From NCBI RefSeq assembly GCF_036194065.1, contig NZ_CP108095.1, forward strand, positions 3,968,001-4,032,000: a stretch of 64,000 bases of DNA. The letters run 5' to 3'. The position numbers were made by a program, and so were the translations under genes. This DNA is from Streptomyces sp. NBC_00239. GTDB lineage: Bacteria; Actinomycetota; Actinomycetes; Streptomycetales; Streptomycetaceae. Under the pieces are notes generated by a model. It did no database searches. It was not told where the DNA came from and saw only the letters and a list, made by a program, of their open reading frames with translations. Shown one piece after another: positions 1-64,000 of this stretch (position 1 is its first letter; each line of letters starts with the position of its first letter).

Positions 1-73
1 CCCGGTCCCCTCCGGGCATCATAAACCTGCCCCTACGGGTCGGCTCTAGAGTGATCTGGGGCACTTCCGCCGA

Positions 74-943
74 CTACGGCAACTCGGGACCTTCGATGTA
101 GCGGCCCTCGGCGTCGTAGGGCCAGGCATTCGAGACGCACCCGTCCAGGCCCTTGATCTGCTGCATCATCGCGGGCGCGGGGCGGCCGGGGCCGGCGCAG
201 CCGAGGTGGTTGCGGATGCCGATCGCGTGGCCGACCTCGTGGTTGATGATCAGGTGCCGGTAGGTGGCGGGCGGGCCGTCGAAACGCGGCGATCCGGTGA
301 CCCACCGCTTGAGGTTCACGACCACGCCGAACGAGGTCTCGCAGTTCAGCTCGCCGCCGGTGTCCATGTTCTCGGCGGCGCAGAGCCGGTCGGCCGTGTC
401 CGCGGTGGCGATCTTGATGGTGAAGTCGGGCCGCTCGTCGACCAGCAGGAAGGCGGCCCGGCCGTGCGCGGCCCAGCTCTGCCGGTGCGCGAGGATCTTG
501 CGGATCTCGTCGGCCGCGCGGTCCGCGTCCAGGCCTGAGCCGTCCTCGACCTCGACCGCGTAGCGGCGCGGCTGCCCGCTGCCGGTGGGGCCGCCGGCCG
601 CACGGGCGGTCCGGAAGGTGCCGGGGCCCTGGTGGGGGACGGTGGAGCGGCTGGCGCGGTCCTGGCCCGCGGCACGGGGGGCGGCCGAGGGCTGCCCGGC
701 CCGCTCGTCTTCCGGTCGGCCTTCCTGCCCCGCGTCCTGGCGGCCGTGCGCGTCGAGGCGGGCGCCGGCCGCGTCCGACGGGGCGCCCGCGCCGCCCCGG
801 GCGCCGTACAGGGCCGCGGCGGCGAGGACGGCCAGGCCGAGGCCGAGCACTCCCCTGCCGCGGGACGTCAGCCGGGACCGGCCCGGTCGCGCCCCGCGCC
901 CGGCACCGCTTCCCGTACTGCGCTTCAGACCGCGTTTCCCCAC
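74..943 (-). CDS. DUF3152 zinc-metalloprotease-like membrane-anchored protein
   Basis: Probable extracytoplasmic metalloprotease-like protein of the DUF3152 family; substrate unknown. A basic N-terminus is followed by one hydrophobic segment (about residues 32-47), a Pro/Gly/Ala-rich linker and the conserved domain. That domain carries the metzincin-type motif HEVGHAIGIRNH (about residues 235-246), which supplies three zinc-ligand His and the catalytic Glu. I chose the GTG at 943, with GAAGGGG about 10 bases upstream. The longer frame to a GTG at 1018 would start inside a perfect hairpin (1013-1044) and lacks a well-spaced ribosome site. It is the last gene downstream of the RiPP export operon, but a terminator separates it from the small gene before it, so a link with the cluster is doubtful. 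Motif and family are seen; activity is inferred. Confidence 0.8.
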   Translation of the reverse strand: MGKRGLKRSTGSGAGRGARPGRSRLTSRGRGVLGLGLAVLAAAALYGARGGAGAPSDAAGARLDAHGRQDAGQEGRPEDERAGQPSAAPRAAGQDRASRSTVPHQGPGTFRTARAAGGPTGSGQPRRYAVEVEDGSGLDADRAADEIRKILAHRQSWAAHGRAAFLLVDERPDFTIKIATADTADRLCAAENMDTGGELNCETSFGVVVNLKRWVTGSPRFDGPPATYRHLIINHEVGHAIGIRNHLGCAGPGRPAPAMMQQIKGLDGCVSNAWPYDAEGRYIEGPELP

Positions 944-1012
944 GCGTCCGCCCCTTCGCCGCCCGGCCGCCCGCCGGTCGACGGGCGGTCCGTACAAGAG
1001 GTAAGAGGCGTT

Positions 1013-1044
1013 CCGCACCTCCGCGGTTCACCGCGGAGGTGCGG
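1013..1044 (-). terminator. Perfect 14-bp hairpin, intrinsic terminator
   Basis: The arms CCGCACCTCCGCGG and CCGCGGAGGTGCGG are exact complements with a TTCA loop. It lies just after the stop of the small membrane-protein gene (ends 1062), so it probably terminates that transcript. It also argues against the far-upstream start of the DUF3152 gene. Confidence 0.75.
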
Positions 1045-1061
1045 ATCTTGGAATGCGCCCG

Positions 1062-1247
1062 TCAGCCGCGGGTGGCGCGGCGGCGGCCGAAGGCGAACCA
1101 GAGGCCGAGGCCCAGGCCGCCGGCCACGGCCACGACGGTGAGGGGCTTGCCGGAGGTGAGGATCGCGGTGAGGGCGACGGCCAGCGCGTACGCCACGGGC
1201 AGCAGCACGTTCAGGTTGGTGATGGCCGACCTCGGGCCTTGCGACAT
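1062..1247 (-). CDS. Small two-helix membrane protein (61 aa)
   Basis: A 61-residue hydrophobic protein not assigned to a named family. It has two predicted transmembrane helices (about residues 12-31 and 37-54), joined by a short loop, and a basic C-terminal tail (GRRRATRG), suggesting a cytoplasmic end. The start at 1247 is chosen because a GGGGGAA ribosome site lies a few bases upstream; an in-frame extension to 1346 has no such support. It sits directly downstream of the RiPP export operon. A second 61-residue two-helix protein with a similar GRR-type tail occurs at the other end of the cluster (26828-27013). Both could be immunity or accessory proteins, but that is inference. Confidence 0.6.
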   Translation of the reverse strand: MSQGPRSAITNLNVLLPVAYALAVALTAILTSGKPLTVVAVAGGLGLGLWFAFGRRRATRG

Positions 1248-1436
1248 GGTGGGTTCCCCCTGCTCGGTGGTTCGGTCGCGCCCGGCCACAAGTCCCTTGC
1301 GGTGCGGGCGGGTTGGTCGTGGAGCGTATCGTTCCGGAAGGATCATCTCACCTGGCGGCGGATGCCGGGAGCCGTCGGACGGGCGCGCGGCGCGACGCCC
1401 GCACCAGGAGACGACGCGCCGTCACTTCAGGTCGCC

Positions 1437-4400
1437 TCACGGCCGGTTCCCGCTGGTGGACATCTGCGGGCCCGCCAGCCGGGCGAAGAGGCCGTCCGTT
1501 TCCGCGACGAGCTGTTCGTACGTTCCCTGCTGGACGATCCGGCCCCGGTCCATGACGACGATGCGGTCCGCGTCGACCACGGTGGACAGCCGGTGCGCGA
1601 TGACGATCCGGGTGGCGTTCAGGCGGCGGGTGCTCTCGGCGACGAGGCCCTGCGTCGGGTTGTCGAGGGCGCTGGTCGCCTCGTCGAAGAAGACCAGGCG
1701 CGGCCGGGCCACCAGGGAGCGGGCGATCATGAGGCGTTGGCGCTGGCCGCCGGAGAGGGTGTTGGTGCCCTCCGAGAGCACGGTGTTCATGCCCATCGGC
1801 ATGGCCCGGATGTCGTCGGCCAGCCCCGTCATCTCGGCGGCGGCCCAGGCGTCGTCGGTGGTGTGGCCGCCGGAGCCGACGATGTTGGCGAGGATGTCGC
1901 CGGCCTGGAGCGAGCCGTTCTGCAGCACCACTCCGCACTGCCGGCGGACCGCCGAGACGTCCAGCTCGGCGAGGTCCTGGCCGTCGTACAACAGGCTGCC
2001 GGACAGGGGGGTCTCGAAGCCGAGCAGCAGCCGCAGCAGGGTGGACTTGCCGCTGCCGGAGGCGCCGACGACGGCGATGAACTCGCCCGGCTGCACGGTG
2101 AAGCTGACGTCGTCGAGGACGAGCGGGCCGTCCTGGCCGTAGCGGAACGACAGGTGCGAGACGGCGATCCGGCCGGACAGGTCGCCGGGGTCGACCTTGG
2201 TGCCGTCGTTCTCCGGCTCCGCTTCGAGGATGGGCTTCAGCCGCTCCAGCATGGGGACGGTCCCGACGGCGCTCACGACGGAGGCGGTGAACTGCAGGCC
2301 GGCCGCGAGGAGCAGGTTGAAGGCCGCGAAGAACGGCAGGAAGGTCGCGATCGGCACCTCCCCGTGCAGGGGGCCGGCGGTCACCCCGAAGACGACCGCC
2401 GAACACACCAGGGGGAAGCCCGCGTTGAAGGTGGTGACGCTGTTCTGCACCCGGCGGACGCGGGCGGACAGGCCGTGGCCGCGGGCGGCGAGCCGGGTCC
2501 ACTCGGCGAAGGCCCGCTCCTCGGCCGCGGCCACCCTCAGCTTCGGCATGGCGGTGAGCATCTGGAAGACCATCGCGGACATGGCCTGCTCGTGCGTGTA
2601 CTCGCGGCGGGCCCAGCGCAGTTGCAGGCGGCCGGCCACCGCGGCGACCAGCACGCCGACGAGCGTGAGGCCGGCGGCGACGAGGGCCAGGGTCAGGTCG
2701 TACCAGAAGACGAGGGCCAGGTTGGCGAGGCCGGTCAGCAGGGCCAGCGTGGCCGTGGTGAGCATTCCGGACAGGAGTTCCTGGGCGGCGGTGACACCGA
2801 GCACGGTGGTGCCCAGCTCGCCGGTGGAGTAGCGGGTGAAGAACCCGGCCGGCAGCGACAGCAGCCGGTTCCACAGCCCGGCCTGCATGGCGGCGCCGGA
2901 GCGGCTCTCCAGCCGCAGGACGGCGAGGTTCTGCACGACCGACAGCGCGGCGGTCACCAGGCCCGAGCCGATGACGACCAGGGAGCCCTGCACGATCAGG
3001 TTCCGATCGGCGTCCGCGACGAACTCGCCGAGCACCTTGCCGGTCATCACCGGGATGATCAGGCCGATCAGGGCGACGAGTGCGCCGGTGAGGGCGAGCC
3101 GGGCCATGTCGCGTCCGTGGCCCTGGGACGGCGAGAAACCGAACCGCAGCAGCCCGGCCACGCCGCGCACGTCCGCCGGCAGCGGCCGGTACAGCACGAC
3201 GGCGGTGGGGCGCACCCGGGCGGCCTTCTCGGCGTCGAGCACGGTGACCTCGCCGTTGTCGACGAGCACGTAGCCCTGGCCGAGGGGCAGCAGCGCCACC
3301 GGCCTGCCCGTGACGTGGTAGCCGACCACCGGCCCCACGTCCCGGGTCCACCAGCGGTCCTCCAGCCGGATGCCGCGGGTGCGGAACCCGGAGGCGAGGG
3401 CGATGGCCCGCAGGTCCGCGGCGGCGCTGCGGCGGCCCGGTCCACCGCCGCGGACCGGGGGGCGGACCGAGAAGCCCTGCTTGGAGGCGACGAGCCGGAC
3501 GGCGGCGAGCATCGGTGTGTCGTCGGCGACGTCCGCGAGCTTCACCCGGGTGCCGGTGTCCTGGAGGACCGCGTCGAAGGCGCGGACCGCGGAGGCGAGG
3601 ACCCGGCCGTCCTGGGCCTGGCGCGCGGCGAGTTCGGCGCGCTCGCGGACCCGCTGGACGGCGATGCGGTGGTCGACGGTGGTACGCAGCCGGGCGGCGT
3701 GCTCGACCAGCGCGGCCGTCAGCCGGCCCTCCCGGTAGACGGCGAGGAGGGAGGCGGTGGTGAGGCGGGCGGCGCCGCGGGCCCGGACCCAGTCCTGTTC
3801 GGTCAGGACCAGCTCGACGCCGGGGCCGACGGGCTCCAGGACACCGGTCCCCTCCTCGCCGTCGAGGTCGCCGGCGGCGCCCTCGGTGGCCGGGTCGCCC
3901 GGGTCGAGGAGGCCGGACTCCACGCGGACGAACTGCACGCCGTCGACGGAGCGGGCCACGTCGCCCTGGTCGAGTTCGGTGGCGTCGGTGGTGCTCAGGG
4001 AGGTGAACTGGCGGGGCGCGAGGGCGCCGGGGAGCGCGTCGGCCAGGGCGGTGAGCCCCAGGGTGAGGCCGCCGAGGAGCCGGGCGTGGTCGAGTACGGC
4101 GGGGCCGCCGCCGACGCCGTCCGGCCGGGGCAGCGTGGCCCGGCCCTGGCGGACGTCGTCGAGCAGGGTCAGCGGCAGCCGGCTGAGGCGGGCGTCGAGC
4201 ACGGGCCGGGCGATGACGGTGTGGCGGCTCTCGCCGCCGGTCCCGCACACCACGATCATGCCGGCCTCCGCGCGGCACAGGAAGTAGCGCCGGCCGTGCT
4301 CCTCGCCGTCGCCGTCGCCGCCGTCCGGCCCGCGTTCCACTGCGAACAGGTCGGCCGCGCCGGATTCCACGTACAGCAGGGTCGCGGGGTCGTCGAGGCA

Positions 4401-4442
4401 GAGGGTCCGGGCGGGGGCGGCCGCGGAGGTGGGAGGGTTCAC
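1437..4442 (-). CDS. NHLP-system ABC exporter, permease/ATPase subunit without peptidase (NHLM ABC2 type)
   Basis: A 1001-residue ABC half-transporter of the kind that pairs with a peptidase-bearing partner to export peptides with nitrile-hydratase-like leaders. Residues 1 to about 430 form a long cytoplasmic N-terminal domain typical of this subfamily and unlike a C39 peptidase. Transmembrane segments run from about 435 to 720. The ATPase follows with Walker A GASGSGKST (793-801), signature LSGGQ (896-900), Walker B ending in FFDEA (about 918) and the H-loop His near 950. It starts with GTG at 4442, overlapping the partner's stop codon (GTGA), so the two are translationally coupled. It is the last gene of the operon YcaO - SagB - HlyD - ABC1 - ABC2. 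Confidence 0.9.
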   Translation of the reverse strand: MNPPTSAAAPARTLCLDDPATLLYVESGAADLFAVERGPDGGDGDGEEHGRRYFLCRAEAGMIVVCGTGGESRHTVIARPVLDARLSRLPLTLLDDVRQGRATLPRPDGVGGGPAVLDHARLLGGLTLGLTALADALPGALAPRQFTSLSTTDATELDQGDVARSVDGVQFVRVESGLLDPGDPATEGAAGDLDGEEGTGVLEPVGPGVELVLTEQDWVRARGAARLTTASLLAVYREGRLTAALVEHAARLRTTVDHRIAVQRVRERAELAARQAQDGRVLASAVRAFDAVLQDTGTRVKLADVADDTPMLAAVRLVASKQGFSVRPPVRGGGPGRRSAAADLRAIALASGFRTRGIRLEDRWWTRDVGPVVGYHVTGRPVALLPLGQGYVLVDNGEVTVLDAEKAARVRPTAVVLYRPLPADVRGVAGLLRFGFSPSQGHGRDMARLALTGALVALIGLIIPVMTGKVLGEFVADADRNLIVQGSLVVIGSGLVTAALSVVQNLAVLRLESRSGAAMQAGLWNRLLSLPAGFFTRYSTGELGTTVLGVTAAQELLSGMLTTATLALLTGLANLALVFWYDLTLALVAAGLTLVGVLVAAVAGRLQLRWARREYTHEQAMSAMVFQMLTAMPKLRVAAAEERAFAEWTRLAARGHGLSARVRRVQNSVTTFNAGFPLVCSAVVFGVTAGPLHGEVPIATFLPFFAAFNLLLAAGLQFTASVVSAVGTVPMLERLKPILEAEPENDGTKVDPGDLSGRIAVSHLSFRYGQDGPLVLDDVSFTVQPGEFIAVVGASGSGKSTLLRLLLGFETPLSGSLLYDGQDLAELDVSAVRRQCGVVLQNGSLQAGDILANIVGSGGHTTDDAWAAAEMTGLADDIRAMPMGMNTVLSEGTNTLSGGQRQRLMIARSLVARPRLVFFDEATSALDNPTQGLVAESTRRLNATRIVIAHRLSTVVDADRIVVMDRGRIVQQGTYEQLVAETDGLFARLAGPQMSTSGNRP

Positions 4443-6745
4443 AGCGTGTCCGTTTCCTCGGAGCGGCTGGAGTCGAACAGGGCGGCGTAGCGGCCCTGGG
4501 CGGTCAGCAGTTCGTCGTGGCTGCCGCGTTCGGCGATCACGCCCCGGTCGAGCACGATGATCTCGTCGGCGTCGCGCACGGTCGAGAGCCGGTGGGCGAT
4601 GATCAGGCAGGCGCAGCCGCGGCGGCGCAGGTTGTCCATGACGGTGCGCTCGGTGGCCGGGTCGAGGGCGCTGGTGGCCTCGTCCAGGACGAGCAGGGTG
4701 GGGCGGGCGGCGAGCGCGCGGGCGAGTTCCAGGCGCTGGCGCTGGCCGCCGCTGAAGTTGCTGCCCTGCTCGGACACCTTGGCGTTGAGGCCGCCGGGGC
4801 GGGACATGACCTCGTCGAAGACGGCGGCGTCCTGGAGCGCGGCGAGGACGACCTCGTCGGGCACGGTGTCGTCCCACAGGGTGAGGTTGTCGCGCACCGT
4901 GCCGGCGAAGAGCGCCACGTCCTGGTCGACGTAGGCCATGGAGGCCGCGAGGACGGTGCGGGGGATCTCCTCGGTGGGCCGTCCGCTGATGAGGATCTGT
5001 CCCGAGCGCGGCTCGTACAGGCCGGTCACGAGGCGTCCGACGGTGGACTTGCCGCTGCCGGAGCCGCCGACGATCGCGGTGCGGGAGCCGGGGGCGACGG
5101 TGAGGGTGAGTCCGGTGACGACGGGCGCGGCGAGCGGGCCGTATCCGAACGTGACGTCTTGCAGGGCGAGTTCGCCGTCGAGCCGGTTGGCGGGCACGTC
5201 GGCGCGGCCGTCCGGGGCGTCGTCCGTGCCGGGCGCGCCCGGCCGGAAGCCGCGGGCCTGCGGGTACCTCTCCACGTCGTGGATGCGCTTGAGGTCGGCG
5301 TTCATCTCCTGGAGCCGGCTGCCCAGGTTGGTGAGCTGGGTGACGGGGCGGCTGATGGCCGCCAGCAAGGTCTGGAAGGTGACGAGGATGCCGACGCTCA
5401 GGACGCCGTCGGCCACCCGCAGGCCGCCGACGAGCAGCATGACGCCGATGTTCACGACGGCCAGCAGGGGCGGCAGGACCGTCAGCACCGCGGTGGTCTG
5501 GCCGAGCCGCTGCTGGGCGGTGGTGACCTTGGCGAGGAAGCCGGCCCAGCGGGTGAAGGCGTCCGGCTCGGCGCCCGTCGCCTTGACCGACTCGATGGTG
5601 GACAGGGTCGCGAAGGTGGTGCTGACCAGGTTGCCGCGGTCGGCGCGCAGCACGTTGACGGCGTCCTTGCGGGAGCGCGCGACCAGTTGGAGGACCAGCA
5701 CGTTGAAGGCGGCGGTGGCCAGGCCCAGCAGGCCGAGCAGGACGTCGTAGCGGACCATCAGGCCGCCGTAGAAGACGACGAGCGCGAGGTTGATGGTGGT
5801 GGCGGCGACGTCGCGCGAGAGGATCATCGCGACGGTGTCGTTGCTCGCGACGCGCCTGGCGACCTCGGCAGGGCGGCGCTGCAGGAAGAACTCGATGGGC
5901 AGCCGCAGCAGGTGGCGGAAGAAGCGGGCCGACGCCACCAGGCCGGTACGGATCTCCATGCGCAGCAGGTAGTGCTGCTGCACGGAGGTGAGGACGAAGA
6001 CCATCACTGCGGTGACCAGCATCGCCGCGACCAGCGGCAGCACTGCCGTGGGCGAGTCCGAGGCGAGCACCCGGTCGAGGAAGACCCGCGAGAAGGAGGC
6101 GCCGACGATGCCCGGTACCACCAGCAGCAGGCTGGCCAGCAGGACCAGGGGCAGGGCGCGCCCGGACGGCAGGCGGCGGTCCAGGATGGCGGCCGCGGTG
6201 CTGCTGCGGCGGCCGCCGGGCGTGAAGTCGGGGCCGGGTTCGAAGGTGAGGGCGATGCCGGTGTACCCGGAGTCGAACTCGGACCACTCCATCAGGCGGG
6301 GACCGCTGGCCGGGTCGTTGACGGCGACCTGGGTGCGGCCGAACCGGGTGCTGATGCCCTCGACCACCATGAAGTGCTGGAACGCCCAGAAGATGATGAC
6401 CGGCCCGATGCGGAGCTTCTCCGCCAACTGGTCGGTCTCCGCCTGGAAGCCCTTGGCGACGAGCCCGAACGAGCGGGCGGCCGCCAGGACGGCGCTGGCC
6501 CGGGAGCCGTCCCGGGAGACGCCGCACAGGGCGCGCAGCTCCTCCAGCGGGACGTGCCGCCCGTAGTGGGCGAGGATCATCGACAGGCTGGCCGCGCCGC
6601 ACTCCACCGCTTCCATCTGGAGGACGGTGGGCACCCGGTGCGCGCGGCGCCGGGCCCAGCGGCGGGTGCGGGCGGCGTTGCGCCTGGTGCGGCGGGCGTC
6701 CCGACGGGAGGCGGCCACGGGGGGTCGGGTCCTGGTGTCACTCAT
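4439..6745 (-). CDS. Peptidase-containing ABC exporter (C39; NHLM ABC1 type)
   Basis: A 768-residue bifunctional maturation and export protein. The N-terminal C39 cysteine peptidase has Gln43 and Cys49 in LQMEAVECGAAS, with His124 and Asp144 as the likely remaining catalytic residues; such domains cut after the Gly-Gly of leader peptides. Transmembrane segments span roughly residues 190-470. The ATPase has Walker A GGSGSGKST (560-568), signature FSGGQ (664-668) and Walker B LLVLDEA (685-691). The substrate is presumably the precursor encoded at 23801-24187, whose leader ends in Ala-Gly-Gly. A very basic N-terminal extension of about 35 residues precedes the peptidase. It is coupled to the ABC2 gene by a four-base overlap. 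Confidence 0.93.
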   Translation of the reverse strand: MSDTRTRPPVAASRRDARRTRRNAARTRRWARRRAHRVPTVLQMEAVECGAASLSMILAHYGRHVPLEELRALCGVSRDGSRASAVLAAARSFGLVAKGFQAETDQLAEKLRIGPVIIFWAFQHFMVVEGISTRFGRTQVAVNDPASGPRLMEWSEFDSGYTGIALTFEPGPDFTPGGRRSSTAAAILDRRLPSGRALPLVLLASLLLVVPGIVGASFSRVFLDRVLASDSPTAVLPLVAAMLVTAVMVFVLTSVQQHYLLRMEIRTGLVASARFFRHLLRLPIEFFLQRRPAEVARRVASNDTVAMILSRDVAATTINLALVVFYGGLMVRYDVLLGLLGLATAAFNVLVLQLVARSRKDAVNVLRADRGNLVSTTFATLSTIESVKATGAEPDAFTRWAGFLAKVTTAQQRLGQTTAVLTVLPPLLAVVNIGVMLLVGGLRVADGVLSVGILVTFQTLLAAISRPVTQLTNLGSRLQEMNADLKRIHDVERYPQARGFRPGAPGTDDAPDGRADVPANRLDGELALQDVTFGYGPLAAPVVTGLTLTVAPGSRTAIVGGSGSGKSTVGRLVTGLYEPRSGQILISGRPTEEIPRTVLAASMAYVDQDVALFAGTVRDNLTLWDDTVPDEVVLAALQDAAVFDEVMSRPGGLNAKVSEQGSNFSGGQRQRLELARALAARPTLLVLDEATSALDPATERTVMDNLRRRGCACLIIAHRLSTVRDADEIIVLDRGVIAERGSHDELLTAQGRYAALFDSSRSEETDTL

Positions 6746-6797
6746 GGCTGCCGTTTCCTCAGCTTGTCGTCGGGTGTCTCGGCGCCGGCGGCGCCGC

Positions 6798-7616
6798 TCA
6801 GCGCCCCAGCACCAGGTCGAACGGCGACTGGGTGCGCAGCGCGATGGACGCGGACACGGAGGTCTGCGAGCTGAGCCGGATCGGCGGGGTCTTGGCGGAA
6901 CTCCAGGCGTAGCCGGAGCTGGAGCCTGATTCGGGGATCAGGTCGACGGTGACCAGGCGGGGCGCCTGGTCCTGCTGGAAGCTCCGGGCGGCCAGCTCGC
7001 CGCCGGCGATCGCCGCGAGTCCCTCGCGGGTCAGCGGGTACGGGTCGACACGGGTGACCGTGCCGCGCAGCAGGCCGTACACGGCCGGGGGCGCGGTCGA
7101 CACGTTCAGGTCGACGGGCCGGCCGGGCACCAGGCGGGCGGCCCGGTCGGCGGGCACGAAGACGAGCGCGACGAGGCGGTCGCCGGGCAGGTCGGTGCGC
7201 TCGATGGTGGCGACGGTGGCGCCGGCCGGGACGAACTGGCCGGTGGTGAGCGTGGCACTGATGACCTTGCCGGCGAACGGGCTGGTGATCGTACGGACCG
7301 TCCCGGCCTCGCCGGTGAGGCGGGCGAGCGGCTGCCCGGCCCGGACCAGGTCCGCGGGGCGGACCAGCAGGTCCTGCGCCATGCCCGTGTACGGGCTCTG
7401 GACCTGGCTGGTGCCGCCGGGGTGGCTCAGGACGCCCGGGGCCTCGACGGTGACGTCGAGGCGGGCCACCGCCGCCCATACGCAGGCGCCGACCATCACG
7501 ATGAGCACGACGAAGACGGCGATCCAGCCGCGCGGGGCCGCGAGCATGACGGCGGCGTCGAGCTCGTCGGGCTGCCGCTTGCGCTGGAGCGCCTGGTAGC
7601 GGAACTTCATGGCCAT
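6798..7616 (-). CDS. HlyD-type secretion adaptor of the NHLP export system
   Basis: A membrane-fusion/adaptor protein of 272 residues, matching the secretion-protein component that accompanies the two NHLM ABC proteins. It has a cytoplasmic N-terminus, one transmembrane helix (about 31-51), then two half-lipoyl/barrel-like segments including SPYTGMAQDLLVRPADLVRAG and SPFAGKVISATLTTGQFVPAG. It is shorter than outer-membrane-linked HlyD proteins, as expected in a Gram-positive host. GAGGGGG precedes the ATG at 7616. Fifteen bases separate it from the SagB gene and 52 from ABC1, consistent with one operon. Confidence 0.88.
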   Translation of the reverse strand: MAMKFRYQALQRKRQPDELDAAVMLAAPRGWIAVFVVLIVMVGACVWAAVARLDVTVEAPGVLSHPGGTSQVQSPYTGMAQDLLVRPADLVRAGQPLARLTGEAGTVRTITSPFAGKVISATLTTGQFVPAGATVATIERTDLPGDRLVALVFVPADRAARLVPGRPVDLNVSTAPPAVYGLLRGTVTRVDPYPLTREGLAAIAGGELAARSFQQDQAPRLVTVDLIPESGSSSGYAWSSAKTPPIRLSSQTSVSASIALRTQSPFDLVLGR

Positions 7617-7631
7617 GTTTCCCCCTCGCCG

Positions 7632-9137
7632 TCAGGAGCCCGCTGCGGCGGGCTCGGTGGCGGGGGCGGCCGGGGTGTCCGGGGTGTCCGGGGTGTCCAC
7701 GGCTGCCACGGCGGCCGCGGCCCTGCCGGTGGCGCTCCGGCCGGCCGGGCGGCTGCCCAGGACGAGCTCGCCGACGGTGCCCTCCAGCAGCGGATCGCGG
7801 CCGGTGGCGGCGGCGAAGGCGGTGGTGTCGCCGCCGCCGAGGCCGCACACGGCCAGGCCCATGGCGGTGGCCACCAGGTAGACGGTCTGGTAGAGCACGC
7901 CGACGTGCTTGAGGATCAGCGGGTAGCCGACCGTCTCGTACTTCCACATGACGCGGCCGAAGCGGGCCGCGAGCAGCAGGACCACCTGCGGGTCGGCGTC
8001 CATCATGGTGCCGCCCCGGGCCTCCTTGACCAGGGACGCGGTGGCCGGGCCGGGCGCGCAGACGAACTCCAGCTCGTGCCGGTCGGCGACGTACCGGTAC
8101 AGCCCCGGCTCCAGGCCTTCGCAGCGGGTCACCAGCGGGTAGACCTCCAGCTCGTGCACGGCGCCGCCGCTGGGCATCGGGCGGTCGGCGAGCTCCTGGC
8201 CGTCGCTGCCGGTGGAGGTGCCGCGGATCCGGACGGTCCGGTAGAGCAGCTCGGCGAGCTGGGCGACGGTCAGCGGGCTGGCGTCGTCGTGCGCGCGGGT
8301 GGAGGTGCGCTGCTCGATGGCCTCGGTGAGGGTGAGGTCCCGGGCGGTGACGGCGTCGAGGTCGGGTACGGGCAGCGCGATCCGCAGCCCGCCACCGCCG
8401 GGCGCGACGGCCGGCTCGGGGCCGAAGCGGTCCGCGTGCCGGTAGGTGCCGCCGTACCCGGGGGCGGACGCGGGGGTCCGGGTGCGGGCGTGGAAGGCGA
8501 GGTCGACCGGGTCCCACTGGACGCTGCCGCGCTCCTCGGCCTGCGGGTCGCTGCCGGGTCCGCCGGGGGCCAGCGCGCCGGCGGTGGCCAGCAGCCGCAG
8601 CAGCGGGGCCGGGACCTCCTCGGTCCAGGTCGTCAGCAGCGGGAGCAGGGCGGTGGCGCCCGCGCCGAGTTCGACGGCCAGCGGGCTGCCGGGGGCGCGC
8701 AGCGACAGGGTGCCGTCGGCGGGGGTCAGCAGGGCGTGCCGGCTGAGCCGGACCGGGCCGCGCGGGGCGGGTGCCAGGGTGGTGCCGCCGCGGCCGACGG
8801 GCACCAGCCGGGCCACCGGGGTGCCGTCGGGGCCGGTCACCGCGTGCTCGAACATGCCGCCGGCGTCGAGCCGGGCCCGCAGCAGCTGCCAGCGCAGCAG
8901 GCCCGTCTCGCCGTCGTGCGCGGTGACGAGCGCGCCGACCGCGGCCTCGTCGCGGTCGGCCTCGCCGAGGGCGGTCAGCGCGGCCGCGGCCCCCGGGCTG
9001 AGGGTGCCCAGGCGCACGGTGCCGGCACGGGTGGTGAGTTGTCCGTCCGCGAAGGCCCCGCCCCGGGCCAGCCGGCTGGTCAGGGTGTAGGCGGCCGTGG
9101 CCGGCACCCCGCTCGTCAGTGTGCTCGTAAGGGTCAT
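7632..9137 (-). CDS. SagB-type azoline dehydrogenase (FMN-dependent)
   Basis: A nitroreductase-fold flavoenzyme that oxidises thiazolines and (methyl)oxazolines to the aromatic azoles in azole-containing peptides. The catalytic SagB region spans about residues 270-470 and shows the FMN/dimer motifs RTSTR (277-281) and PSGGAVHELEVYPLV (322-336), and the glycine-rich LAVCGLGGGD near the end. An extra N-terminal domain of about 220 residues is common in fused-type family members. The last 30 residues are low-complexity Asp-Thr-Pro/Ala, encoded by a short GGTGTCCGG tandem repeat (about 7675-7700). It sits 115 bases downstream of the cyclodehydratase gene, as expected for the partner step. Confidence 0.92.
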   Translation of the reverse strand: MTLTSTLTSGVPATAAYTLTSRLARGGAFADGQLTTRAGTVRLGTLSPGAAAALTALGEADRDEAAVGALVTAHDGETGLLRWQLLRARLDAGGMFEHAVTGPDGTPVARLVPVGRGGTTLAPAPRGPVRLSRHALLTPADGTLSLRAPGSPLAVELGAGATALLPLLTTWTEEVPAPLLRLLATAGALAPGGPGSDPQAEERGSVQWDPVDLAFHARTRTPASAPGYGGTYRHADRFGPEPAVAPGGGGLRIALPVPDLDAVTARDLTLTEAIEQRTSTRAHDDASPLTVAQLAELLYRTVRIRGTSTGSDGQELADRPMPSGGAVHELEVYPLVTRCEGLEPGLYRYVADRHELEFVCAPGPATASLVKEARGGTMMDADPQVVLLLAARFGRVMWKYETVGYPLILKHVGVLYQTVYLVATAMGLAVCGLGGGDTTAFAAATGRDPLLEGTVGELVLGSRPAGRSATGRAAAAVAAVDTPDTPDTPAAPATEPAAAGS

Positions 9138-9252
9138 GGCTCCAGCCCTGAGGTGGCGCGGGCCGGGGCGTGCCCCGGCCCGCGGCGGTGTGGCGGGTGA
9201 TCGGTGCCGGTCCCGGGGGGGCCGGCGCGGAGGGAGCGTGCCGGGAGGGCGT

Positions 9253-11505
9253 CTAGAAGAAGACGTTCCAGGTGTTCAGGTCGGCCTCCGCGGTGGGCTC
9301 GGCGAGCCGGCCCATGCGGACGGGGGCGTCGTAGAGCCGGCCGGGGCCCAGTCGGCGCCAGAAGTGGCGCAGGCCGGGGGCGATCACCTTGACCACGTTG
9401 AGTTCGAGGTCGGGGCGGGTCTGGTCGACGACGATGACCTCGGAGCCGGCCTCCTTGATGCGCTCGACCTGGTCGCGGATGCGCTCGGCGAGGTCGAACC
9501 CGGCCTGCGGGCCGACCTTGGTGGCGGGCAGCTCCGGGTCGGGCAGCAGCCAGGGCTCCGAGGCGACGGTGGCCGTCTTCAGCCAGGTCAGCGTCTCCAG
9601 GTCGCTGACGAGGTACGCGGTCTCCCCGTCGGCGTCGCGCTTGTCGATCATCGGCAGGAACTGGTTGAGCTCGGTGAGCGCCCGGAAGGCCGCGACGCGC
9701 GGGTCCGGGTGGGCGCCGAAGCCGACCATGACGTCCTCGACGCTGTGGCGGCGGCGCGAGGCGGCCGCGTACACGGGCATGCCGAGGTCGGTGGTGATGT
9801 CGATCATCCACAGGTCGCGGTCCATGGCGTCGTAGAAGGCGCGCAGCCGGTCCACGTACGGGTCGTCGAGGGAGTCCATGTCGAAGGCCGGGACGCGCAG
9901 CCGGTTGTACCACCACACGGCGACGGCGTCGCGTTCGGTGAGCTCGCACAGGCCCTGGAGGATCGCTTCTTCGAGGGAGTTGCCGGCGGCGGTGCCGTTG
10001 GAGTCGGCGATGCAGAAGAAGTGGTCCTGGAGGTCCGGGTGGCCGTACCAGGAGTAGGCGGCCGGGACGAGGCGCTCCTCGTCGTGGGTGAGGGACCAGC
10101 CGGTGGTCCAGTCGATGGCGGCGTCCTCGGGGAACGGGTCCGGCACCTTGTGGAGGCGGTTGGCGGGGTCCTTGTTCCAGGCCGCGCGGTCGGCGAGCTG
10201 GGCGTCGGAGAAGTGCAGCAGGCTGCGGGGGTGCACGACCGTGGCCGGGTCGAGGTCGCGGTAGGCGGAGCGCTGCACGGGCTCGTCGCCGCGCCAGACG
10301 CCGACGTAGCGCTCGATGGCCTCGCAGACGGCGCTGACCTTGGCCTGGATCTCGGATCGGCCCTTGCCGCCGCTCTGGCCGCGCAGGTTGCGGCGCAGCA
10401 GGTCCATGCTGTCGTTGACCATCGCGAAGTTGTGGCCCGCGGCGTAGCTGTAGGTCAGGGTGTTGGACTCGGGGGTGTGCGAGGCCAGCTTGGTGATGGC
10501 GCCGAGGTGCTGGCTGATGTGCCGTTCCAGGCGGGCGAGGGTGGCCTCGGGGCTGTTGACGCGGTAGCCGCCGTCGCTGGTGTGGACGGCGTCGCCGGAG
10601 GCCAGCACGATCTTGGGGCTGCGCCCGCTGAAGACGGCCGGGTCGCCGCAGGAGCGGCACTGGGGCTGGCGGATCAGCGGGTGGTTCTCGGTCTTCAGGG
10701 TGCCGAGGTCCAGGGTGACCATCTGCCCGCACAGGGCGCCGGGTTCGCCGGTGGCGGAGATCCGGGCGGCCTCGGCGGCGATCAGGCCGGCGGCGGCCAG
10801 CGGTCCGGCCGCGATGCCCGCGCGGACCGGGTGGCGGGGCACGGTCTCGCCGCGCTTGCCGGCCAGGTAGCGCTCCAGCTGGCGGTTGCCGGCCAGGCGC
10901 TGGGCCAGGCAGGTCCAGCAGCCGGTGTGGTCGGGGTCGAGGAAGGGGCCGATCCAGGGCGCGACGCCGCCGGTGCGGGCCAGCAGCCACGGCCGGCCGG
11001 CCGCCAGCTGGCGCTCGTTGCGGACTTCGAGGGCCGGGTCGAGGTAGTCGTCGACGAGGACGACGGAGATGCCCTCCTCCGGCACGGCGTCGAAGTCGCC
11101 GGTGCGGGCGGCCAGTCCGAGCGCGCTCAGCGCTTCGAGGACCGGGCCGGGGTCGACGCCTTCGGCCGCGGAGACGGTGACGGGCGCGGCGGCGACCGTG
11201 CGGGCGGGGTCGATGCCCAGGGCGTCCCAGTAGGCGAGGGTGGCCTCCGGCAGGTCGGGCCGGCCCTCGGCCAGGTGACCGGCGGCGCCGAACCGCTTGA
11301 TCGCAGAGAACACGGCCGGTACGGGGAGCGTGCCGGCGAGCGCCTGCACGATCTCCATGACCGTCTTGCGGCCGTCCAGGTGCGGCAGCACGGCCGCGGC
11401 CGCCTTCCCGGGCACCAGGTAGTTCTGGCCCTCCGCGTAGAGGAAGACCCGCTCGCCCTCCAGCACTTCGGCGTGGAAATGGGCCTTGAGCCGCGGCTTT
11501 TCCAT
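9253..11505 (-). CDS. Fused azole cyclodehydratase: ThiF-like leader-binding domain plus YcaO
   Basis: A 750-residue C-D fusion that binds the precursor leader and uses ATP to cyclise Cys (and Ser/Thr) side chains into azolines. The N-terminal part (about 1-330) is the ThiF-like partner, with a four-Cys zinc site: Cys196 and Cys199 in CWTC, Cys283 and Cys286 in CRSC. The YcaO part (about 360-750) contains the ATP-site signature KGRSEIQAKVSAVCEAIERY (381-400) and the later CELTERDAVAVWWYN. The extreme C-terminus reads LNTWNVFF and lacks the Pro-x-Pro-x-Pro ending usual for azole YcaO proteins. The start is the ATG at 11505 after AAGGGGGAC. It is the first gene of the minus-strand processing and export operon. 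Confidence 0.94.
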   Translation of the reverse strand: MEKPRLKAHFHAEVLEGERVFLYAEGQNYLVPGKAAAAVLPHLDGRKTVMEIVQALAGTLPVPAVFSAIKRFGAAGHLAEGRPDLPEATLAYWDALGIDPARTVAAAPVTVSAAEGVDPGPVLEALSALGLAARTGDFDAVPEEGISVVLVDDYLDPALEVRNERQLAAGRPWLLARTGGVAPWIGPFLDPDHTGCWTCLAQRLAGNRQLERYLAGKRGETVPRHPVRAGIAAGPLAAAGLIAAEAARISATGEPGALCGQMVTLDLGTLKTENHPLIRQPQCRSCGDPAVFSGRSPKIVLASGDAVHTSDGGYRVNSPEATLARLERHISQHLGAITKLASHTPESNTLTYSYAAGHNFAMVNDSMDLLRRNLRGQSGGKGRSEIQAKVSAVCEAIERYVGVWRGDEPVQRSAYRDLDPATVVHPRSLLHFSDAQLADRAAWNKDPANRLHKVPDPFPEDAAIDWTTGWSLTHDEERLVPAAYSWYGHPDLQDHFFCIADSNGTAAGNSLEEAILQGLCELTERDAVAVWWYNRLRVPAFDMDSLDDPYVDRLRAFYDAMDRDLWMIDITTDLGMPVYAAASRRRHSVEDVMVGFGAHPDPRVAAFRALTELNQFLPMIDKRDADGETAYLVSDLETLTWLKTATVASEPWLLPDPELPATKVGPQAGFDLAERIRDQVERIKEAGSEVIVVDQTRPDLELNVVKVIAPGLRHFWRRLGPGRLYDAPVRMGRLAEPTAEADLNTWNVFF

Positions 11506-11593
11506 CTGTCCCCCTTGGTTCTCGCGATCGGGCCTGACGTGGCATCGCACCGGCTACACAAACACGAGGCCGACCGCGGGTAAATGCTTCACC

Positions 11594-11633
11594 TGATACG
11601 CAGGAAGACCCTTCCGGATACGTAGTCCGAAGG
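11594..11633. promoter_or_regulatory. Candidate operator between cyclodehydratase operon and LAL regulator gene
   Basis: In the 290-bp divergent intergenic region, GATACGCAG (11595-11603) recurs as GATACGTAG (11617-11625), exactly 22 bp apart, or two helical turns. The second copy is flanked by the imperfect inverted pair CCTTCCGGA (11610-11618) and TCCGAAGG (11626-11633). The arrangement suits a regulator binding one DNA face, probably the adjacent LAL protein. Function is inferred. Confidence 0.35.
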
Positions 11634-11795
11634 TGTTTCGTACGTACCGGGACGGGCGCCGGGGAGAGCGCCGGGACACACACGACCTCGCACGGAATTG
11701 ATCCATCCGGTTATTCCGCGAGCACCGCGGCCAACTGCACTGATCCGACTGCCCTTTGTCTTGATCTGCACCCTACGGAATGCGACATTGACCCA

Positions 11796-14318
11796 ATGCA
11801 TTCACCCACCGGGGACCTCTACCACCGTGAGCGCGAGATGGATCTCCTCCAGAGGGCCATCGCCGAACTCGCCCTGGGACGCCCGACCGTGGCCACCATT
11901 CACGGGTCCCACGGAATCGGGAAGTCCGCGCTGCTGAACGCCGTGCCCCGGCTGCTGCCGCCCGGAACCCTGGTGCTGCGGGCACGCTGCCATCCGAGCG
12001 AGAGCCAGTATCCGTACAGCATGGTGAGCCAGCTGTTCGACCCGGTGCTCGGCGGCGCCGGCGGCCACGGCACGCCCGTACCCGGGCCGGGGGAGGCCGG
12101 GCCCACCCACGAGGCGCTGCTGGGTCTGCTGCGCACCACCCGCGCCCTCGCCGTCGACCGGCCGGTGGCCATCCTCGTCGACGACCTGACCAACGCCGAC
12201 CCGCACTCGATGCGTTGGTTCTCGTACATCGCCCGGCGGCTCGACGACCTGCCGGTGCTGATGGTGGCCACGCTGCCGGCCTCCGCCGCCGCGCAGGTGG
12301 CCGAGGAGCTCGGCCCGCTGCCGTACCTGCTGCGGCTGTGGCCGGAGCCGCTGTGTCCGACCTGTACGACCGAACTGGTCGACCGCGCCTTCGAGAGCCC
12401 CGTCGACCAGGAGCTGGCGGCGCTCTGCCACACCCTCGCGCACGGCAACCCGCTCGTGCTGCACGACCTGGTGACCCGGCTGCGGCGCACCCACGTGCCG
12501 CCCGGCTCGCCCGACCCCGAGCAGGTGCTGCCGATCGGGGCGCAGGCCCTGTCGGAGACCGTGCTGGCCTGGCTCGACGAGGACGACCCGTGCGCGAGCG
12601 AACTGCTCACGCAGCTGGCCGTCCTGGGCCCCGACACCGACCCCGCCGTGTGCGGCGCGCTCTCGCAGCACGGCGAGGTGCACGAGCAGCAGGCCCGCGA
12701 GACGCTCGTACGGGCCGGGCTCCTGGAGGCCGGCGCCCCGGGCCGCTTCACGCACGCCGCGGTCCGGCCGGCCGTGCTCGCCCGGGTGAAGGCGCACGAG
12801 CGGCTGCTGCTGCACGGGCGCGCCGCGGCCGTGATGGCACGGCTCGGCGCCCCGGCCCGGCAGACGGCGGAGCAGCTGCTCCTGGCGGGCTGCGACTGGG
12901 GCATCGACGTGCTGCGCGGCGCGGGCTCGCAGGCCGCCGGCGTCGGCGACCACGAGTCCGCCGCCCGCTACCTGCGGCGCGCGCTCGCCCTGCTGGAGGA
13001 GCGCGGCGCGCCCGCGGCCGAGGACGACGAGAACGCGGTGAAGGAGGCCCAGGAGCGAGAGGAATCGTTTCTCGACCTGACGGTTCGGCTGGGCGCCGTC
13101 GAACTCCACCGCGACCTCGACGCCTGTGCACGCCAGGCCGCGGCCGCCGCCGACAGCCCGCTGGGCCCGGTCCGGCGCGCCGAGGCGCTGGCCCGGCTCG
13201 CCTCCCCCGCGCTCGTCTCCCGCATCGAGGGCGCCCAGCCCTTCGTCCGGGTCTGCCGGGAACTGGCGGCGCTGCCCGCCCCGCCGCGCGAGCACCTGCT
13301 GCGGCTGACCGCCCAGACCCTGCTCACCGGGCACCGCTCGGGTCTGCGCCGGGCGGCCCGGCTGGCCGCCGCGAACCCGTCGGACCCGGCCGCGCACACC
13401 TTCGCCGGGGCGCTCGCCGCGGCCGCCGCCGCGAGCGGCCGGCTCCGCACCGCTCGCCGGATGGCCCTGCGGGTCGCGACCGGCACGACCGGCCTGGGGG
13501 AGCGGTCGGCGCCCGGGGCGGCGGCCGGCCCGGTGGGCGCCGCCCTGGCCCTGACCTGGACCGGCGACCTCGACGGCGCCGCGGCCCTCACCGACCGGCT
13601 GATCAGCATCTCGGGCGCGGCCGGCGACCTCGCCACCGCGCTCCTCGCCCACCTCGTCCGCAGCGAGGTCCGCCACCGCCGCGGCAACCACGCCGGCGCG
13701 CACGCCGACGCCGAGACCGCGCTGCACCTCGCCCACCGACTGGGCGCCGCCGCACTGGCCGCCGCGGCCCGCGCGGCCGCGGCCCGCGCCCTCGTGGGCC
13801 TGGACCGGACCGCCGAAGCGGCCGCCCTGCTGGCCGAGGAGCCGGTGGTCGGGGACGCGCACCCGTTCATCAAGGCGCTGTCCCTCCAGGCGCACGCCAC
13901 GGTCGCCGCGGCCCGCGGCGACCACACCACCGCCGTCCTGCTGTTCCTCGACTGCGGGCACCGGCTCGCGCTGCGCGGCATCACCAACCCCGCCTGCGTG
14001 ACCTGGCGCGCCCAGGCGGCCGCCTCGTACCGGGCGCTGGGCGAGGAGGCCGCCGCGACGACGATCCTGGACGGCGTGCCCCAGCAGCGGGGCCCGGCGC
14101 CCCAGCCCGCGCCGGGCCGCGAGCGCACCCTGCTGAGCCCGGCGGAGCAGCGGGTGGCCGAGCTGGTGGTGCGCGGCAGCTCCAGCCTGGAGGTCGCGGA
14201 AAAACTGTTCCTCAGCAAGCGCACCGTCGACACCCACCTGGGCCGCATCTACCGCAAGCTGGGCATCCACAGCCGGCGGGAGCTGGCGGGCGCGATCGGC
14301 GAGGAAATGCCGCTGTGA
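11796..14318 (+). CDS. LAL-family LuxR-type ATPase transcriptional regulator, pathway-specific candidate
   Basis: An 840-residue large ATP-binding regulator of the LuxR family. The N-terminal P-loop GSHGIGKS (37-44) and a Walker B-like LVDDLTNADP (about 125) mark the ATPase. A long, Ala-rich helical repeat region follows (about 300-770). A C-terminal LuxR helix-turn-helix runs from about residue 779 (LLSPAEQRVAELVVRG) to 835. No TTA codon was seen. It lies between the two minus-strand operons of the RiPP cluster and is divergent from the cyclodehydratase operon, so it is the obvious candidate for the cluster's activator. The ATG at 11796 has only a weak ribosome site; a second Met at residue 15 is an alternative start. 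Confidence 0.87.
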   Translation: MHSPTGDLYHREREMDLLQRAIAELALGRPTVATIHGSHGIGKSALLNAVPRLLPPGTLVLRARCHPSESQYPYSMVSQLFDPVLGGAGGHGTPVPGPGEAGPTHEALLGLLRTTRALAVDRPVAILVDDLTNADPHSMRWFSYIARRLDDLPVLMVATLPASAAAQVAEELGPLPYLLRLWPEPLCPTCTTELVDRAFESPVDQELAALCHTLAHGNPLVLHDLVTRLRRTHVPPGSPDPEQVLPIGAQALSETVLAWLDEDDPCASELLTQLAVLGPDTDPAVCGALSQHGEVHEQQARETLVRAGLLEAGAPGRFTHAAVRPAVLARVKAHERLLLHGRAAAVMARLGAPARQTAEQLLLAGCDWGIDVLRGAGSQAAGVGDHESAARYLRRALALLEERGAPAAEDDENAVKEAQEREESFLDLTVRLGAVELHRDLDACARQAAAAADSPLGPVRRAEALARLASPALVSRIEGAQPFVRVCRELAALPAPPREHLLRLTAQTLLTGHRSGLRRAARLAAANPSDPAAHTFAGALAAAAAASGRLRTARRMALRVATGTTGLGERSAPGAAAGPVGAALALTWTGDLDGAAALTDRLISISGAAGDLATALLAHLVRSEVRHRRGNHAGAHADAETALHLAHRLGAAALAAAARAAAARALVGLDRTAEAAALLAEEPVVGDAHPFIKALSLQAHATVAAARGDHTTAVLLFLDCGHRLALRGITNPACVTWRAQAAASYRALGEEAAATTILDGVPQQRGPAPQPAPGRERTLLSPAEQRVAELVVRGSSSLEVAEKLFLSKRTVDTHLGRIYRKLGIHSRRELAGAIGEEMPL

Positions 14319-14389
14319 CCACGGGTGGTGGGCGGCGGCGCCACCCCGGCCCACCGCCCCGCCCACGCCCCCGCCCGCGGCCCCCGGGA

Positions 14390-15808
14390 TCAGGCGTGCG
14401 CCGCCTGCGCGGACCGGCCGGCCCGGCCGATGCCCAGCCGGGGGCTGGTCACCAGGTAGAGCCCCGTCGCCGCGTCCCGGCCGACGAGGCCGCGCCGCGG
14501 CGACATCCGCTCGGCCAGGACCTCGGCGGGCAGCGGACCCGCGCCGCCCGCCCGCTGCGCGTCGTCGAGGTCCAGGGCCCCGGCGGTGAGCGCCGCGAAG
14601 GCCTCGCTGTCCGGCGCGGAGCGCAGCGGGGCCGCGTTCGCCTCGCGGTCCATCAGCTCCGGGTGGCGGCCGCGCGCGAGCCGCTGGGCGAGCCAGAAGT
14701 AGGTGGCCTTGCCGCGGTACTGCTCGTAGAAGCCGGACACCATCGAGTACATGCGGGCGTACGCGTTGCGGTAGAGGGCCTCGTAGAACGACAGCGCCTC
14801 GTCCTCGGTCACCTCGCCCGCGTCGACCGCGAGGATCGACGCGGCGGCCAGCATGCCGCTGTACATCCCCAGGTGGACGCCGGTCGACAGCAGCGGGTCC
14901 AGGAAGCACGCGGAGTCGCCGGCGAGGAAGTAGCCGGGGCCGCAGAAGCTGTCCGCCGTGTACGAGAAGTCCTGCTCCACGCGCACGTCGTGCTGGAACA
15001 CGGCGTCCTCGACCAGCTCGCGCACCGTCTCCGACTCCTGCACGGCGTCCAGGAACAGGGCCTCCATGCCCTCCGCGCCGCTCGCGTGGCGCTGCTTGCG
15101 CTTGAGGAAGTGGTCCTGGTGGGTCACGAACCCGACGCTGTACACGTCGTCCTTGAGCGGGATGACCCAGTACCAGCCCTCGGGGGCGGAGATGACGTTG
15201 ATGCCGCCTCGGGGGGTGCTCGGCAGCAGCGTCGCGCCCCGGTAGTAGCCCCAGACGGCCACGTTGCGGAACACGTCGTGCGGGGTGCGGTTGTCGAGGT
15301 GGCGCACCGACATCAGCCCGGCCCGGCCGGTGGCGTCGATGACGTGGTCGGCGCGGGTGGTGTGCTCCCGGCCCTCGTGGGTCCACTCGACGCCCGCCGC
15401 GCGGCCGTCCTCGAAGAGCACCTTGCGGGCCTGGGCGCCCTCGACGACCTCGACGCCCTGGGAGGCGGCGTGGCGCAGCAGTACGTCGTCGAAGTCGGCG
15501 CGGTCGACCTGCCAGGACGTCTGGGCGTCGGTACCGAAGATCTCGGGCCAGTCGACGACCCAGTCGCGCTCGGCGCCCCACCGCAGCAGCAGGCCCTCCT
15601 TGACCTGGTAGCCGCGCTCCTCCACCTTCTCCAGCGCGCCGGCCAGCTCGATGATGGACCGGCAGGACGTCGCCACGGATTCCCCGATGTGATACCGCGG
15701 GAAATGGGCGCGCTCCAGCAGTTTCACGCGCGCGCCCTGGCGGGCCAGCAGCGTCGCGGCGATGGAGCCGGCCGGCCCACCACCCATGACCACGATCTCG
15801 GATGCCAT
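14390..15808 (-). CDS. Flavin-dependent halogenase-like FAD oxidoreductase
   Basis: A 472-residue protein with an N-terminal FAD-binding motif GGGPAGS (9-15) and the WxWxIP-type motif GWYWVIP (211-217) that is diagnostic for flavin-dependent halogenases. RGYQVKEG places a Lys at residue 70, a region that in halogenases carries the active-site lysine. It would use reduced FAD, halide and oxygen to halogenate an electron-rich ring. The only aromatic residue in the precursor core is the Tyr of the CTYC segment, which makes it the natural candidate substrate. The start at 15808 follows GGGGAGGG. The gene is last in the tailoring direction, with a 207-bp gap before it, so it may have its own promoter. 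Hydroxylase activity is the main alternative. Confidence 0.82.
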   Translation of the reverse strand: MASEIVVMGGGPAGSIAATLLARQGARVKLLERAHFPRYHIGESVATSCRSIIELAGALEKVEERGYQVKEGLLLRWGAERDWVVDWPEIFGTDAQTSWQVDRADFDDVLLRHAASQGVEVVEGAQARKVLFEDGRAAGVEWTHEGREHTTRADHVIDATGRAGLMSVRHLDNRTPHDVFRNVAVWGYYRGATLLPSTPRGGINVISAPEGWYWVIPLKDDVYSVGFVTHQDHFLKRKQRHASGAEGMEALFLDAVQESETVRELVEDAVFQHDVRVEQDFSYTADSFCGPGYFLAGDSACFLDPLLSTGVHLGMYSGMLAAASILAVDAGEVTEDEALSFYEALYRNAYARMYSMVSGFYEQYRGKATYFWLAQRLARGRHPELMDREANAAPLRSAPDSEAFAALTAGALDLDDAQRAGGAGPLPAEVLAERMSPRRGLVGRDAATGLYLVTSPRLGIGRAGRSAQAAHA

Positions 15809-16015
15809 CGCGTTACCCTCCCCTTTCCCCCGACGCAATTCCGCCGCATTCCATTACGCCGACGGACGCACAGGAATTGTCTGCGGCGGATGCCTCGCAT
15901 CGGTTTTTCATCGGCCGCAACGACCTTCGCACGGCACGCGGCCGGAATGAACAGGCGGCGATGCGCAGCGGGGGATTAAGTACCGGGCGGATTGCGTAAT
16001 CGAAGGGACCGGGAT

Positions 16016-16678
16016 TCAGCGGGCCGGGCCGAAGCCCTCCGTCACTCCGAACACCGCACCCCAGGGGTCGCTCAGCAGTCCCGGGGCGAGGACGCGGCCG
16101 CCCGCCGCGCGGGCGAGGTCCTCGAAGGCGCCGATGTCGGCCACACCGAACCGCGGCACCCAGCGCGCGTCCGCCGCCTCCCCGGTCTCCGGCCGGGCGC
16201 CGCAGACCTCGCGGTAGAAGTCGCCGGACTCCCCCGGCTGCGGCGTGTGCAGCACGGCGCCGGTCATCGCACCGGCCTCGTCGACGACCACCACCCCCTC
16301 GTCGTGGGCGCCCTGCCACAGCCCGAAGGCCGCGCCCAGGGGGTCGACGGCGAGGCTGAGGCGGCCGTTGCCGCCGGCCGGGACGCCCGGCACCAGCACG
16401 TGGGCGCCGTGCTTCTCGGCCCGCTGCCGTGCGGCGTCGAGGTCCTTCGCCGCGAGGTACACGGTCCACGCGGAGCCGAAGCGCGGTCCGGCCGGGCTCG
16501 GCCCGAGGCCGCCGACGATCTCGCCGCCGAGCAGCACCAGGTGGTAGCCGTGGCCGCCCTCGGGCCGGAACTCCCAGCCGAAGAGGGCCGCGTAGAAGTC
16601 CTTGGCACCGGTGGGATCGACGCCTACGTGGTCGATCCAGCAAGGAGTTCCGTCAACGTAGGAGGTACGGCGGGGCAC
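16016..16678 (-). CDS. VOC-superfamily protein (two glyoxalase-like domains)
   Basis: A 220-residue protein with two vicinal-oxygen-chelate modules, about 10-115 (PCWIDHVGVDPTGAKDFYAALFGWEF) and 125-218 (GAVLHTPQPGESGDFYREVCG). Such proteins act as metal-dependent lyases or dioxygenases, or as drug-binding resistance proteins. The GTG start at 16678 lies inside the 3' end of the preceding gene (55-bp overlap), so the two are very probably co-translated. In a RiPP cluster it could be a tailoring enzyme or sequester the product; the sequence does not decide. Confidence 0.8.
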   Translation of the reverse strand: MPRRTSYVDGTPCWIDHVGVDPTGAKDFYAALFGWEFRPEGGHGYHLVLLGGEIVGGLGPSPAGPRFGSAWTVYLAAKDLDAARQRAEKHGAHVLVPGVPAGGNGRLSLAVDPLGAAFGLWQGAHDEGVVVVDEAGAMTGAVLHTPQPGESGDFYREVCGARPETGEAADARWVPRFGVADIGAFEDLARAAGGRVLAPGLLSDPWGAVFGVTEGFGPAR

Positions 16679-17529
16679 GGTGCGTTTCCCTTCGGGGCGG
16701 TCGCGTTCAGTCGTGCGTCGAGCAGGTCGGCGGCCTCTTCGGCGCCGCCCGATTCAGGCATCAGCAGGCGCATCCGGGGGGCGGCCGCGAAGGCCGGGTC
16801 GGCCGAGGCCTCCGTGGGCCACACCGAGGCGGCGAAGTCCCAGTCCTCCAGGCGGGAGCGCTGCGCGCCCGCGCTGCAGAGGCGGACCAGGGTGGCCGGG
16901 CCCAGCCGTTCGCCGATGGCCGCCGTGGCGATCAGCCGCTCCGGGCGGACCATGACGGACGAGCCCGTCAGCGGCGAGCGGACCGGGCGCGCGTCGGTGC
17001 CGGGGCAGTCGGTGAGGCCGGCCGCGCGGGCGGCCTCCAGGGCGGGGCCGCGCAGTTCGAGCGGCAGCTGGTAGGGCAGCGTCTCGCCGGTGACGCGGTC
17101 GACCACCAGGTACTGGCCGGAAACCATGCGCCAGCCGCGAGCGCCCAGGGCGAGGGCAACGGAGTTCCGCGGCGAGCCGATACCGCCCACCAGGGCGACC
17201 ACGCCGGCGCCCTTGGCCAGCACGGCGGCCTGCACGACCGCGTACGGGTGCTCCAGGACGGCGAAGGGTGGCAAGACTGGCGGGATTCCGCCTATGCCGT
17301 GGTAGGCCCAGCGGCGTAGTAGGCGCCCCTCGCCGTCGAGTACGCGCACCTCACGGCTCGCCTGCCCCACCCCGGCGTGCGGGGCGAAATGCAGGGTCAG
17401 TGCGTTCCCCACCGGCTTCGACCGTTCCTCGATCAGATGCCGGCCGAAGTAAAAGGCAAGGTCAGGCCCCTCCACCAGCCCCATCACTTGGAGGATCGAC
17501 CCAAAGAACTCAAGCGCATAAATCGGCAT
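16624..17529 (-). CDS. HPr-kinase/PEPCK-like protein with a degenerate P-loop
   Basis: I read this 301-residue protein as a divergent member of the HPrK-like proteins found in some RiPP clusters. The stretch VVALVGGIGSPRNSVALAL (110-128) aligns with the family's P-loop, but the usual G-K-S/T is P-R-N-S. RGWRMVSGQYLVVD (131-144) corresponds to the strand that normally carries an Asp-Asp pair, here Gly-Gln. The N-terminal about 100 residues have no recognisable domain. It may be a pseudo-kinase or a binding protein. The ATG at 17529 follows GGGGGG. It overlaps the VOC gene and is 68 bases from the hydrolase gene. The family call is inference. Confidence 0.55.
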   Translation of the reverse strand: MPIYALEFFGSILQVMGLVEGPDLAFYFGRHLIEERSKPVGNALTLHFAPHAGVGQASREVRVLDGEGRLLRRWAYHGIGGIPPVLPPFAVLEHPYAVVQAAVLAKGAGVVALVGGIGSPRNSVALALGARGWRMVSGQYLVVDRVTGETLPYQLPLELRGPALEAARAAGLTDCPGTDARPVRSPLTGSSVMVRPERLIATAAIGERLGPATLVRLCSAGAQRSRLEDWDFAASVWPTEASADPAFAAAPRMRLLMPESGGAEEAADLLDARLNATAPKGNAPCPAVPPTLTELLAGSTT

Positions 17530-17597
17530 GTCCCCCCAGACCCCCAATTAGCTTTCCATGATCACTTTATATGGGCGCCGACGCGCCCATTAAGCGT

Positions 17598-18452
17598 CTA
17601 ACCGGCCAAGAGGTGCTCCCGCAGCAGCGGCGCCACCGTCCACGGCTGTTCCAGAAAGGGCAGGTGTCCGGCGTCCGGCACCACAAAGGTGCGGCACTGC
17701 GGCACCACCCGGGACAGCAGGGCGGCATTGTCATGGAATACGGGCATGTCGTCGCTTCCGGTCACTGCGAGCACATGCGCCGTGATCCGCGCCAGTTCCT
17801 CCCCGGAGTGCACACGGGCTCCGAGCCCCGCCATCGACCCGTCGTCCAGCTCGGCCCAGGAGTGGCGGGCCACGACGGACCGCAGCTCGGCGCGGAGCAC
17901 CGGATGCGCCTCGGTGCCCCGGAAGATGTCCGGCGGCGCCGTCATCCACAGGTCGGCCAGCTGCTCGGCCGCCTCCGCCCCCCGCATCCGGCGGAGCATC
18001 AGCAGTTCGATGTACCGCTTGCGGGCCGCCGGGTCGGGCGGTCCCCCGGCGGGGGTCGGCGCGCCGACGACGAGCCGTTCCACCTCGTCCGGGTACGCGA
18101 GCGCCGCCTCCAGCGCGACGGTCGACCCGAAGGACAGGCCCACCCACCGCCGGGCCCCCTCCGCACGAGCCAACCCAGCGATGCGTGCCGCGAGTTCGGG
18201 CATGGTCACCCCCGGGCGCAGCGCCTCGGAGCCGCCGTGCCCCGGCAGGTCCACGCCGACGTGGCGCAGTCCGGGGAGCAGCCGCCACAAGGGCCGCCAC
18301 AAGGTGGCGTCCATGGTGTAGCCGTGCACCCACAGCACGGTGGGGCCACTGCCGTACGCGAGGGTGCGCAGGCCGTCGTAGGCGCCTTCCCGCTCGCCGG
18401 GCAGCGGCTCGCGGCAGACGTGGCGGCCGGCGCCCGGGTCGGCCCCCGTCAC
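17598..18452 (-). CDS. Alpha/beta-fold hydrolase
   Basis: A 284-residue alpha/beta hydrolase. The oxyanion-side motif is VHGYTMDA (42-49), the nucleophile elbow is GLSFG with Ser107, and the catalytic His lies in DAGHLPFLEQP near the C-terminus. It could hydrolyse an ester, amide or thioester on the maturing peptide, or release a protecting group; the substrate is unknown. Its GTG start overlaps the stop of the Rieske gene (GTGA), placing it firmly in the tailoring operon. Confidence 0.88.
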   Translation of the reverse strand: MTGADPGAGRHVCREPLPGEREGAYDGLRTLAYGSGPTVLWVHGYTMDATLWRPLWRLLPGLRHVGVDLPGHGGSEALRPGVTMPELAARIAGLARAEGARRWVGLSFGSTVALEAALAYPDEVERLVVGAPTPAGGPPDPAARKRYIELLMLRRMRGAEAAEQLADLWMTAPPDIFRGTEAHPVLRAELRSVVARHSWAELDDGSMAGLGARVHSGEELARITAHVLAVTGSDDMPVFHDNAALLSRVVPQCRTFVVPDAGHLPFLEQPWTVAPLLREHLLAG

Positions 18453-19399
18453 GGCGCCTCCCCGGCCACCGGCACGTCTCCCAGTTCGGCGAACCCCGTG
18501 CAGAACTCCCGGTAGGCGACGACCGCCGCGTCGGCCGCGTCGAAGCGCGGCGCCATCCGCGGGTTGAGGTTCTCCCAGACGACCACGTCCTCGGCCACGG
18601 CCCGTTCGCTGCCGGCGACCAGCATGGGCAGCTGGTCCTCGCGGCCCTCGCGGACGCCGAGGGCCACCCGGACCACACAGCCCCCCTGCCCGTCGGGCAC
18701 CGCGCCGGTGACGATGACGTGCACCTCGTCGGCGGGGCCGAACTCGGTGACGACGACGCCCGGGCTGTACGCACGGCCGTGGAAGCGCGGCACGTACGGC
18801 CCGGCCTCCGGAGCCGCCTCACCACGGTCGGGCCGCCAGGGCGACGACGGCATCGGGAACTCCCCGTCCATCACCAACTCGCCGTGCGCACCGGTGGAAT
18901 GCTTCATCCCGCAGACCCGGTACACCTTGTGCACCGCCTGGAAGTGCTCGATGTCGAAGACGTTCTCGACGATGATGTCCACGGGCGCGTTCACCGGCCG
19001 CTCCACCGCCTTGACCAGCGGCATCGACTCGGCCATCTCCTTGAGCACGGTGCGCAGCCCGCGGTCGTCGTCCGGCCCGTCGGTGAGGCGCACGAAGACG
19101 GCGTCACCGCACACGACGACCTCGTGCTCCCGCACCCAGGGCCGGCTGCCCCCGCCCGAGGGCTGCCCCATTCCGATGCGCCGCCCGTGGAACGGACACA
19201 CCAGGCAGCCGCCCTCCACCCGGCCCTCGTACCCGAGATGGGCGCCGCGGTGCGGGCAGTCGGCGTCGTAGACCCGCAGCCCGCCCTCCCTGCGCACGGC
19301 CACCAGACGGCGGGCGCCGATGGCCAGCGGGACCACCTCGCCGTCCAGGTCCGATGCGAACGCGGCCAGGTACCACCCCGAGTGGATCTTTGCTGTCAC
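18449..19399 (-). CDS. Rieske non-heme iron oxygenase
   Basis: A 316-residue oxygenase component. The [2Fe-2S] Rieske domain has Cys48-x-His50 in DCPHRGAHL and Cys68-x-x-His71 in CLVCPFHGRR. The mononuclear iron site is in NVFDIEHFQAVH, giving Asp149, His152 and His157. Such enzymes carry out hydroxylation, desaturation, N- or O-demethylation or cyclisation using electrons from a separate reductase, none of which is encoded nearby. The GTG start at 19399 follows GGGGAAG and overlaps the preceding stop by four bases. Rieske tailoring of an azole peptide would be unusual. Confidence 0.9.
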   Translation of the reverse strand: MTAKIHSGWYLAAFASDLDGEVVPLAIGARRLVAVRREGGLRVYDADCPHRGAHLGYEGRVEGGCLVCPFHGRRIGMGQPSGGGSRPWVREHEVVVCGDAVFVRLTDGPDDDRGLRTVLKEMAESMPLVKAVERPVNAPVDIIVENVFDIEHFQAVHKVYRVCGMKHSTGAHGELVMDGEFPMPSSPWRPDRGEAAPEAGPYVPRFHGRAYSPGVVVTEFGPADEVHVIVTGAVPDGQGGCVVRVALGVREGREDQLPMLVAGSERAVAEDVVVWENLNPRMAPRFDAADAAVVAYREFCTGFAELGDVPVAGEAP

Positions 19400-20619
19400 T
19401 GCTTCCCCGCTTCCAGAACTTCCTGTGCGGCGCGCCGCCCGTCGGCGTACGCACCCTGCAGCCACGGCAAGGCGCGCCCGGTCGTGGCGGCCTCCCCCGC
19501 GAAGAACACCCGCCCGCCCAGGGGACGGGCCCAGTCCCGGGCCGCCCGGTCCGAGCCCGGTCCCGGCGCGCAGAACGCCCCGCCGCTGTACGGGTCGGCG
19601 GCCCAGTCGGCGGTCTCGACGTCCACCGCCTCGACGCCCCTGGTCCACGGCAGCGCCACGGCCAGCAGCGCGGCGAGGTGGACCGCCGACCCGGCCGCCT
19701 CGCGGACGCACGCGGCCGCGGCGGACTTGGCGACGATGAGCACTTCGGGACGGCCCTGCCGGCACGAGACGAAACCGCCGACGCCGTCCGCGTCGAACAC
19801 GGAGGCCGTTTCCGGGGCCGGACCCGCCAGGGTCACCACCGCGCAGAAGCCGTCGCCGGGCGCCAGCGTCCGCGCCGCCGCGGTCTTGTCCGGGCCGAGC
19901 CCGTCGACCGTGAGCAGGCCGCCGTCGACCACGACCGGCGGTACCGCGAGGACCGCCCGGTCCGCGGTCAGTTCGCCGTCACCGGTGACGACGCGTACGC
20001 CGCCCTCGGGGGTGGTCCCGATCCGGCGGACGGGGACGCCCGTACGCACGTCCAGGCCTTCGGCGAGGGCGCGGGGCAGCAGTTCCATGCCGCCGGGGAC
20101 GGTGAACTCGCCGCGGCCGCCGCCGTCCTGGCGCACCGCGGCCGCCACGTCGGCGGCGTCGAGGCGGTCGGGGTCGGCGGCCCAGGTCTGGCGCAGCCAC
20201 TCGCGGGCGGTGGCCGCCTCGGCGGGTGTGGCACCGCTCGCCGCCAGCCAGCCGCCGACGCTGAGACCGCCGGGGGTGGCGTATGCGGCGAGCCTGCCCT
20301 CCAGCGCCCACGGCGGGTTCGCGCCGCGGGCGAGGAGGCCCATGGGGCGGGCGACGCGGCCGGACACGACGTACGCGGCCGACGGGCGGGGCGCGGCGGG
20401 CAGCGGGCCGAGGACGGTGTGGGCGGGGTTCCGGTCGCCGTGCACGATCTGCGCGCCGAGTTCGAGGGCCGGCCCGCCGTCGGCCGGGCGGAACGTGCGG
20501 ACACGGCCGCCGATCCGGGGCCGGGCCTCCAGGACCAGGGCGTCGACGCCGGCCTGCGCGAGGCGCTGGGCACAGGCCAGCCCCGCGACTCCGGCTCCGA
20601 TCACGACCACCTCAGGCAT
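19396..20619 (-). CDS. FAD-dependent amine-oxidase-like protein
   Basis: A 407-residue flavoprotein of the monoamine oxidase / desaturase type. It has the N-terminal dinucleotide motif VVVIGAGVAGLACAQRL (4-20), then GGRVRTF, and the C-terminal FAD motif RVFFAGEAATTGRALPWLQGAY typical of amine oxidases. It could oxidise an amine or introduce unsaturation during peptide tailoring. It overlaps the upstream P450 by eight bases and the downstream Rieske gene by four, giving a tight oxidation block of P450 - flavoprotein - Rieske enzyme. Confidence 0.87.
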   Translation of the reverse strand: MPEVVVIGAGVAGLACAQRLAQAGVDALVLEARPRIGGRVRTFRPADGGPALELGAQIVHGDRNPAHTVLGPLPAAPRPSAAYVVSGRVARPMGLLARGANPPWALEGRLAAYATPGGLSVGGWLAASGATPAEAATAREWLRQTWAADPDRLDAADVAAAVRQDGGGRGEFTVPGGMELLPRALAEGLDVRTGVPVRRIGTTPEGGVRVVTGDGELTADRAVLAVPPVVVDGGLLTVDGLGPDKTAAARTLAPGDGFCAVVTLAGPAPETASVFDADGVGGFVSCRQGRPEVLIVAKSAAAACVREAAGSAVHLAALLAVALPWTRGVEAVDVETADWAADPYSGGAFCAPGPGSDRAARDWARPLGGRVFFAGEAATTGRALPWLQGAYADGRRAAQEVLEAGKQ

Positions 20620-21844
20620 GTGCGCCCTCCAGTCCGGCCGCGTCCCGTACGTCCGCGTCCCGTACGTCCGTGCCCAGGGCGACGGGGAGGGCGGCGAGGC
20701 GGCGCGGGATCAGGGACGGGGCCCAGCGCGGGTCCGGGCCCGCGATGACGGCCTCGGGGAAGCGTCGGACGATCCTGCCGAGGAGCACCGCTCCGGACTG
20801 TTTGACCAGGCGGGCGGCCAGGCAGAAGTGCGGGCCGCCGCCGAAGGCGAGGTGCGGGTTGGGCCGCCGGTCCCACACCAGCTCGCCGGGGTCGGCGAAG
20901 ACGGCCGGGTCCCGGTTGGCGGCGGCGACCACCGCGAGGACCCGCTGCCCGGCGGGGATGGGGCCGCCCGGCAGCTCGGCGTCGCGGGCGGTGACGCGGG
21001 CGGTGAAGGGGATCGGCGCTTCGAGCCGCAGCAGCTCGTCCACGGCGGTCTCGGCCGCGTCCGGACCGGCGGTGCGCAGGGCCGCCCGTACGTCGGGGCG
21101 CGGCAGCAGCCAGTACAGGGCGTTGCCGACGGCTTCCGCGAGCGGCTGCCAGCCACCGACGACGGCGAGACCGAGGACGCCCAGCATCTCGGGCCGGGTC
21201 AGCCGGGGGTCGGCGGCCAGCCGGCCGAGCGGGCAGCCCGGGTCGGCCCACGCGGCGTGCGCGTCGAGGAAGCGGGTCAGCTCGCCCATGGCGGCCCGGC
21301 CCAGGCGGGCGACGTGCGGCGGGGCGAGCGGGTCGAGGTTGACGGACGCGGCGCGGGCCAGCTGGGCCAGCGTCGCGCGCTGGTCCTCGGCGAGGCCGAA
21401 GAGCCTCGCCAGGACGGCGGTCGCCAGCGGCGCGCCGAGTTCCTCCACGGCATCGACGGGCATGCCGCGCTCCACGGCCCGGTCGAGCAGGGCGTCGGCG
21501 TCCGCGGCGATCGCGTCGGAGACGGACGCCAGGGCGGCCGGGCCGAGCAGCAGGGCGCCGGGCGCGCGCAGCCGGGTGTGGTCGGCGCCGTCCGTGGTCA
21601 GCATGGACACCGGCAGGTCGTCGTCCCGGGACCGCTCGCGCTGGCCCGCGGCCGCGGAGAACGCCGGGTCCTTGAGCAGCGCCGCGCAGTCGGCGTACCC
21701 GGTGACCAGCCACACGCCGGTCATCGGGTCGCGGTGCACGGGGTCGTGGGCCCGCAGCCAGTCATAGGCCGGGTACGGGTCGATGCGCCCGGCGGGGCTG
21801 AAGGGGTGGGCCAGGTGGGCGGGCAGCCCGGCGGTCTCGGTCAT
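20612..21844 (-). CDS. Cytochrome P450 with atypical I-helix
   Basis: A 410-residue bacterial P450. The heme-thiolate loop is FGGGPHFCLAA with Cys341; the ExxR pair is Glu270-Arg273 (ELLR). The I-helix reads LAVVGGWQPLAEAVGN (226-241): at the place of the usual A/G-G-x-D/E-T, the acid and alcohol are replaced by Trp-Gln-Pro. This often accompanies unusual chemistry or altered oxygen activation. The C-terminus carries a short DVRDADVRDA repeat. AGGAGA precedes the ATG. It is likely a tailoring enzyme of the RiPP cluster, in the same operon as the precursor. Confidence 0.9.
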   Translation of the reverse strand: MTETAGLPAHLAHPFSPAGRIDPYPAYDWLRAHDPVHRDPMTGVWLVTGYADCAALLKDPAFSAAAGQRERSRDDDLPVSMLTTDGADHTRLRAPGALLLGPAALASVSDAIAADADALLDRAVERGMPVDAVEELGAPLATAVLARLFGLAEDQRATLAQLARAASVNLDPLAPPHVARLGRAAMGELTRFLDAHAAWADPGCPLGRLAADPRLTRPEMLGVLGLAVVGGWQPLAEAVGNALYWLLPRPDVRAALRTAGPDAAETAVDELLRLEAPIPFTARVTARDAELPGGPIPAGQRVLAVVAAANRDPAVFADPGELVWDRRPNPHLAFGGGPHFCLAARLVKQSGAVLLGRIVRRFPEAVIAGPDPRWAPSLIPRRLAALPVALGTDVRDADVRDAAGLEGAHA

Positions 21845-21905
21845 CTACGCGTTCTCCTGTTCACGGCACTGCTCTCGCCCGGCCGCTGTCGTGGGTCGTG
21901 GCCGC

Positions 21906-22817
21906 TCAGCGCACCCGCGGACCGCGCCAGCCGAACGTCAGGCCGGTCGCCAGCAGCCCGCCGACCGCCCACAGCGCCAGAACCAGGGCGATCCGGCCCA
22001 ACTCCCAGGAGCCGGCGGGCTCCACGGCGGTGAAGGAGTCCGGCAGGAACACCGAGCGGAAGCCCTGCGCCATCCACTTCACGGGAAACAGCGCGGCCGT
22101 GTTCTGCATCCACAGCGGCAGCTTCTCGAACGGGTAGAACACGCCCGAGATGAACTGCAGGACCATGAACACGGGCGTCACCACGGCCGCGGCGGAACGG
22201 CTGTTGGGGATCAGCGCGCTGTAGGCGGTGCCGGCCAGCGCGCAGGCCGCGGTGCCCAGCGCGAGGCACCAGGCGAGGGTGCTCCACCGCTCGGCCGTCT
22301 GCGGCAGCGGCAGTCCGAACGCGGCCACGGCGATGCCGATGAGCAGCAGCGTTTCGAGGGCCGTGGTCACCACGACGCGGACCAGCTTGCCCACGAAGTA
22401 GGCCGACTTGGGCATCGGCGTCAAGGCGAGGCGGCGGATCGTTCCGGTGTCCCGCTCTATGGCCACGTTGATGGCCAGGCCGGAGAACGCGGTGCTCATG
22501 ACGCCCGCCGCGATCACCCCGGCCATGAAGACCTGCCGGAAGTCGGTGTCGGTGCCCTCGACCTTCCCCTCGAAGATCGAGCCGAAGACGACGAGCAGCA
22601 TCACCGGGAAGAGCAGCGTGAACACCAGCGACTGCTTGTTGCGGAAGAACGCTCTGAGCTCGACGGACGAGCGCGCCGCGCAGGCCCGCGCGTACCCCCG
22701 GGCCGCACGCGCGGCGGCCGGGCGTGCGGGCACGTCCGAGACCGTACGGGCCGCTCCGCCGTCGTACCGGGGCGGGGACGGGTTCATGGACCTGGTTTCG
22801 GGCACGAGCGCGGTCAT
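21906..22817 (-). CDS. ABC-2 type permease (DrrB-like)
   Basis: A 303-residue membrane subunit of a two-gene drug-type ABC exporter. After about 50 N-terminal hydrophilic residues there are six hydrophobic segments, beginning near LVFTLLFPVMLLVVFG (64-79). The ABC-2 hallmark ATPVFMVLQFISGVFYPFEKLP-like region lies near 212-233. The start at 22817 overlaps the stop of the ATPase gene (ATGA); longer in-frame extensions fall inside that gene. With its partner it may export the mature product or protect the host from it, separately from the C39 export system at 1437-7616. Confidence 0.9.
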   Translation of the reverse strand: MTALVPETRSMNPSPPRYDGGAARTVSDVPARPAAARAARGYARACAARSSVELRAFFRNKQSLVFTLLFPVMLLVVFGSIFEGKVEGTDTDFRQVFMAGVIAAGVMSTAFSGLAINVAIERDTGTIRRLALTPMPKSAYFVGKLVRVVVTTALETLLLIGIAVAAFGLPLPQTAERWSTLAWCLALGTAACALAGTAYSALIPNSRSAAAVVTPVFMVLQFISGVFYPFEKLPLWMQNTAALFPVKWMAQGFRSVFLPDSFTAVEPAGSWELGRIALVLALWAVGGLLATGLTFGWRGPRVR

Positions 22818-23761
22818 GCGGCGTTCTCCCTGCTCTCCCTGTCGATCAGGCTCAGGTAGATGTCCTCGAGGGTGGGACGGTGCACGCGAAGGTCCGCGAG
22901 TTCGGGCGCGCCCGCCGCGTGCGCCCACGGCAGGAGCAGGCCCAGCACGTGCGAGGGCGCGGAAGTGCGCAGCGACACGGTGCACGGACCGGACGGCGCC
23001 ACCTCGGTGTCGGGCGGCAGCGGGGGCAGGGGGACGTCGGCCAGTGCCTCGCCGCGGCCGAAGCTCACGGTGGCGGGGGTCTGGTCGCGGCCGCCGAGGG
23101 AAGCCAGCGGCCCGCACGCGACGAGCCTGCCGCCGACGACGACGCCCGCCCGCTGCGCCAGTTCCTCCGCCTCATCGAGGTAGTGCGTGGTCAGGACGGT
23201 CGTACGGCCGCGGTCGGCGAACCAGCGGACCAGCTCCCAGGCCTCGCGGCGGGCCACCGGGTCCAGTCCGGTGGTCGGCTCGTCCAGGAAGATCAGTTCG
23301 GGGTCGCCGACGACCCCGACCGCTACGTCCAGACGGCGCTGCTGGCCGCCGGACAGTGCGGTGGCCTGACGCGAGTGCAGGGAGCCGAGCCCCACCATCT
23401 CCAGCACTTCGCCGACCGGCAGCGGGGCCGGATACATGGCGGCGAAATGCGTGACGACTTCTTTTACGGTCAGATCGGAGTAGGTGCCCGTCGTCTGGGG
23501 CACCACGCCTATTCTCGCTCGCCATTCCCGCGGATCCTCGGCCGGATCATGGCCGAGGACCCGCACGTCTCCACCGGTACGCCACTGCACTCCCGTCAGA
23601 ATGTCGACGGTCGTGGTCTTTCCTGCGCCATTGGGCCCGAGCAGTGCGAACACTTCACCGCGAACAATGTCGAGGCTGATGTCGCGAACCGCTTGGACGT
23701 CACCGTATCGCTTGGAAAGTCCGCGTACGGAAACGGGATGCTCCGTCAGCGCAGTGGGCAT
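22814..23761 (-). CDS. ABC transporter ATP-binding subunit (DrrA-like)
   Basis: A 315-residue ATPase of the daunorubicin-resistance type. Walker A is GPNGAGKTT (about 43-51), signature LSGGQQRR (about 135-142), Walker B LIFLDEPTTGLDP, followed by an H-loop THYLDEAEE. A C-terminal accessory domain of about 90 residues is present, as in DrrA proteins. I start it at the ATG at 23761, with CCGGAG seven bases upstream; a TTG five codons earlier is less likely because it overlaps that site. It lies only 39 bases after the precursor gene, so precursor and transporter share a transcript. Confidence 0.92.
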   Translation of the reverse strand: MPTALTEHPVSVRGLSKRYGDVQAVRDISLDIVRGEVFALLGPNGAGKTTTVDILTGVQWRTGGDVRVLGHDPAEDPREWRARIGVVPQTTGTYSDLTVKEVVTHFAAMYPAPLPVGEVLEMVGLGSLHSRQATALSGGQQRRLDVAVGVVGDPELIFLDEPTTGLDPVARREAWELVRWFADRGRTTVLTTHYLDEAEELAQRAGVVVGGRLVACGPLASLGGRDQTPATVSFGRGEALADVPLPPLPPDTEVAPSGPCTVSLRTSAPSHVLGLLLPWAHAAGAPELADLRVHRPTLEDIYLSLIDRESRENAA

Positions 23762-23800
23762 GGGACGCTCCGGCAAAGTGGGAAGGGTTGCGAGCGCCTG

Positions 23801-24187
23801 TCAGGTGCAGCAGCAGCAGGGGCAGCAGCAGTAGGTGCACTCGGACATGTCGTCCACGCCGCCGGCCACGTCGGACAGTTCGCCCTCGCTGAGCTCGACG
23901 GGGTCGACCGTCGGGGTCGCGGGGATGTGGAACTCGTAGCGGCCGGTCGCCAGGCCCGCCTCCCACAGGTCGACCTGGACGTCCAGGTTGCCCTGCTCGT
24001 GGCCGTCGGGGGCCTGGGTGACGATGACGATCTCGGCGTCGGCCGGGAGTTCGAGGCCGGACTCGGCGAGCGCGGTCCGCGGCTCGTTGGCGAGCTTCGC
24101 GGAGAACGCCTCGTCGGACCAGGCGCTGATGAGAACCCGGGTGTAGCAGTTCACGAACTCAGCACGCTGCTGCGGGTCGAGCGCCAT
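23801..24187 (-). CDS. Cys-rich azole RiPP precursor with nitrile-hydratase-like leader
   Basis: A 128-residue precursor. Residues 1 to about 95 resemble the nitrile hydratase alpha-subunit family (AWSDEAFSAKLANEPRTALA, 22-41, then LELPADAEIVIVTQ), marking an NHLP-type leader. The leader ends in ELSDVAGG (103-110), a double-Gly site for the C39 exporter. The core (111-128) is VDDMSECTYCCCPCCCCT: eight Cys, one Ser and two Thr, so up to eight thiazoles in runs of three and four, plus possible oxazoles, and one Tyr. GAGGAGAG lies eight bases before the ATG. It heads the minus-strand tailoring operon. I know of no characterised product with this core, though I could not search. Modification pattern and product are inferred. 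Confidence 0.93.
   Translation of the reverse strand: MALDPQQRAEFVNCYTRVLISAWSDEAFSAKLANEPRTALAESGLELPADAEIVIVTQAPDGHEQGNLDVQVDLWEAGLATGRYEFHIPATPTVDPVELSEGELSDVAGGVDDMSECTYCCCPCCCCT
23804..23832 (-). repeat. TGC trinucleotide runs encoding the polycysteine core
   Basis: All seven Cys codons of the two runs (three, then four) are TGC, making an interrupted trinucleotide tract (GCA on the plus strand) split by one CCC. Slippage at such a tract could change the number of Cys residues without breaking the frame. Confidence 0.8.
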
Positions 24188-24580
24188 GTGAACTCTCCTC
24201 TTCCTTCGGTTTGCTTCGGATTCGATTCAGTCGTTGTGCCGGCGACGAGCAAACAATCACACGGCGGGGAACCGTCCGCCAAGACGCAAAGAAACGTAAT
24301 CCGAAGACGCCCGGCCAATGAGTATCCGGGCCCCACCGATAAGCATTGAGCCAATTCTTTCCGGGCGTTACTGTGACCCAACCACCCGCACCCGCAGGCC
24401 CGGTTGCCCTGGCCTGCGCATATGCATGCTCTCACGCCGGTCCCCGTCCGGCGCGGGCCCGGAGCACTGCCGGAGGAATTCCCCCGGCGATTACGGAATT
24501 ACCGACAGCCGATACGTAACGCAGGGCCGGTTCGCGCAGGGGATTGCGTACACCGGATCCAGCCACCCACGGAGGTTCAC
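24188..24580. promoter_or_regulatory. 393-bp divergent control region between precursor operon and P450 operon
   Basis: No gene is seen here. It separates the precursor (minus) from the P450 gene (plus) and must hold both promoters and leaders. It is more AT-rich than its surroundings, especially at 24240-24370. I could not assign convincing -35/-10 pairs or operator repeats. A TTG/ATG-initiated in-frame extension of the P450 into this region is not supported by a ribosome site. Confidence 0.5.
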
Positions 24581-25924
24581 GTGACAGCGACCCACGCACC
24601 GGCGGGCACCGTCCCACCAGGGCCCGACACCCCCGTGGACATGGAGCTGATGCGCGCCGACCCGCTGGCCTTCGTGACCGGAATGCATCGTACGTACGGC
24701 GACATCACCAGTCATGTCAGCGACGGCGAGCGGGTGTTCATGCTGCACCGGCCCGACCTGGTGCGGCACGTGCTGAAGGACAACACCGGCAACTACACCA
24801 AGGCCGGCACCCCCGACGACGCCATGCTGCGCCCGCTGCTGGGCAACGGGCTGCTCACCAGCAACGGCGCCGACTGGGCCCGCCAGCGCAAGCAGTGCGC
24901 CCCCGCCTTCCGCCGCACCGAGGTCGCCACCTTCGACGGCATCATCACCGAGGAGACCGAGGCGCTGCTGGAGCGCTGGCGGGACGCCATGGCCGAAGGC
25001 ACCGCCCTGCCCGTGGAGCACCACCTGACCTCGCTGACGCTGGCGATCCTCACCCGTGCCGTGCTGGGCGTGGACATGGGCGCGGCCGGCGAGGGCTTCG
25101 GCCGCGCCGTCGACGCCGCCAACCGCTTCATGGGGCACTACGTACCGAACCCCGACCCCGATCCCGCGGACACCGCGCTGCGCCGCAAGGGATACGTACA
25201 GGCGCGCATGTTCCTCCAGCTGATCGCCCGGACCGTCATCGCCTCGCGGCGGGCGGCCGGCGGCGGGCAGTCCCCCGCGCACGGGTCCGCGTCCCTGCTC
25301 GACGCGATGATCGGCGAACTGGACGACGAGGAGCTGCGCGACCAGGTGCTCACCCTGGTCATGGCGGGCCACGAGACCACCGCCAAGGCCCTGACGTGGA
25401 CGCTGTACCTCCTCGACCGGCACCCGCAGGAGGCCGAGAAGGTCCGGGCGGAGATCGACGCCGTCCTCGGGGACCGCACGCCCACCGCCGCCGACCTGCC
25501 CGACCTGGTGCACTGCCGGCGCGCGATCGAGGAGGCGATGCGGCTCTACCCGCCGGTGTGGCTGATCTCCCGCCGCGCCAAGGGCCCCGACACGATCGAC
25601 GGCTACGACATCCCCGCCGGCGCGCTGGTGTGCGTCAGCCAGTGGGTGCTGCACCGCCACCCCGACCACTGGGACCGGCCCGACGCGTACGTACCCGGCC
25701 GCTTCGAGGACGCCGACCTGCCCAGCCACCTCTACCTGCCCTTCGGCGGGGGCGAGCGCATCTGCATCGGCCAACACCTGGCCCTGGTCGAGGCCACGCT
25801 GGTGCTCGCCGTCCTGATGCGCGCGACCCGCCTCGAACTGGAGCCCGGCTTCCCGGTGGAGCCGGAGGCCCTGGTGACCCTGCGACCCAAGCACGGCATG
25901 CGGATGACTGCGAGGCCCCGATGA
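24581..25924 (+). CDS. Cytochrome P450 (canonical)
   Basis: A 447-residue P450 with all standard motifs: I-helix AGHETT (262-267), ExxR at Glu318-Arg321 (EEAMRLYPP) and heme loop FGGGERICIGQ with Cys395. The overall form resembles the CYP102/fatty-acid-hydroxylase-like class more than the small macrolide P450s, with no fused reductase. The GTG at 24581 is chosen because GGAGG lies seven bases upstream. It is divergent from the precursor gene and overlaps the following methyltransferase by four bases. It may hydroxylate or couple residues of the modified core; an unrelated lipid substrate cannot be excluded. Confidence 0.9.
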   Translation: MTATHAPAGTVPPGPDTPVDMELMRADPLAFVTGMHRTYGDITSHVSDGERVFMLHRPDLVRHVLKDNTGNYTKAGTPDDAMLRPLLGNGLLTSNGADWARQRKQCAPAFRRTEVATFDGIITEETEALLERWRDAMAEGTALPVEHHLTSLTLAILTRAVLGVDMGAAGEGFGRAVDAANRFMGHYVPNPDPDPADTALRRKGYVQARMFLQLIARTVIASRRAAGGGQSPAHGSASLLDAMIGELDDEELRDQVLTLVMAGHETTAKALTWTLYLLDRHPQEAEKVRAEIDAVLGDRTPTAADLPDLVHCRRAIEEAMRLYPPVWLISRRAKGPDTIDGYDIPAGALVCVSQWVLHRHPDHWDRPDAYVPGRFEDADLPSHLYLPFGGGERICIGQHLALVEATLVLAVLMRATRLELEPGFPVEPEALVTLRPKHGMRMTARPR

Positions 25925-26760
25925 CCACGTCCACCCCGACCTCCCCCGCCGCCGGCCCGGTCGGCGGCTCGTACGACCCCGCCGCGACCACGGCGGGTGG
26001 GCTCGCCGGCGAGCTGGCCCGCCTGGAGGCCCAGGCGGAGCTGTCCTTCGGCGCCGAACTGCGCATCCTGCGCGAGGCGGGCCTGGACGCGCAGGCCGGT
26101 CCGTTCGTCGAGATCGGCGCCGGCTCCGGCGCGGTCACCCGCAGGCTGCGCGCCGCCCTGCCCGGGCTCACCCACACCGCCGTCGACATCGACGGCGACC
26201 TGCTGGCCCACGCCGACGGCTGCGGTGCCGAACTCCTCGTCGCCGACGGCGCGGCCCTGCCGCTCCCGGACGACTCGGCGGGCTTCGTCCTGCTGCGCTA
26301 CGTACTCCAGCACCTGGCCGACCCGCAGGCCGTGCTCGCCGAGGCGCTGCGCATCCTGCGGCCCGGCGGCCGGATCGCCGTGACCGAGGTCGACGCGGCC
26401 TGCTGGGGCCTGGCCGAGCCGGCGTACCCCGAACTGGCCGCGATCCACGGGAAGCTCTCGCAGGCCCAGGCCTCCGCGGGCGGCGACCGCACCGTCGGGC
26501 GGCGCCTGACCCGGCTGCTGCGCGGCGCGGGTTATGAGGACGTGGCCCTGCGCCCGTTCGCCAGCACCAACGACGACCACCCGGTCGAGGCCTTCGCCCC
26601 ACACCTGGGCCCCGGCCGCCTCCAGCCGCTCGTGGCCGCCGGTGTGGTGAGCCTCGCCGAGTTCGCGCTGGCCGCCGACCGGTGGAACCGCTTCCGCACC
26701 GACCCGGACGCGTACGTGATGCTGCTCGGCTTCACCGCCACGGGCACCGCCCCCCATTGA
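25921..26760 (+). CDS. Class I SAM-dependent methyltransferase
   Basis: A 279-residue methyltransferase. Motif I VEIGAGSGAVTRRL lies at about 63-76, the acidic end of strand 2 is AVDIDGD, and post-motif sequences LLRYVLQHLADPQAVLAEALRILRPGGRI match the methyltransferase-11/25 group. Candidate acceptors are the N-terminal amine, the Tyr hydroxyl or a hydroxyl added by the P450. The ATG overlaps the P450 stop (ATGA), so the two are translationally coupled. Confidence 0.9.
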   Translation: MTTSTPTSPAAGPVGGSYDPAATTAGGLAGELARLEAQAELSFGAELRILREAGLDAQAGPFVEIGAGSGAVTRRLRAALPGLTHTAVDIDGDLLAHADGCGAELLVADGAALPLPDDSAGFVLLRYVLQHLADPQAVLAEALRILRPGGRIAVTEVDAACWGLAEPAYPELAAIHGKLSQAQASAGGDRTVGRRLTRLLRGAGYEDVALRPFASTNDDHPVEAFAPHLGPGRLQPLVAAGVVSLAEFALAADRWNRFRTDPDAYVMLLGFTATGTAPH

Positions 26761-26827
26761 TCCGGCCCGTCCGGCGCCGGACGGCCGACCGGCCGGCACC
26801 ACCCACCACCGATTGGACCCGCCCCCC

Positions 26828-27013
26828 ATGAATCCGAACCTCAAGATCTTCCTGACGATCTTCTGCTACATCAGCGGCGTGATGGGCCTCGTGACGGCCG
26901 TCCTGCACGCCAGCGACCAGCCCGCCGGGACCACGACGGCCATCATCTCCGGCGTCCTCGGCGTGGTCTTCCTCTTCGGCGGCATGGCACTCGGCCGCCG
27001 CCCCCGCCACTGA
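26828..27013 (+). CDS. Small two-helix membrane protein (61 aa)
   Basis: A 61-residue protein with hydrophobic stretches at about 6-26 and 37-56 and a basic tail GRRPRH. It belongs to no family I recognise. It follows the methyltransferase by 67 bases in the same direction. Its length, two-helix layout and GRR tail resemble the protein at 1062-1247 on the other flank of the cluster, though the sequences are not obviously homologous. The start is the ATG at 26828; a TTG five codons upstream is possible. An accessory or immunity role is speculative. Confidence 0.6.
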   Translation: MNPNLKIFLTIFCYISGVMGLVTAVLHASDQPAGTTTAIISGVLGVVFLFGGMALGRRPRH

Positions 27014-27147
27014 CGGCCCCCGGGACCCGGCCCCACCGCCCCCGAGGACCGGCCCCGGCCGGGTCGTGCGGATCATGTCGGTACCGCACGGCACTGCCCC
27101 CGGCGTACCGCACCCGCCCGGCCGGGAGCCCGGCAGAACGGAACCCC

Positions 27148-28419
27148 ATGTTTCCTCTCGACACCATCGGCCACTTCTTCCTCGGCGCGGCCGCCGTCCT
27201 CGCCCTGTCGCGGGCCGCGGGCGCGCTCGCCGTCCGGGTGGGCCAGCCGCGCGTGATGGGCGAGGTGATCGCGGGCATCGCCCTCGGCCCCTCGCTCCTG
27301 GGCGCACTCGCCCCGGAGGCGGCGGCGTGGCTGTTCCCGAAGGACGTGCTGCCCATGTTCTCCGGGCTCGCGCAGATCGGCCTGGCGGTGTTCATGTTCT
27401 TCACCGGGCAGGAGCTCTGCTCGATGCGGGTGCGCGGCACCGCCCGACAGGGCCTGCTGGTCAGCCAGGCCTCCCTGTTCGTGCCGTTCGTCGGCGGCGC
27501 CCTGGCCGCGCTGCCGCTCGCGGACCGCTACACGCCCGCGGGGCTGCCGGAGTCCGTCTTCGTCCTGTTCGTCGGATGCGCGATCAGCATCACGGCGTTC
27601 CCGGTGCTGGCCCGCATGCTGGAGGACCTGGACCTCTCCCGCACCCGACCCGGCCGGCTGAGCCTGTTCGCCGCGGCCGTCGGTGACGGCGGCAGCTGGC
27701 TGGCGCTGTCGGCGATCCTCGCGCTGTCCCAGGGCTCGGACCACCGGGACGCGGCGGTACGCGCGCTCATCGTGGTGGTCGTCGTCGCCGTCTACCTGGG
27801 GCCGGTGCGCCGGGCGGCGGCCGGGTGGTTCGCGCGCAAGGGCGAGACCGCCGACCTCGCCACCCTCCGGGTCGTGCTCGCCACCGCGATCGCCGCCTCC
27901 GCGGCGCTGACCGCCGCATTAGGCGTGCACCAGCTCATCGGCGCGTTCCTGGTGGGCCTGGTGTGGCCGGCCGGCAACCCGTTCGCCGTCGCCGCCGCCG
28001 AGCCGCTGGCCACCACGTCCAAGACCGTGCTGCTGCCCTTCTTCTTCCTGGGCTTCGGGCTCGGAGTGGACCTGTCGAGCCTGGACCTCTCCTCGGGCGG
28101 CGGGCTGGTCCTGCTGGGCCTGCTGGCCGTGGCCGTCATCGGGAAGATCGGCGGCGCGGGGCTGGTCGCGAGGTACGCGGGCCTGCCGTGGCGGGAGTCG
28201 TTCACCCTCGGAGTGCTGCTGAACACCCGCGGACTGACCGAGCTGGTCGTCCTCCAGATCGGCCACGAGGCGGGCATCATCGACGGCCCGCTGCTCGCGA
28301 TACTCACCGTGGTCGCCCTGGTCACCACCCTGATGACCGGACCGCTGCTGAAGCTCACCGGCCGGCCGGCCCCGGCCCCGGACATCCGCGCACAGGAGGA
28401 CGCAGCCGCTGACCACTGA
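27148..28419 (+). CDS. CPA2-type monovalent cation/proton antiporter
   Basis: A 423-residue integral membrane antiporter of the CPA2 (KefB/NapA-like) family with about 12 hydrophobic segments. Typical features are VMGEVIAGIALGPSLLG (about 35-51), VLLLPFFFLGFGLGVDL and the final LNTRGLTELVVLQIGHEAGII. It would exchange K+ or Na+ for H+. Codon 258 is TTA (27919-27921), the rare leucine codon read by the bldA tRNA in Streptomyces, so translation is probably restricted to late growth. Antiporters of this type occur at the edges of some antibiotic clusters; a self-resistance role is inferred. No TTA codon was noticed in the core cluster genes. Confidence 0.88.
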   Translation: MFPLDTIGHFFLGAAAVLALSRAAGALAVRVGQPRVMGEVIAGIALGPSLLGALAPEAAAWLFPKDVLPMFSGLAQIGLAVFMFFTGQELCSMRVRGTARQGLLVSQASLFVPFVGGALAALPLADRYTPAGLPESVFVLFVGCAISITAFPVLARMLEDLDLSRTRPGRLSLFAAAVGDGGSWLALSAILALSQGSDHRDAAVRALIVVVVVAVYLGPVRRAAAGWFARKGETADLATLRVVLATAIAASAALTAALGVHQLIGAFLVGLVWPAGNPFAVAAAEPLATTSKTVLLPFFFLGFGLGVDLSSLDLSSGGGLVLLGLLAVAVIGKIGGAGLVARYAGLPWRESFTLGVLLNTRGLTELVVLQIGHEAGIIDGPLLAILTVVALVTTLMTGPLLKLTGRPAPAPDIRAQEDAAADH

Positions 28420-28420
28420 C

Positions 28421-28447
28421 GGCTGACGGCGGAGGGCTGACGGCGGA
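28421..28447. repeat. Tandem 14-bp-period repeat after the antiporter stop
   Basis: GGCTGACGGCGGA occurs at 28421-28433 and again at 28435-28447. It is noncoding and lies right after the stop codon. No function can be assigned. Confidence 0.6.
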
Positions 28448-28507
28448 CGGCTGCCACAGCCCGCGGTCTACGGCCCGACGGCTGCGGTCTGCGGCCCGGA
28501 CGCGCAA

Positions 28508-28545
28508 CGGCCCCCGCGCCGCGCCGACGCGCCGCGCGGGGGCCG
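28508..28545. terminator. 12-bp GC hairpin between convergent genes
   Basis: CGGCCCCCGCGC pairs perfectly with GCGCGGGGGCCG across a 14-base loop. It lies between the ends of the antiporter (plus) and the DUF3151 gene (minus), so it can serve both transcripts. Confidence 0.75.
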
Positions 28546-28553
28546 GATGCGGA

Positions 28554-28967
28554 TCAGCCGAGGGTGTCGGCCGCCGTGGCGGAGGAGTCCCGCAGGAAGG
28601 TCGAGCAGCGCTCGTACTCGGCCTGCTCGCCGATGGCCTGGGCGGCCCGGGACAGGGCGTGCAGCGCGCGCAGGAAGCCGCGGTTCGGCTCGTGCTCCCA
28701 CGGCACCGGGCCGTGGCCCTTCCAACCGGCCCGGCGCAGCGCGTCCAGGCCGCGGTGGTAGCCGGTGCGGGCGTACGCGTACGACTCGACGGCGCGGCCG
28801 GCCTCGAAGGCGTCGTCCGCGAGGCGGGCCCAGGCGAGCGAGGAGGACGGGTACTTCGCGGCGACCTCGGCCGGGTCGGTGCCGGCGGCGAGCAGCTCGC
28901 GGGGCTCCGGGTCGTCGGGCAGGTGGGTCGGGGCGGGACCCCCGAGGAGGTTCTCGTGAATGGACAT
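28554..28967 (-). CDS. DUF3151 family protein
   Basis: A 137-residue conserved actinobacterial protein of unknown function (MSIHENLLGGPAPTHLPDD start; tetratricopeptide-like helices such as WARLADDAFEAGRAVESYAYARTGYHRGLDALRR). The family regularly sits beside fructose-bisphosphate aldolase in Streptomyces, as here. The ATG at 28967 was chosen because homologues begin MSIHENL; in-frame extensions enter a repeat region. It marks the return from accessory to conserved chromosome. Confidence 0.88.
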   Translation of the reverse strand: MSIHENLLGGPAPTHLPDDPEPRELLAAGTDPAEVAAKYPSSSLAWARLADDAFEAGRAVESYAYARTGYHRGLDALRRAGWKGHGPVPWEHEPNRGFLRALHALSRAAQAIGEQAEYERCSTFLRDSSATAADTLG

Positions 28968-29030
28968 GGCCCCAGTCTGCCCCGCCGACCACCCACCCGA
29001 CGCACCCGGCCACCACGGATTCCAGCGGCA

Positions 29031-29088
29031 CACACCCAGCCCCGCCGGCGTTTGAGGCGCACACCCAGCCCCGCCGGCGTTTGAGGCG
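29031..29088. repeat. Two exact 29-bp tandem copies of a dispersed intergenic element
   Basis: Copies at 29031-29059 and 29060-29088 are identical. The core is CCCGCCGGCGTTTGAGGCG. The copy at 29065-29091 recurs in inverted orientation at 48771-48797, and the similarity continues into a GGTCCGGG..GGAGCCCGG hairpin. Repeats of this sort are scattered through Streptomyces intergenic DNA. The surrounding 430-bp gap (28968-29397) otherwise holds only the fbaA terminator; I see no gene in it. Confidence 0.8.
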
Positions 29089-29343
29089 CGGGTCCGGGCG
29101 GAGCCCGGTGCGCGGCGGAGCCGGGCCGCCCCACCCGCACGGAACGGCACGCCCACCGGGAACCCTCGTACCCGGCGGGCGCCACCGCTCGCGTGCGGAC
29201 CCGCGAGGGACCCGCGTGCTCCGGGGGGCGCCGCGCCCTCCCCTGGACAGGCGCTCCCCGGGGCACACGGAAAACGATCGCTGCCGCACGGCCCCGCGCG
29301 CCACGTCCGCCCCGGACTCCGTCAAGTCGGCCAAGACGGCCGA

Positions 29344-29384
29344 AAGGGGTCATTCCCGCCGGGACCCGGCGGCAATGACCCCTT
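29344..29384 (-). terminator. Long hairpin terminator of fbaA
   Basis: The arms AAGGGGTCATTCCCGCCG and CGGCGGCAATGACCCCTT pair over 18 positions with one mismatch and a five-base loop, 14 bases after the fbaA stop codon. Confidence 0.8.
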
Positions 29385-29397
29385 GTGGGCGGCGGTG

Positions 29398-30420
29398 TTA
29401 CTTCAGCTTGGTGCCGGTGGAGCGCAGGTTCGCGCACGCCTCGGTGACGCGCTTGGCCATGCCCGCCTCGGCGAGCTTGCCCCAGGTGCGCGGGTCGTAG
29501 GTGGACTTCTTGCCGACCTCGCCGTCGACCTTCAGGACACCGTCGTAGTTGCGGAACATGTGGTCCGCGACCGGGCGGGTGAAGGCGTACTGGGTGTCGG
29601 TGTCGAGGTTCATCTTCACGACGCCGTTCTCCAGGGCGGTGGCGATCTCCTCGGCCGTGGAGCCCGAACCGCCGTGGAAGACGAAGTCGAACGGCGAGGA
29701 CTTGCCGTACTTCTCGCCGACACCGGCCTGGAGGTCCTTGAGCAGCTCGGGGCGCAGGACGACGTTGCCCGGCTTGTAGACGCCGTGCACGTTGCCGAAG
29801 GAGGCGGCGAGCAGGTAGCGGCCCTTCTCGCCCAGGCCCAGGGCCTCGGCGGTGCGGATCGCGTCCTCGACGGTGGTGTACAGCTCGTCGTTGATCTCGT
29901 GGGTGACGCCGTCCTCTTCACCGCCGGTCGGGGTGATCTCGACCTCAAGGATGATCTTGGCGGCGGCGGCCTTCGCGAGCAGCTCCTGGCCGATGGCCAG
30001 GTTGTCGGCGAGGGTCTCGGCGGAGCCGTCCCACATGTGCGACTGGAACAGCGGGTTGAGGCCCTTGGCCACGCGCTCGGCGGAGACCTCCAGGAGCGGG
30101 CGGACGTAGCCGTCCAGCTTGTCCTTGGGGCAGTGGTCGGTGTGCAGCGCGACCGTGATGTCGTACTTGGCGGCGACGATGTGCGCGAACTCGGCCAGGG
30201 CGACCGCGCCGGTCACCATGTCCTTGTTGTGCTGGCCGCCCAGGAATTCGGCACCACCGGTCGAGATCTGGATGATGCCGTCGCTCTCGGCCTCCGCGAA
30301 GCCGCGCAGGGCAGCGTGCAAGGTCTGGGTCGAGGTCACGTTGATGGCCGGGTAGGCGAACTTGCCTGCCTTCGCCCGGTCGAGCATCTCGTTGTAGACC
30401 TCGGGGGTTGCGATGGGCAT
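29398..30420 (-). CDS. fbaA: Fructose-bisphosphate aldolase, class II
   Basis: A 340-residue zinc-dependent aldolase that interconverts fructose 1,6-bisphosphate with dihydroxyacetone phosphate and glyceraldehyde 3-phosphate in glycolysis and gluconeogenesis. Zinc-site motifs are visible in ALHTDHCPKDKLDGY and in FHGGSGS; AAASFGNVHGVYKPG-type sequence near residue 220 is also characteristic. Full length. It is flanked by DUF3151 and pyrE as in other Streptomyces. A long upstream noncoding stretch (30421-30715) holds its promoter, a ParB site and the pyrE terminator. Confidence 0.97.
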   Translation of the reverse strand: MPIATPEVYNEMLDRAKAGKFAYPAINVTSTQTLHAALRGFAEAESDGIIQISTGGAEFLGGQHNKDMVTGAVALAEFAHIVAAKYDITVALHTDHCPKDKLDGYVRPLLEVSAERVAKGLNPLFQSHMWDGSAETLADNLAIGQELLAKAAAAKIILEVEITPTGGEEDGVTHEINDELYTTVEDAIRTAEALGLGEKGRYLLAASFGNVHGVYKPGNVVLRPELLKDLQAGVGEKYGKSSPFDFVFHGGSGSTAEEIATALENGVVKMNLDTDTQYAFTRPVADHMFRNYDGVLKVDGEVGKKSTYDPRTWGKLAEAGMAKRVTEACANLRSTGTKLK

Positions 30421-30539
30421 CTGTCCGCTCCTTGGATGTGCGGGGAGTGTGCGATTGCTGGCCCTGACCTGGGTGCGACGTCACCGTCGGGCCTATCTTT
30501 CCAGACTCCGCGCGACACTCCACCCGTGCCGTGTGGAGC

Positions 30540-30553
30540 GTTTCACGTGAAAC
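30540..30553. promoter_or_regulatory. parS, ParB-binding centromere site (perfect consensus)
   Basis: GTTTCACGTGAAAC matches the bacterial and Streptomyces parS palindrome at all 14 positions. It is intergenic, upstream of fbaA. In Streptomyces, parS copies cluster within a few hundred kilobases of oriC, so the window lies in that central zone. Confidence 0.92.
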
Positions 30554-30634
30554 ATTCCCCCCGCCGGGAAAAGAGCAGGTCAACAGCTGTCCACGGCACA
30601 CCGGGGACCTGAGTCACCACTTCCGCTCCGCACG

Positions 30635-30678
30635 ACGCGGCGCCCCGGATCCCACATTCCGGATCCGGGGCGCCGCGT
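30635..30678 (-). terminator. 18-bp perfect hairpin, pyrE terminator
   Basis: ACGCGGCGCCCCGGATCC pairs exactly with GGATCCGGGGCGCCGCGT across an eight-base loop, about 38 bases after the pyrE stop. Confidence 0.85.
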
Positions 30679-30715
30679 TCAGGACGGACTTCGGCGGTCT
30701 GGCGCCGAAGGGAGG

Positions 30716-31255
30716 TCAGGACAGGCCGAGCTCGGGCAGCCGGTAGCCCGTGAGGTACGGCAGACCGGCCGCCGCGATGGCGTCCGCGGCGCCCCGGTCG
30801 ACGATCGTCGCGACGGCCACGACCTCGCCGCCCGCCTCACGGACCGCCTCGACGGCGGTCAGCGGCGAACCGCCGGTGGTCGAGGTGTCCTCGACGACCA
30901 GGCAGCGGCGGCCCTTGACGTCGGCGCCCTCGATGCGGCGCTGCATGCCGTGCGCCTTCTGCGCCTTGCGGACGACGAAGGCGTCCAGGCGGGAGCCGCG
31001 GGCGGCGGCCGCGTGCAGCATCGAGGTGGCCACCGGGTCTGCACCGAGGGTCAGACCGCCGACGCAGTCGAAGTCCAGCTCGGCGGTGAGGTCGAGCATG
31101 ACCTGACCGACGAGGGGGGCGGCGACGCCGTCCAGGGTGATCCGGCGGAGGTCGATGTACCAGTCGGCCTCCATGCCGGAGGAGAGGATCACCTTGCCGT
31201 GCACGACGGCCTTGTCCTTGATCTGCTGCAGCAGCTCACCACGCATGTCACTCAT
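30716..31255 (-). CDS. pyrE: Orotate phosphoribosyltransferase
   Basis: A 179-residue enzyme of pyrimidine synthesis converting orotate and PRPP to OMP. The PRPP-binding loop CLVVEDTSTTGGS is present, and the N-terminus MSDMRGELLQQIKDKAVVHGK-like sequence matches Streptomyces homologues. ATGs at 31261 and 31246 are alternatives two codons before and three after the chosen start. It stands alone, away from the main pyr operon, with its own terminator. Confidence 0.95.
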   Translation of the reverse strand: MSDMRGELLQQIKDKAVVHGKVILSSGMEADWYIDLRRITLDGVAAPLVGQVMLDLTAELDFDCVGGLTLGADPVATSMLHAAAARGSRLDAFVVRKAQKAHGMQRRIEGADVKGRRCLVVEDTSTTGGSPLTAVEAVREAGGEVVAVATIVDRGAADAIAAAGLPYLTGYRLPELGLS

Positions 31256-31291
31256 GCCCATGAGCTTAGGGGGCCGGTACGCCCCCGGCCG

Positions 31292-32071
31292 TCACAGCCT
31301 CCGCCAGGTCCAGGTGGTCGCGACCTCCAGCGGGTCGATCGGGGTGACCAGCCGCGGCAGGGTGTTGAGGCCGTTGGGCGGCCCGGACTGGGGCTCCACG
31401 CAGACGGCTTCGGCCTGTTCGTCGTAGACGACCACCCATTCGGCGCGGCTGGCGACCTTCAGCTCCAGCTGCTCCGGCCAGGTCAGGGTGACGTCCACGC
31501 CGTACGGCATGCCGAAGCAGTCGTCCCACGGGCCGGGCTTCGGGTCGATGCGCCGGCCGGTCGGGAGGTGGTCGTCGCCGCGCTCCTCCTGCCACTCGGC
31601 GTCGAAGTCGAGCCGTACGTCCTGCCCTCCGAGGTTGCGCAGGAACCACGGGTGCCAGCCGGCCTGGGCCGGGAACGAGTCCGCGTACGTCTCGATGCCC
31701 ATGCCGAGGGTGAGCGCGTCCTCGGTGAGCACGACGGTCTGGGTGACCCGCCCGGGGTAGGGCCAGGGGTCCGCCAGGTCGTAGGTGAAGGCCGCCTCCG
31801 CCTTCTCGACCCGCGCCGGCCGCCAGGCGGCGTCCCGGCCGAAACCGTGGATGGCGTGCGGCGGGGCGTTGAGGGGCAGCCGGTGCAGGGCGCCGCCGTT
31901 GCGGAACTCGCCGTCCCGGGTCCGGCCGCACCACGGCACCATCGGGAACGCGCCGTACTTCGGGCCCTGCCGCAGCAGTTCCACCCCGTCGATGCGCAGG
32001 CTGCTGATCCGGCAGCCGTTCTCCTGGTCCACGACCACTTCGGCGCCGCCCGCCGTCAGTTGGGTACTCAT
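31292..32071 (-). CDS. Aldose 1-epimerase family protein
   Basis: A 259-residue galactose-mutarotase-like protein. It has HAIHGFGRDAAW (about 72-83), GWHPWFLRN around the catalytic His region (about 139-147) and CVEPQSGPPNGLN near the C-terminus, which carries the conserved Glu. It probably interconverts alpha and beta anomers of a sugar or acts on a hexose 6-phosphate. It follows pyrE in conserved Streptomyces order, 37 bases upstream of it on the minus strand. Confidence 0.88.
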   Translation of the reverse strand: MSTQLTAGGAEVVVDQENGCRISSLRIDGVELLRQGPKYGAFPMVPWCGRTRDGEFRNGGALHRLPLNAPPHAIHGFGRDAAWRPARVEKAEAAFTYDLADPWPYPGRVTQTVVLTEDALTLGMGIETYADSFPAQAGWHPWFLRNLGGQDVRLDFDAEWQEERGDDHLPTGRRIDPKPGPWDDCFGMPYGVDVTLTWPEQLELKVASRAEWVVVYDEQAEAVCVEPQSGPPNGLNTLPRLVTPIDPLEVATTWTWRRL

Positions 32072-32130
32072 GGACCCGACCCTACGGCGGCGCGGCGGTC
32101 AGGGAGCGTCCGGTGGACCCGGACACCCTC

Positions 32131-33177
32131 CTAGCGGCGTCGGCGCAGCGCGCGGGCCGCGACCACTGCGGACGCCAGCGCGAGGGCGGCCGCCGGGGCG
32201 AGCCAGCGCAACTGGCCGCCCGACGCGCCCGCGTCGGGTCCGGGGACCGGCGCGTACCGGCCGCGCGGCGGGGCGTGGTCGACCTCCTCGGCACTGCGGC
32301 CGATCATCGTGCGGCGGGCGTGCGCGGCCTCGGCGGGCGGCCGGACGGCTTCGGTGAACTCGTCGTCGAGGAACGGGTCCAGCGAGGGCGGCGGCACCTC
32401 GGCGTCGAACACGGAGGCCCCTTCGGCGGCATCCGGACCGGTCCCGGACACGTCGTCCCCGCCGGGCCGGTCCGCACCGGCCGCGTCCAGGTCGGCCGCG
32501 TCGAGGTCGGCCGCGTCGACCCCGTCCGGGCCGAGATCGGCGGGGCCCGGGTCCGCAGGGCCGAGATCAGCGGTATCGAGGTCCGCCGGGCCGAGCAGGG
32601 CGTCCGCGTCCGGGCCGGGGCCGTCCGTACCGGCGGAGTCCGTACCGGCGGCGACCGCCCCGAGGCCTTCCGTCCCGGGCCCGTCCGCATCGGGGCTCTC
32701 CGCCCCCGGGAGCGGGTCCGTGGCCGCACCCGGTTCCTGGAGGTCGGCGGCGGCCAGGGCGGACAGGTGGCTCACCGCCCGGTCCAGCACGCGGCGCGCG
32801 GCGGTGCCCACGGCGTCGGGGTCGAAGGCGGCCGCGCGGCCGTCGGCGCGGCCGGTGCCGACGAGTTCCAGTTGGGTGCCGCCCGCCACGGGGCGCAGGG
32901 ACACGGTCAGCGACAGCTTGACCGTGCCGGTGCCGCGGGCCTCGGTGCCCTCGCCGGTCAGCTCGAAGGTGTCGGGGTCGCGCTCCGCGAGGTGCAGCGC
33001 GCCGCGGTAGGTGACGGTGCTGCCGCCGACGCGGAGCTTGAGCCGGCCGGCCAGCGGGCCGGACTCGGCGTCCGCGTCCCGCTGGAGCCCGGGGACGCAC
33101 CGGGACACGCGCGCGGGGTCGCGAAGCACTGCACGGAGGTTGGCTGCCGGTACCGGAACGAACACCTGATGCTCCAT
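32131..33177 (-). CDS. SRPBCC (CoxG-like) protein with repetitive linker and C-terminal membrane anchor
   Basis: A 348-residue protein. Residues 1-150 form an SRPBCC lipid/ligand-binding fold (MEHQVFVPVPAANLRAVLRDP, then the strands up to HLSALAAADLQ), as in carbon-monoxide-dehydrogenase subunit G relatives. Residues 150-310 are low-complexity, built from Ala-Asp-Leu-Asp/Gly-Pro quasi-repeats. A single C-terminal helix (about 323-343) followed by RALRRRR would tail-anchor the protein facing the cytoplasm. The function is unknown; lipid or quinone binding at the membrane is plausible. Confidence 0.75.
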   Translation of the reverse strand: MEHQVFVPVPAANLRAVLRDPARVSRCVPGLQRDADAESGPLAGRLKLRVGGSTVTYRGALHLAERDPDTFELTGEGTEARGTGTVKLSLTVSLRPVAGGTQLELVGTGRADGRAAAFDPDAVGTAARRVLDRAVSHLSALAAADLQEPGAATDPLPGAESPDADGPGTEGLGAVAAGTDSAGTDGPGPDADALLGPADLDTADLGPADPGPADLGPDGVDAADLDAADLDAAGADRPGGDDVSGTGPDAAEGASVFDAEVPPPSLDPFLDDEFTEAVRPPAEAAHARRTMIGRSAEEVDHAPPRGRYAPVPGPDAGASGGQLRWLAPAAALALASAVVAARALRRRR

Positions 33178-33219
33178 GAGAACGAGCCTACCGACGAGTG
33201 CCCCTCCTGCACCCGCACC

Positions 33220-33233
33220 GTTTCACGTGTAGC
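33220..33233. promoter_or_regulatory. Degenerate parS-like site
   Basis: GTTTCACGTGTAGC agrees with parS at 12 of 14 positions. It overlaps the stop codon of the spermidine-synthase-like gene, 2.7 kb from the perfect site at 30540. Streptomyces parS arrays include variants with one or two changes. Confidence 0.5.
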
Positions 33234-34980
33234 GCGGATGCGGCAGCGTGGACGGCGGCAGCCCGCGGATCCGCAGGCGCTCGGCGTCCCGGGCGGCCGC
33301 GCGCAGCGCCTCGGTGGACAGCGAGCGCAGCCAGGCCGCCTCCTGGCCGACCCGCAGCTGCGGCGCGCGGCCGGGCGCCGCGAGCAGGAAGCCCCAGTCC
33401 TGCGGCGATCCGGCCGTGCCGGTGGACCGGTCGGGGCCGGCCGCGAAGCCGGACAGCCGCCCGCCGGCGCTGTACGGGACGGCGGCCAGGCCCGCGGCGC
33501 GCAGGGTGGCCTCGACCGTCCAGTAGGTGCGGGGCCGGGTGGAGAGCGGGCCGGCGTGCACGGCGATCCGGCCGCCGGGCCGCAGCGCGCGGACGGCGAG
33601 CCCGTAGAACTCCTGGGAGTACAGCTTGGTGCTGGGGGTGATGCCGGGGTCGGGGAGGTCGGAGACGATCACGTCGTACGGGGTCCGGCCGCCGGTTCCG
33701 CGCAGCCAGCGGAAGGCGTCCGCGGTGACCACCCGCACCCGGGGGTCGGCGTACACGTGCCCGTTGAGCGCGGCCAGTATCGGGTCGGTGCGGGCCAGCC
33801 GGACCACCCCGGGGTCGAGTTCGATGACGGTGACGGAGCGGACGTCCGGGTAGCGCAGCACTTCCCGGGCGGCGAGTCCGTCGCCGCCGCCGAGGACCAG
33901 CACCCGGCCGTGCGGCCCGTACATCGCGGGGTGGACGAGGGCCTCGTGGTAGCGGTGCTCGTCGTAGCCGCTGACCCGCAGCCGGCCGTCGAGGTAGAGG
34001 TCGAGGGAGCGCGGCGAGCCGCGGTCGGGGCCGGTGAGGACCAGTTCCTGTACGTCGGTCTGGACGGCGACCCGCACCTCGTCGCCGTACACCGCCTGGC
34101 GGGCCACCTCCTCGAAGTCGTCGGCTAGGACGGTCGCGCAGCCGAGTACGGCCAGCACGGCGAGGTTGGCGGTCAGCAGCAGCCAGCGGGCACGGCGGCT
34201 GAGGTCGCGGCGGAACAGCCACAGCACGAGCGCGCCGCCGACGGCCGCGTTGACGGTGCCGGTGAGCATCGCGCCGGTCAGCTGGCCCAGCACCGGGAGC
34301 AGCAGGAAGGGGAAGGCGAGCCCGCCGACCAGGGCGCCCACGTAGTCGGCGGCGAACAGGTCGGCGACGGCGCCGCCCGCGTCCTGCCGCCGGACCCGCT
34401 GGATGAGGGTCATCAGCAGCGGGATCTCGGCGCCGATGAGGATGCCGATGGCGAGGGAGAAGGCGACGAGGGCGGGCCGGGACTCGCCGAGCCAGGCGAA
34501 GCTGGCGTAGAGGGCGGTCGCGGAGAGGCCGCCGACCAGGGCGAGCACCGCCTCGACGGCGCCGAAGCCGGCGGCGGCGCGCTCGCGCAGCCGCTTGGCG
34601 AGCAGCGAGCCGACGCCCATCGCGAAGACCATCACGGACAGCACGACGGAGGCCTGGGTGACGGAGTCGCCGATCAGGTAGGAGGCCAGGGCGAGGAGTT
34701 CCAGCTCGTACACGAGTCCGCAGGCCGCGCAGACGAACACCGTGGCCAGCACGAGCAGCCGGGCGGTGTCGGGCCGTACGGGCAGCGACCGGTCGGTCCG
34801 CGGCTCCGGCCGCCGGCCGGGCGCGCCGGGGCCGGGCGCCGCGGCGGCGGGGCTGCCGGGCTCGGGGTCGGCGGACGCGACCGGCGTGGCGGGGGCGCCC
34901 GCGCCGGGGGTGCCGGGCGCGCCGCGGGTGCCGCGACCGCTCGCGGCTTCCCCGCCGTAGCGAGAGGAACGGTCGATCAT
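33223..34980 (-). CDS. Membrane-fused polyamine aminopropyltransferase-like protein
   Basis: A 585-residue fusion. An N-terminal Pro/Gly/Ala-rich tail (1-45) leads into about seven transmembrane segments (roughly 60-270). A C-terminal spermidine-synthase-type domain follows, with the nucleotide motif [16 protein letters not shown] (about 358-373), [13 protein letters not shown] and the SDLPDPGI active-site region. Such fusions are common in actinobacteria; whether they make polyamines is uncertain because known polyamine genes are absent nearby. No clear ribosome site precedes the ATG at 34980, so translation may be leaderless. Confidence 0.86.
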
Positions 34981-35104
34981 GGAGCGAACCGTACGTCACG
35001 GCATGCCCACACCCCGTCACCCACATGGGTGCAAGTGGCGTTCCACTCCCCCCAGTTGGCGGAACCTTTGCGCTGCGGCGCCCGCCCGTCCCGACGCGTA
35101 CCCG

Positions 35105-35623
35105 TCAGGCCGCCGCGGTCATGCGCACCCCGACCCGGGTGCGCGTCGCCACGAGCTGGCCTTCCTGCGGGTACGCGTGCCAGGTCCGCCAGCGCACCTG
35201 GCCGTCGATCCGCTGCGCGAGCATCGCGGTGAAGGCATAGGGACTGCCCGGAAACGTGCCCGCAAGGCCGTTCGGGTGATCGGCCACCAGTGCGAGCAGC
35301 TCCTGTGCGCGCCCCGCGAACTGGCCCTGCGAGAGGGTTTCCACGCGCGCGGCGAACTCGTACTCCCAGTCGCCCACCCGCTTGGCCACCCCGAGCGGGA
35401 GCGGGGTGCTGCTGCCGGGGATGCAGGCGACCGTCTCCGAGCAGAGCACGTCACCCTCCTCCAGCAGCACCTGGTGGGAAGCGCCCAGCAGGCGCAACTC
35501 CACCCTGGCCTCCGCCAGTTCCAGATGGAGGACCGCCAGCGCGGGCAGCGGCTCGCGACCCAGGGCCCAGGCAAGGTCGGCGGCACGCGTGTCGGTGTAG
35601 GTGGTCTTGAGGGTCGTGAGCAT
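35105..35623 (-). CDS. DUF2617 family protein
   Basis: A 172-residue conserved actinobacterial protein of unknown function, with the typical pattern TTYTDTRAADLAWALGR near the start, then LEEGDVLCSETVACIPG and WEYEFAARVETLS. It is predicted cytoplasmic with no membrane segments. The ATG at 35623 follows GGAG; an upstream in-frame start five codons earlier would overlap that site. It is divergent from nothing obvious: a 291-bp gap upstream contains short palindromes but no convincing gene. Confidence 0.85.
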   Translation of the reverse strand: MLTTLKTTYTDTRAADLAWALGREPLPALAVLHLELAEARVELRLLGASHQVLLEEGDVLCSETVACIPGSSTPLPLGVAKRVGDWEYEFAARVETLSQGQFAGRAQELLALVADHPNGLAGTFPGSPYAFTAMLAQRIDGQVRWRTWHAYPQEGQLVATRTRVGVRMTAAA

Positions 35624-35914
35624 GAGTCGGCTCCGCAAACGCGCAAGGGAGGTGGGCCGGACTCGCCCCGGCCGGAATCAGTCGGGTGGGGGTCTCGCCG
35701 GCTCGGATCCAGCAGGAAAGTCCAGGAGGTCCGAGGACTGGTCTACTCAACCGAGGGAATCATGAAAGGCACGGCACTCACAGCGTTTTTACCCAACTTG
35801 ACGGGGTTTACATCCCCTCGGGGGCTATCCAGTTCACCTGTTCAACAGGAAGACGCCCGGCAGTAGTTGGTACTACCGGACGCCTCGTTCCGGGCATATG
35901 CCCGCTGCTCCTTG

Positions 35915-36169
35915 TCAGCTGGATCCACACCCTCCCCCACCACACGAGGATCCGGACGAACCGGATGAACCGCAACTCGAGGAGGACCCGCAGGACGAGG
36001 AGCCCGAGCAGGAGGAGCCGGACGAACCCCCGTCGCTCCACCAGCTGCCGCGCCGGCCGGACCGGCCGGACCGCGACCCGCCGGACGCCGTCGTTCGGGC
36101 GCCCCGCACGATCACCCAGACGAGTCCGCCGAGCAGAAGTGCCACAAGTACCACAAAGGCCACGATCAT
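35915..36169 (-). CDS. Small membrane protein with Ser/Gly/Cys-rich tail
   Basis: An 84-residue protein. Residues 2-22 form a single hydrophobic helix (MIVAFVVLVALLLGGLVWVIV), followed by a basic Gly/Ser linker and a tail (about 45-84) made almost only of Ser, Gly and Cys with five regularly scattered Cys. The start at 36169 follows GAAGGGGG; the longer frame upstream is unsupported. I do not recognise a family, although similar Cys/Gly/Ser tails end several actinobacterial membrane proteins. Composition resembles azole-peptide cores such as microcin B17, but there is no leader motif or adjacent YcaO gene. Imperfect hairpins at 35837-35879 could terminate it. Confidence 0.6.
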   Translation of the reverse strand: MIVAFVVLVALLLGGLVWVIVRGARTTASGGSRSGRSGRRGSWWSDGGSSGSSCSGSSSCGSSSSCGSSGSSGSSCGGGGCGSS

Positions 36170-36300
36170 GATCGTCGCCCCCTTCCGTGATGCCCCGGTC
36201 CCCCGGGGCGGCGGGATCCCCGCGTCCCGCGTGACAGGGGGATTCCCGGGCGCGTCACGGCCCAAAGCACACTTGAGCAAGTCCAGAGGTTCGGCCCAGG

Positions 36301-37512
36301 ATGGCGCCCATGACCGCACCGCGCCCCGCCTCACAGGCGAGCAGCCGCCCGTTCCTCAACCGCCGCCTCGCCGCCTTCGGCACGACGATCTTCGCGGAGA
36401 TGTCCGCCCTGGCCGTGTCCACCGGCTCCCTCAACCTCGGCCAGGGCTTCCCCGACACGGACGGCCCCGCCGAGATCGCCGAGGCCGCCGCGCACGCCGT
36501 CCGCACCGGCCTCGGCAACCAGTACCCGCCCGGCCCGGGCATTCCCGAGCTGCGCACCGCGATCGCCGCCCACCAGCAGCGCTTCTACGGAATGGACTAC
36601 GACCCCGACACCGAGGTGCTGGTCACCGCCGGTGCCACCGAGGCCATCGCCGCCGCCCTGCTGGCGCTCCTCGAACCCGGCGACGAGGTCATCGCCCTGG
36701 AGCCGTACTACGACTCGTACGCGGCCTGCATCGCGATGGCCGGCGCCACCCGCGTCCCGGTCACCCTGCGCCCCCACGACGGGGCCTTCCGGCTCGACCT
36801 GGACGAGCTGCGCGCCGCGGTCACCCCGCGCACCCGGCTGCTCCTGCTGAACACACCGCACAACCCGACCGGCACCGTGCTGACCGCCGCCGAGCTGACC
36901 GCGGTCGCCGAGCTGGCCGTCGAACGGGACCTGCTCGTCGTCACCGACGAGGTCTACGAACACCTGGTCTTCGACGGCGCCGCGCACATCCCGCTGGCCT
37001 CGCTGCCCGGCATGCGCGAGCGCACGGTCACCATCTCCTCCGCCGGCAAGACGTTCTCCTTCACCGGCTGGAAGGTCGGCTGGGCCCTGGGCCCGGCCGC
37101 GCTGGTCACCGCGGTCCGCTCGGCGAAGCAGTTCCTCACGTACGTCTCCTCGGGCCCGTTCCAGTACGCGATCGCCCGGGCGCTGGCCCTGCCGGACTCG
37201 TACTACGCCGGCTTCCTCGCGGACATGACCCGCAAGCGCGCGATCCTCTCGGAGGGCCTGGCCGCCGCCGGCTTCGAGGTCTTCGCCCCGGCCGGCACGT
37301 ACTTCATCACCACCGACATCTCCCCGCTCGGCGAGAGCGACGGCATCGACTTCTGCCGCCGCCTCCCGGAACGCTGCGGCCTGGTCGCCATCCCCAACGC
37401 CGTCTTCTACGACGACAAGGCCGCCGGCCGCACCCACGTCCGCTGGGCCTTCTGCAAGCGAACGGATGTTTTGGAGGAGGCGGTGGACCGCCTCGGTCGG
37501 CTGGCTCGCTGA
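36301..37512 (+). CDS. Class I/II PLP-dependent aminotransferase
   Basis: A 403-residue aminotransferase of the aspartate / N-succinyldiaminopimelate aminotransferase-like group. Substrate-loop LNLGQGFPDTDGP (about 43-55), NTPHNPTGTVL with the PLP-contacting Asn, VTDEVYEHLVF, and the Schiff-base Lys in SSAGKTFSFTGWKVGW are all present, as is the C-terminal carboxylate-binding Arg in THVRWAFCKR. It may serve lysine/diaminopimelate or kynurenine metabolism. Its last 20 residues correspond to a second, diverged copy of the 3' end found at 38385-38443, beyond a toxin-antitoxin remnant, which indicates an insertion at this end of the gene. Confidence 0.92.
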   Translation: MAPMTAPRPASQASSRPFLNRRLAAFGTTIFAEMSALAVSTGSLNLGQGFPDTDGPAEIAEAAAHAVRTGLGNQYPPGPGIPELRTAIAAHQQRFYGMDYDPDTEVLVTAGATEAIAAALLALLEPGDEVIALEPYYDSYAACIAMAGATRVPVTLRPHDGAFRLDLDELRAAVTPRTRLLLLNTPHNPTGTVLTAAELTAVAELAVERDLLVVTDEVYEHLVFDGAAHIPLASLPGMRERTVTISSAGKTFSFTGWKVGWALGPAALVTAVRSAKQFLTYVSSGPFQYAIARALALPDSYYAGFLADMTRKRAILSEGLAAAGFEVFAPAGTYFITTDISPLGESDGIDFCRRLPERCGLVAIPNAVFYDDKAAGRTHVRWAFCKRTDVLEEAVDRLGRLAR

Positions 37513-37519
37513 GAGCGAG
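37501..37519 (+). terminator. Hairpin over the aminotransferase stop codon, with a second stem at 37533-37566
   Basis: GGCTCGCT-GAG-AGCGAGCC is a perfect eight-base-pair stem spanning the TGA. It is followed by a larger GC-rich stem (GGCACAGGGCCCGG with CCGGGCCCGTGCC, one bulge) between the convergent aminotransferase and toxin remnant. Confidence 0.55.
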
Positions 37520-37584
37520 CCGGATGGACGTGCGGGCACAGGGCCCGGCCTTCACCCGGGCCCGTGCCACACGGGCACCACGAG

Positions 37585-37834
37585 TTACTCGGTGTCCTTG
37601 GGGTGCCTCGTGGACGCGTAGACCAGGATGACGGTCGACGTCTCCGAGCTGACCAGGTAGCGCACGCGGCCGCCGCTAGTGACCTCGAACTCCCACTGCT
37701 CCAGCGCGGAGCCCTTCCACTCCTTGGTGGAGAGCCTCCCGCGCAGCTGGTGCCACCGCCTCCGTGGTCCCGAAGACCACGTTCCACCCGTTCAGAGGCG
37801 GGACGCTGACACGATCGCCCTTCTTCGGGCTCAC
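37585..37834 (-). pseudogene. Remnant RelE/ParE-like toxin gene (internal deletion and frameshift)
   Basis: Reading from the GTG at 37834 gives VSPKKGDRVSVPPLNGWNVVFGTTEA in pieces typical of a family of about 110-residue actinobacterial toxins. The frame then breaks, and a different frame continues with HQLRGRLSTKEWKGSALEQ, WEFEVTSGGRVRYLV and TVILVYASTRHPKDTE to a TAA at 37585. The middle 40-50 residues expected for the family are missing, so it is a deleted, frameshifted gene. The GTG overlaps the antitoxin stop (GTGA), the classic co-translated layout. Assignment rests on remembered family patterns. Confidence 0.6.
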
Positions 37835-38316
37835 CCGCTCACCTCGACCGAACCCAGGTCGTCCCCGTCGAGCGGACGCAGCGCTTCCTTGAGCTGATCC
37901 GGATCAGAGTTGATGCGAGCCGTGGCCCGCCAGGAAACGAGCGCGCGGTGCACGGCCTCCCGCGCACCCAGCTCCGCCGCGTCGGACAGCGCTTCCAGGA
38001 GCTCCACGGTGAACGCCCGCATCTCCTCGTCATCCAGATGCCGCACCCAGGGGAAGACCTCCGGCAGCGCCAGCAGGAGCGACCGGGCTCCGTCATCGTG
38101 CTTCATGAGCGCGAGGAAGAGCCGGGACGCCGTCGTGAGGTTCTCCTCGGTGCGCTCCGCATGCCGGGCGGTCGTCAGCACCATGTCGGGTGCGTCCCGA
38201 TGCGTGACGCGCAGAGCACCGAGGGCGGCGGCCCGGGCAGCTACGGCCTTCGGGTTCCTCGACAGATCCGTGAACGAAACCGACTCGGGCGCGGCTCCCA
38301 GGTAAGCAAGGCTCAT
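37831..38316 (-). CDS. Phd/YefM-like antitoxin, now apparently without an intact toxin
   Basis: A 161-residue protein with a prevent-host-death-like N-terminus (SVSFTDLSRNPKAVAARAAALGALRVTHRDAPDMVL) expected to bind DNA and a helical C-terminal part (about 60-150) that would hold the toxin. It precedes, and overlaps by four bases, the decayed toxin gene. The upstream DNA contains a triple ACTCAGA-type repeat suited to autoregulation. The frame is intact, so it may persist as a free regulator. Confidence 0.75.
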   Translation of the reverse strand: MSLAYLGAAPESVSFTDLSRNPKAVAARAAALGALRVTHRDAPDMVLTTARHAERTEENLTTASRLFLALMKHDDGARSLLLALPEVFPWVRHLDDEEMRAFTVELLEALSDAAELGAREAVHRALVSWRATARINSDPDQLKEALRPLDGDDLGSVEVSG

Positions 38317-38347
38317 ACTCAGACTATACTCAGATTGTGTTCTGAGT
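38317..38347 (-). promoter_or_regulatory. Antitoxin autoregulatory operator candidate
   Basis: ACTCAGA at 38317-38323 and 38328-38334 are 11 bp apart (one helical turn). The second forms an inverted repeat with TCTGAGT at 38341-38347 (six-base spacer). The block abuts the antitoxin start, is AT-rich for the genome, and overlaps where its promoter must be. Confidence 0.6.
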
Positions 38348-38384
38348 GCCAGAGTTCCCTTGATGCTCCGCGCTCATGCCTTGC

Positions 38385-38443
38385 CCTTCTGCAAGAAGGA
38401 AGAGGTCCTGGAGGAAGCCGCCGCCCGCCTGCGCCGCCTTTAG
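38385..38443 (+). pseudogene. Second copy of the aminotransferase 3' end
   Basis: The frame FCKKEEVLEEAAARLRRL-stop (38387-38443) matches the aminotransferase C-terminus FCKRTDVLEEAVDRLGRLAR. The 11-mer CCTTCTGCAAG is identical at 37448-37458 and 38385-38395. The two copies bracket the toxin-antitoxin remnant, as expected when an insertion displaces the original gene end and supplies a replacement. Confidence 0.75.
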
Positions 38444-38494
38444 GGCCCGGCGGCGGGGCAGTGCGGGGCGTTGCGGGCCGGCCCGGAAACGGTG

Positions 38495-38527
38495 CGGAGC
38501 CCGGTCGCGGGGTGCGACCGGGCTCCG
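38495..38527 (-). terminator. Perfect hairpin terminator after the YbjN gene
   Basis: CGGAGCCCGGTCGC pairs with GCGACCGGGCTCCG across a five-base loop, about 27 bases after the stop codon of the minus-strand YbjN gene. Confidence 0.8.
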
Positions 38528-38554
38528 GGGTGGTGCTGGGGGGGGCGGGCGGGC

Positions 38555-39091
38555 TTACGCCTCGGAGTCGCCCTCTTCGCCGTCCGTGGAGTCGATCTCC
38601 TGCTCCAGGCCGAGCTGCTCGACGAGCCACTTGTCGAACTCGATCGACGCGCGGACCCAGCTGACCGTGGAGGACACGAAGTGCTCCAGGGAGACGCCGG
38701 TGCCGATCAGCATCTGCGCCTCACCGATCAGACGGACCGAGCCGTCGTCGTGGGTGTGGGTGTAGACCTTGGGCCACAGGGTGCGGCGGTTCCAGTCGTC
38801 GATCGACTCGAGAAGGTGACCCTTCTCTTCGATCTTGTGCGGGCGGTCGTAGAACGTCCGCACCGAGAAGACCTGCTGCTCGTCTTCGCCACGGAACATG
38901 AAGTACGTGCGGAATTCCTCCCACGGCGCCGCGAGGTCACCCTCGTCGTCGAGGACGTACTTCAGCTCCATCTGCTCGAGAAGCTGCTTGACGAGGTCCT
39001 GATCGGGCACGACGGGACCCGCCGGTCCAGAGGCCTGCGGATCGGGCTGCTGCCCTCCGAAGTTCGGAATCGAGGCCGGGTCGATGCTCAC
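38555..39091 (-). CDS. YbjN domain-containing protein
   Basis: A 178-residue protein with a YbjN fold core (about 30-155: LVKQLLEQMELKYVLDDEGD, then EEFRTYFMFRGEDEQQVFSVRTFYD, then WPKVYTHTHDDGSVRLIGEAQ) and an acidic tail. YbjN-type proteins resemble type III secretion chaperones and are thought to modulate other proteins, but the target is unknown. The GTG at 39091 follows AAGGGAA; the longer frame lacks such a site. It sits downstream of clpB on the same strand, separated by the clpB terminator. Confidence 0.85.
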   Translation of the reverse strand: MSIDPASIPNFGGQQPDPQASGPAGPVVPDQDLVKQLLEQMELKYVLDDEGDLAAPWEEFRTYFMFRGEDEQQVFSVRTFYDRPHKIEEKGHLLESIDDWNRRTLWPKVYTHTHDDGSVRLIGEAQMLIGTGVSLEHFVSSTVSWVRASIEFDKWLVEQLGLEQEIDSTDGEEGDSEA

Positions 39092-39180
39092 CGTGTTTTC
39101 CCTTCGTGCGGATACCGCCATCCTCCCCCATCCCGGCCGCATCGTGGCAACCCCTGGCAGACCTATCCGCTGCGGGCGGA

Positions 39181-39210
39181 CAGGATCCGGCCCGCAAGGG
39201 CCGGATCCTG
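39181..39210 (-). terminator. clpB terminator
   Basis: CAGGATCCGGCCC-GCAA-GGGCCGGATCCTG is a perfect 13-bp stem with a GCAA tetraloop, 20 bases after the clpB stop codon. Confidence 0.88.
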
Positions 39211-39229
39211 TCCGATGGTGACGGGACGG

Positions 39230-41815
<2,586 letters not shown>

Positions 41816-41877
41816 GTGCGGCTTCTCCTCTCTCAGACGATCAGCAAGACAAAACTGACTAGATCAACGTGCACAAA

Positions 41878-41898
41878 GTTGAGTCTATTCCACTCAAG
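41878..41898 (-). promoter_or_regulatory. HAIR operator (HspR site) of clpB
   Basis: GTTGAGT-N7-ACTCAAG matches the HspR inverted repeat CTTGAGT-N7-ACTCAAG at 13 of 14 positions. It is placed in the clpB promoter region, 63 bases before the start codon. Confidence 0.88.
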
Positions 41899-42021
41899 GC
41901 CGAAATCGGAGCGCGCGGGCGGCCCGATCCGCGGGAGACCGCCGGACGCCGTGCGACCGCCCCGGTGCCGTGGCCGCGAAGGCCGGTGGACCTTCCCGGC
42001 CACGGCACTAGGCTCGGCCGC

Positions 42022-42426
42022 ATGGCCCTGGATCCACTCAACCCGACGCCCGAGTACCTCGCCTTCTGGCGGGAGCGGCACGTCTGCACGCTGACCACCG
42101 CCCGCCCCGACGGCACCCCGCACGTGGTGCCGGTGGGCGTGACGTACGACCCGGAGGCCGGACTGGCCCGGGTGATCAGCAACAAGCACAGCAAGAAGGT
42201 CCGCAACGTCCTGGCCGCGCACCCGGGCCCGGCCCGGGTCGCGGTGTGCCAGATGGAGGGGCGGCGCTGGGCGACCCTGGAGGGCCGCGCGGTGATCCGT
42301 ACGGACGAGGCCTCGGTCGCCGAGGCGGTCGCGCGCTACGCCGTGCGGTACGGGCGGACCCCCTCGCCCAATCCGGACCGGGTGGTCCTGGAGATCACGC
42401 TCGACCGCGCGATGGGCCGCGCCTGA
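42022..42426 (+). CDS. PPOX-class F420-type FMN-binding-fold oxidoreductase
   Basis: A 134-residue split-barrel flavin/F420 protein. TARPDGTPHVVPVGVTYD (about 26-43) and SNKHSKKVRNVLAAHPG are typical of the PPOX class F420-dependent group. It probably reduces a small molecule with F420H2 or FMN; the substrate is unknown. It is divergent from clpB. A large imperfect stem-loop (arms GTGCCGTGGCC at 41965-41975 and GGCCACGGCAC at 41998-42008) ends 13 bases before the ATG and could affect its expression. Confidence 0.85.
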   Translation: MALDPLNPTPEYLAFWRERHVCTLTTARPDGTPHVVPVGVTYDPEAGLARVISNKHSKKVRNVLAAHPGPARVAVCQMEGRRWATLEGRAVIRTDEASVAEAVARYAVRYGRTPSPNPDRVVLEITLDRAMGRA

Positions 42427-42523
42427 CATCCGTACGCAAAGGGCCGCCCGGAGCGGACGACGACGGCCTCCGGACGATCTACCGGGCCGGAAGAATGGCC
42501 GGTCCGCGCATGGACGGGGACAT

Positions 42524-42567
42524 CACAACGGCGCCATCGTGGTCAGGTCCACGATGGCGCCGTTGTG
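42524..42567 (-). terminator. 19-bp perfect hairpin terminator
   Basis: CACAACGGCGCCATCGTGG and CCACGATGGCGCCGTTGTG pair completely around TCAGGT. It lies 44 bases after the stop of the Rieske-like gene at 42611 and also stands between convergent transcription from the PPOX gene. Confidence 0.88.
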
Positions 42568-42610
42568 TGGGGGAAGCGCCTGAGCGATCTGGAACGACGG
42601 GGGAATCGCG

Positions 42611-42925
42611 TCAGGCACTGCGGGGGGTGGCGGTGGTGATGTCGGGTTCGAAGAGCTGGTGGTCACGCTGATCCAGATTGACGAAGACCATTCCGTACCG
42701 GATTTCACACCGGACGGGCTGCGGTGCGCCGCGGGGCCTGCGCAGGCACCGGTAGGCGCGGACGTCTTCGTCCTCCTCGCGGACGACGACGATCGGCTGG
42801 CCGAACAACGTCACCATCAGGGAGTCGCCGGCGTGGGGGATCGCCGTCACGAGATCCACGAACTGCCAGCCGGAGCGGTACGCGGAAGCCATTTCCCTGC
42901 GGAAGGAGCGATCGTCAGGAGTCAT
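42611..42925 (-). CDS. Short Rieske-like protein lacking iron-sulfur ligands
   Basis: A 104-residue protein resembling the N-terminal Rieske part of ring-hydroxylating oxygenases: MTPDDRSFRREMASAYRSGW, then FGQPIVVVREEDEDVRAYRC, then MVFVNLDQ. Where the family has Cys-x-His-Arg-Gly it reads CLRRPRG, and the second Cys-x-x-His is absent, so no [2Fe-2S] cluster is expected. It may bind a partner rather than transfer electrons. Its start overlaps the stop of the small secreted-protein gene (ATGA). The relationship is inferred from pattern only. Confidence 0.6.
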   Translation of the reverse strand: MTPDDRSFRREMASAYRSGWQFVDLVTAIPHAGDSLMVTLFGQPIVVVREEDEDVRAYRCLRRPRGAPQPVRCEIRYGMVFVNLDQRDHQLFEPDITTATPRSA

Positions 42926-43170
42926 GCCGTCATCCCGGTGGTGGAGGTGGCCGCATCCGCGTCCGCCGCGCCGTCGGAACCCTCCACCGGGGCCGCGGGA
43001 CGCCAGCCGCTGTCCAGAGGGCTCGCGTGCCATCCGCTGTCCGGAGGGCCACCTGCCTCGGCATGATGGGTTCCAGCCACACCCAGGGTGGCTGCCTCGA
43101 CAAACCCCCCGCAGGCCACAGCCGAGAAGATGACAGTGGCAAGCGCCGAGCGAAGCATTCTCTTGTTCAT
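42922..43170 (-). CDS. Small secreted protein with signal peptide
   Basis: An 82-residue protein with a classic signal peptide: MNKR start, hydrophobic ALATVIFSAVACGG (9-22) and likely cleavage near VEA-A (about 26). A lipobox at Cys19 is possible but weak. The mature part is short, Gly/Ala/Ser-rich, and contains a DSGW repeat (PPDSGWHASPLDSGWRPAAP). No family recognised. It is translationally coupled to the Rieske-like gene and divergent from the LuxR-type regulator at 43274, suggesting a three-gene unit. Confidence 0.65.
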   Translation of the reverse strand: MNKRMLRSALATVIFSAVACGGFVEAATLGVAGTHHAEAGGPPDSGWHASPLDSGWRPAAPVEGSDGAADADAATSTTGMTA

Positions 43171-43273
43171 GGTCGGCTTCGTCCTCACTTGATGAAATCC
43201 TCTCCCCCGCGAGACAAGACGATGGCTCATTCGGGCACGTCAATGCCACAGGGACGATGCATCATGTTCTTGC

Positions 43274-44290
43274 ATGTTCAGGACCCTGGGGGGTGGAGTT
43301 TTGCCTATAAACAGCACAAAGCCGACACATCCCCACCCTGTTAGTGCCCTGTGCGGCGAGGGGACGCGCCTCTATGCCAGCGCGCTGCGCACCGGCCGCA
43401 TCGCACGTGCGGACGTGAAAAACGCTCCGTGCCTACTCGAATTCGCCCTACTGCAGCCTGACCCGGATGACGTTAACTCTCTCCGTCCGGTTCCCCCGAG
43501 CGTCGCACTCGCACAGCGCCTTCACCCGATCGAGCGAGAGATCCAAGATCGCAGACGCGATTCGCTGGAGCTCACCGATGCCTTCGAGCCGTTCCTGGCC
43601 ATCAGCGCCCAGAATCCGGCCAGCACCCACGCGATCACGGTCCTGGAGGGCATCGACCGCATCAACGCGGCCCTCAACCTCGCCACGGCCGACTGCCACA
43701 CGGAGATGCTGACGATCCAGCCCGGCGGCGCCCGGCCCGTCATCGCCCTCACCGAGGCACTGGAGCGCGACCAGCCGCTCACCGACCGCGGGGTCAGCAT
43801 AAGGACTCTCTACCAGCACACCGCGCGGCACAGCCGCGGCACCCTCGCCTACGTGGAGCGCATCTCCGCCGGGAAGGTGGAAGTCCGCACGCTGGAGGAG
43901 CTGTTCGAGCGGCTCATCATCTTCGACACGACCGTCGCCTTCATCCCGGCGAGCGACGACCGGCAGGTGGCGCTGGAGCTGCGGCACCCGGGCGTGGTCG
44001 CCTACCTCATCAAGGTGTTCGAACAGCTGTGGGCGCGGGGCATCCCGCTGCTCGACCAGATCCCGTACAACCGCACCCCGTCGGGCATCTCGGGGGTGCA
44101 GCGCTCGATCGCCCAGTTGCTCGTGGAGGGTCACGTGGACGAGGCCATCGCGCGCCGGCTCGGCATGAACGTACGGACCTGCCGGGCGCACATCGCCAAG
44201 CTGGCCACTCACCTCGGGAGCGGCAGCCGCGCCCAACTCGGCTACCTGATCGCCCAGTCGGGCATCCTCGAAGCCCCCGGGGACGGCTGA
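43274..44290 (+). CDS. LuxR-type helix-turn-helix transcriptional regulator
   Basis: A 338-residue regulator of a Streptomyces-rich family with an N-terminal TrmB-like segment (about 25-75), a middle phospholipase-D-like/effector region (about 110-240) and a C-terminal LuxR-like DNA-binding domain (QRSIAQLLVEGHVDEAIARRLGMNVRTCRAHIAKL, about 275-310). The start is uncertain: the ATG at 43274 lacks a clear ribosome site, and a TTG at 43301 follows GGTGGAG closely. It is divergent from the secreted peptide and Rieske-like pair, which it may control. Confidence 0.78.
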   Translation: MFRTLGGGVLPINSTKPTHPHPVSALCGEGTRLYASALRTGRIARADVKNAPCLLEFALLQPDPDDVNSLRPVPPSVALAQRLHPIEREIQDRRRDSLELTDAFEPFLAISAQNPASTHAITVLEGIDRINAALNLATADCHTEMLTIQPGGARPVIALTEALERDQPLTDRGVSIRTLYQHTARHSRGTLAYVERISAGKVEVRTLEELFERLIIFDTTVAFIPASDDRQVALELRHPGVVAYLIKVFEQLWARGIPLLDQIPYNRTPSGISGVQRSIAQLLVEGHVDEAIARRLGMNVRTCRAHIAKLATHLGSGSRAQLGYLIAQSGILEAPGDG

Positions 44291-44428
44291 GGGCCCCGCC
44301 GGCGAACCGGTCGGGGCCCTTTGAGATCCGTACGCGAACGGCCGCGAGGCGGCCGCTCAGGGGCCCGGAAGGTCACGGGCCCGACGGGTGCCGGTCCGGT
44401 CGGCGGTCGACCGGCGGTCAGGAGGCGG

Positions 44429-44881
44429 TCAGTCGGCGGACCGCTTGGGCCGCCACACCACCAGCGCGCTCGTCTGCTGCATGTCCTGGTACGGGACCAG
44501 GTCGCGCCGGTACGAGGCGTGCACCTGGGCCTCCCGCTGCTGCATCGCGACGGCGGCGCCATCCACGGCCGCCGACAGCTCGGCGACCCGCTGCTGGAGC
44601 GCGGCGACCTGGTTCTCCAGTTCGATGATCCGCTTGATTCCGGCCAGATTGATGCCCTCGTCCTGCGACAACTGCTGCACCGTGCGCAGCAGTTCGATGT
44701 CGCGGGCCGAGTAGCGCCGGCCGCGGCCGGCCGTACGGTCCGGGGAGACCAGGCCGAGGCGGTCGTACTGGCGCAGGGTCTGCGGGTGCAGCCCGGAGAG
44801 CTGCGCCGCGACGGAGATGACGTACACCGGCGATTCGTCGGTCAGTTCGTACGGATTGCGTCGGCGACCATCCATGGTCAT
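44429..44881 (-). CDS. hspR: Heat-shock repressor HspR (MerR family)
   Basis: A 150-residue MerR-type repressor of the dnaK and clpB operons. The winged helix spans VYVISVAAQLSGLHPQTLRQYDRLGLVSPDRTAGRGRRYS (about 19-58). It is followed by a coiled coil (about 85-115) and a basic tail that in Streptomyces mediates DnaK co-repressor action. GGGAG lies nine bases before the ATG at 44881; the usually annotated start is two codons later (44875). It is the last gene of dnaK-grpE-dnaJ-hspR, four bases after dnaJ. Confidence 0.95.
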   Translation of the reverse strand: MTMDGRRRNPYELTDESPVYVISVAAQLSGLHPQTLRQYDRLGLVSPDRTAGRGRRYSARDIELLRTVQQLSQDEGINLAGIKRIIELENQVAALQQRVAELSAAVDGAAVAMQQREAQVHASYRRDLVPYQDMQQTSALVVWRPKRSAD

Positions 44882-44885
44882 GGCG

Positions 44886-46064
44886 TCATGCTCCCTTCGC
44901 GGCCTGGAACAGCTCTTCCCTCGGGTCCTCGCCCGCGGTGGCGGCGCGGAAGTTCTCCAGGGCCTCGCGGGCCTTGTCGGACAGCTCGGTCGGCACCGCC
45001 ACGTCCACCGTGACCAGCAGGTCGCCGCGGGTGCCGTCCTTGCGGACCGCGCCCTTGCCGCGGGCCCGCATCGTCCGCCCGTTCGGCGTGCCCGGGGGCA
45101 GCTTGAGGGTGACGGACGGGCCGCCCAGGGTCGGCACCCGGACCTCGGCCCCGAGCGCGGCCTCCACGAAGGAGACCGGCACGGTGACGGTCAGGTTGTC
45201 GCCCTTGCGGCCGAAGACCGGGTGGCCGTCCACATGGACCACCACGTAGAGGTCGCCGGCCGGGCCGCCGCGCTCGCCGGGCGCGCCCTTGCCGCGCAGC
45301 CGGATCCGCTGCTTGTCGGAGACGCCCGCCGGGATGCGGACCTGCATGGTGCGCGAGGACTTGGCCCGGCCGCTGCCCTTGCAGACCTCGCAGGGGGTCT
45401 CGGCGATCAGGCCGCGGCCCTTGCAGTCCACGCAGGGGTCGGTGAGCGAGAATCCGCCACCGCCGCCGCGCGAGACCTGGCCGGTGCCGACGCAGGTCGG
45501 GCACACCCTGGGGGTGCCGTTCTGGTCGCCGGTGCCGGCGCAGGCCTTGCAGGGTGCCTGGGAGGACATCCGCAGCGGGACCGTGGCCCCGTCCACCGCC
45601 TCGGTGAAGCTGAGCGTCACCTCGGACTCGATGTCCTGGCCGCGGCGCGGCTGGCTCCGGGTGCCCGGACCGCCCGCCCCGCCGCGGTTGAACAGGCCGC
45701 CGAACACGTCGCCCAGCCCGCCGCCGCCGAATCCGCCCGCTCCGCCCTGGGCGCCCCCGAAGAGGTCGCCCAGGTCGAAGTTGAAGGATCCGCCGCCGGC
45801 GCCGGGCCCGGGACGGAAGCCGCCGTTGCCGAACAGCGCGCGGGCCTCGTCGTACTCCTTGCGCTTCTTCGGGTCGCCGAGGACGTCATTCGCCTCGGAG
45901 ATCGCCTTGAAGCGCTCCTCGGCCTCGGCGTTGCCCTTGTTGGCGTCCGGGTGGAACTCGCGGGCGAGCTTCCGGTACGCCTTCTTGATCTCGGCCTCGG
46001 TGGCGTCCTTGGGGACGCCGAGAACCTTGTAGTAGTCCTTCTCGACGAAGTCCTTCGTGCTCAT
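44886..46064 (-). CDS. dnaJ: Co-chaperone DnaJ
   Basis: A 392-residue type I DnaJ. The J domain (about 10-75) has the HPD tripeptide in REFHPDANKGN, followed by a Gly/Phe-rich region (GGFRPGPGAGGGSFNFDLGDLFGGAQGG in part). The four zinc-binding repeats are CKACAGTG, CPTCVGTG, CVDCKGRG and CEVCKGSG, and the C-terminal substrate domains follow. It stimulates DnaK ATP hydrolysis. It sits 34 bases after grpE in the HspR-controlled operon. Confidence 0.97.
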   Translation of the reverse strand: MSTKDFVEKDYYKVLGVPKDATEAEIKKAYRKLAREFHPDANKGNAEAEERFKAISEANDVLGDPKKRKEYDEARALFGNGGFRPGPGAGGGSFNFDLGDLFGGAQGGAGGFGGGGLGDVFGGLFNRGGAGGPGTRSQPRRGQDIESEVTLSFTEAVDGATVPLRMSSQAPCKACAGTGDQNGTPRVCPTCVGTGQVSRGGGGGFSLTDPCVDCKGRGLIAETPCEVCKGSGRAKSSRTMQVRIPAGVSDKQRIRLRGKGAPGERGGPAGDLYVVVHVDGHPVFGRKGDNLTVTVPVSFVEAALGAEVRVPTLGGPSVTLKLPPGTPNGRTMRARGKGAVRKDGTRGDLLVTVDVAVPTELSDKAREALENFRAATAGEDPREELFQAAKGA

Positions 46065-46098
46065 CGACGTCCCTCCTCCCGCTTCCGGGTGTTACTCG

Positions 46099-48686
<2,588 letters not shown>

Positions 48687-48770
48687 TTAGGTACGGCTTA
48701 CGCGCAACCCCGCCCGGCGAGGCCCAGCCGGCGCCCGCGGGCCGCCCTCCCGGGCTCCGCCCCGGACCCC

Positions 48771-48797
48771 GCGCCTCAAACGCCGGCGGGGCTGGGT
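48771..48797. repeat. Third copy of the dispersed intergenic repeat (inverted)
   Basis: The 27 bases here are the exact reverse complement of 29065-29091, and the flanking CCGGGCTCCGCCCCGGACC also corresponds with one indel. It lies in the 347-bp gap between dnaK and the sugar transferase gene, which otherwise holds only the HspR sites. Confidence 0.8.
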
Positions 48798-48940
48798 TCG
48801 GCGGGCGGCCCCTCGGGCGGAGCCGGGGACGGAGCCCCGGTTTCGGGAAGGGGCGGGGTGGGGGAGAAAACCCGCCCGAGCGGGCGACCGTGCCGCGCGC
48901 CAGCGCGAGCCGACCTCGACCACGGCTGCATCGTTCCGCC

Positions 48941-49618
48941 ATGCCCGTCTCCAGCCCCCGCGCCCGAGCCCCCCGCACCGCCCGGCCCGCCCGAGCCCCG
49001 CGCCCCCCGTCCGCCAAGCGCGTGTGCGACACCGCCGCGGCACTCGTCCTGCTCGCGCTGGCCGCCGTACCGCTGCTGCTCGCCGCGGCCGCCGTCGCCG
49101 CGACCGCACCCGGCGGCCCCCTGGCGAACCCCTTCGTGCGGACCCCCGCGGCCGGCCTCGGGGGCCGGCCGTACCGGCGCTGGCTGCTGCGCACCGACGG
49201 CGCCGCCGGCAGCTGGCTGCGCGAGCACCGCCTCCAGGGCGTCCCGCAGCTGTTGAACGTCGTACGCGGCCAGATGTCCCTGGTCGGGCCGCGCCCCGAC
49301 GCCCGCCCCGAGCCCCGCGGCCGGCTGCTCGTACGGCCCGGGATGACGGGGCTGTGGCAGGTGAGCGCGCGCTCCGACCTGCCGTGGGAGGAAATGGCCC
49401 TGCTGGACCTTCACTACGTCGAGCACCACTGGCTCGGCATGGACCTGGCGATCCTCGCGCAGACCCCCCGGGCGGCCCTCCGCACGCGCGCGCGGGCATC
49501 CGCGCAGGCGACCGCGCGCCCGCCCCTGCAAGCGCCCGCGCAGGCATCCGCGCAGGCATCCGCGCAGGTGTCCGCACCCGCGTCCGCGCAGGCGGCCACG
49601 CGGCAAAGGGTTGCCTGA
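48941..49618 (+). CDS. Short bacterial sugar transferase-like protein
   Basis: A 225-residue protein resembling the catalytic part of polyprenyl-phosphate sugar-1-phosphate transferases. One membrane segment (about 35-60) is followed by RLQGVPQLLNVVRGQMSLVGPRPD and RPGMTGLWQVSARSDLPWEEM, which carry the family's hallmark residues. The usual upstream GRPF...KFRTM segment is reduced or altered (GGRPYRRWLLRTDG). The C-terminal 40 residues are Ala/Ser/Gln repeats from a 12-base unit (GCATCCGCGCAG). The start at 48941 is chosen over a long unsupported N-terminal extension. It may be degenerate. Confidence 0.65.
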   Translation: MPVSSPRARAPRTARPARAPRPPSAKRVCDTAAALVLLALAAVPLLLAAAAVAATAPGGPLANPFVRTPAAGLGGRPYRRWLLRTDGAAGSWLREHRLQGVPQLLNVVRGQMSLVGPRPDARPEPRGRLLVRPGMTGLWQVSARSDLPWEEMALLDLHYVEHHWLGMDLAILAQTPRAALRTRARASAQATARPPLQAPAQASAQASAQVSAPASAQAATRQRVA

Positions 49619-49737
49619 GCGACACAGATCACCGCCGGCACAACTACAGTGCGGCCCTATAAGTGGGTAACCTCAGGCTTGACTGAATAAGTTACTGCTT
49701 AGTAATCCCTTCGCAGGCCCGCCCGAGGAGCCCCCGC

Positions 49738-51999
49738 ATGCAACTCGCCGCGATCATCGTGTCGCTGGTCCTGACCGTGGTCGGCGTCGCGCTGCTCGCC
49801 CGAGCCGTGGCGCAGATCTACCGGTTCGTGAAGCTCGGCCAGCCCGTCCCGGCCGGCAGCCGCACGGACCGTCCGAAGGAGCGCACGCTCACCCTGGTGA
49901 GGGAGTTCCTCGGCCACAGCCGCATGAACCGCTGGGGCATCGTCGGCTTCGCGCACTGGTTCGTCGCCATCGGCTTCCTGACCCTGCCGCCGACGCTGGC
50001 GCAGGCGTACGGGCAGCTCTTCCAGGCCGACTGGACGCTGCCGGTCATCGGCGGCTTCCTGCCGTTCGAGCTGTACATCGAGTTCATCGGCCTGATGACG
50101 GTCCTCGGCATCCTGGTCCTGATGGCGATCCGCCTGATGTCGCTGCCCTCGCGGGCCGGCCGCAAGTCCCGCTTCGCCGGCTCCAAGGCCTGGCAGGCGT
50201 ACTTCGTCGAGTACGTCATCCTCACCATCGGCCTGGCGATCCTCGCGCTGCGCGGCCTCGAAGGCGCGATCCACCACGTGGACTCGTACGAGCCGGCGTA
50301 CTTCGTCTCGTACCCGCTGGTCCTGGCCTTCAAGGGGCTCTCGCTCGGCGCGCTGCAGAACGCCATCTACTTCACCGCGATGATCAAGATCGGCACCTCG
50401 CTGATCTGGATGATCACGGTCTCGCTGAACACCAACATGGGTGTCGCCTGGCACCGCTTCCTCGGCTTCCCGAACATCTGGTTCAAGCGGAACGCCGACG
50501 GGTCCACCGCGCTGGGCGCGCTCCAGCCGATGACCAGCGGCGGCAAGGAGATCGACTTCGAGGAGCCGGGCGAGGACGACGTCTTCGGCGTCTCCCAGGT
50601 CGAGCAGTTCTCCTGGAAGGGCATCCTCGACTTCTCCACCTGCACCGAGTGCGGCCGCTGCCAGTCGCAGTGCCCCGCCTGGAACACCGGCAAGCCGCTC
50701 TCCCCCAAGCTCCTGATCATGTCGCTGCGCGACCACGCGCACGCCAAGGCCCCGTACCTGCTGGCCGGCGGCGGCAAGGACATGGAGGGCAACGAGAAGG
50801 CGACGCCGGAGCAGCTGGCGAACGTCCCGGCCGCGGCCCTGGCCGAGGCCGAGCGCCCGCTCATCGGCACCGCCGAGGAGAACGGCGTCATCGACCCGGA
50901 CGTGCTGTGGTCCTGCACCAGCTGCGGTGCGTGCGTGGAGCAGTGCCCGGTCGACATCGAGCACATCGACCACATCGTCGACATGCGCCGCTACCAGGTG
51001 ATGATCGAGAGCGCGTTCCCGTCCGAGGCGGGCACGATGCTCAAGAACCTGGAGAAGAAGGGCAACCCCTGGGGTCTGGCCAAGAAGCAGCGCGTCGAGT
51101 GGACGAAGGAGGTCGACTTCGAGGTCCCGATCATCGGGAAGGACGCGGAGGACCTCTCCGAGTTCGACTACCTCTACTGGGTCGGCTGCGCCGGCGCGCT
51201 GGAGGACCGGGCGAAGAAGACCACGAAGGCCTTCGCGGAGCTGCTGAACATCGCGGGCGTCAAGTTCGCGATCATGGGCGGCGACGAGAAGTGCACGGGT
51301 GACTCCCCGCGCCGCCTGGGCAACGAGCCGCTGTTCCAGCAGCTCGCCCAGGAGAACGTGGCCATGCTGAACATGGCGTTCGGCGAGGACGACGAGGACG
51401 AGTCGACGAAGAAGCCGAAGTCGGCGAAGAAGATCGTCTCGACCTGCCCGCACTGCTTCAACACCATCGCGAACGAGTACCCGCAGCTCGGCGGCGAGTA
51501 CGAGGTCATCCACCACACGCAGCTGCTCCAGCACCTCATCGACGAGGGCCGCCTCACGCCGGTGACCCCGGTCGACGGGCTGATCACCTACCACGACCCG
51601 TGCTACCTGGGCCGCCACAACAAGGTCTACACGCCGCCGCGCGAGATCATGTCGGCCGTCCCGGGCCTGCGCCAGCAGGAGATGCACCGCCACAAGGAGC
51701 GGGGCTTCTGCTGCGGCGCCGGCGGCGCGCGGATGTGGATGGAGGAGCGGATCGGCAAGCGCATCAACAACGAGCGCGTCGACGAGGCCCTGTCCCTCAA
51801 CCCCGACATCGTCTCGACGGCCTGCCCGTTCTGCCTGGTCATGCTGACCGACTCGGTCAACGGCAAGAAGAACGACGGCCAGGCGAAGGAGTCGGTGCAG
51901 GTCGTGGACGTGGCCCAGCTGCTGCTGGACTCGGTCAAGACCCCGGCCGACCCGGAGCCCGAGCCGGCCGCGGAGCCCGAGCCGGAGCCGGCCGCCTGA
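49738..51999 (+). CDS. Membrane-bound iron-sulfur oxidoreductase (heterodisulfide-reductase-like)
   Basis: A 753-residue fusion. Six or so transmembrane helices form the N-terminal NarI/cytochrome-b-like part (about 1-240). Two ferredoxin-type clusters follow, CTECGRCQSQCP (302-313) and CTSCGACVEQCP (393-404). The C-terminal half carries two CCG-type cysteine-rich modules (CPHCFNTIANEYP near 570 and CCGAGGARMWMEE near 658). Such proteins pass electrons between the quinone pool and a soluble partner, often an acyl-CoA dehydrogenase or electron-transfer flavoprotein system. The acidic tail is Pro/Glu/Ala repeats. Well conserved in Streptomyces. Confidence 0.92.
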   Translation: MQLAAIIVSLVLTVVGVALLARAVAQIYRFVKLGQPVPAGSRTDRPKERTLTLVREFLGHSRMNRWGIVGFAHWFVAIGFLTLPPTLAQAYGQLFQADWTLPVIGGFLPFELYIEFIGLMTVLGILVLMAIRLMSLPSRAGRKSRFAGSKAWQAYFVEYVILTIGLAILALRGLEGAIHHVDSYEPAYFVSYPLVLAFKGLSLGALQNAIYFTAMIKIGTSLIWMITVSLNTNMGVAWHRFLGFPNIWFKRNADGSTALGALQPMTSGGKEIDFEEPGEDDVFGVSQVEQFSWKGILDFSTCTECGRCQSQCPAWNTGKPLSPKLLIMSLRDHAHAKAPYLLAGGGKDMEGNEKATPEQLANVPAAALAEAERPLIGTAEENGVIDPDVLWSCTSCGACVEQCPVDIEHIDHIVDMRRYQVMIESAFPSEAGTMLKNLEKKGNPWGLAKKQRVEWTKEVDFEVPIIGKDAEDLSEFDYLYWVGCAGALEDRAKKTTKAFAELLNIAGVKFAIMGGDEKCTGDSPRRLGNEPLFQQLAQENVAMLNMAFGEDDEDESTKKPKSAKKIVSTCPHCFNTIANEYPQLGGEYEVIHHTQLLQHLIDEGRLTPVTPVDGLITYHDPCYLGRHNKVYTPPREIMSAVPGLRQQEMHRHKERGFCCGAGGARMWMEERIGKRINNERVDEALSLNPDIVSTACPFCLVMLTDSVNGKKNDGQAKESVQVVDVAQLLLDSVKTPADPEPEPAAEPEPEPAA

Positions 52000-52077
52000 G
52001 CGGGCGGCGCGAGCCGACGGTCGAGCCGTGCGCCGGTGACGCGCGGCGCGCCCGGTGACGTACGGCTGACGACATGA

Positions 52078-52119
52078 CGAACGGCCGGTCCTGCCCCCCG
52101 TGGCAAGACCGGCCGTTCG
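52078..52119 (+). terminator. Hairpin after the iron-sulfur oxidoreductase gene
   Basis: CGAACGGCCGGTC pairs with GACCGGCCGTTCG (13 bp). It stands between convergent genes and probably serves both directions. Confidence 0.82.
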
Positions 52120-52140
52120 CCGTGTGTGGAGCGGGGCGGG

Positions 52141-53256
52141 TCAGCCCTGCTGGTTGCGGCCGCGGCGGAGCAGGGCGAAGCCCAGGCCCGCGGCGCCGAC
52201 GGCGGCCATGCCGCCGCCCGCGGCCAGCAGCACCGGCGCCTCGGAGGAGCCGGTCTCGACGCCCTCGGCCCCGGCCTTCACGCCGCCCCTGGGCATGACG
52301 TGCCGGTCCGCGGCGGCGGTCCCGTCCGCGGCCTTGGCGGTGGTCCGCGCGTCGCCGGTGGCCTTCCTGTGGTCCCGGTGGCGGCCGTCGCGCTGCACGT
52401 CGTACTTCTCGATCAGGCGGCCGTCGAAGGCGTAGACGCGGCTGGAGCCGCCGTGCTTGCCGTCGATGACGACGAACGTGGCGACCTTGCCGTCCATGAC
52501 GAGCTTGTACGTCCAGCCGTCGTTGACGGTGCTGGGGTGCTTCAGGTCGACGGCGCCGAGGAAGCTGCCGTTCGGCATGGAGATCTCGACGCGCGGGCCG
52601 GCCGACCCGCCCTTGACCAGCTTCGCGATGCGGCCGTCCGGCAGGGTGATCCGTACCGAGGACGCCTGGCGGCGGTTCTCGTCCTGCTTCGGCCGCGGCT
52701 TCTTCGACTCGTCCTTCCCGGACTCGTCCTTCTTGTCGCCGCCCTCGATCCAGGAGGTCACGGTGCCGTTCGGCTGGAGGACCACGTGCAGGCCGTTGTG
52801 CTGCCCGTACGCGGGCTCGCCGCCCTTGCTGACCAGCGTGTCCAGCTTGGCGCCGGCGGCGAGGATCTCGGCCTCGAAGTGCTCGTCGCCGAAGGAGTAG
52901 ACCTTGGCGACGGACCCGTCGGCGAGCTTCACCGTGGTCACGAAGGACCGCAGCGTGGACTTGTCCTTCTGACCGGTCTCGTCCTTCCGGCCGGACTCGT
53001 CCTTCTTCTGCTCGTCCGTGTTCTTGTTCTGCTCGTCGCGCTCGGTCCCGTCCGGCTCGGCCTGCTCGTCGGGCTTGGCCTGCTCGTCGGGGTTCCCCTG
53101 CTCGTCGGGCTGGGCCGGCCGGTCGGCGCCGGGGGCGGCCTGCGGGGCGGGGGATCCGGTCGAGTCCGCGAAGGCGGCGCCGGCCGGGAAGGCCAGGACG
53201 GCGAGGGCTCCGGCGGCGACGGCGGCGGTACGGGCGGTGCGGCGGGTGACGCGCAT
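52141..53256 (-). CDS. Secreted, C-terminally membrane-anchored repeat protein
   Basis: A 371-residue protein of unknown function. A twin-basic signal peptide (MRVTRRTARTAAVAAGALAV, cleavage near AFA-D at about 31) is followed by Pro-Asp-Glu-Gln repeats (about 48-80). Two related beta-rich modules then have similar phrases (TVKLADGSVAKVYSF and RITLPDGRIAKLVKG). A second hydrophobic helix (about 342-362) with RRGRNQQG anchors the C-terminus; there is no LPxTG-type sortase motif. GAGGA precedes the ATG. It is convergent with the oxidoreductase gene. Confidence 0.75.
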   Translation of the reverse strand: MRVTRRTARTAAVAAGALAVLAFPAGAAFADSTGSPAPQAAPGADRPAQPDEQGNPDEQAKPDEQAEPDGTERDEQNKNTDEQKKDESGRKDETGQKDKSTLRSFVTTVKLADGSVAKVYSFGDEHFEAEILAAGAKLDTLVSKGGEPAYGQHNGLHVVLQPNGTVTSWIEGGDKKDESGKDESKKPRPKQDENRRQASSVRITLPDGRIAKLVKGGSAGPRVEISMPNGSFLGAVDLKHPSTVNDGWTYKLVMDGKVATFVVIDGKHGGSSRVYAFDGRLIEKYDVQRDGRHRDHRKATGDARTTAKAADGTAAADRHVMPRGGVKAGAEGVETGSSEAPVLLAAGGGMAAVGAAGLGFALLRRGRNQQG

Positions 53257-53533
53257 GACTGTTCCTCGTGGCTTCCTGCTGCGTGACGGATGTCGGTACT
53301 GGCTGGCGGCAGAAACGAAGCTACGGGTGCCATATGTGGGTAATCCGTAGGCAATGTAACGGTCAACCGCAGACTGCCACGCAACCGAGTAAACAGCCAT
53401 AAACCGGACTACTGGTCGCCCCGGGGGCCAGCCCCCCGGGGTTCCCCTAGGGGATGTCACAGGTCAGCCGCAAAGCCCGCGTGTTCCCGCCGCCCGCCCA
53501 CCGACCCCCGCCCGACCAGGTACGTTCGATCAC

Positions 53534-54475
53534 GTGGCTGGATTCAGGATCGGACGCGGCCGGGACAACCGCACTCCCCAACAACCCCCGCGGCAGCAGC
53601 CGTACGGACAGCAGCAGTCGCCGCCGCCGTACGGTCAGCAGCCCTACCCCCCGCAGCAGCAGTGGCCCCAGCAGGGCGCCACCGGCGGCGGGCAGCACGG
53701 CGAGCCGGAGTACTTCGCGGACCCGTACCCGCAACAGCACCCGCAGCACCCGCAGCAGGGACGGCCGGGCGGCTACCCGCCTCAGCAGCAGCCGTACGGC
53801 GGACCGGCGGGGCACGACCCGTTCGGCGGGCAGGCGAACGATCCGGGGCACACCCGGGCGTTCTCCATCGGCGACGACCCGTACGGCGACGGCGCGACGT
53901 ACCGGGCAGGCGGCCCCGCCGCCGCGCCCGCGGGCCCGCGGCTGCCCTGGAAGGAGCTCCTGAGCGGCATCGTGATGCGCCCGGGCCCCACGTTCCAGCA
54001 GATGCGCGACTACGCCGTCTGGGGACCCGCGCTCGTCGTGACGTTCCTCTACGGCCTGCTGGCCGTCTTCGGCCTGGACGAGGCCCGTGAGGACGCGATC
54101 AACGCGACCCTCTCGAAGGCCGTACCGGTCGTCCTGTCGGCCGGTGTCGCCTTCGTCATCTGCGGGCTGATCCTGGGCGCCGTCACGCACACCCTGGCGC
54201 GCCAGCTGGGCGGCGACGGGGCCTGGCAGCCCACCGTGGGCCTCTCCATGCTCGTCATGTCCGTCACGGACGCGCCCCGCCTGATCTTCGCGATCTTCCT
54301 CGGCGGCGAGAACGGCCTGGTCCAGGTGTTGGGCTGGATCACCTGGCTGGCCGCGGGGGCGCTCTTCACCTCGCTCGTCAGCAAGACCCACGACCTGCCG
54401 TGGCCCAAGGCCCTGGGCGCCTCCGCCATCCAGCTGGTCGCCCTGCTCTCGATCATCAAGCTGGGCACCCTGTAG
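53534..54475 (+). CDS. Yip1-family membrane protein with Gln/Pro-rich N-terminus
   Basis: A 313-residue protein. Residues 1-130 are low-complexity Gln/Pro/Tyr/Gly (repeated PYGQQ and PQQ), probably disordered. Residues 135-313 form a Yip1-type bundle of about five transmembrane helices (WKELLSGIVMRPGPTFQQMRDY then WGPALVVTFLYGLLAVFGL). The role is unknown. The GTG at 53534 is used. The 277-bp divergent gap before it (53257-53533) must hold its promoter and that of the secreted protein. Confidence 0.83.
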   Translation: MAGFRIGRGRDNRTPQQPPRQQPYGQQQSPPPYGQQPYPPQQQWPQQGATGGGQHGEPEYFADPYPQQHPQHPQQGRPGGYPPQQQPYGGPAGHDPFGGQANDPGHTRAFSIGDDPYGDGATYRAGGPAAAPAGPRLPWKELLSGIVMRPGPTFQQMRDYAVWGPALVVTFLYGLLAVFGLDEAREDAINATLSKAVPVVLSAGVAFVICGLILGAVTHTLARQLGGDGAWQPTVGLSMLVMSVTDAPRLIFAIFLGGENGLVQVLGWITWLAAGALFTSLVSKTHDLPWPKALGASAIQLVALLSIIKLGTL

Positions 54476-54491
54476 CCCCGACACGCATACG

Positions 54492-54530
54492 GAAGGGCCC
54501 CGGCGCGCGCACTGCGCACCGGGGCCCTTC
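54492..54530 (+). terminator. Terminator between convergent genes
   Basis: GAAGGGCCCCGG pairs perfectly with CCGGGGCCCTTC across a 15-base loop, between the Yip1-family gene and the phosphoribosyltransferase gene. Confidence 0.82.
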
Positions 54531-54550
54531 GCCGTACGGCTGCGGGGACG

Positions 54551-55048
54551 TCAGGCGTCGAGGATCTGACCGGCCCGCTTCACCACGGGCGGCTCGACGC
54601 TCCACGGGAACTCGATCCAGTCGTCCGTGCGCTTCCACACGTACTCGCACTTCACGAGCGAGTGGGACTTCTCGTAGACGACCGCGGACCGCACCTCGGC
54701 GACGTGGCCGAGGCAGAAGTCGTGCACCAGCTTGAGCGTCTTGCCGGTGTCGGCGACGTCGTCGGCGATCAGCACCTTCTTGTCGGTGAAGTCGATCGCC
54801 TCGGGGACGGGAGCCAGCATCACGGGCATTTCCAGCGTGGTGCCCACGCCGGTGTAGAACTCCACGTTGACCAGGTGGATGTTCTTGCAGTCCAGCGCGT
54901 AGGCGAGGCCGCCGGCGACGAAGACGCCGCCGCGCGCGATGCTCAGCACGATGTCGGGCTCGTAGCCGTCGTCGGCGATGGTCTGCGCGAGCTCGCGGAC
55001 GGCCCGCCCGAAGCCGTCGTACGTCAGGGATTCGCGTACCTGGGTCAT
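54551..55048 (-). CDS. Purine-type phosphoribosyltransferase
   Basis: A 165-residue type I phosphoribosyltransferase. The PRPP loop [14 protein letters not shown] lies at about 92-105, and an N-terminal hood segment [19 protein letters not shown] resembles xanthine/guanine salvage enzymes. Substrate specificity cannot be read from the sequence. Its ATG overlaps the dcd stop codon by four bases, giving a two-gene nucleotide-metabolism operon. Confidence 0.88.
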
Positions 55049-55632
55049 TCCGGCCTTCCCACCTGGGTGCGGTGGAAGTTCACGAACGACCGCGACGCCG
55101 TCGGGCCGCGCTGGCCCTGGTACCGCGATTCGTAGCGCTCACTCCCGTACGGGAACTCGGCGGGCGAGCTGAGGCGGAACAAGCACAGCTGCCCGATCTT
55201 CATGCCCGGCCACAGCTTGATCGGCAGGGTGGCGAGGTTCGACAGCTCCAGCGTCACGTGCCCGGAGAAACCGGGGTCGATGAAGCCGGCGGTCGAATGC
55301 GTCACCAGACCGAGGCGGCCCAGGCTGGACTTCCCCTCCAGTCTGGACGCGATGTCCTCGGGGAGCGAGATGACCTCGTACGTCGAGGCGAGAACGAACT
55401 CGCCCGGGTGGAGGATGAACGCCTCGTCCCCCTCCGGCTCGACCAGCCGGGTGAGGTCCGGCTGCTCGGTGGCGGGGTCGATGTGCGCGTAGCGGTGGTT
55501 CTCGAACACCCGGAAGAACCGGTCGAGACGTACGTCGATGCTGGAGGGCTGCACCATCGATTCCTCGAACGGGTCGATGCGAACCCGTCCGCTGTCGATC
55601 TCGGCCCGGATGTCCTTGTCTGAGAGAAGCAC
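55045..55632 (-). CDS. dcd: dCTP deaminase
   Basis: A 195-residue enzyme converting dCTP to dUTP (or directly to dUMP in bifunctional forms). [15 protein letters not shown] start, [17 protein letters not shown], the catalytic-site region [34 protein letters not shown] and the C-terminal YQGQRGPT are all present. It begins with GTG at 55632. Upstream gene of the pair with the phosphoribosyltransferase. Confidence 0.95.
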
Positions 55633-55791
55633 GTCCCGAGGATACGCAGAGCGCGCGGGCCACCCCCAATCGAAGCCGCCCGCGCGCGCCCGCCGACCTC
55701 CCGACGCCGGGCCGGACCCGGATCCTCCGGACCTCCCGGATCCCCCGGATCCCGCTCGACGCGCAAGATCCGGAGGAGGAGACCGACCCGG

Positions 55792-55956
55792 TTAGCGCTT
55801 CACCGCCCCCACGGGCACGGCATGACGCAGCCGCGCGCACCGCGGACAGCGCAGCAGCCTCCCGGGCCCGATCCGGCCGGCACCGAGGTGCTGCAACGGA
55901 AACGAAGCGGTGCTGAACACGTGCCCTTCGGCACAACGGACGACGGTGTGCTCCAT
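55792..55956 (-). CDS. Small zinc-ribbon protein (54 aa)
   Basis: A 54-residue protein with two Cys-containing knuckles, VRCAEGHVF and LRCPRCARLRH, which would bind one zinc. It resembles short Streptomyces zinc-ribbon proteins of unknown role. GGGAC precedes the ATG at 55956; the longer frame to 56028 is unsupported. It stands alone between dcd and the tRNA gene. Confidence 0.65.
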   Translation of the reverse strand: MEHTVVRCAEGHVFSTASFPLQHLGAGRIGPGRLLRCPRCARLRHAVPVGAVKR

Positions 55957-56181
55957 CGAGTCCCTTTCCCCAACAAACCAGGCTGCGACGAATCGCCACA
56001 TTAGGGGATGAACAGGAGCCCACTCCATCCGCCGCTCCGAACACCCACGCTACGCCTCAACTCCCGCTCCCCGCACCCGTATCCCACCCCGAAAACAAGC
56101 ACGACCCCACGGCGCAAAACACCGGGGGCCGATCATGAGGTACAGTGTCCGAGCACGCGGCACAGTCACCTGTCCCGCAAT

Positions 56182-56252
56182 GCGGATGTAGTTTAATGGT
56201 AGAACATGAGCTTCCCAAGCTTATAGCGCGGGTTCGATTCCCGTCATCCGCT
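56182..56252 (+). tRNA. tRNA-Gly (CCC anticodon)
   Basis: A 71-base cloverleaf. The acceptor arms GCGGATG and CATCCGC pair fully. The anticodon loop TTCCCAA gives CCC for glycine GGG codons. The T-arm GCGGG-TTCGATT-CCCGT is standard and CCA is not encoded. Its 3' half is the likely attachment site of the mobile element that follows. Confidence 0.95.
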
Positions 56253-56257
56253 CTTAC

Positions 56258-56290
56258 AAGAAGGCCCAGGTCAACGACCTGGGCCTTCTT
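56258..56290 (+). terminator. tRNA-Gly transcript terminator
   Basis: AAGAAGGCCCAGGTC and GACCTGGGCCTTCTT pair perfectly around AAC, followed by a T-containing tail, six bases after the tRNA. Confidence 0.85.
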
Positions 56291-56314
56291 CGTTGTCTAG
56301 ACCTCTAAGAGCCC

Positions 56315-56334
56315 GCGTGCCATTCGCGTGCCAT
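56315..56334. repeat. Direct repeats next to attL, candidate integrase arm sites
   Basis: GCGTGCCAT occurs at 56315-56323 and 56326-56334, 11 bp apart, between the tRNA and the integrase gene. Short phased repeats in this position are typical arm-type sites for tyrosine integrases. Inference from position and spacing. Confidence 0.5.
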
Positions 56335-56412
56335 AAGTCCCCTCACGGGGCGTCAGATTGATCGCTGATCTGCCACGGCCCGCGATGGGGGCCTACGTCA
56401 CACGCTGGAGCG

Positions 56413-57624
56413 TCACCTCCTCCGAGCGGCCCCACCGGGAGCCGGAAGTCGTGGCACCAGCTTGTGGACGGTGGCTGCCGTGGTCCCGCCCTTCTGCCGG
56501 TCCGGCTGCGTGCGCTGGCGACGGACGTCGGCGTCGATGTTGTCTGCGAGCGTGCGCTGGTGCGCCTTGGTGGAGTGCTGATAGATCAGCTGGGCCCGCT
56601 CGGACGACTGGCCCGCGCGGACCATGAGGTCCTTCAGCTTGGCGCCGGTGTCCGCCGCGAGGGTGTTTCCGGTGTGGCGCAGGTCGTAGAAGCGGAACTC
56701 CTTCGGCATGCCGACGGCATCCCGGGCCTTGCGCCACTTGCGGCCGAAGGTGGTGCCGCGCAGGGCGGCGCCCTTCTCCCCCACGAACACCAGACCCTCG
56801 GGTCCGGGCTGGGCGTACCAGTCCAGGTGCCGGCGTACGTCGAGGAGGACGAAGCCGGGCAGCATGATCTCCCGCTTGCCCGCCCGGGACTTGGGATCTC
56901 CGATCACCCGGCGTCCGGTGTTCAGCTCCGGAGCCGCACGTCGGACGCGCACGGATCCGGTGTCGAGGTCGATGTCGCCGCGGCGCAGCTCGGCCAGCTC
57001 CTCGGGCCTCATGGAGGCGAAGGCGCCCAGCAGCACCATCAGTCGCCAGCGGATACCTATGGCTTCGGCGAGCGCGAAGACCTGGTCGATGGTGGCGACT
57101 GGCCGCTCGTCGGCGTCCTCGCGGCCCGCGCCGCGGATGGAGCAGGGGTTCCGGCGGATCAACTCGTCCTCGACGGCGGTCTGCATGATCGCCTTCAGTA
57201 GCCGGTAAGACTTCGCCGTGGTGGTCGCACCGGTCGCCGTACGCCGTTCCGCACGCCAAGTCCGCACCTTGGCAGGGCTGATGGTGTTGACGTACTGACT
57301 GCCGAAGGCAGGCTCCAGGTGGAGGCGCAGCAGCCGCCGGTACAGCTCATCGGTGGTCGGGGCGATGCCGCGCTCATCGATCCAGCGCCGGGCGTACTCG
57401 GCGAACAGCACCTCGCCGGCCGTCGGGTCGATCCAGTCACCGCGTGACTGGTCGGCCTGGATCTGAGCGAGGAAAACCTCGGCATCGCGCTTGGTCTCGT
57501 ACGTCTGAGGGGCCGCACGGAGGATGCCGGTCGCTCCGGGATAGCGGGCCTGGTAGCGCCCCGAGGGCAGCTTCCGGATCGCACCGAAGCTACGGCGGGG
57601 AACTCGTTTGCGGGCAGGAGGCAT
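56413..57624 (-). CDS. Tyrosine recombinase (integrase)
   Basis: A 403-residue phage-type integrase. Residues 15-60 form an AP2-like arm-binding domain and 70-165 the SAM-like core-binding domain. The catalytic domain has Arg206 (ASMRPEEL), Arg316 in FYDLRHTGNTL and the nucleophile Tyr348 in LIYQHS. At the position of the usual GHSS His it has Gln339 (AGQSS). It would integrate and excise the element at tRNA-Gly. The gene lies 160 bases from the tRNA and its start overlaps the excisionase stop. Confidence 0.93.
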   Translation of the reverse strand: MPPARKRVPRRSFGAIRKLPSGRYQARYPGATGILRAAPQTYETKRDAEVFLAQIQADQSRGDWIDPTAGEVLFAEYARRWIDERGIAPTTDELYRRLLRLHLEPAFGSQYVNTISPAKVRTWRAERRTATGATTTAKSYRLLKAIMQTAVEDELIRRNPCSIRGAGREDADERPVATIDQVFALAEAIGIRWRLMVLLGAFASMRPEELAELRRGDIDLDTGSVRVRRAAPELNTGRRVIGDPKSRAGKREIMLPGFVLLDVRRHLDWYAQPGPEGLVFVGEKGAALRGTTFGRKWRKARDAVGMPKEFRFYDLRHTGNTLAADTGAKLKDLMVRAGQSSERAQLIYQHSTKAHQRTLADNIDADVRRQRTQPDRQKGGTTAATVHKLVPRLPAPGGAARRR

Positions 57625-57851
57625 CAGGCAGCCGTCCCGTAGCCCACCCGCCGGGTGCGGACGGGCGCGACCGTGCGCACCGCCACGTAGGCGGTCAGGA
57701 CGCTGTCGGCTATGCGGACGTGCTTGCCCAATTTGACGTACTCGATGCGGCGCTCGGAGATGAGGCGTCGAATGAAGCGCACACCGGTTCCAAGGCGCCC
57801 CGCGGCCTCGTCGACCGTGAGCAGACGGTCGGCGGAATTGGCTCCCTTCAC
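57624..57851 (-). CDS. Excisionase-like HTH protein
   Basis: A small MerR/excisionase-type DNA-binding protein: LLTVDEAAGRLGTGVRFIRRLISERRIEYVKLGKHVRIADSVL-type helix-turn-helix, where the wing residues end in KHVRI. About 75 residues from the GTG at 57851; earlier GTG/TTG starts (to 57950) give up to 108 residues and cannot be excluded. Its stop codon shares one base with the integrase ATG, so both are made from one message. It probably steers the integrase toward excision. Confidence 0.8.
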   Translation of the reverse strand: MKGANSADRLLTVDEAAGRLGTGVRFIRRLISERRIEYVKLGKHVRIADSVLTAYVAVRTVAPVRTRRVGYGTAA

Positions 57852-58062
57852 GGTAGGGGTTTCACTGGACGCGGCATTCCCTCCCACCTCACCTATCCCC
57901 TGGATGGCAACGAGGTCTTTTCGGGCAGGGGGTATCGGAGATCGACGCAAGAGCTTCCTATCGAAAAGTGGAAAGAGTTCTGACTCGGGCCGGAGCGAGA
58001 AGGTGCACCGGGAACACCAATGGTCCGGAGAATCCCCGGTTTGGCTGACCGGGGATCGTCGG

Positions 58063-58347
58063 CTATGTTGCGGCCTCGCCAGCCGACAGGAGGTCTGTGG
58101 GCCAGTCGGCGAGGAGTGCCTGTGGCGGCGTTCCGAGGGCGGCGGCTATGGCGACCAGGTCGTCGATATCGCAGCGCCGCACGGTGCGTTCGATGCGAGA
58201 GAGCGCGGTGAAGGTCATGGGCCGGCCGAGCGCGACGACCCGGGCGGCGAGCTGGCGCTGCGAGTAGCCGAGGGCGACGCGGGTGCGTTCGATGGCGCGG
58301 GCCGCGGCCCGTCCGGCAGGGCCGATTTCAAGTGAGCGTGGAGGCAT
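58063..58347 (-). CDS. XRE-type repressor-like HTH protein
   Basis: A 94-residue protein with one helix-turn-helix domain (about 18-82: AIERTRVALGYSQRQLAARVVALGRPMTFTALSRIERTVRRCDIDDLVAIAAALG in parts). It lies divergent from the DUF3631 gene across a 279-bp gap (58348-58626), the standard place for the repressor of an integrative element. No ribosome site is evident before the ATG at 58347, so it may be leaderless. Confidence 0.75.
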   Translation of the reverse strand: MPPRSLEIGPAGRAAARAIERTRVALGYSQRQLAARVVALGRPMTFTALSRIERTVRRCDIDDLVAIAAALGTPPQALLADWPTDLLSAGEAAT

Positions 58348-58626
58348 TGGTGTGTTGTAGCTTGCCCCGCAGCCATATGGGAACAGTTTCCCGTCTGCTG
58401 TGAGCGATGGGCCGACCATCACCGACTCTGCGGCCCGATTCCTCATCCGGTATTCCGGAACCACCACCATGTGCCGAGCATAAGTTTTGAGAGAAAGCAG
58501 AGTGAACCCTGGACTTTTTCGCATGGGGTGTGGCTGTGTTGTCCACACCCCCGGCCTCGCCGGGTTTCCTGCCCAATTTCCACAAGGTGGCCCAGCAAAG
58601 CGGCCACCAGCAAAGGAGCCGCCCTC

Positions 58627-59853
58627 TTGAAGCCGACGCCCCCTGCCCTCGTTGAGACGCCGTCCAAGGAAATATGGCCGCCCGTCGCCGTCCCCGGCCG
58701 CCCGAACGATCCGCCGATGGACGCGCAGGATCCTGACGAGGCACCGATCGGGGAACAACTCCTGGACGAGCTGCGGGCCACGATCCGCCGCTACGTGGTC
58801 ATGCCGAGCGAGGAGGCCCTGACCGCAGCCACCTTGTGGGCGGCAGCCACCCACTTGCAGACGGCATGGCAGCACGCCCCACGTCTGGCGGTGGTGGGAC
58901 CTTTGAAGCGATGCGGGAAGTCGCGGCTACTGGAGGTCCTGCACGAGTCCGTCCACGAACCGCTGATCACCGTCAGCGCGTCAGCTGCGGCGATCTTCCG
59001 CTCGATCGACGGAAGCAACCCGCCCACCCTGATGGTCGACGAGATCGACACGATCTTCGGGTCGGCGAAGGTCGCGGAGAAGAACGAGGAGATGCGCGGC
59101 CTGCTCAACGCGGGCCACAGCCGCAACCGACCCACCCTGCGGGTGTCCGGGCCCAATCACGAGGTGCAGAAGTTCTCCACCTACGCCATGGCAGCCCTGG
59201 CCGGAATCGGGGACCTGCCCGACACGCTCATGGACCGGTCAGTGGTCATCCGCATGCGCCGCCGCCTCGACGGCGAGGAGGTTGCTCCCTGGCGAAACGG
59301 CCGGGACGACTTGGTGGTCCAGGAACTTCGCGAGCGGCTCGCGGCCTGGCTGGGCGGCCTGCACGAGGAGGCCAGGGCCCTTGAACCCAAGCTTCCCGTC
59401 GAAGACCGCGCCGCTGACACGTGGGAGCCGTTGATCAGCGTCGCCGACCTCGCGGGCGGCAAATGGCCCCGGATATCCCGCGTCGCGTGCAAGGTGATGA
59501 CCGACTACGAGTCCGGACGCGACGGGGACGGTGGACTTAAGATCCGCATCCTCACGGACATCCGCCGCATCTTCGCTGGCGAAGGCAATCCGTCGGCTCT
59601 ACGGACCGGCCGCCTGCTGGAGCTGCTCAACGCCGACCCGGAGGCGCCGTGGTCCGAGCACAGCCCCAGGGGACTCACCCCGCGCGGCCTGCAGATCCTG
59701 CTCGACGATTACGGCATCCGCTCGGCCAACCGCCGCTTCCCGGACGGGAACCAGGCCAAGGGCTTCGCCCCGACGCAGTTCGCGGACGCCTGGAGCCGGT
59801 ACTGCCCTCCAGACAAGCCCACAGCCGAGGCCCAACCCGCTACCGGCGCCTGA
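58627..59853 (+). CDS. DUF3631 ATPase, probable replication protein of the element
   Basis: A 408-residue protein. The ATPase core has Walker A GPLKRCGKS (91-99) and Walker B LMVDEID (135-141). The C-terminal DUF3631 part includes ISVADLAGGKWPRISRVAC and the RGLQILLDDYGIRSANRRF winged-helix-like segment. Proteins of this family are common in actinomycete integrative elements and are thought to act in replication of the excised form. The TTG at 58627 is chosen because AAAGGAG lies eight bases upstream; homology does not extend further upstream as far as I can judge. Confidence 0.85.
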   Translation: MKPTPPALVETPSKEIWPPVAVPGRPNDPPMDAQDPDEAPIGEQLLDELRATIRRYVVMPSEEALTAATLWAAATHLQTAWQHAPRLAVVGPLKRCGKSRLLEVLHESVHEPLITVSASAAAIFRSIDGSNPPTLMVDEIDTIFGSAKVAEKNEEMRGLLNAGHSRNRPTLRVSGPNHEVQKFSTYAMAALAGIGDLPDTLMDRSVVIRMRRRLDGEEVAPWRNGRDDLVVQELRERLAAWLGGLHEEARALEPKLPVEDRAADTWEPLISVADLAGGKWPRISRVACKVMTDYESGRDGDGGLKIRILTDIRRIFAGEGNPSALRTGRLLELLNADPEAPWSEHSPRGLTPRGLQILLDDYGIRSANRRFPDGNQAKGFAPTQFADAWSRYCPPDKPTAEAQPATGA

Positions 59854-59889
59854 CCCTCCGCGTCCCGTCCCACTCGTCCCCGCGCAGGT

Positions 59890-60143
59890 CAGCACGGGGA
59901 CGGGTCAAGACGCCGCAACGAGTCGACTCGACATCAGCAGCCACTGACCTCGCCGAACCGCCCCAGGCAAAGTCCGCGCCTGCCCGCCCACCGGTCCTCG
60001 TGATGGGACCGGTGGGCACCCGTACCGACTCGTACCCACTCGTCTCGCCTACCGCCCCCGTGCACGGTCTCCGACCCGTGCAACGAGTCGACTCGACATC
60101 AGGTGATCAACCCGTACCTGCCCTGACCAGCACGGGGACGGGT
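59890..60143. repeat. Noncoding repeat region, candidate origin or control site of the element
   Basis: The 358-bp gap 59854-60211 has no convincing gene. It holds two copies of a 23-bp repeat (59915-59937 and 60080-60102) centred on the perfect palindrome CGAGTCGACTCG, and two copies of CAGCACGGGGACGGGT (59890-59905 and 60128-60143). The order is 16-mer, 23-mer, 23-mer, 16-mer, all in direct orientation. It follows the putative replication gene, which suits iterons or a partition/control site. Function is inferred. Confidence 0.6.
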
Positions 60144-60211
60144 GGGACGAGTCCACACCCATCACGGCCACCACCCCTGCGAACCCCGCCACCCTCCCTG
60201 GAGCTTCACGC

Positions 60212-61048
60212 TTGCCCTCGCACGCCATCTCGTCCTCCCCCACCCCATCCCCGGCGCAACCCCGACTGGCCCTGGCGATCCGTACCGGGGTCGCCCTCAT
60301 GTCTCTCGGTGCCTTCGCACTGTCCTACGACGCCCTGCGCCAGATGGCCGCCGCCAGCCACGTCCACCCAGCCCTCACCTACGTCTTTCCCCTCCTCGTG
60401 GACGGCTTCATCGCCCTGGGCATCGGCGCGCTCTTGGTCCTGCACGCCAGCCCCCTGCGCGCCCGCCTCTACGTGGCCACGCTGGTCGCACTCGCCACCG
60501 TCACCAGCATCTGGGCCAACGTGCTCCACGCGATCCGCCTCAACCAGCAAGCCCGCCACACCGGGCTCCCACTGGACGACATCACCGTCGGCGCCATCTC
60601 CGCCATCGCCCCGCTCGCGCTGGCAGGCGCGGTCCACTTCTACCTGCTCGTCCAACGCCAACCCGCCGCCCGCCACAACACCGCGGACACGCAAGCCTTC
60701 ACGCGCCACAAGTCCGCCCCCGTGCCCGAACCTAGCCAGGCGCCGGCACCCGCCCCTGCTGCGCCAACCCCCTTGGCGGCGAGCCTGGATGGGGCCGATC
60801 CCCCGCGGAAACAAGAGGCGGAAATCGACACCCCGGCCAAGCTGGCGAGAAGCAAGCCCAGCGCCACCTTGGAGCAGGCCGTCGAGATCGGCCGCACTGC
60901 TCAGCATGGCCGGGCCGGAAACGCCTCCCGCCGTCATATCGAGGACACCGTCCGCGACAAGGGCTTCACCATCAACAAGGACCTTGCAGAGAAGGCCAAA
61001 GACATCATCCAGGCCGAACTGGACGGGCACACCTCCGCCGTCCAGTGA
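60212..61048 (+). CDS. DUF2637 membrane protein
   Basis: A 278-residue protein with four transmembrane helices (about 20-42, 56-76, 84-105, 125-148), as in the DUF2637 family found on Streptomyces plasmids and integrative elements. The hydrophilic C-terminal half is Ala/Pro-rich and ends in a helix-rich section (HIEDTVRDKGFTINKDLAEKAKDIIQAEL). It starts at TTG 60212, with GGAG nine bases before. It probably functions in transfer or spread of the element; no direct evidence. Confidence 0.82.
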   Translation: MPSHAISSSPTPSPAQPRLALAIRTGVALMSLGAFALSYDALRQMAAASHVHPALTYVFPLLVDGFIALGIGALLVLHASPLRARLYVATLVALATVTSIWANVLHAIRLNQQARHTGLPLDDITVGAISAIAPLALAGAVHFYLLVQRQPAARHNTADTQAFTRHKSAPVPEPSQAPAPAPAAPTPLAASLDGADPPRKQEAEIDTPAKLARSKPSATLEQAVEIGRTAQHGRAGNASRRHIEDTVRDKGFTINKDLAEKAKDIIQAELDGHTSAVQ

Positions 61049-61145
61049 TCCGGCCTGCCCACCCGCACTGGCGCCGCGGGTGGGCCGAGGGGCCTTCCCG
61101 CACTCCGCTCGCTGAGGCAACCCCACCATCGAAGAAAGGTCCGGC

Positions 61146-61832
61146 ATGCCCGACCGACCCAACCCCAACCCCAACCCCAACCCCAACCCCAACCCCACTG
61201 TCCACCAGGAGCACAACGCCCATACCCCAGCCCCAGACCAGGCAGCAAGGTATGGCGTTGGACCGTCCAAGGGCCGGTCCAACGCTGCCTCCGCCCCGGG
61301 GGTGGCGGAGGCAGAACCCCGGCGCGAGGGCGCACCGGGGCAGGAGGAGGTGGCCGGTGCCGCCGACGCCGGCCTGCCCGTCGCCGTACGGGCAGCCGAC
61401 GAGGCCGCGCTTTACCGCGTCGCCCGCCGTCGCGCCCGCCAGAAGGTGCAGCGCAAGGAGCGCGTCGACGTGCGCTACAGCCTCGCCGAGCACACCGCGA
61501 TCACCGACGAAGCCCGCCGACTCAACCTGGCCGGTGCACACTACGTCGGCGCCGTCGTCATGGCCCACCTCGACGGCGACCTCACCCTGCCCGCCCAGCG
61601 CACCAGCCACGACGACCTGATCGACGAGCTAGCCGCCCTGCGTACGGAGATCGCCGCGATCGGCAACAACGTCAACCAGATCGCCAAGCGGCTGAACTCC
61701 GGAGACCATCCACACCCTGGGGACGCCGCCGTCCTCACGGAGGCCCGGCAGGTCCTCGCCCTCGCCCGCGACGCCGCCACGTCAGTCGATATCGTGGCGG
61801 ACAAGGCCGCCACATCGAAACGGGCGGCCTGA
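61146..61832 (+). CDS. MobC-like mobilisation accessory protein
   Basis: A 228-residue relaxosome accessory protein. The C-terminal half carries a ribbon-helix-helix-like segment (RVDVRYSLAEHTAITDEARRLNLAGAHYVG) and the MobC hallmark EIAAIGNNVNQIAKRLNSG (about 173-191). The N-terminus is a run of Asn-Pro repeats (residues 5-17) encoded by a hexanucleotide tract. GAAAGG precedes the ATG. The relaxase gene starts immediately after its stop (TGATTG). Confidence 0.88.
   Translation: MPDRPNPNPNPNPNPNPTVHQEHNAHTPAPDQAARYGVGPSKGRSNAASAPGVAEAEPRREGAPGQEEVAGAADAGLPVAVRAADEAALYRVARRRARQKVQRKERVDVRYSLAEHTAITDEARRLNLAGAHYVGAVVMAHLDGDLTLPAQRTSHDDLIDELAALRTEIAAIGNNVNQIAKRLNSGDHPHPGDAAVLTEARQVLALARDAATSVDIVADKAATSKRAA
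61161..61196 (+). repeat. Six exact AACCCC hexamers (TTGGGG on the other strand)
   Basis: AACCCC is repeated six times without interruption inside mobC, coding for Asn-Pro pairs. The complementary strand, (GGGGTT)6, has four or more G-runs and could fold into a G-quadruplex. The unit equals a ciliate telomere repeat by chance. Confidence 0.9.
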
Positions 61833-63488
61833 TTGATCGCGAAGATCAGCAAGGCCGGCGCCGACACCCGCGGTGTCCTGCGTTACCTCTACGGAGAAGG
61901 CCGTGCCAACGAACACACCGACCCCCACCTCGTGGCGTCCTTCGACGGCTTCGCCCCCGACCCTGGCCGCGACGAGACCGCCACCCGCACCCAGCTCGCC
62001 ACGGTTCTCGACCTTCGCGTCAAGCAGGCAGGCGACCGCGCCCCCGACAAGCACGTGTGGCACTGCTCGGTCCGGGCCGCACCCGAGGACCGGACCCTGA
62101 CGGACGACGAATGGGCGGTGATCGCCCGCCGGGTCCTGAACGCCACCGGCATCGCCCCGGCCGGCGACCCCGACGCCTGCCGGTGGGTCGCTGTCCGCCA
62201 CGCCGACGACCACATCCACATCGTCGCCACCAAGGTCCGCGGAGACCTCCGCGAGCCCCGCCACTGGAACGACTACGCGCGTGCAGACAAGGAACTCGCC
62301 GCCATCGAGAAGGAGTACGGGCTCCGCCAGGTCATACGCGGCGACCGGACCGCCGCCAAGCGGCCCACACGCGCCGAGCAGGAGAAGGCCCGCCGCACCG
62401 GCCGCACCACCACGCCCAGGGAAAGGCTGCGCACCACCGTCCGCACCGCGCTCTCCGCAGCCACGAGCACGGAGGAGTTCTTCCAGGTCCTAGCCGGCGC
62501 CGGGGTGCTGGTGGACGTCCAGCACTTCCCTTCGGGGGACGTGCGCGGCTACAAGGTCGCCCTGGACGGCGACACCAACAAGGACGGGCACCCGGTGTGG
62601 TTCTCCGGCTCTACCCTCGCCCCGGACCTTTCCTACCCCAAGATCGCAGAGCGCTTCACCAGCATGTTCGCACCGGCCAGCCCGGAGAGCGACAACAGCC
62701 GTCCGGCGTGGCAGCAGGTTACCGACGCCACCGACCGCCTCCCCGACCTCCTCGACCGCAGCGAAGAAGGCGTAGCGCAGGCACACATCGCGGTCCTCGC
62801 CGAAACCCTCGACGCCCTCCCGTTGATCGCACCCGTCGACCTACAGCCGCAGCTCCTCCAGGCAGCAGCCGCGTTCGAGCGCGCCAACCGATCCCGCATC
62901 CGAGCCCGCCACGAACAGGCACAGGCCACCCGGCGGGCGGTCAAGGCGATCGTGCGGGAACCCGCCCCGAAGGACGCAGCCGCCCTGGCGATCATGCTCG
63001 ACGTGATCTGCCTCGCGGCCATCGCGGCCCGGCACTGGCACCAGGTCCGCCAGCACGACCAGCAAGCCGAAGCCGCCCGCCAGACGGCAGAGCACCTGTA
63101 CGCCGCCTACCAGCAAGCCTCATCCCAGCCCACCGCCCTGCTCGCCCAGCGGGGCCGACGCCTGGCCGTACGGGTTCAGCAGCGGCAGATGGCCATCCTC
63201 CGCCACGCGCTGCCTGAACTGGCCGAGCAGATCCTGACCGAGCCCACCTGGCCCGCCCTCGCAGCCTCCCTCGCCGACACCCAGGCTGCCGGCCACGACC
63301 CAGCCGCCCTCCTCACCGAGGCCGCTACCCGAAGGGAACTCGACACCGCCACCTCCATCAGCGACGTCCTCGTCTGGCGCCTGCGCCGCCTCGCCGACCT
63401 GCCACCGCAACCCGCCCCAAGGCAGTCGATAGCTGCTCCTCCCCCAGTCAGGTCAGCCGAACGCACCCAGCAGCGCCGTATTCGCTGA
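61833..63488 (+). CDS. Relaxase / mobilisation nuclease
   Basis: A 551-residue MobA-type relaxase. The metal-binding triad is RHADDHIHI (His123, His127, His129), with HVWHCSVR just before it and the N-terminal ISKAGADTRGVLRYLYGEGRA containing the candidate nucleophile Tyr18 or Tyr20. The C-terminal 300 residues are helical and Ala/Gln/Arg-rich, with a hydrophobic stretch near 385-397 (LAIMLDVICLAAIAA). It would nick oriT to start mobilisation. It starts at TTG 61833, coupled to mobC. Confidence 0.9.
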   Translation: MIAKISKAGADTRGVLRYLYGEGRANEHTDPHLVASFDGFAPDPGRDETATRTQLATVLDLRVKQAGDRAPDKHVWHCSVRAAPEDRTLTDDEWAVIARRVLNATGIAPAGDPDACRWVAVRHADDHIHIVATKVRGDLREPRHWNDYARADKELAAIEKEYGLRQVIRGDRTAAKRPTRAEQEKARRTGRTTTPRERLRTTVRTALSAATSTEEFFQVLAGAGVLVDVQHFPSGDVRGYKVALDGDTNKDGHPVWFSGSTLAPDLSYPKIAERFTSMFAPASPESDNSRPAWQQVTDATDRLPDLLDRSEEGVAQAHIAVLAETLDALPLIAPVDLQPQLLQAAAAFERANRSRIRARHEQAQATRRAVKAIVREPAPKDAAALAIMLDVICLAAIAARHWHQVRQHDQQAEAARQTAEHLYAAYQQASSQPTALLAQRGRRLAVRVQQRQMAILRHALPELAEQILTEPTWPALAASLADTQAAGHDPAALLTEAATRRELDTATSISDVLVWRLRRLADLPPQPAPRQSIAAPPPVRSAERTQQRRIR

Positions 63489-63513
63489 GCCCAACACCTC
63501 GCCGCAGGGAAGA

Positions 63514-63555
63514 GCCCTACGGGGCCAACGCATCACGGCGTTGGCCCCGTAGGGC
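63514..63555 (+). terminator. 18-bp perfect hairpin after the relaxase gene
   Basis: GCCCTACGGGGCCAACGC and GCGTTGGCCCCGTAGGGC pair exactly around a six-base loop, 26 bases after the relaxase stop codon. Confidence 0.88.
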
Positions 63556-63706
63556 GCTGTAGCAGCAGAAGAGGATGTTCCCGAGAGGCTGGAGCGCTGC
63601 GAACACGCCGAGCTCTGAAGCAGTTGTGCAAAATCTGCGACATCAACTAAAGTCAGAGCCGCACTGGAATGCTTCGATGCGTAGTCCGACCCTAGGAGTC
63701 GTCCGC

Positions 63707-64000
63707 ATGAGTATGCCTTCGTCGTCGTGGGCGACTGACGTGTTTGGGAAGCAAGCAGCCGCTGTCCGTCTCGGCGTCGGGCAGGGTCTTCGCAACATGC
63801 AGGCCAACGCCCAGGCCGCACAGGACCAAGCCGCGTCCCGCACCTACAACACCTTCGGCACCACCAGGTGGCAGAACCAGTACGAGCGGTTGCAGGACGA
63901 GCTCAAAGAGCTGCCCGGTGCCCGCGCGGTCCAGCCCTTCGGCTTCCCCTTCGAACTGATGCTCATCGGCAACGGACTGCTCTATCCGTTCCGGTACTCC
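63707..64000 (+). CDS. Cargo gene of unknown function, cut by the window edge
   Basis: An open frame begins at the ATG at 63707 with GGAG nine bases upstream and runs off the window after 98 codons. The visible part is hydrophilic, with an Ala/Gln-rich helix (GQGLRNMQANAQAAQDQAAS) and an ending GFPFELMLIGNGLLYPFRYS. The neighbouring DNA is less GC-rich than the chromosome (gap 63556-63706 includes TTGTGCAAAATC). I recognise no family. Its place behind the mobility genes suggests cargo, possibly a defence gene, but nothing visible proves that. Confidence 0.6.
   Translation, partial: MSMPSSSWATDVFGKQAAAVRLGVGQGLRNMQANAQAAQDQAASRTYNTFGTTRWQNQYERLQDELKELPGARAVQPFGFPFELMLIGNGLLYPFRYS

Follow-up and report, generated by a model that had tools for sequence, protein, structure and literature searches.

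Which product could be made from a small gene that joins an NHLP-type leader peptide to a core consisting largely of Cys residues? This question is raised by an open reading frame on the minus strand of the window (the whole stretch of 64,000 nucleotides of Streptomyces sp. NBC_00239 DNA that was analyzed). The preliminary description had proposed a precursor with a Gly-Gly site and an 18-residue core containing eight Cys, and all of this could be read in the sequence, in an ORF of 128 aa. The C-terminal region of the precursor is ELSEGELSDVAGG-VDDMSECTYCCCPCCCCT-stop, the leader ends with LSDVAGG, and the core of 18 residues with its eight Cys starts after VAGG. The most convincing answer, which is held with good though not full confidence, is that the gene encodes a RiPP precursor with an NHLP leader, and that its CCC-Pro-CCCC block would be converted mainly to thiazoles. 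The features of the locus are compiled in Table 1.

Table 1. Positions of the precursor, its parts and the surrounding genes in the window, with the evidence for each assignment.
Feature	Position	Strand	Evidence or remark
Precursor ORF, 128 aa, NHLP-type leader and Cys-run core	23801..24187	minus	ATG start; TIGR03793; 33 further genomes with Cys-run homologs
Leader, residues 1-110, Gly-Gly at end	23858..24187	minus	17-row alignment
L(X)4L motif LSEGEL, residues 99-104	23876..23893	minus	expected YcaO/RRE contact, by analogy
Core VDDMSECTYCCCPCCCCT, residues 111-128	23804..23857	minus	sequence and alignment
Conserved unit CCCPCCCCT, residues 120-128	23804..23830	minus	exact C-terminus in 22 of 39 distinct precursor ORFs
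DrrA-like ABC ATPase, directly after precursor	22814..23776	minus	TIGR01188 223.4 bits, under cut-off 312.45
ABC-2 permease (DrrB/SagH-like)	21906..22814	minus	PF01061 E 4.6e-26; SagH family E 9.9e-15, 54.2 bits, far under cut-off 450
Cytochrome P450 a	20612..21844	minus	PF00067 E 9.2e-15; heme Cys present
FAD amine-oxidase family enzyme	19396..20619	minus	PF01593 E 3e-41
Rieske oxygenase	18449..19399	minus	PF00355 E 3e-12; CxH and CxxH ligands in 15/15 rows
Alpha/beta hydrolase	17598..18452	minus	several alpha/beta hydrolase models matched, each under cut-off
HprK-related protein, degenerate Walker A	16624..17547	minus	TIGR04352 24.3 bits, far under cut-off 200
Glyoxalase/VOC-like protein (named by inspection)	16016..16678	minus	NF053614 KbpA 86.5 bits, under cut-off 250
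Flavin-dependent halogenase family protein	14390..15838	minus	PF04820 E 1.7e-36
Large LuxR-type regulator, 840 aa	11796..14318	plus	C-terminal LuxR HTH matches
YcaO cyclodehydratase fused to PqqD/RRE-like and E1-like domains	9253..11550	minus	likely start Met at 11505
SagB-type azoline dehydrogenase	7632..9137	minus	TIGR03605 144.6 bits (cut-off 78.4)
HlyD-like NHLP secretion protein	6798..7616	minus	TIGR03794 152.1 bits, just under cut-off 156.2
C39 peptidase/ABC exporter (NHLM ABC1)	4439..6745	minus	TIGR03796 937.6 bits (cut-off 853.3); PF03412 E 4.4e-32
Second NHLP exporter ABC protein (NHLM ABC2)	1437..4442	minus	TIGR03797 808.4 bits (cut-off 709.4)
Cytochrome P450 b, divergent from precursor	24581..25924	plus	PF00067 E 1.2e-76 (longer ORF); GTG start by inspection
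SAM methyltransferase	25921..26760	plus	PF08241 E 6.6e-18; conserved beside P450 b
Small 66-aa probable membrane protein, conserved with cluster	26813..27013	plus	membrane nature by inspection

The assignment of the leader to the NHLP type could be retained in a qualified form. The TIGR03793 model (leader_NHLP) matched the precursor with an E value of 3.9e-11, but the score of 42.7 bits is under the curated cut-off of 50.9, and therefore the leader reads as a divergent member of this nitrile hydratase alpha-like type; PF02979 yielded 18.3 bits (cut-off 27.2). L99 and L104 are invariant in all 17 aligned leader rows, and docking of the L(X)4L motif on the RRE of a YcaO protein is supported for other precursors in the relevant parts of two studies (PMC12455567, PMC10858898). 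A site of the Gly-Gly type closes the conserved leader (VAGG in the window, AAG in many relatives), and a core rich in Cys, Ser and Thr follows. The window precursor was the sole match at E 1e-3 in the genome from which it comes (9.3 Mb on 5 contigs).

Related leaders followed by Cys-run cores, for which a search had been suggested, do exist. Genomes were searched with the precursor or with an alignment, in overlapping samples that were drawn from larger groups. In the genus, 16 of 392 genomes matched at E 1e-3, of which seven had Cys-run cores and nine were dropped, and in the class 22 of 394 genomes matched (10 with Cys runs, 12 dropped). At E 1e-6, three of 296 genomes of the phylum matched, all three with Cys runs, as did 14 of 260 genomes of the family of G481 (13 with Cys runs, one dropped). 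A scan of genome contigs led to nine named loci (six from Streptomyces, one from Yinghuangia, one from Streptosporangium and one from an actinomycete MAG), and one further genome, G1095, came in through a DNA pattern search. Duplicates, recognized by sequence, coordinates and the lengths of their contigs, were merged (G669 with G393, G1444 with G397, G1154 with G394, L019 with G188, and L020 with G167), which left 34 genomes, the window included, with Cys-run cores and related leaders. They contain 39 distinct precursor ORFs, whereby an ORF was counted only with CC near the C-terminus and a profile match at 1e-5, and identity was judged on the last 118 residues. All associations reported for the 34 genomes come from a biased sample, which was picked by leader similarity and had neighborhoods of about 15 to 75 kb. 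A plasmid search yielded one relative with 41% identity on a record of 969,901 bases, and its precursor is devoid of a Cys run.

The comparison of the 39 precursors revealed which part of the core is kept. Exactly CCCPCCCCT forms the end of 22 of them, and a Cys run followed by Pro (with at most two Ser, Thr or Asn between) and then again by Cys is present in 36; this arrangement is absent from the fourth MAG precursor and from those of G474 and G757. With so many exact ends and with Cys on both sides of the Pro, the Cys-run core reads as more than a product of chance. Tyr immediately precedes the run in 22 of the 39 precursors, and 35 of the leaders carry L(X)4L before [AG]G. The stub from the Gly to the run is variable (VDDMSECTY, VLDACNY, CNY, GTY, GNS, ASAVEAIDIN), Ser, Thr, Asn or Ala stands in or beside the run in several relatives, and Streptomyces bambusae T110 has the core VDDISECYYCCCPCCCCT, slightly unlike that of the window. 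The eight Cys proposed for the core are indeed present in the window, but the eighth, separate Cys (C-x-Y before the run) was found in only 11 of the 34 genomes, and the most widely kept unit reads as CCC-Pro-CCCC with seven Cys. NHLP precursors have been described, as far as the account goes, as usually though not strictly having hypervariable cores (PMC2887384); in the present family it is the stretch before the run that varies, and the C-terminal part of the core remains constant. Because of this near-invariance of its core unit, the family is likely to produce one class of compounds.

Some loci deviate from the simple arrangement with one precursor. In the MAG TET1 (G398; L027 and L056) four Cys-run NHLP precursors are arranged in tandem, and this cluster is situated after a series of apparent genes for ribosomal proteins, SecY and adenylate kinase, which were named by inspection of the ORF list. 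In G488 (L064/L079) a second NHLP-like precursor, the core of which ends with VNIVVIAIVI, adjoins the Cys-run precursor. The distant NHLP-like precursors of G757 and G474 (L066 and L067) end with CCCC-[ST]GLCTCTGAVSHDTWY and are accompanied by a YcaO with 36% identity; by sequence they form a separate Cys-run type without Pro.

The proteins that had been invoked for azole formation and for cleavage after Gly-Gly are encoded in the same cluster, with TIGR03604, TIGR03605 and TIGR03796 all above their cut-offs for YcaO, SagB and the C39 exporter, respectively. To the left of the plus-strand LuxR-type regulator lie the genes for the YcaO fusion, SagB, the HlyD-like protein, the C39 exporter and the second ABC exporter protein. 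The YcaO fusion reached 244.8 bits with TIGR03604 (cut-off 219.25) and 143.2 bits with TIGR03882 (cut-off 36.9). Its relatives in the PDB are LynD (4v1t, E 2.8e-165), TruD (4bs9, 5.4e-162) and MusD (7u58, 4.9e-156), and the alignment with LynD and TruD spans the fusion almost from end to end. A point against azole formation may be its C-terminus: many azoline-forming YcaO proteins have a PxPxP tail there, but the window protein ends with a conserved VFF-like tail without PxPxP. It is predicted to be a YcaO of the azoline-forming type with a leader-binding domain.

On this basis the following course of events is proposed. Docking of the leader on the RRE of the YcaO, which resembles LynD and TruD, would be mediated by the L(X)4L motif, as the motif and published relatives suggest, and the YcaO would cyclodehydrate Cys residues to thiazolines, with the C-terminal Cys first. 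The available account of TruD reports that the enzyme starts at the C-terminal Cys, and that a change of Cys to Pro mimics a formed ring, so that an internal Cys then reacts (PMC3995012). Because of this result, the conserved Pro may be a built-in ring mimic, which would perhaps enable the YcaO to continue with the CCC run after the CCCC run. SagB, judged by its family and motif, would oxidize the thiazolines to thiazoles, and the C39 exporter would cleave after the Gly-Gly and export the peptide. The P450s, the amine oxidase, the Rieske oxygenase and the methyltransferase, and in one subset of the genomes the flavin halogenase, may decorate the product. A role in export or self-protection is probable for the DrrA/B-like ABC pair, and the product is probably, although this is a guess, a secreted antibiotic-like metabolite. 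The formation of thiazoles from Cys, as it had been put forward, is thus backed by the LynD/TruD-like YcaO, the Lys-Tyr motif of SagB, the exporter and the L(X)4L motif; the polythiazole itself stays a prediction from the sequence.

A small but real chance is given to the view that the Cys residues are only partly cyclized, or that the rings are left as thiazolines, which would result in a mixed thiol/thiazoline peptide binding a metal such as copper or zinc. Free Cys and azoline nitrogens would bind metal. The formation of contiguous thiazolines is demanding, and in the text available on SrpE, which has three of them, the cyclodehydration is called challenging (PMC10858898). Against incomplete processing speaks the presence of SagB in 31 of the 34 clusters (it was not found in the sequence examined of G394, G757 and G943), together with the Lys-Tyr motif, which was present in all 21 SagB rows, two of which represent one strain. 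The C39 exporter was found in 30 genomes and was not detected in the sequence examined of G394, G513, G757 and G943.

It had also been claimed that contiguous azole runs of this length are rare in linear azole peptides. Taken to mean that long runs are nearly without precedent, this was too strong, because such runs have been published for streptolysin S (PMC4513790) and SrpE (PMC10858898). For streptolysin S, a stretch of 9-10 adjacent heterocyclizable residues and five Cys in a row are described (PMC4513790). The closest known system is SrpE/SrpC/SrpI of marine sponge origin, which, according to the parts of the study that describe it, comprises a proteusin leader, the core LCCCW, a YcaO that turns its three Cys into thiazolines, as well as a flavin brominase (PMC10858898). 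Like the window, it combines an NHLP-type leader and its L(X)4L motif with a stretch of contiguous Cys, a flavin-dependent halogenase and a YcaO, but it has three Cys instead of seven or eight, Trp is brominated, and thiazolines are formed, in contrast to the SagB and the set of oxidases present here. For MprE/MprC/MprD, ten NHLP precursors with two to six rings, a Cys-preferring YcaO, a flavin oxidase leading to thiazoles and the L(X)4L motif are reported in the text at hand (PMC12455567). An NHLP-type precursor, a YcaO, an oxidase for thiazole formation and the motif are common to both, whereas the window has a single precursor, the core unit of which is nearly invariant. Nostatin A is an NHLP proteusin with thiazoles and oxazoles formed by a YcaO and an oxidase; as it is portrayed in its report, it differs by a 30-residue, Ser/Thr-rich core without Cys runs, a LanM-like enzyme, an epimerase and a sactionine bond (PMC11583998). 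The YcaO fusion is homologous over nearly its full length to the cyanobactin heterocyclases LynD and TruD, the latter being treated in the part of PMC3995012 that was used here. Among the family matches listed for the cluster proteins scanned there was no protease of the PatA/PatG type. The substrates of cyanobactin enzymes have spaced Cys and are macrocyclized by proteases of this type.

A membrane-active Actinomycete peptide that resembles streptolysin S, with the Cys run as its active part, is a rather unlikely product. Such a peptide would fit with the contiguous Cys runs of streptolysin S cores and with the streptolysin S-like precursors that are mentioned for Actinobacteria in the accessible account (PMC4513790), and the ABC permease matches the SagH family, although weakly (E 9.9e-15, 54.2 bits, cut-off 450). 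The NHLP-type leader, the fused LynD-type YcaO, the C39 NHLP exporter, the many tailoring oxidases and the strict Pro-split plan of the core all set the window apart from that family. None of the following is known from streptolysin S: a leader of this type, a YcaO fusion, an exporter of the C39 NHLP type or a core split by Pro. Its arrangement consists of separate C and D proteins, in contrast to the window, where the YcaO is fused and of the LynD type. Searches of the open-licence PubMed Central literature retrieved no described compound with the window core, as had been expected, and an exact text search for 'CCCPCCC' found only a keratin-associated peptide. With SrpE and the streptolysin S-type cores, the kind of system is already known; what looks new from the sequences is the density of Cys, the near-invariant CCC-Pro-CCCC unit and the tailoring set.

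Most of the tailoring genes are situated between the precursor and the regulator. Leftward from the precursor, the minus-strand order is ABC ATPase, permease, P450 a, amine oxidase, Rieske oxygenase, hydrolase, HprK-related protein, VOC-like protein and halogenase. A P450 I-helix normally carries an acid-alcohol pair; that of P450 a reads GGW.PLAE in 15 of 15 rows, with the heme Cys conserved. The amine-oxidase family enzyme had no sequence relative in the PDB at 1e-15. The Walker A stretch of the HprK-related protein is devoid of Lys in 12 of 12 rows, which makes a function as an ordinary kinase unlikely. On the other side, the 66-aa protein, a possible immunity protein, adjoins the methyltransferase in many relatives. 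As a halogenase, two P450s, an amine oxidase and a Rieske oxygenase are present, the mass of the mature product probably cannot be derived from the loss of 20 Da per Cys alone. For the window core, [M+H]+ was calculated as 1981.540 in the unmodified form, 1841.357 with seven thiazoles and 1821.331 with eight, at 20.026 Da lost per Cys, and one Cl would add 33.961; these values do not apply to the differing core of S. bambusae.

The halogenase family protein is related to several entries of the PDB, namely 8zop (8.1e-67), 3e1t (2.8e-66), which we take to be the chondrochloren halogenase CndH, RadH (8gu0, 5.6e-63) and CmlS (3i3l, 1.5e-56). FxxPxxSxG is a mark of halogenases. In all 10 halogenase rows this motif occurs as FLDPLLSTG and WxWxIP as WYWVIP, and the GxGxxG of the window protein is GGGPAGS; GxGxxG and WxWxIP are listed as motifs of flavin-dependent halogenases in the section consulted of PMC5945002. 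NCBIfam matches had suggested a Cys-aromatic cross-link of the LodB/QhpG kind made by a halogenase-like protein, which was discarded, as the PDB relatives are mostly named halogenases.

A linked halogenase gene was found in 12 of the 34 genomes. It accompanies the C-x-Y cores in 11 of 11 genomes, including the later found G1095, for which this combination had been predicted, and it is linked in one (G1435) of the 23 others, whereby absence refers to the sequence examined, which is short for G327, G513, G757, G943, G1288, G1431, G1447 and G1451. In a YcaO tree of 21 rows the halogenase clade has a support of 100/99 and one change is sufficient, but this tree predates the discovery of G1435, G1288 and G1095 and makes the pattern look tidier than it is. 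The halogenase of G1435 lies beside the VOC gene, and the core of that genome, VDINCCCCPCCCCT, has no C-x-Y, no Tyr and no other aromatic side chain. In G1288 a relative with 64% identity lies on a contig apart from that of the Cys-run cluster (L171), beside LuxR and antiporter relatives, and the core is also devoid of Tyr. Because of these two genomes, the eighth Cys and its Tyr (C-x-Y) were ruled out as a general target of the halogenase. Whole-genome searches at E 1e-60, which covered 14 of the 23 others, detected a relative of the halogenase elsewhere in G388 (55%), G1288 (64%), G350 (47%), G360 (39%) and G1451 (39%), and no match in the remaining nine; for G396 and G398 the best results were 39% and E 6e-13.

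Do these oxidase and halogenase genes (14390-21844) represent another pathway, which has nothing to do with the precursor and only happens to be encoded within the cluster? This is quite unlikely, although some genomes would be in accord with it. Of the gene set of the window, G350 and G488 have only the precursor or precursors, YcaO, SagB and the exporter, plus weak ABC ATPase matches of 29-30%, and thus no oxidase or halogenase genes in the sequence examined, and the halogenase relative of G388 is about 6.7 Mb away from the Cys-run cluster, with no other cluster genes as neighbors except for a partial antiporter match. However, P450 a, the amine oxidase, the Rieske oxygenase and the hydrolase occur together with the precursor in 26 of the 34 genomes, which belong to several genera and families. 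In G360 and G513, P450 b and the methyltransferase are added to the set of precursor, YcaO, SagB and exporter (the exporter was not found in G513). One specific assignment of tasks is conceivable but decidedly improbable: the halogenase would halogenate a thiazole, as the linked halogenase beside the core without aromatic side chains in G1435 might suggest, and the P450, amine oxidase and Rieske enzymes would oxidize the Pro that bridges the two runs, perhaps with formation of a ring similar to pyrrole, resulting in a rigid, conjugated ribbon of seven to eight rings.

It is very improbable that the Cys block is left unmodified, as a metallothionein-like or disulfide peptide, while the YcaO acts on something else. 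No product is known for the precursor, which leaves room for this view, but the leader carries the L(X)4L motif, and the YcaO goes along with the Cys run. A YcaO relative is located nearby in 33 of the 34 Cys-run genomes; the one in G943 is partial at a contig end, and none was found in the sequence examined of G394, which stops at a contig end. In contrast, the neighborhoods of four leaders without a Cys run (G301, G173, G038 and G1400), the only ones among the dropped matches that served as a YcaO control, contained no YcaO with at least 36% identity, and the best YcaO-like matches in these controls covered 43% of the query with 28% identity and 53% with 27% identity. In two of the controls, G173 (L110) and G038 (L111), NHLP-like precursors with Cys-less cores are adjoined by an NHLP exporter and a SagB-like gene, and no YcaO was found; thus SagB alone does not appear to mark thiazoles.

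The last reading, an expansion of TGC triplets within a frame that is wrong or decaying, is practically out of the question and is already contradicted by the sequences of the relatives: every Cys codon of the window run is TGC, and a bare DNA pattern matched 14 of 391 genomes of the order, with Cys-run precursors in six and Cys-rich low-complexity frames without a leader in eight, so that the pattern on its own is no evidence and was ruled out as a family finder, but the leader is conserved in frame with 40-90% identity to the window precursor in 16 rows, the CCCPCCCCT end is kept exactly with leaders down to about 65% identity, and synonymous TGT as well as CCG/CCC codons are present among the relatives.

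If the conversion of the CCC-Pro-CCCC block mainly to thiazoles is true, a LynD-like enzyme has to place seven or eight rings in a nearly unbroken series, which is interrupted by a single conserved Pro. This would extend the reach of a single YcaO/SagB pair and yield a genetically programmed polythiazole rod, to which a linked set of oxidases and a halogenase is added. The recurrence of this Cys block in related bacteria suggests a single defined family of natural products, which can be sought by mass.
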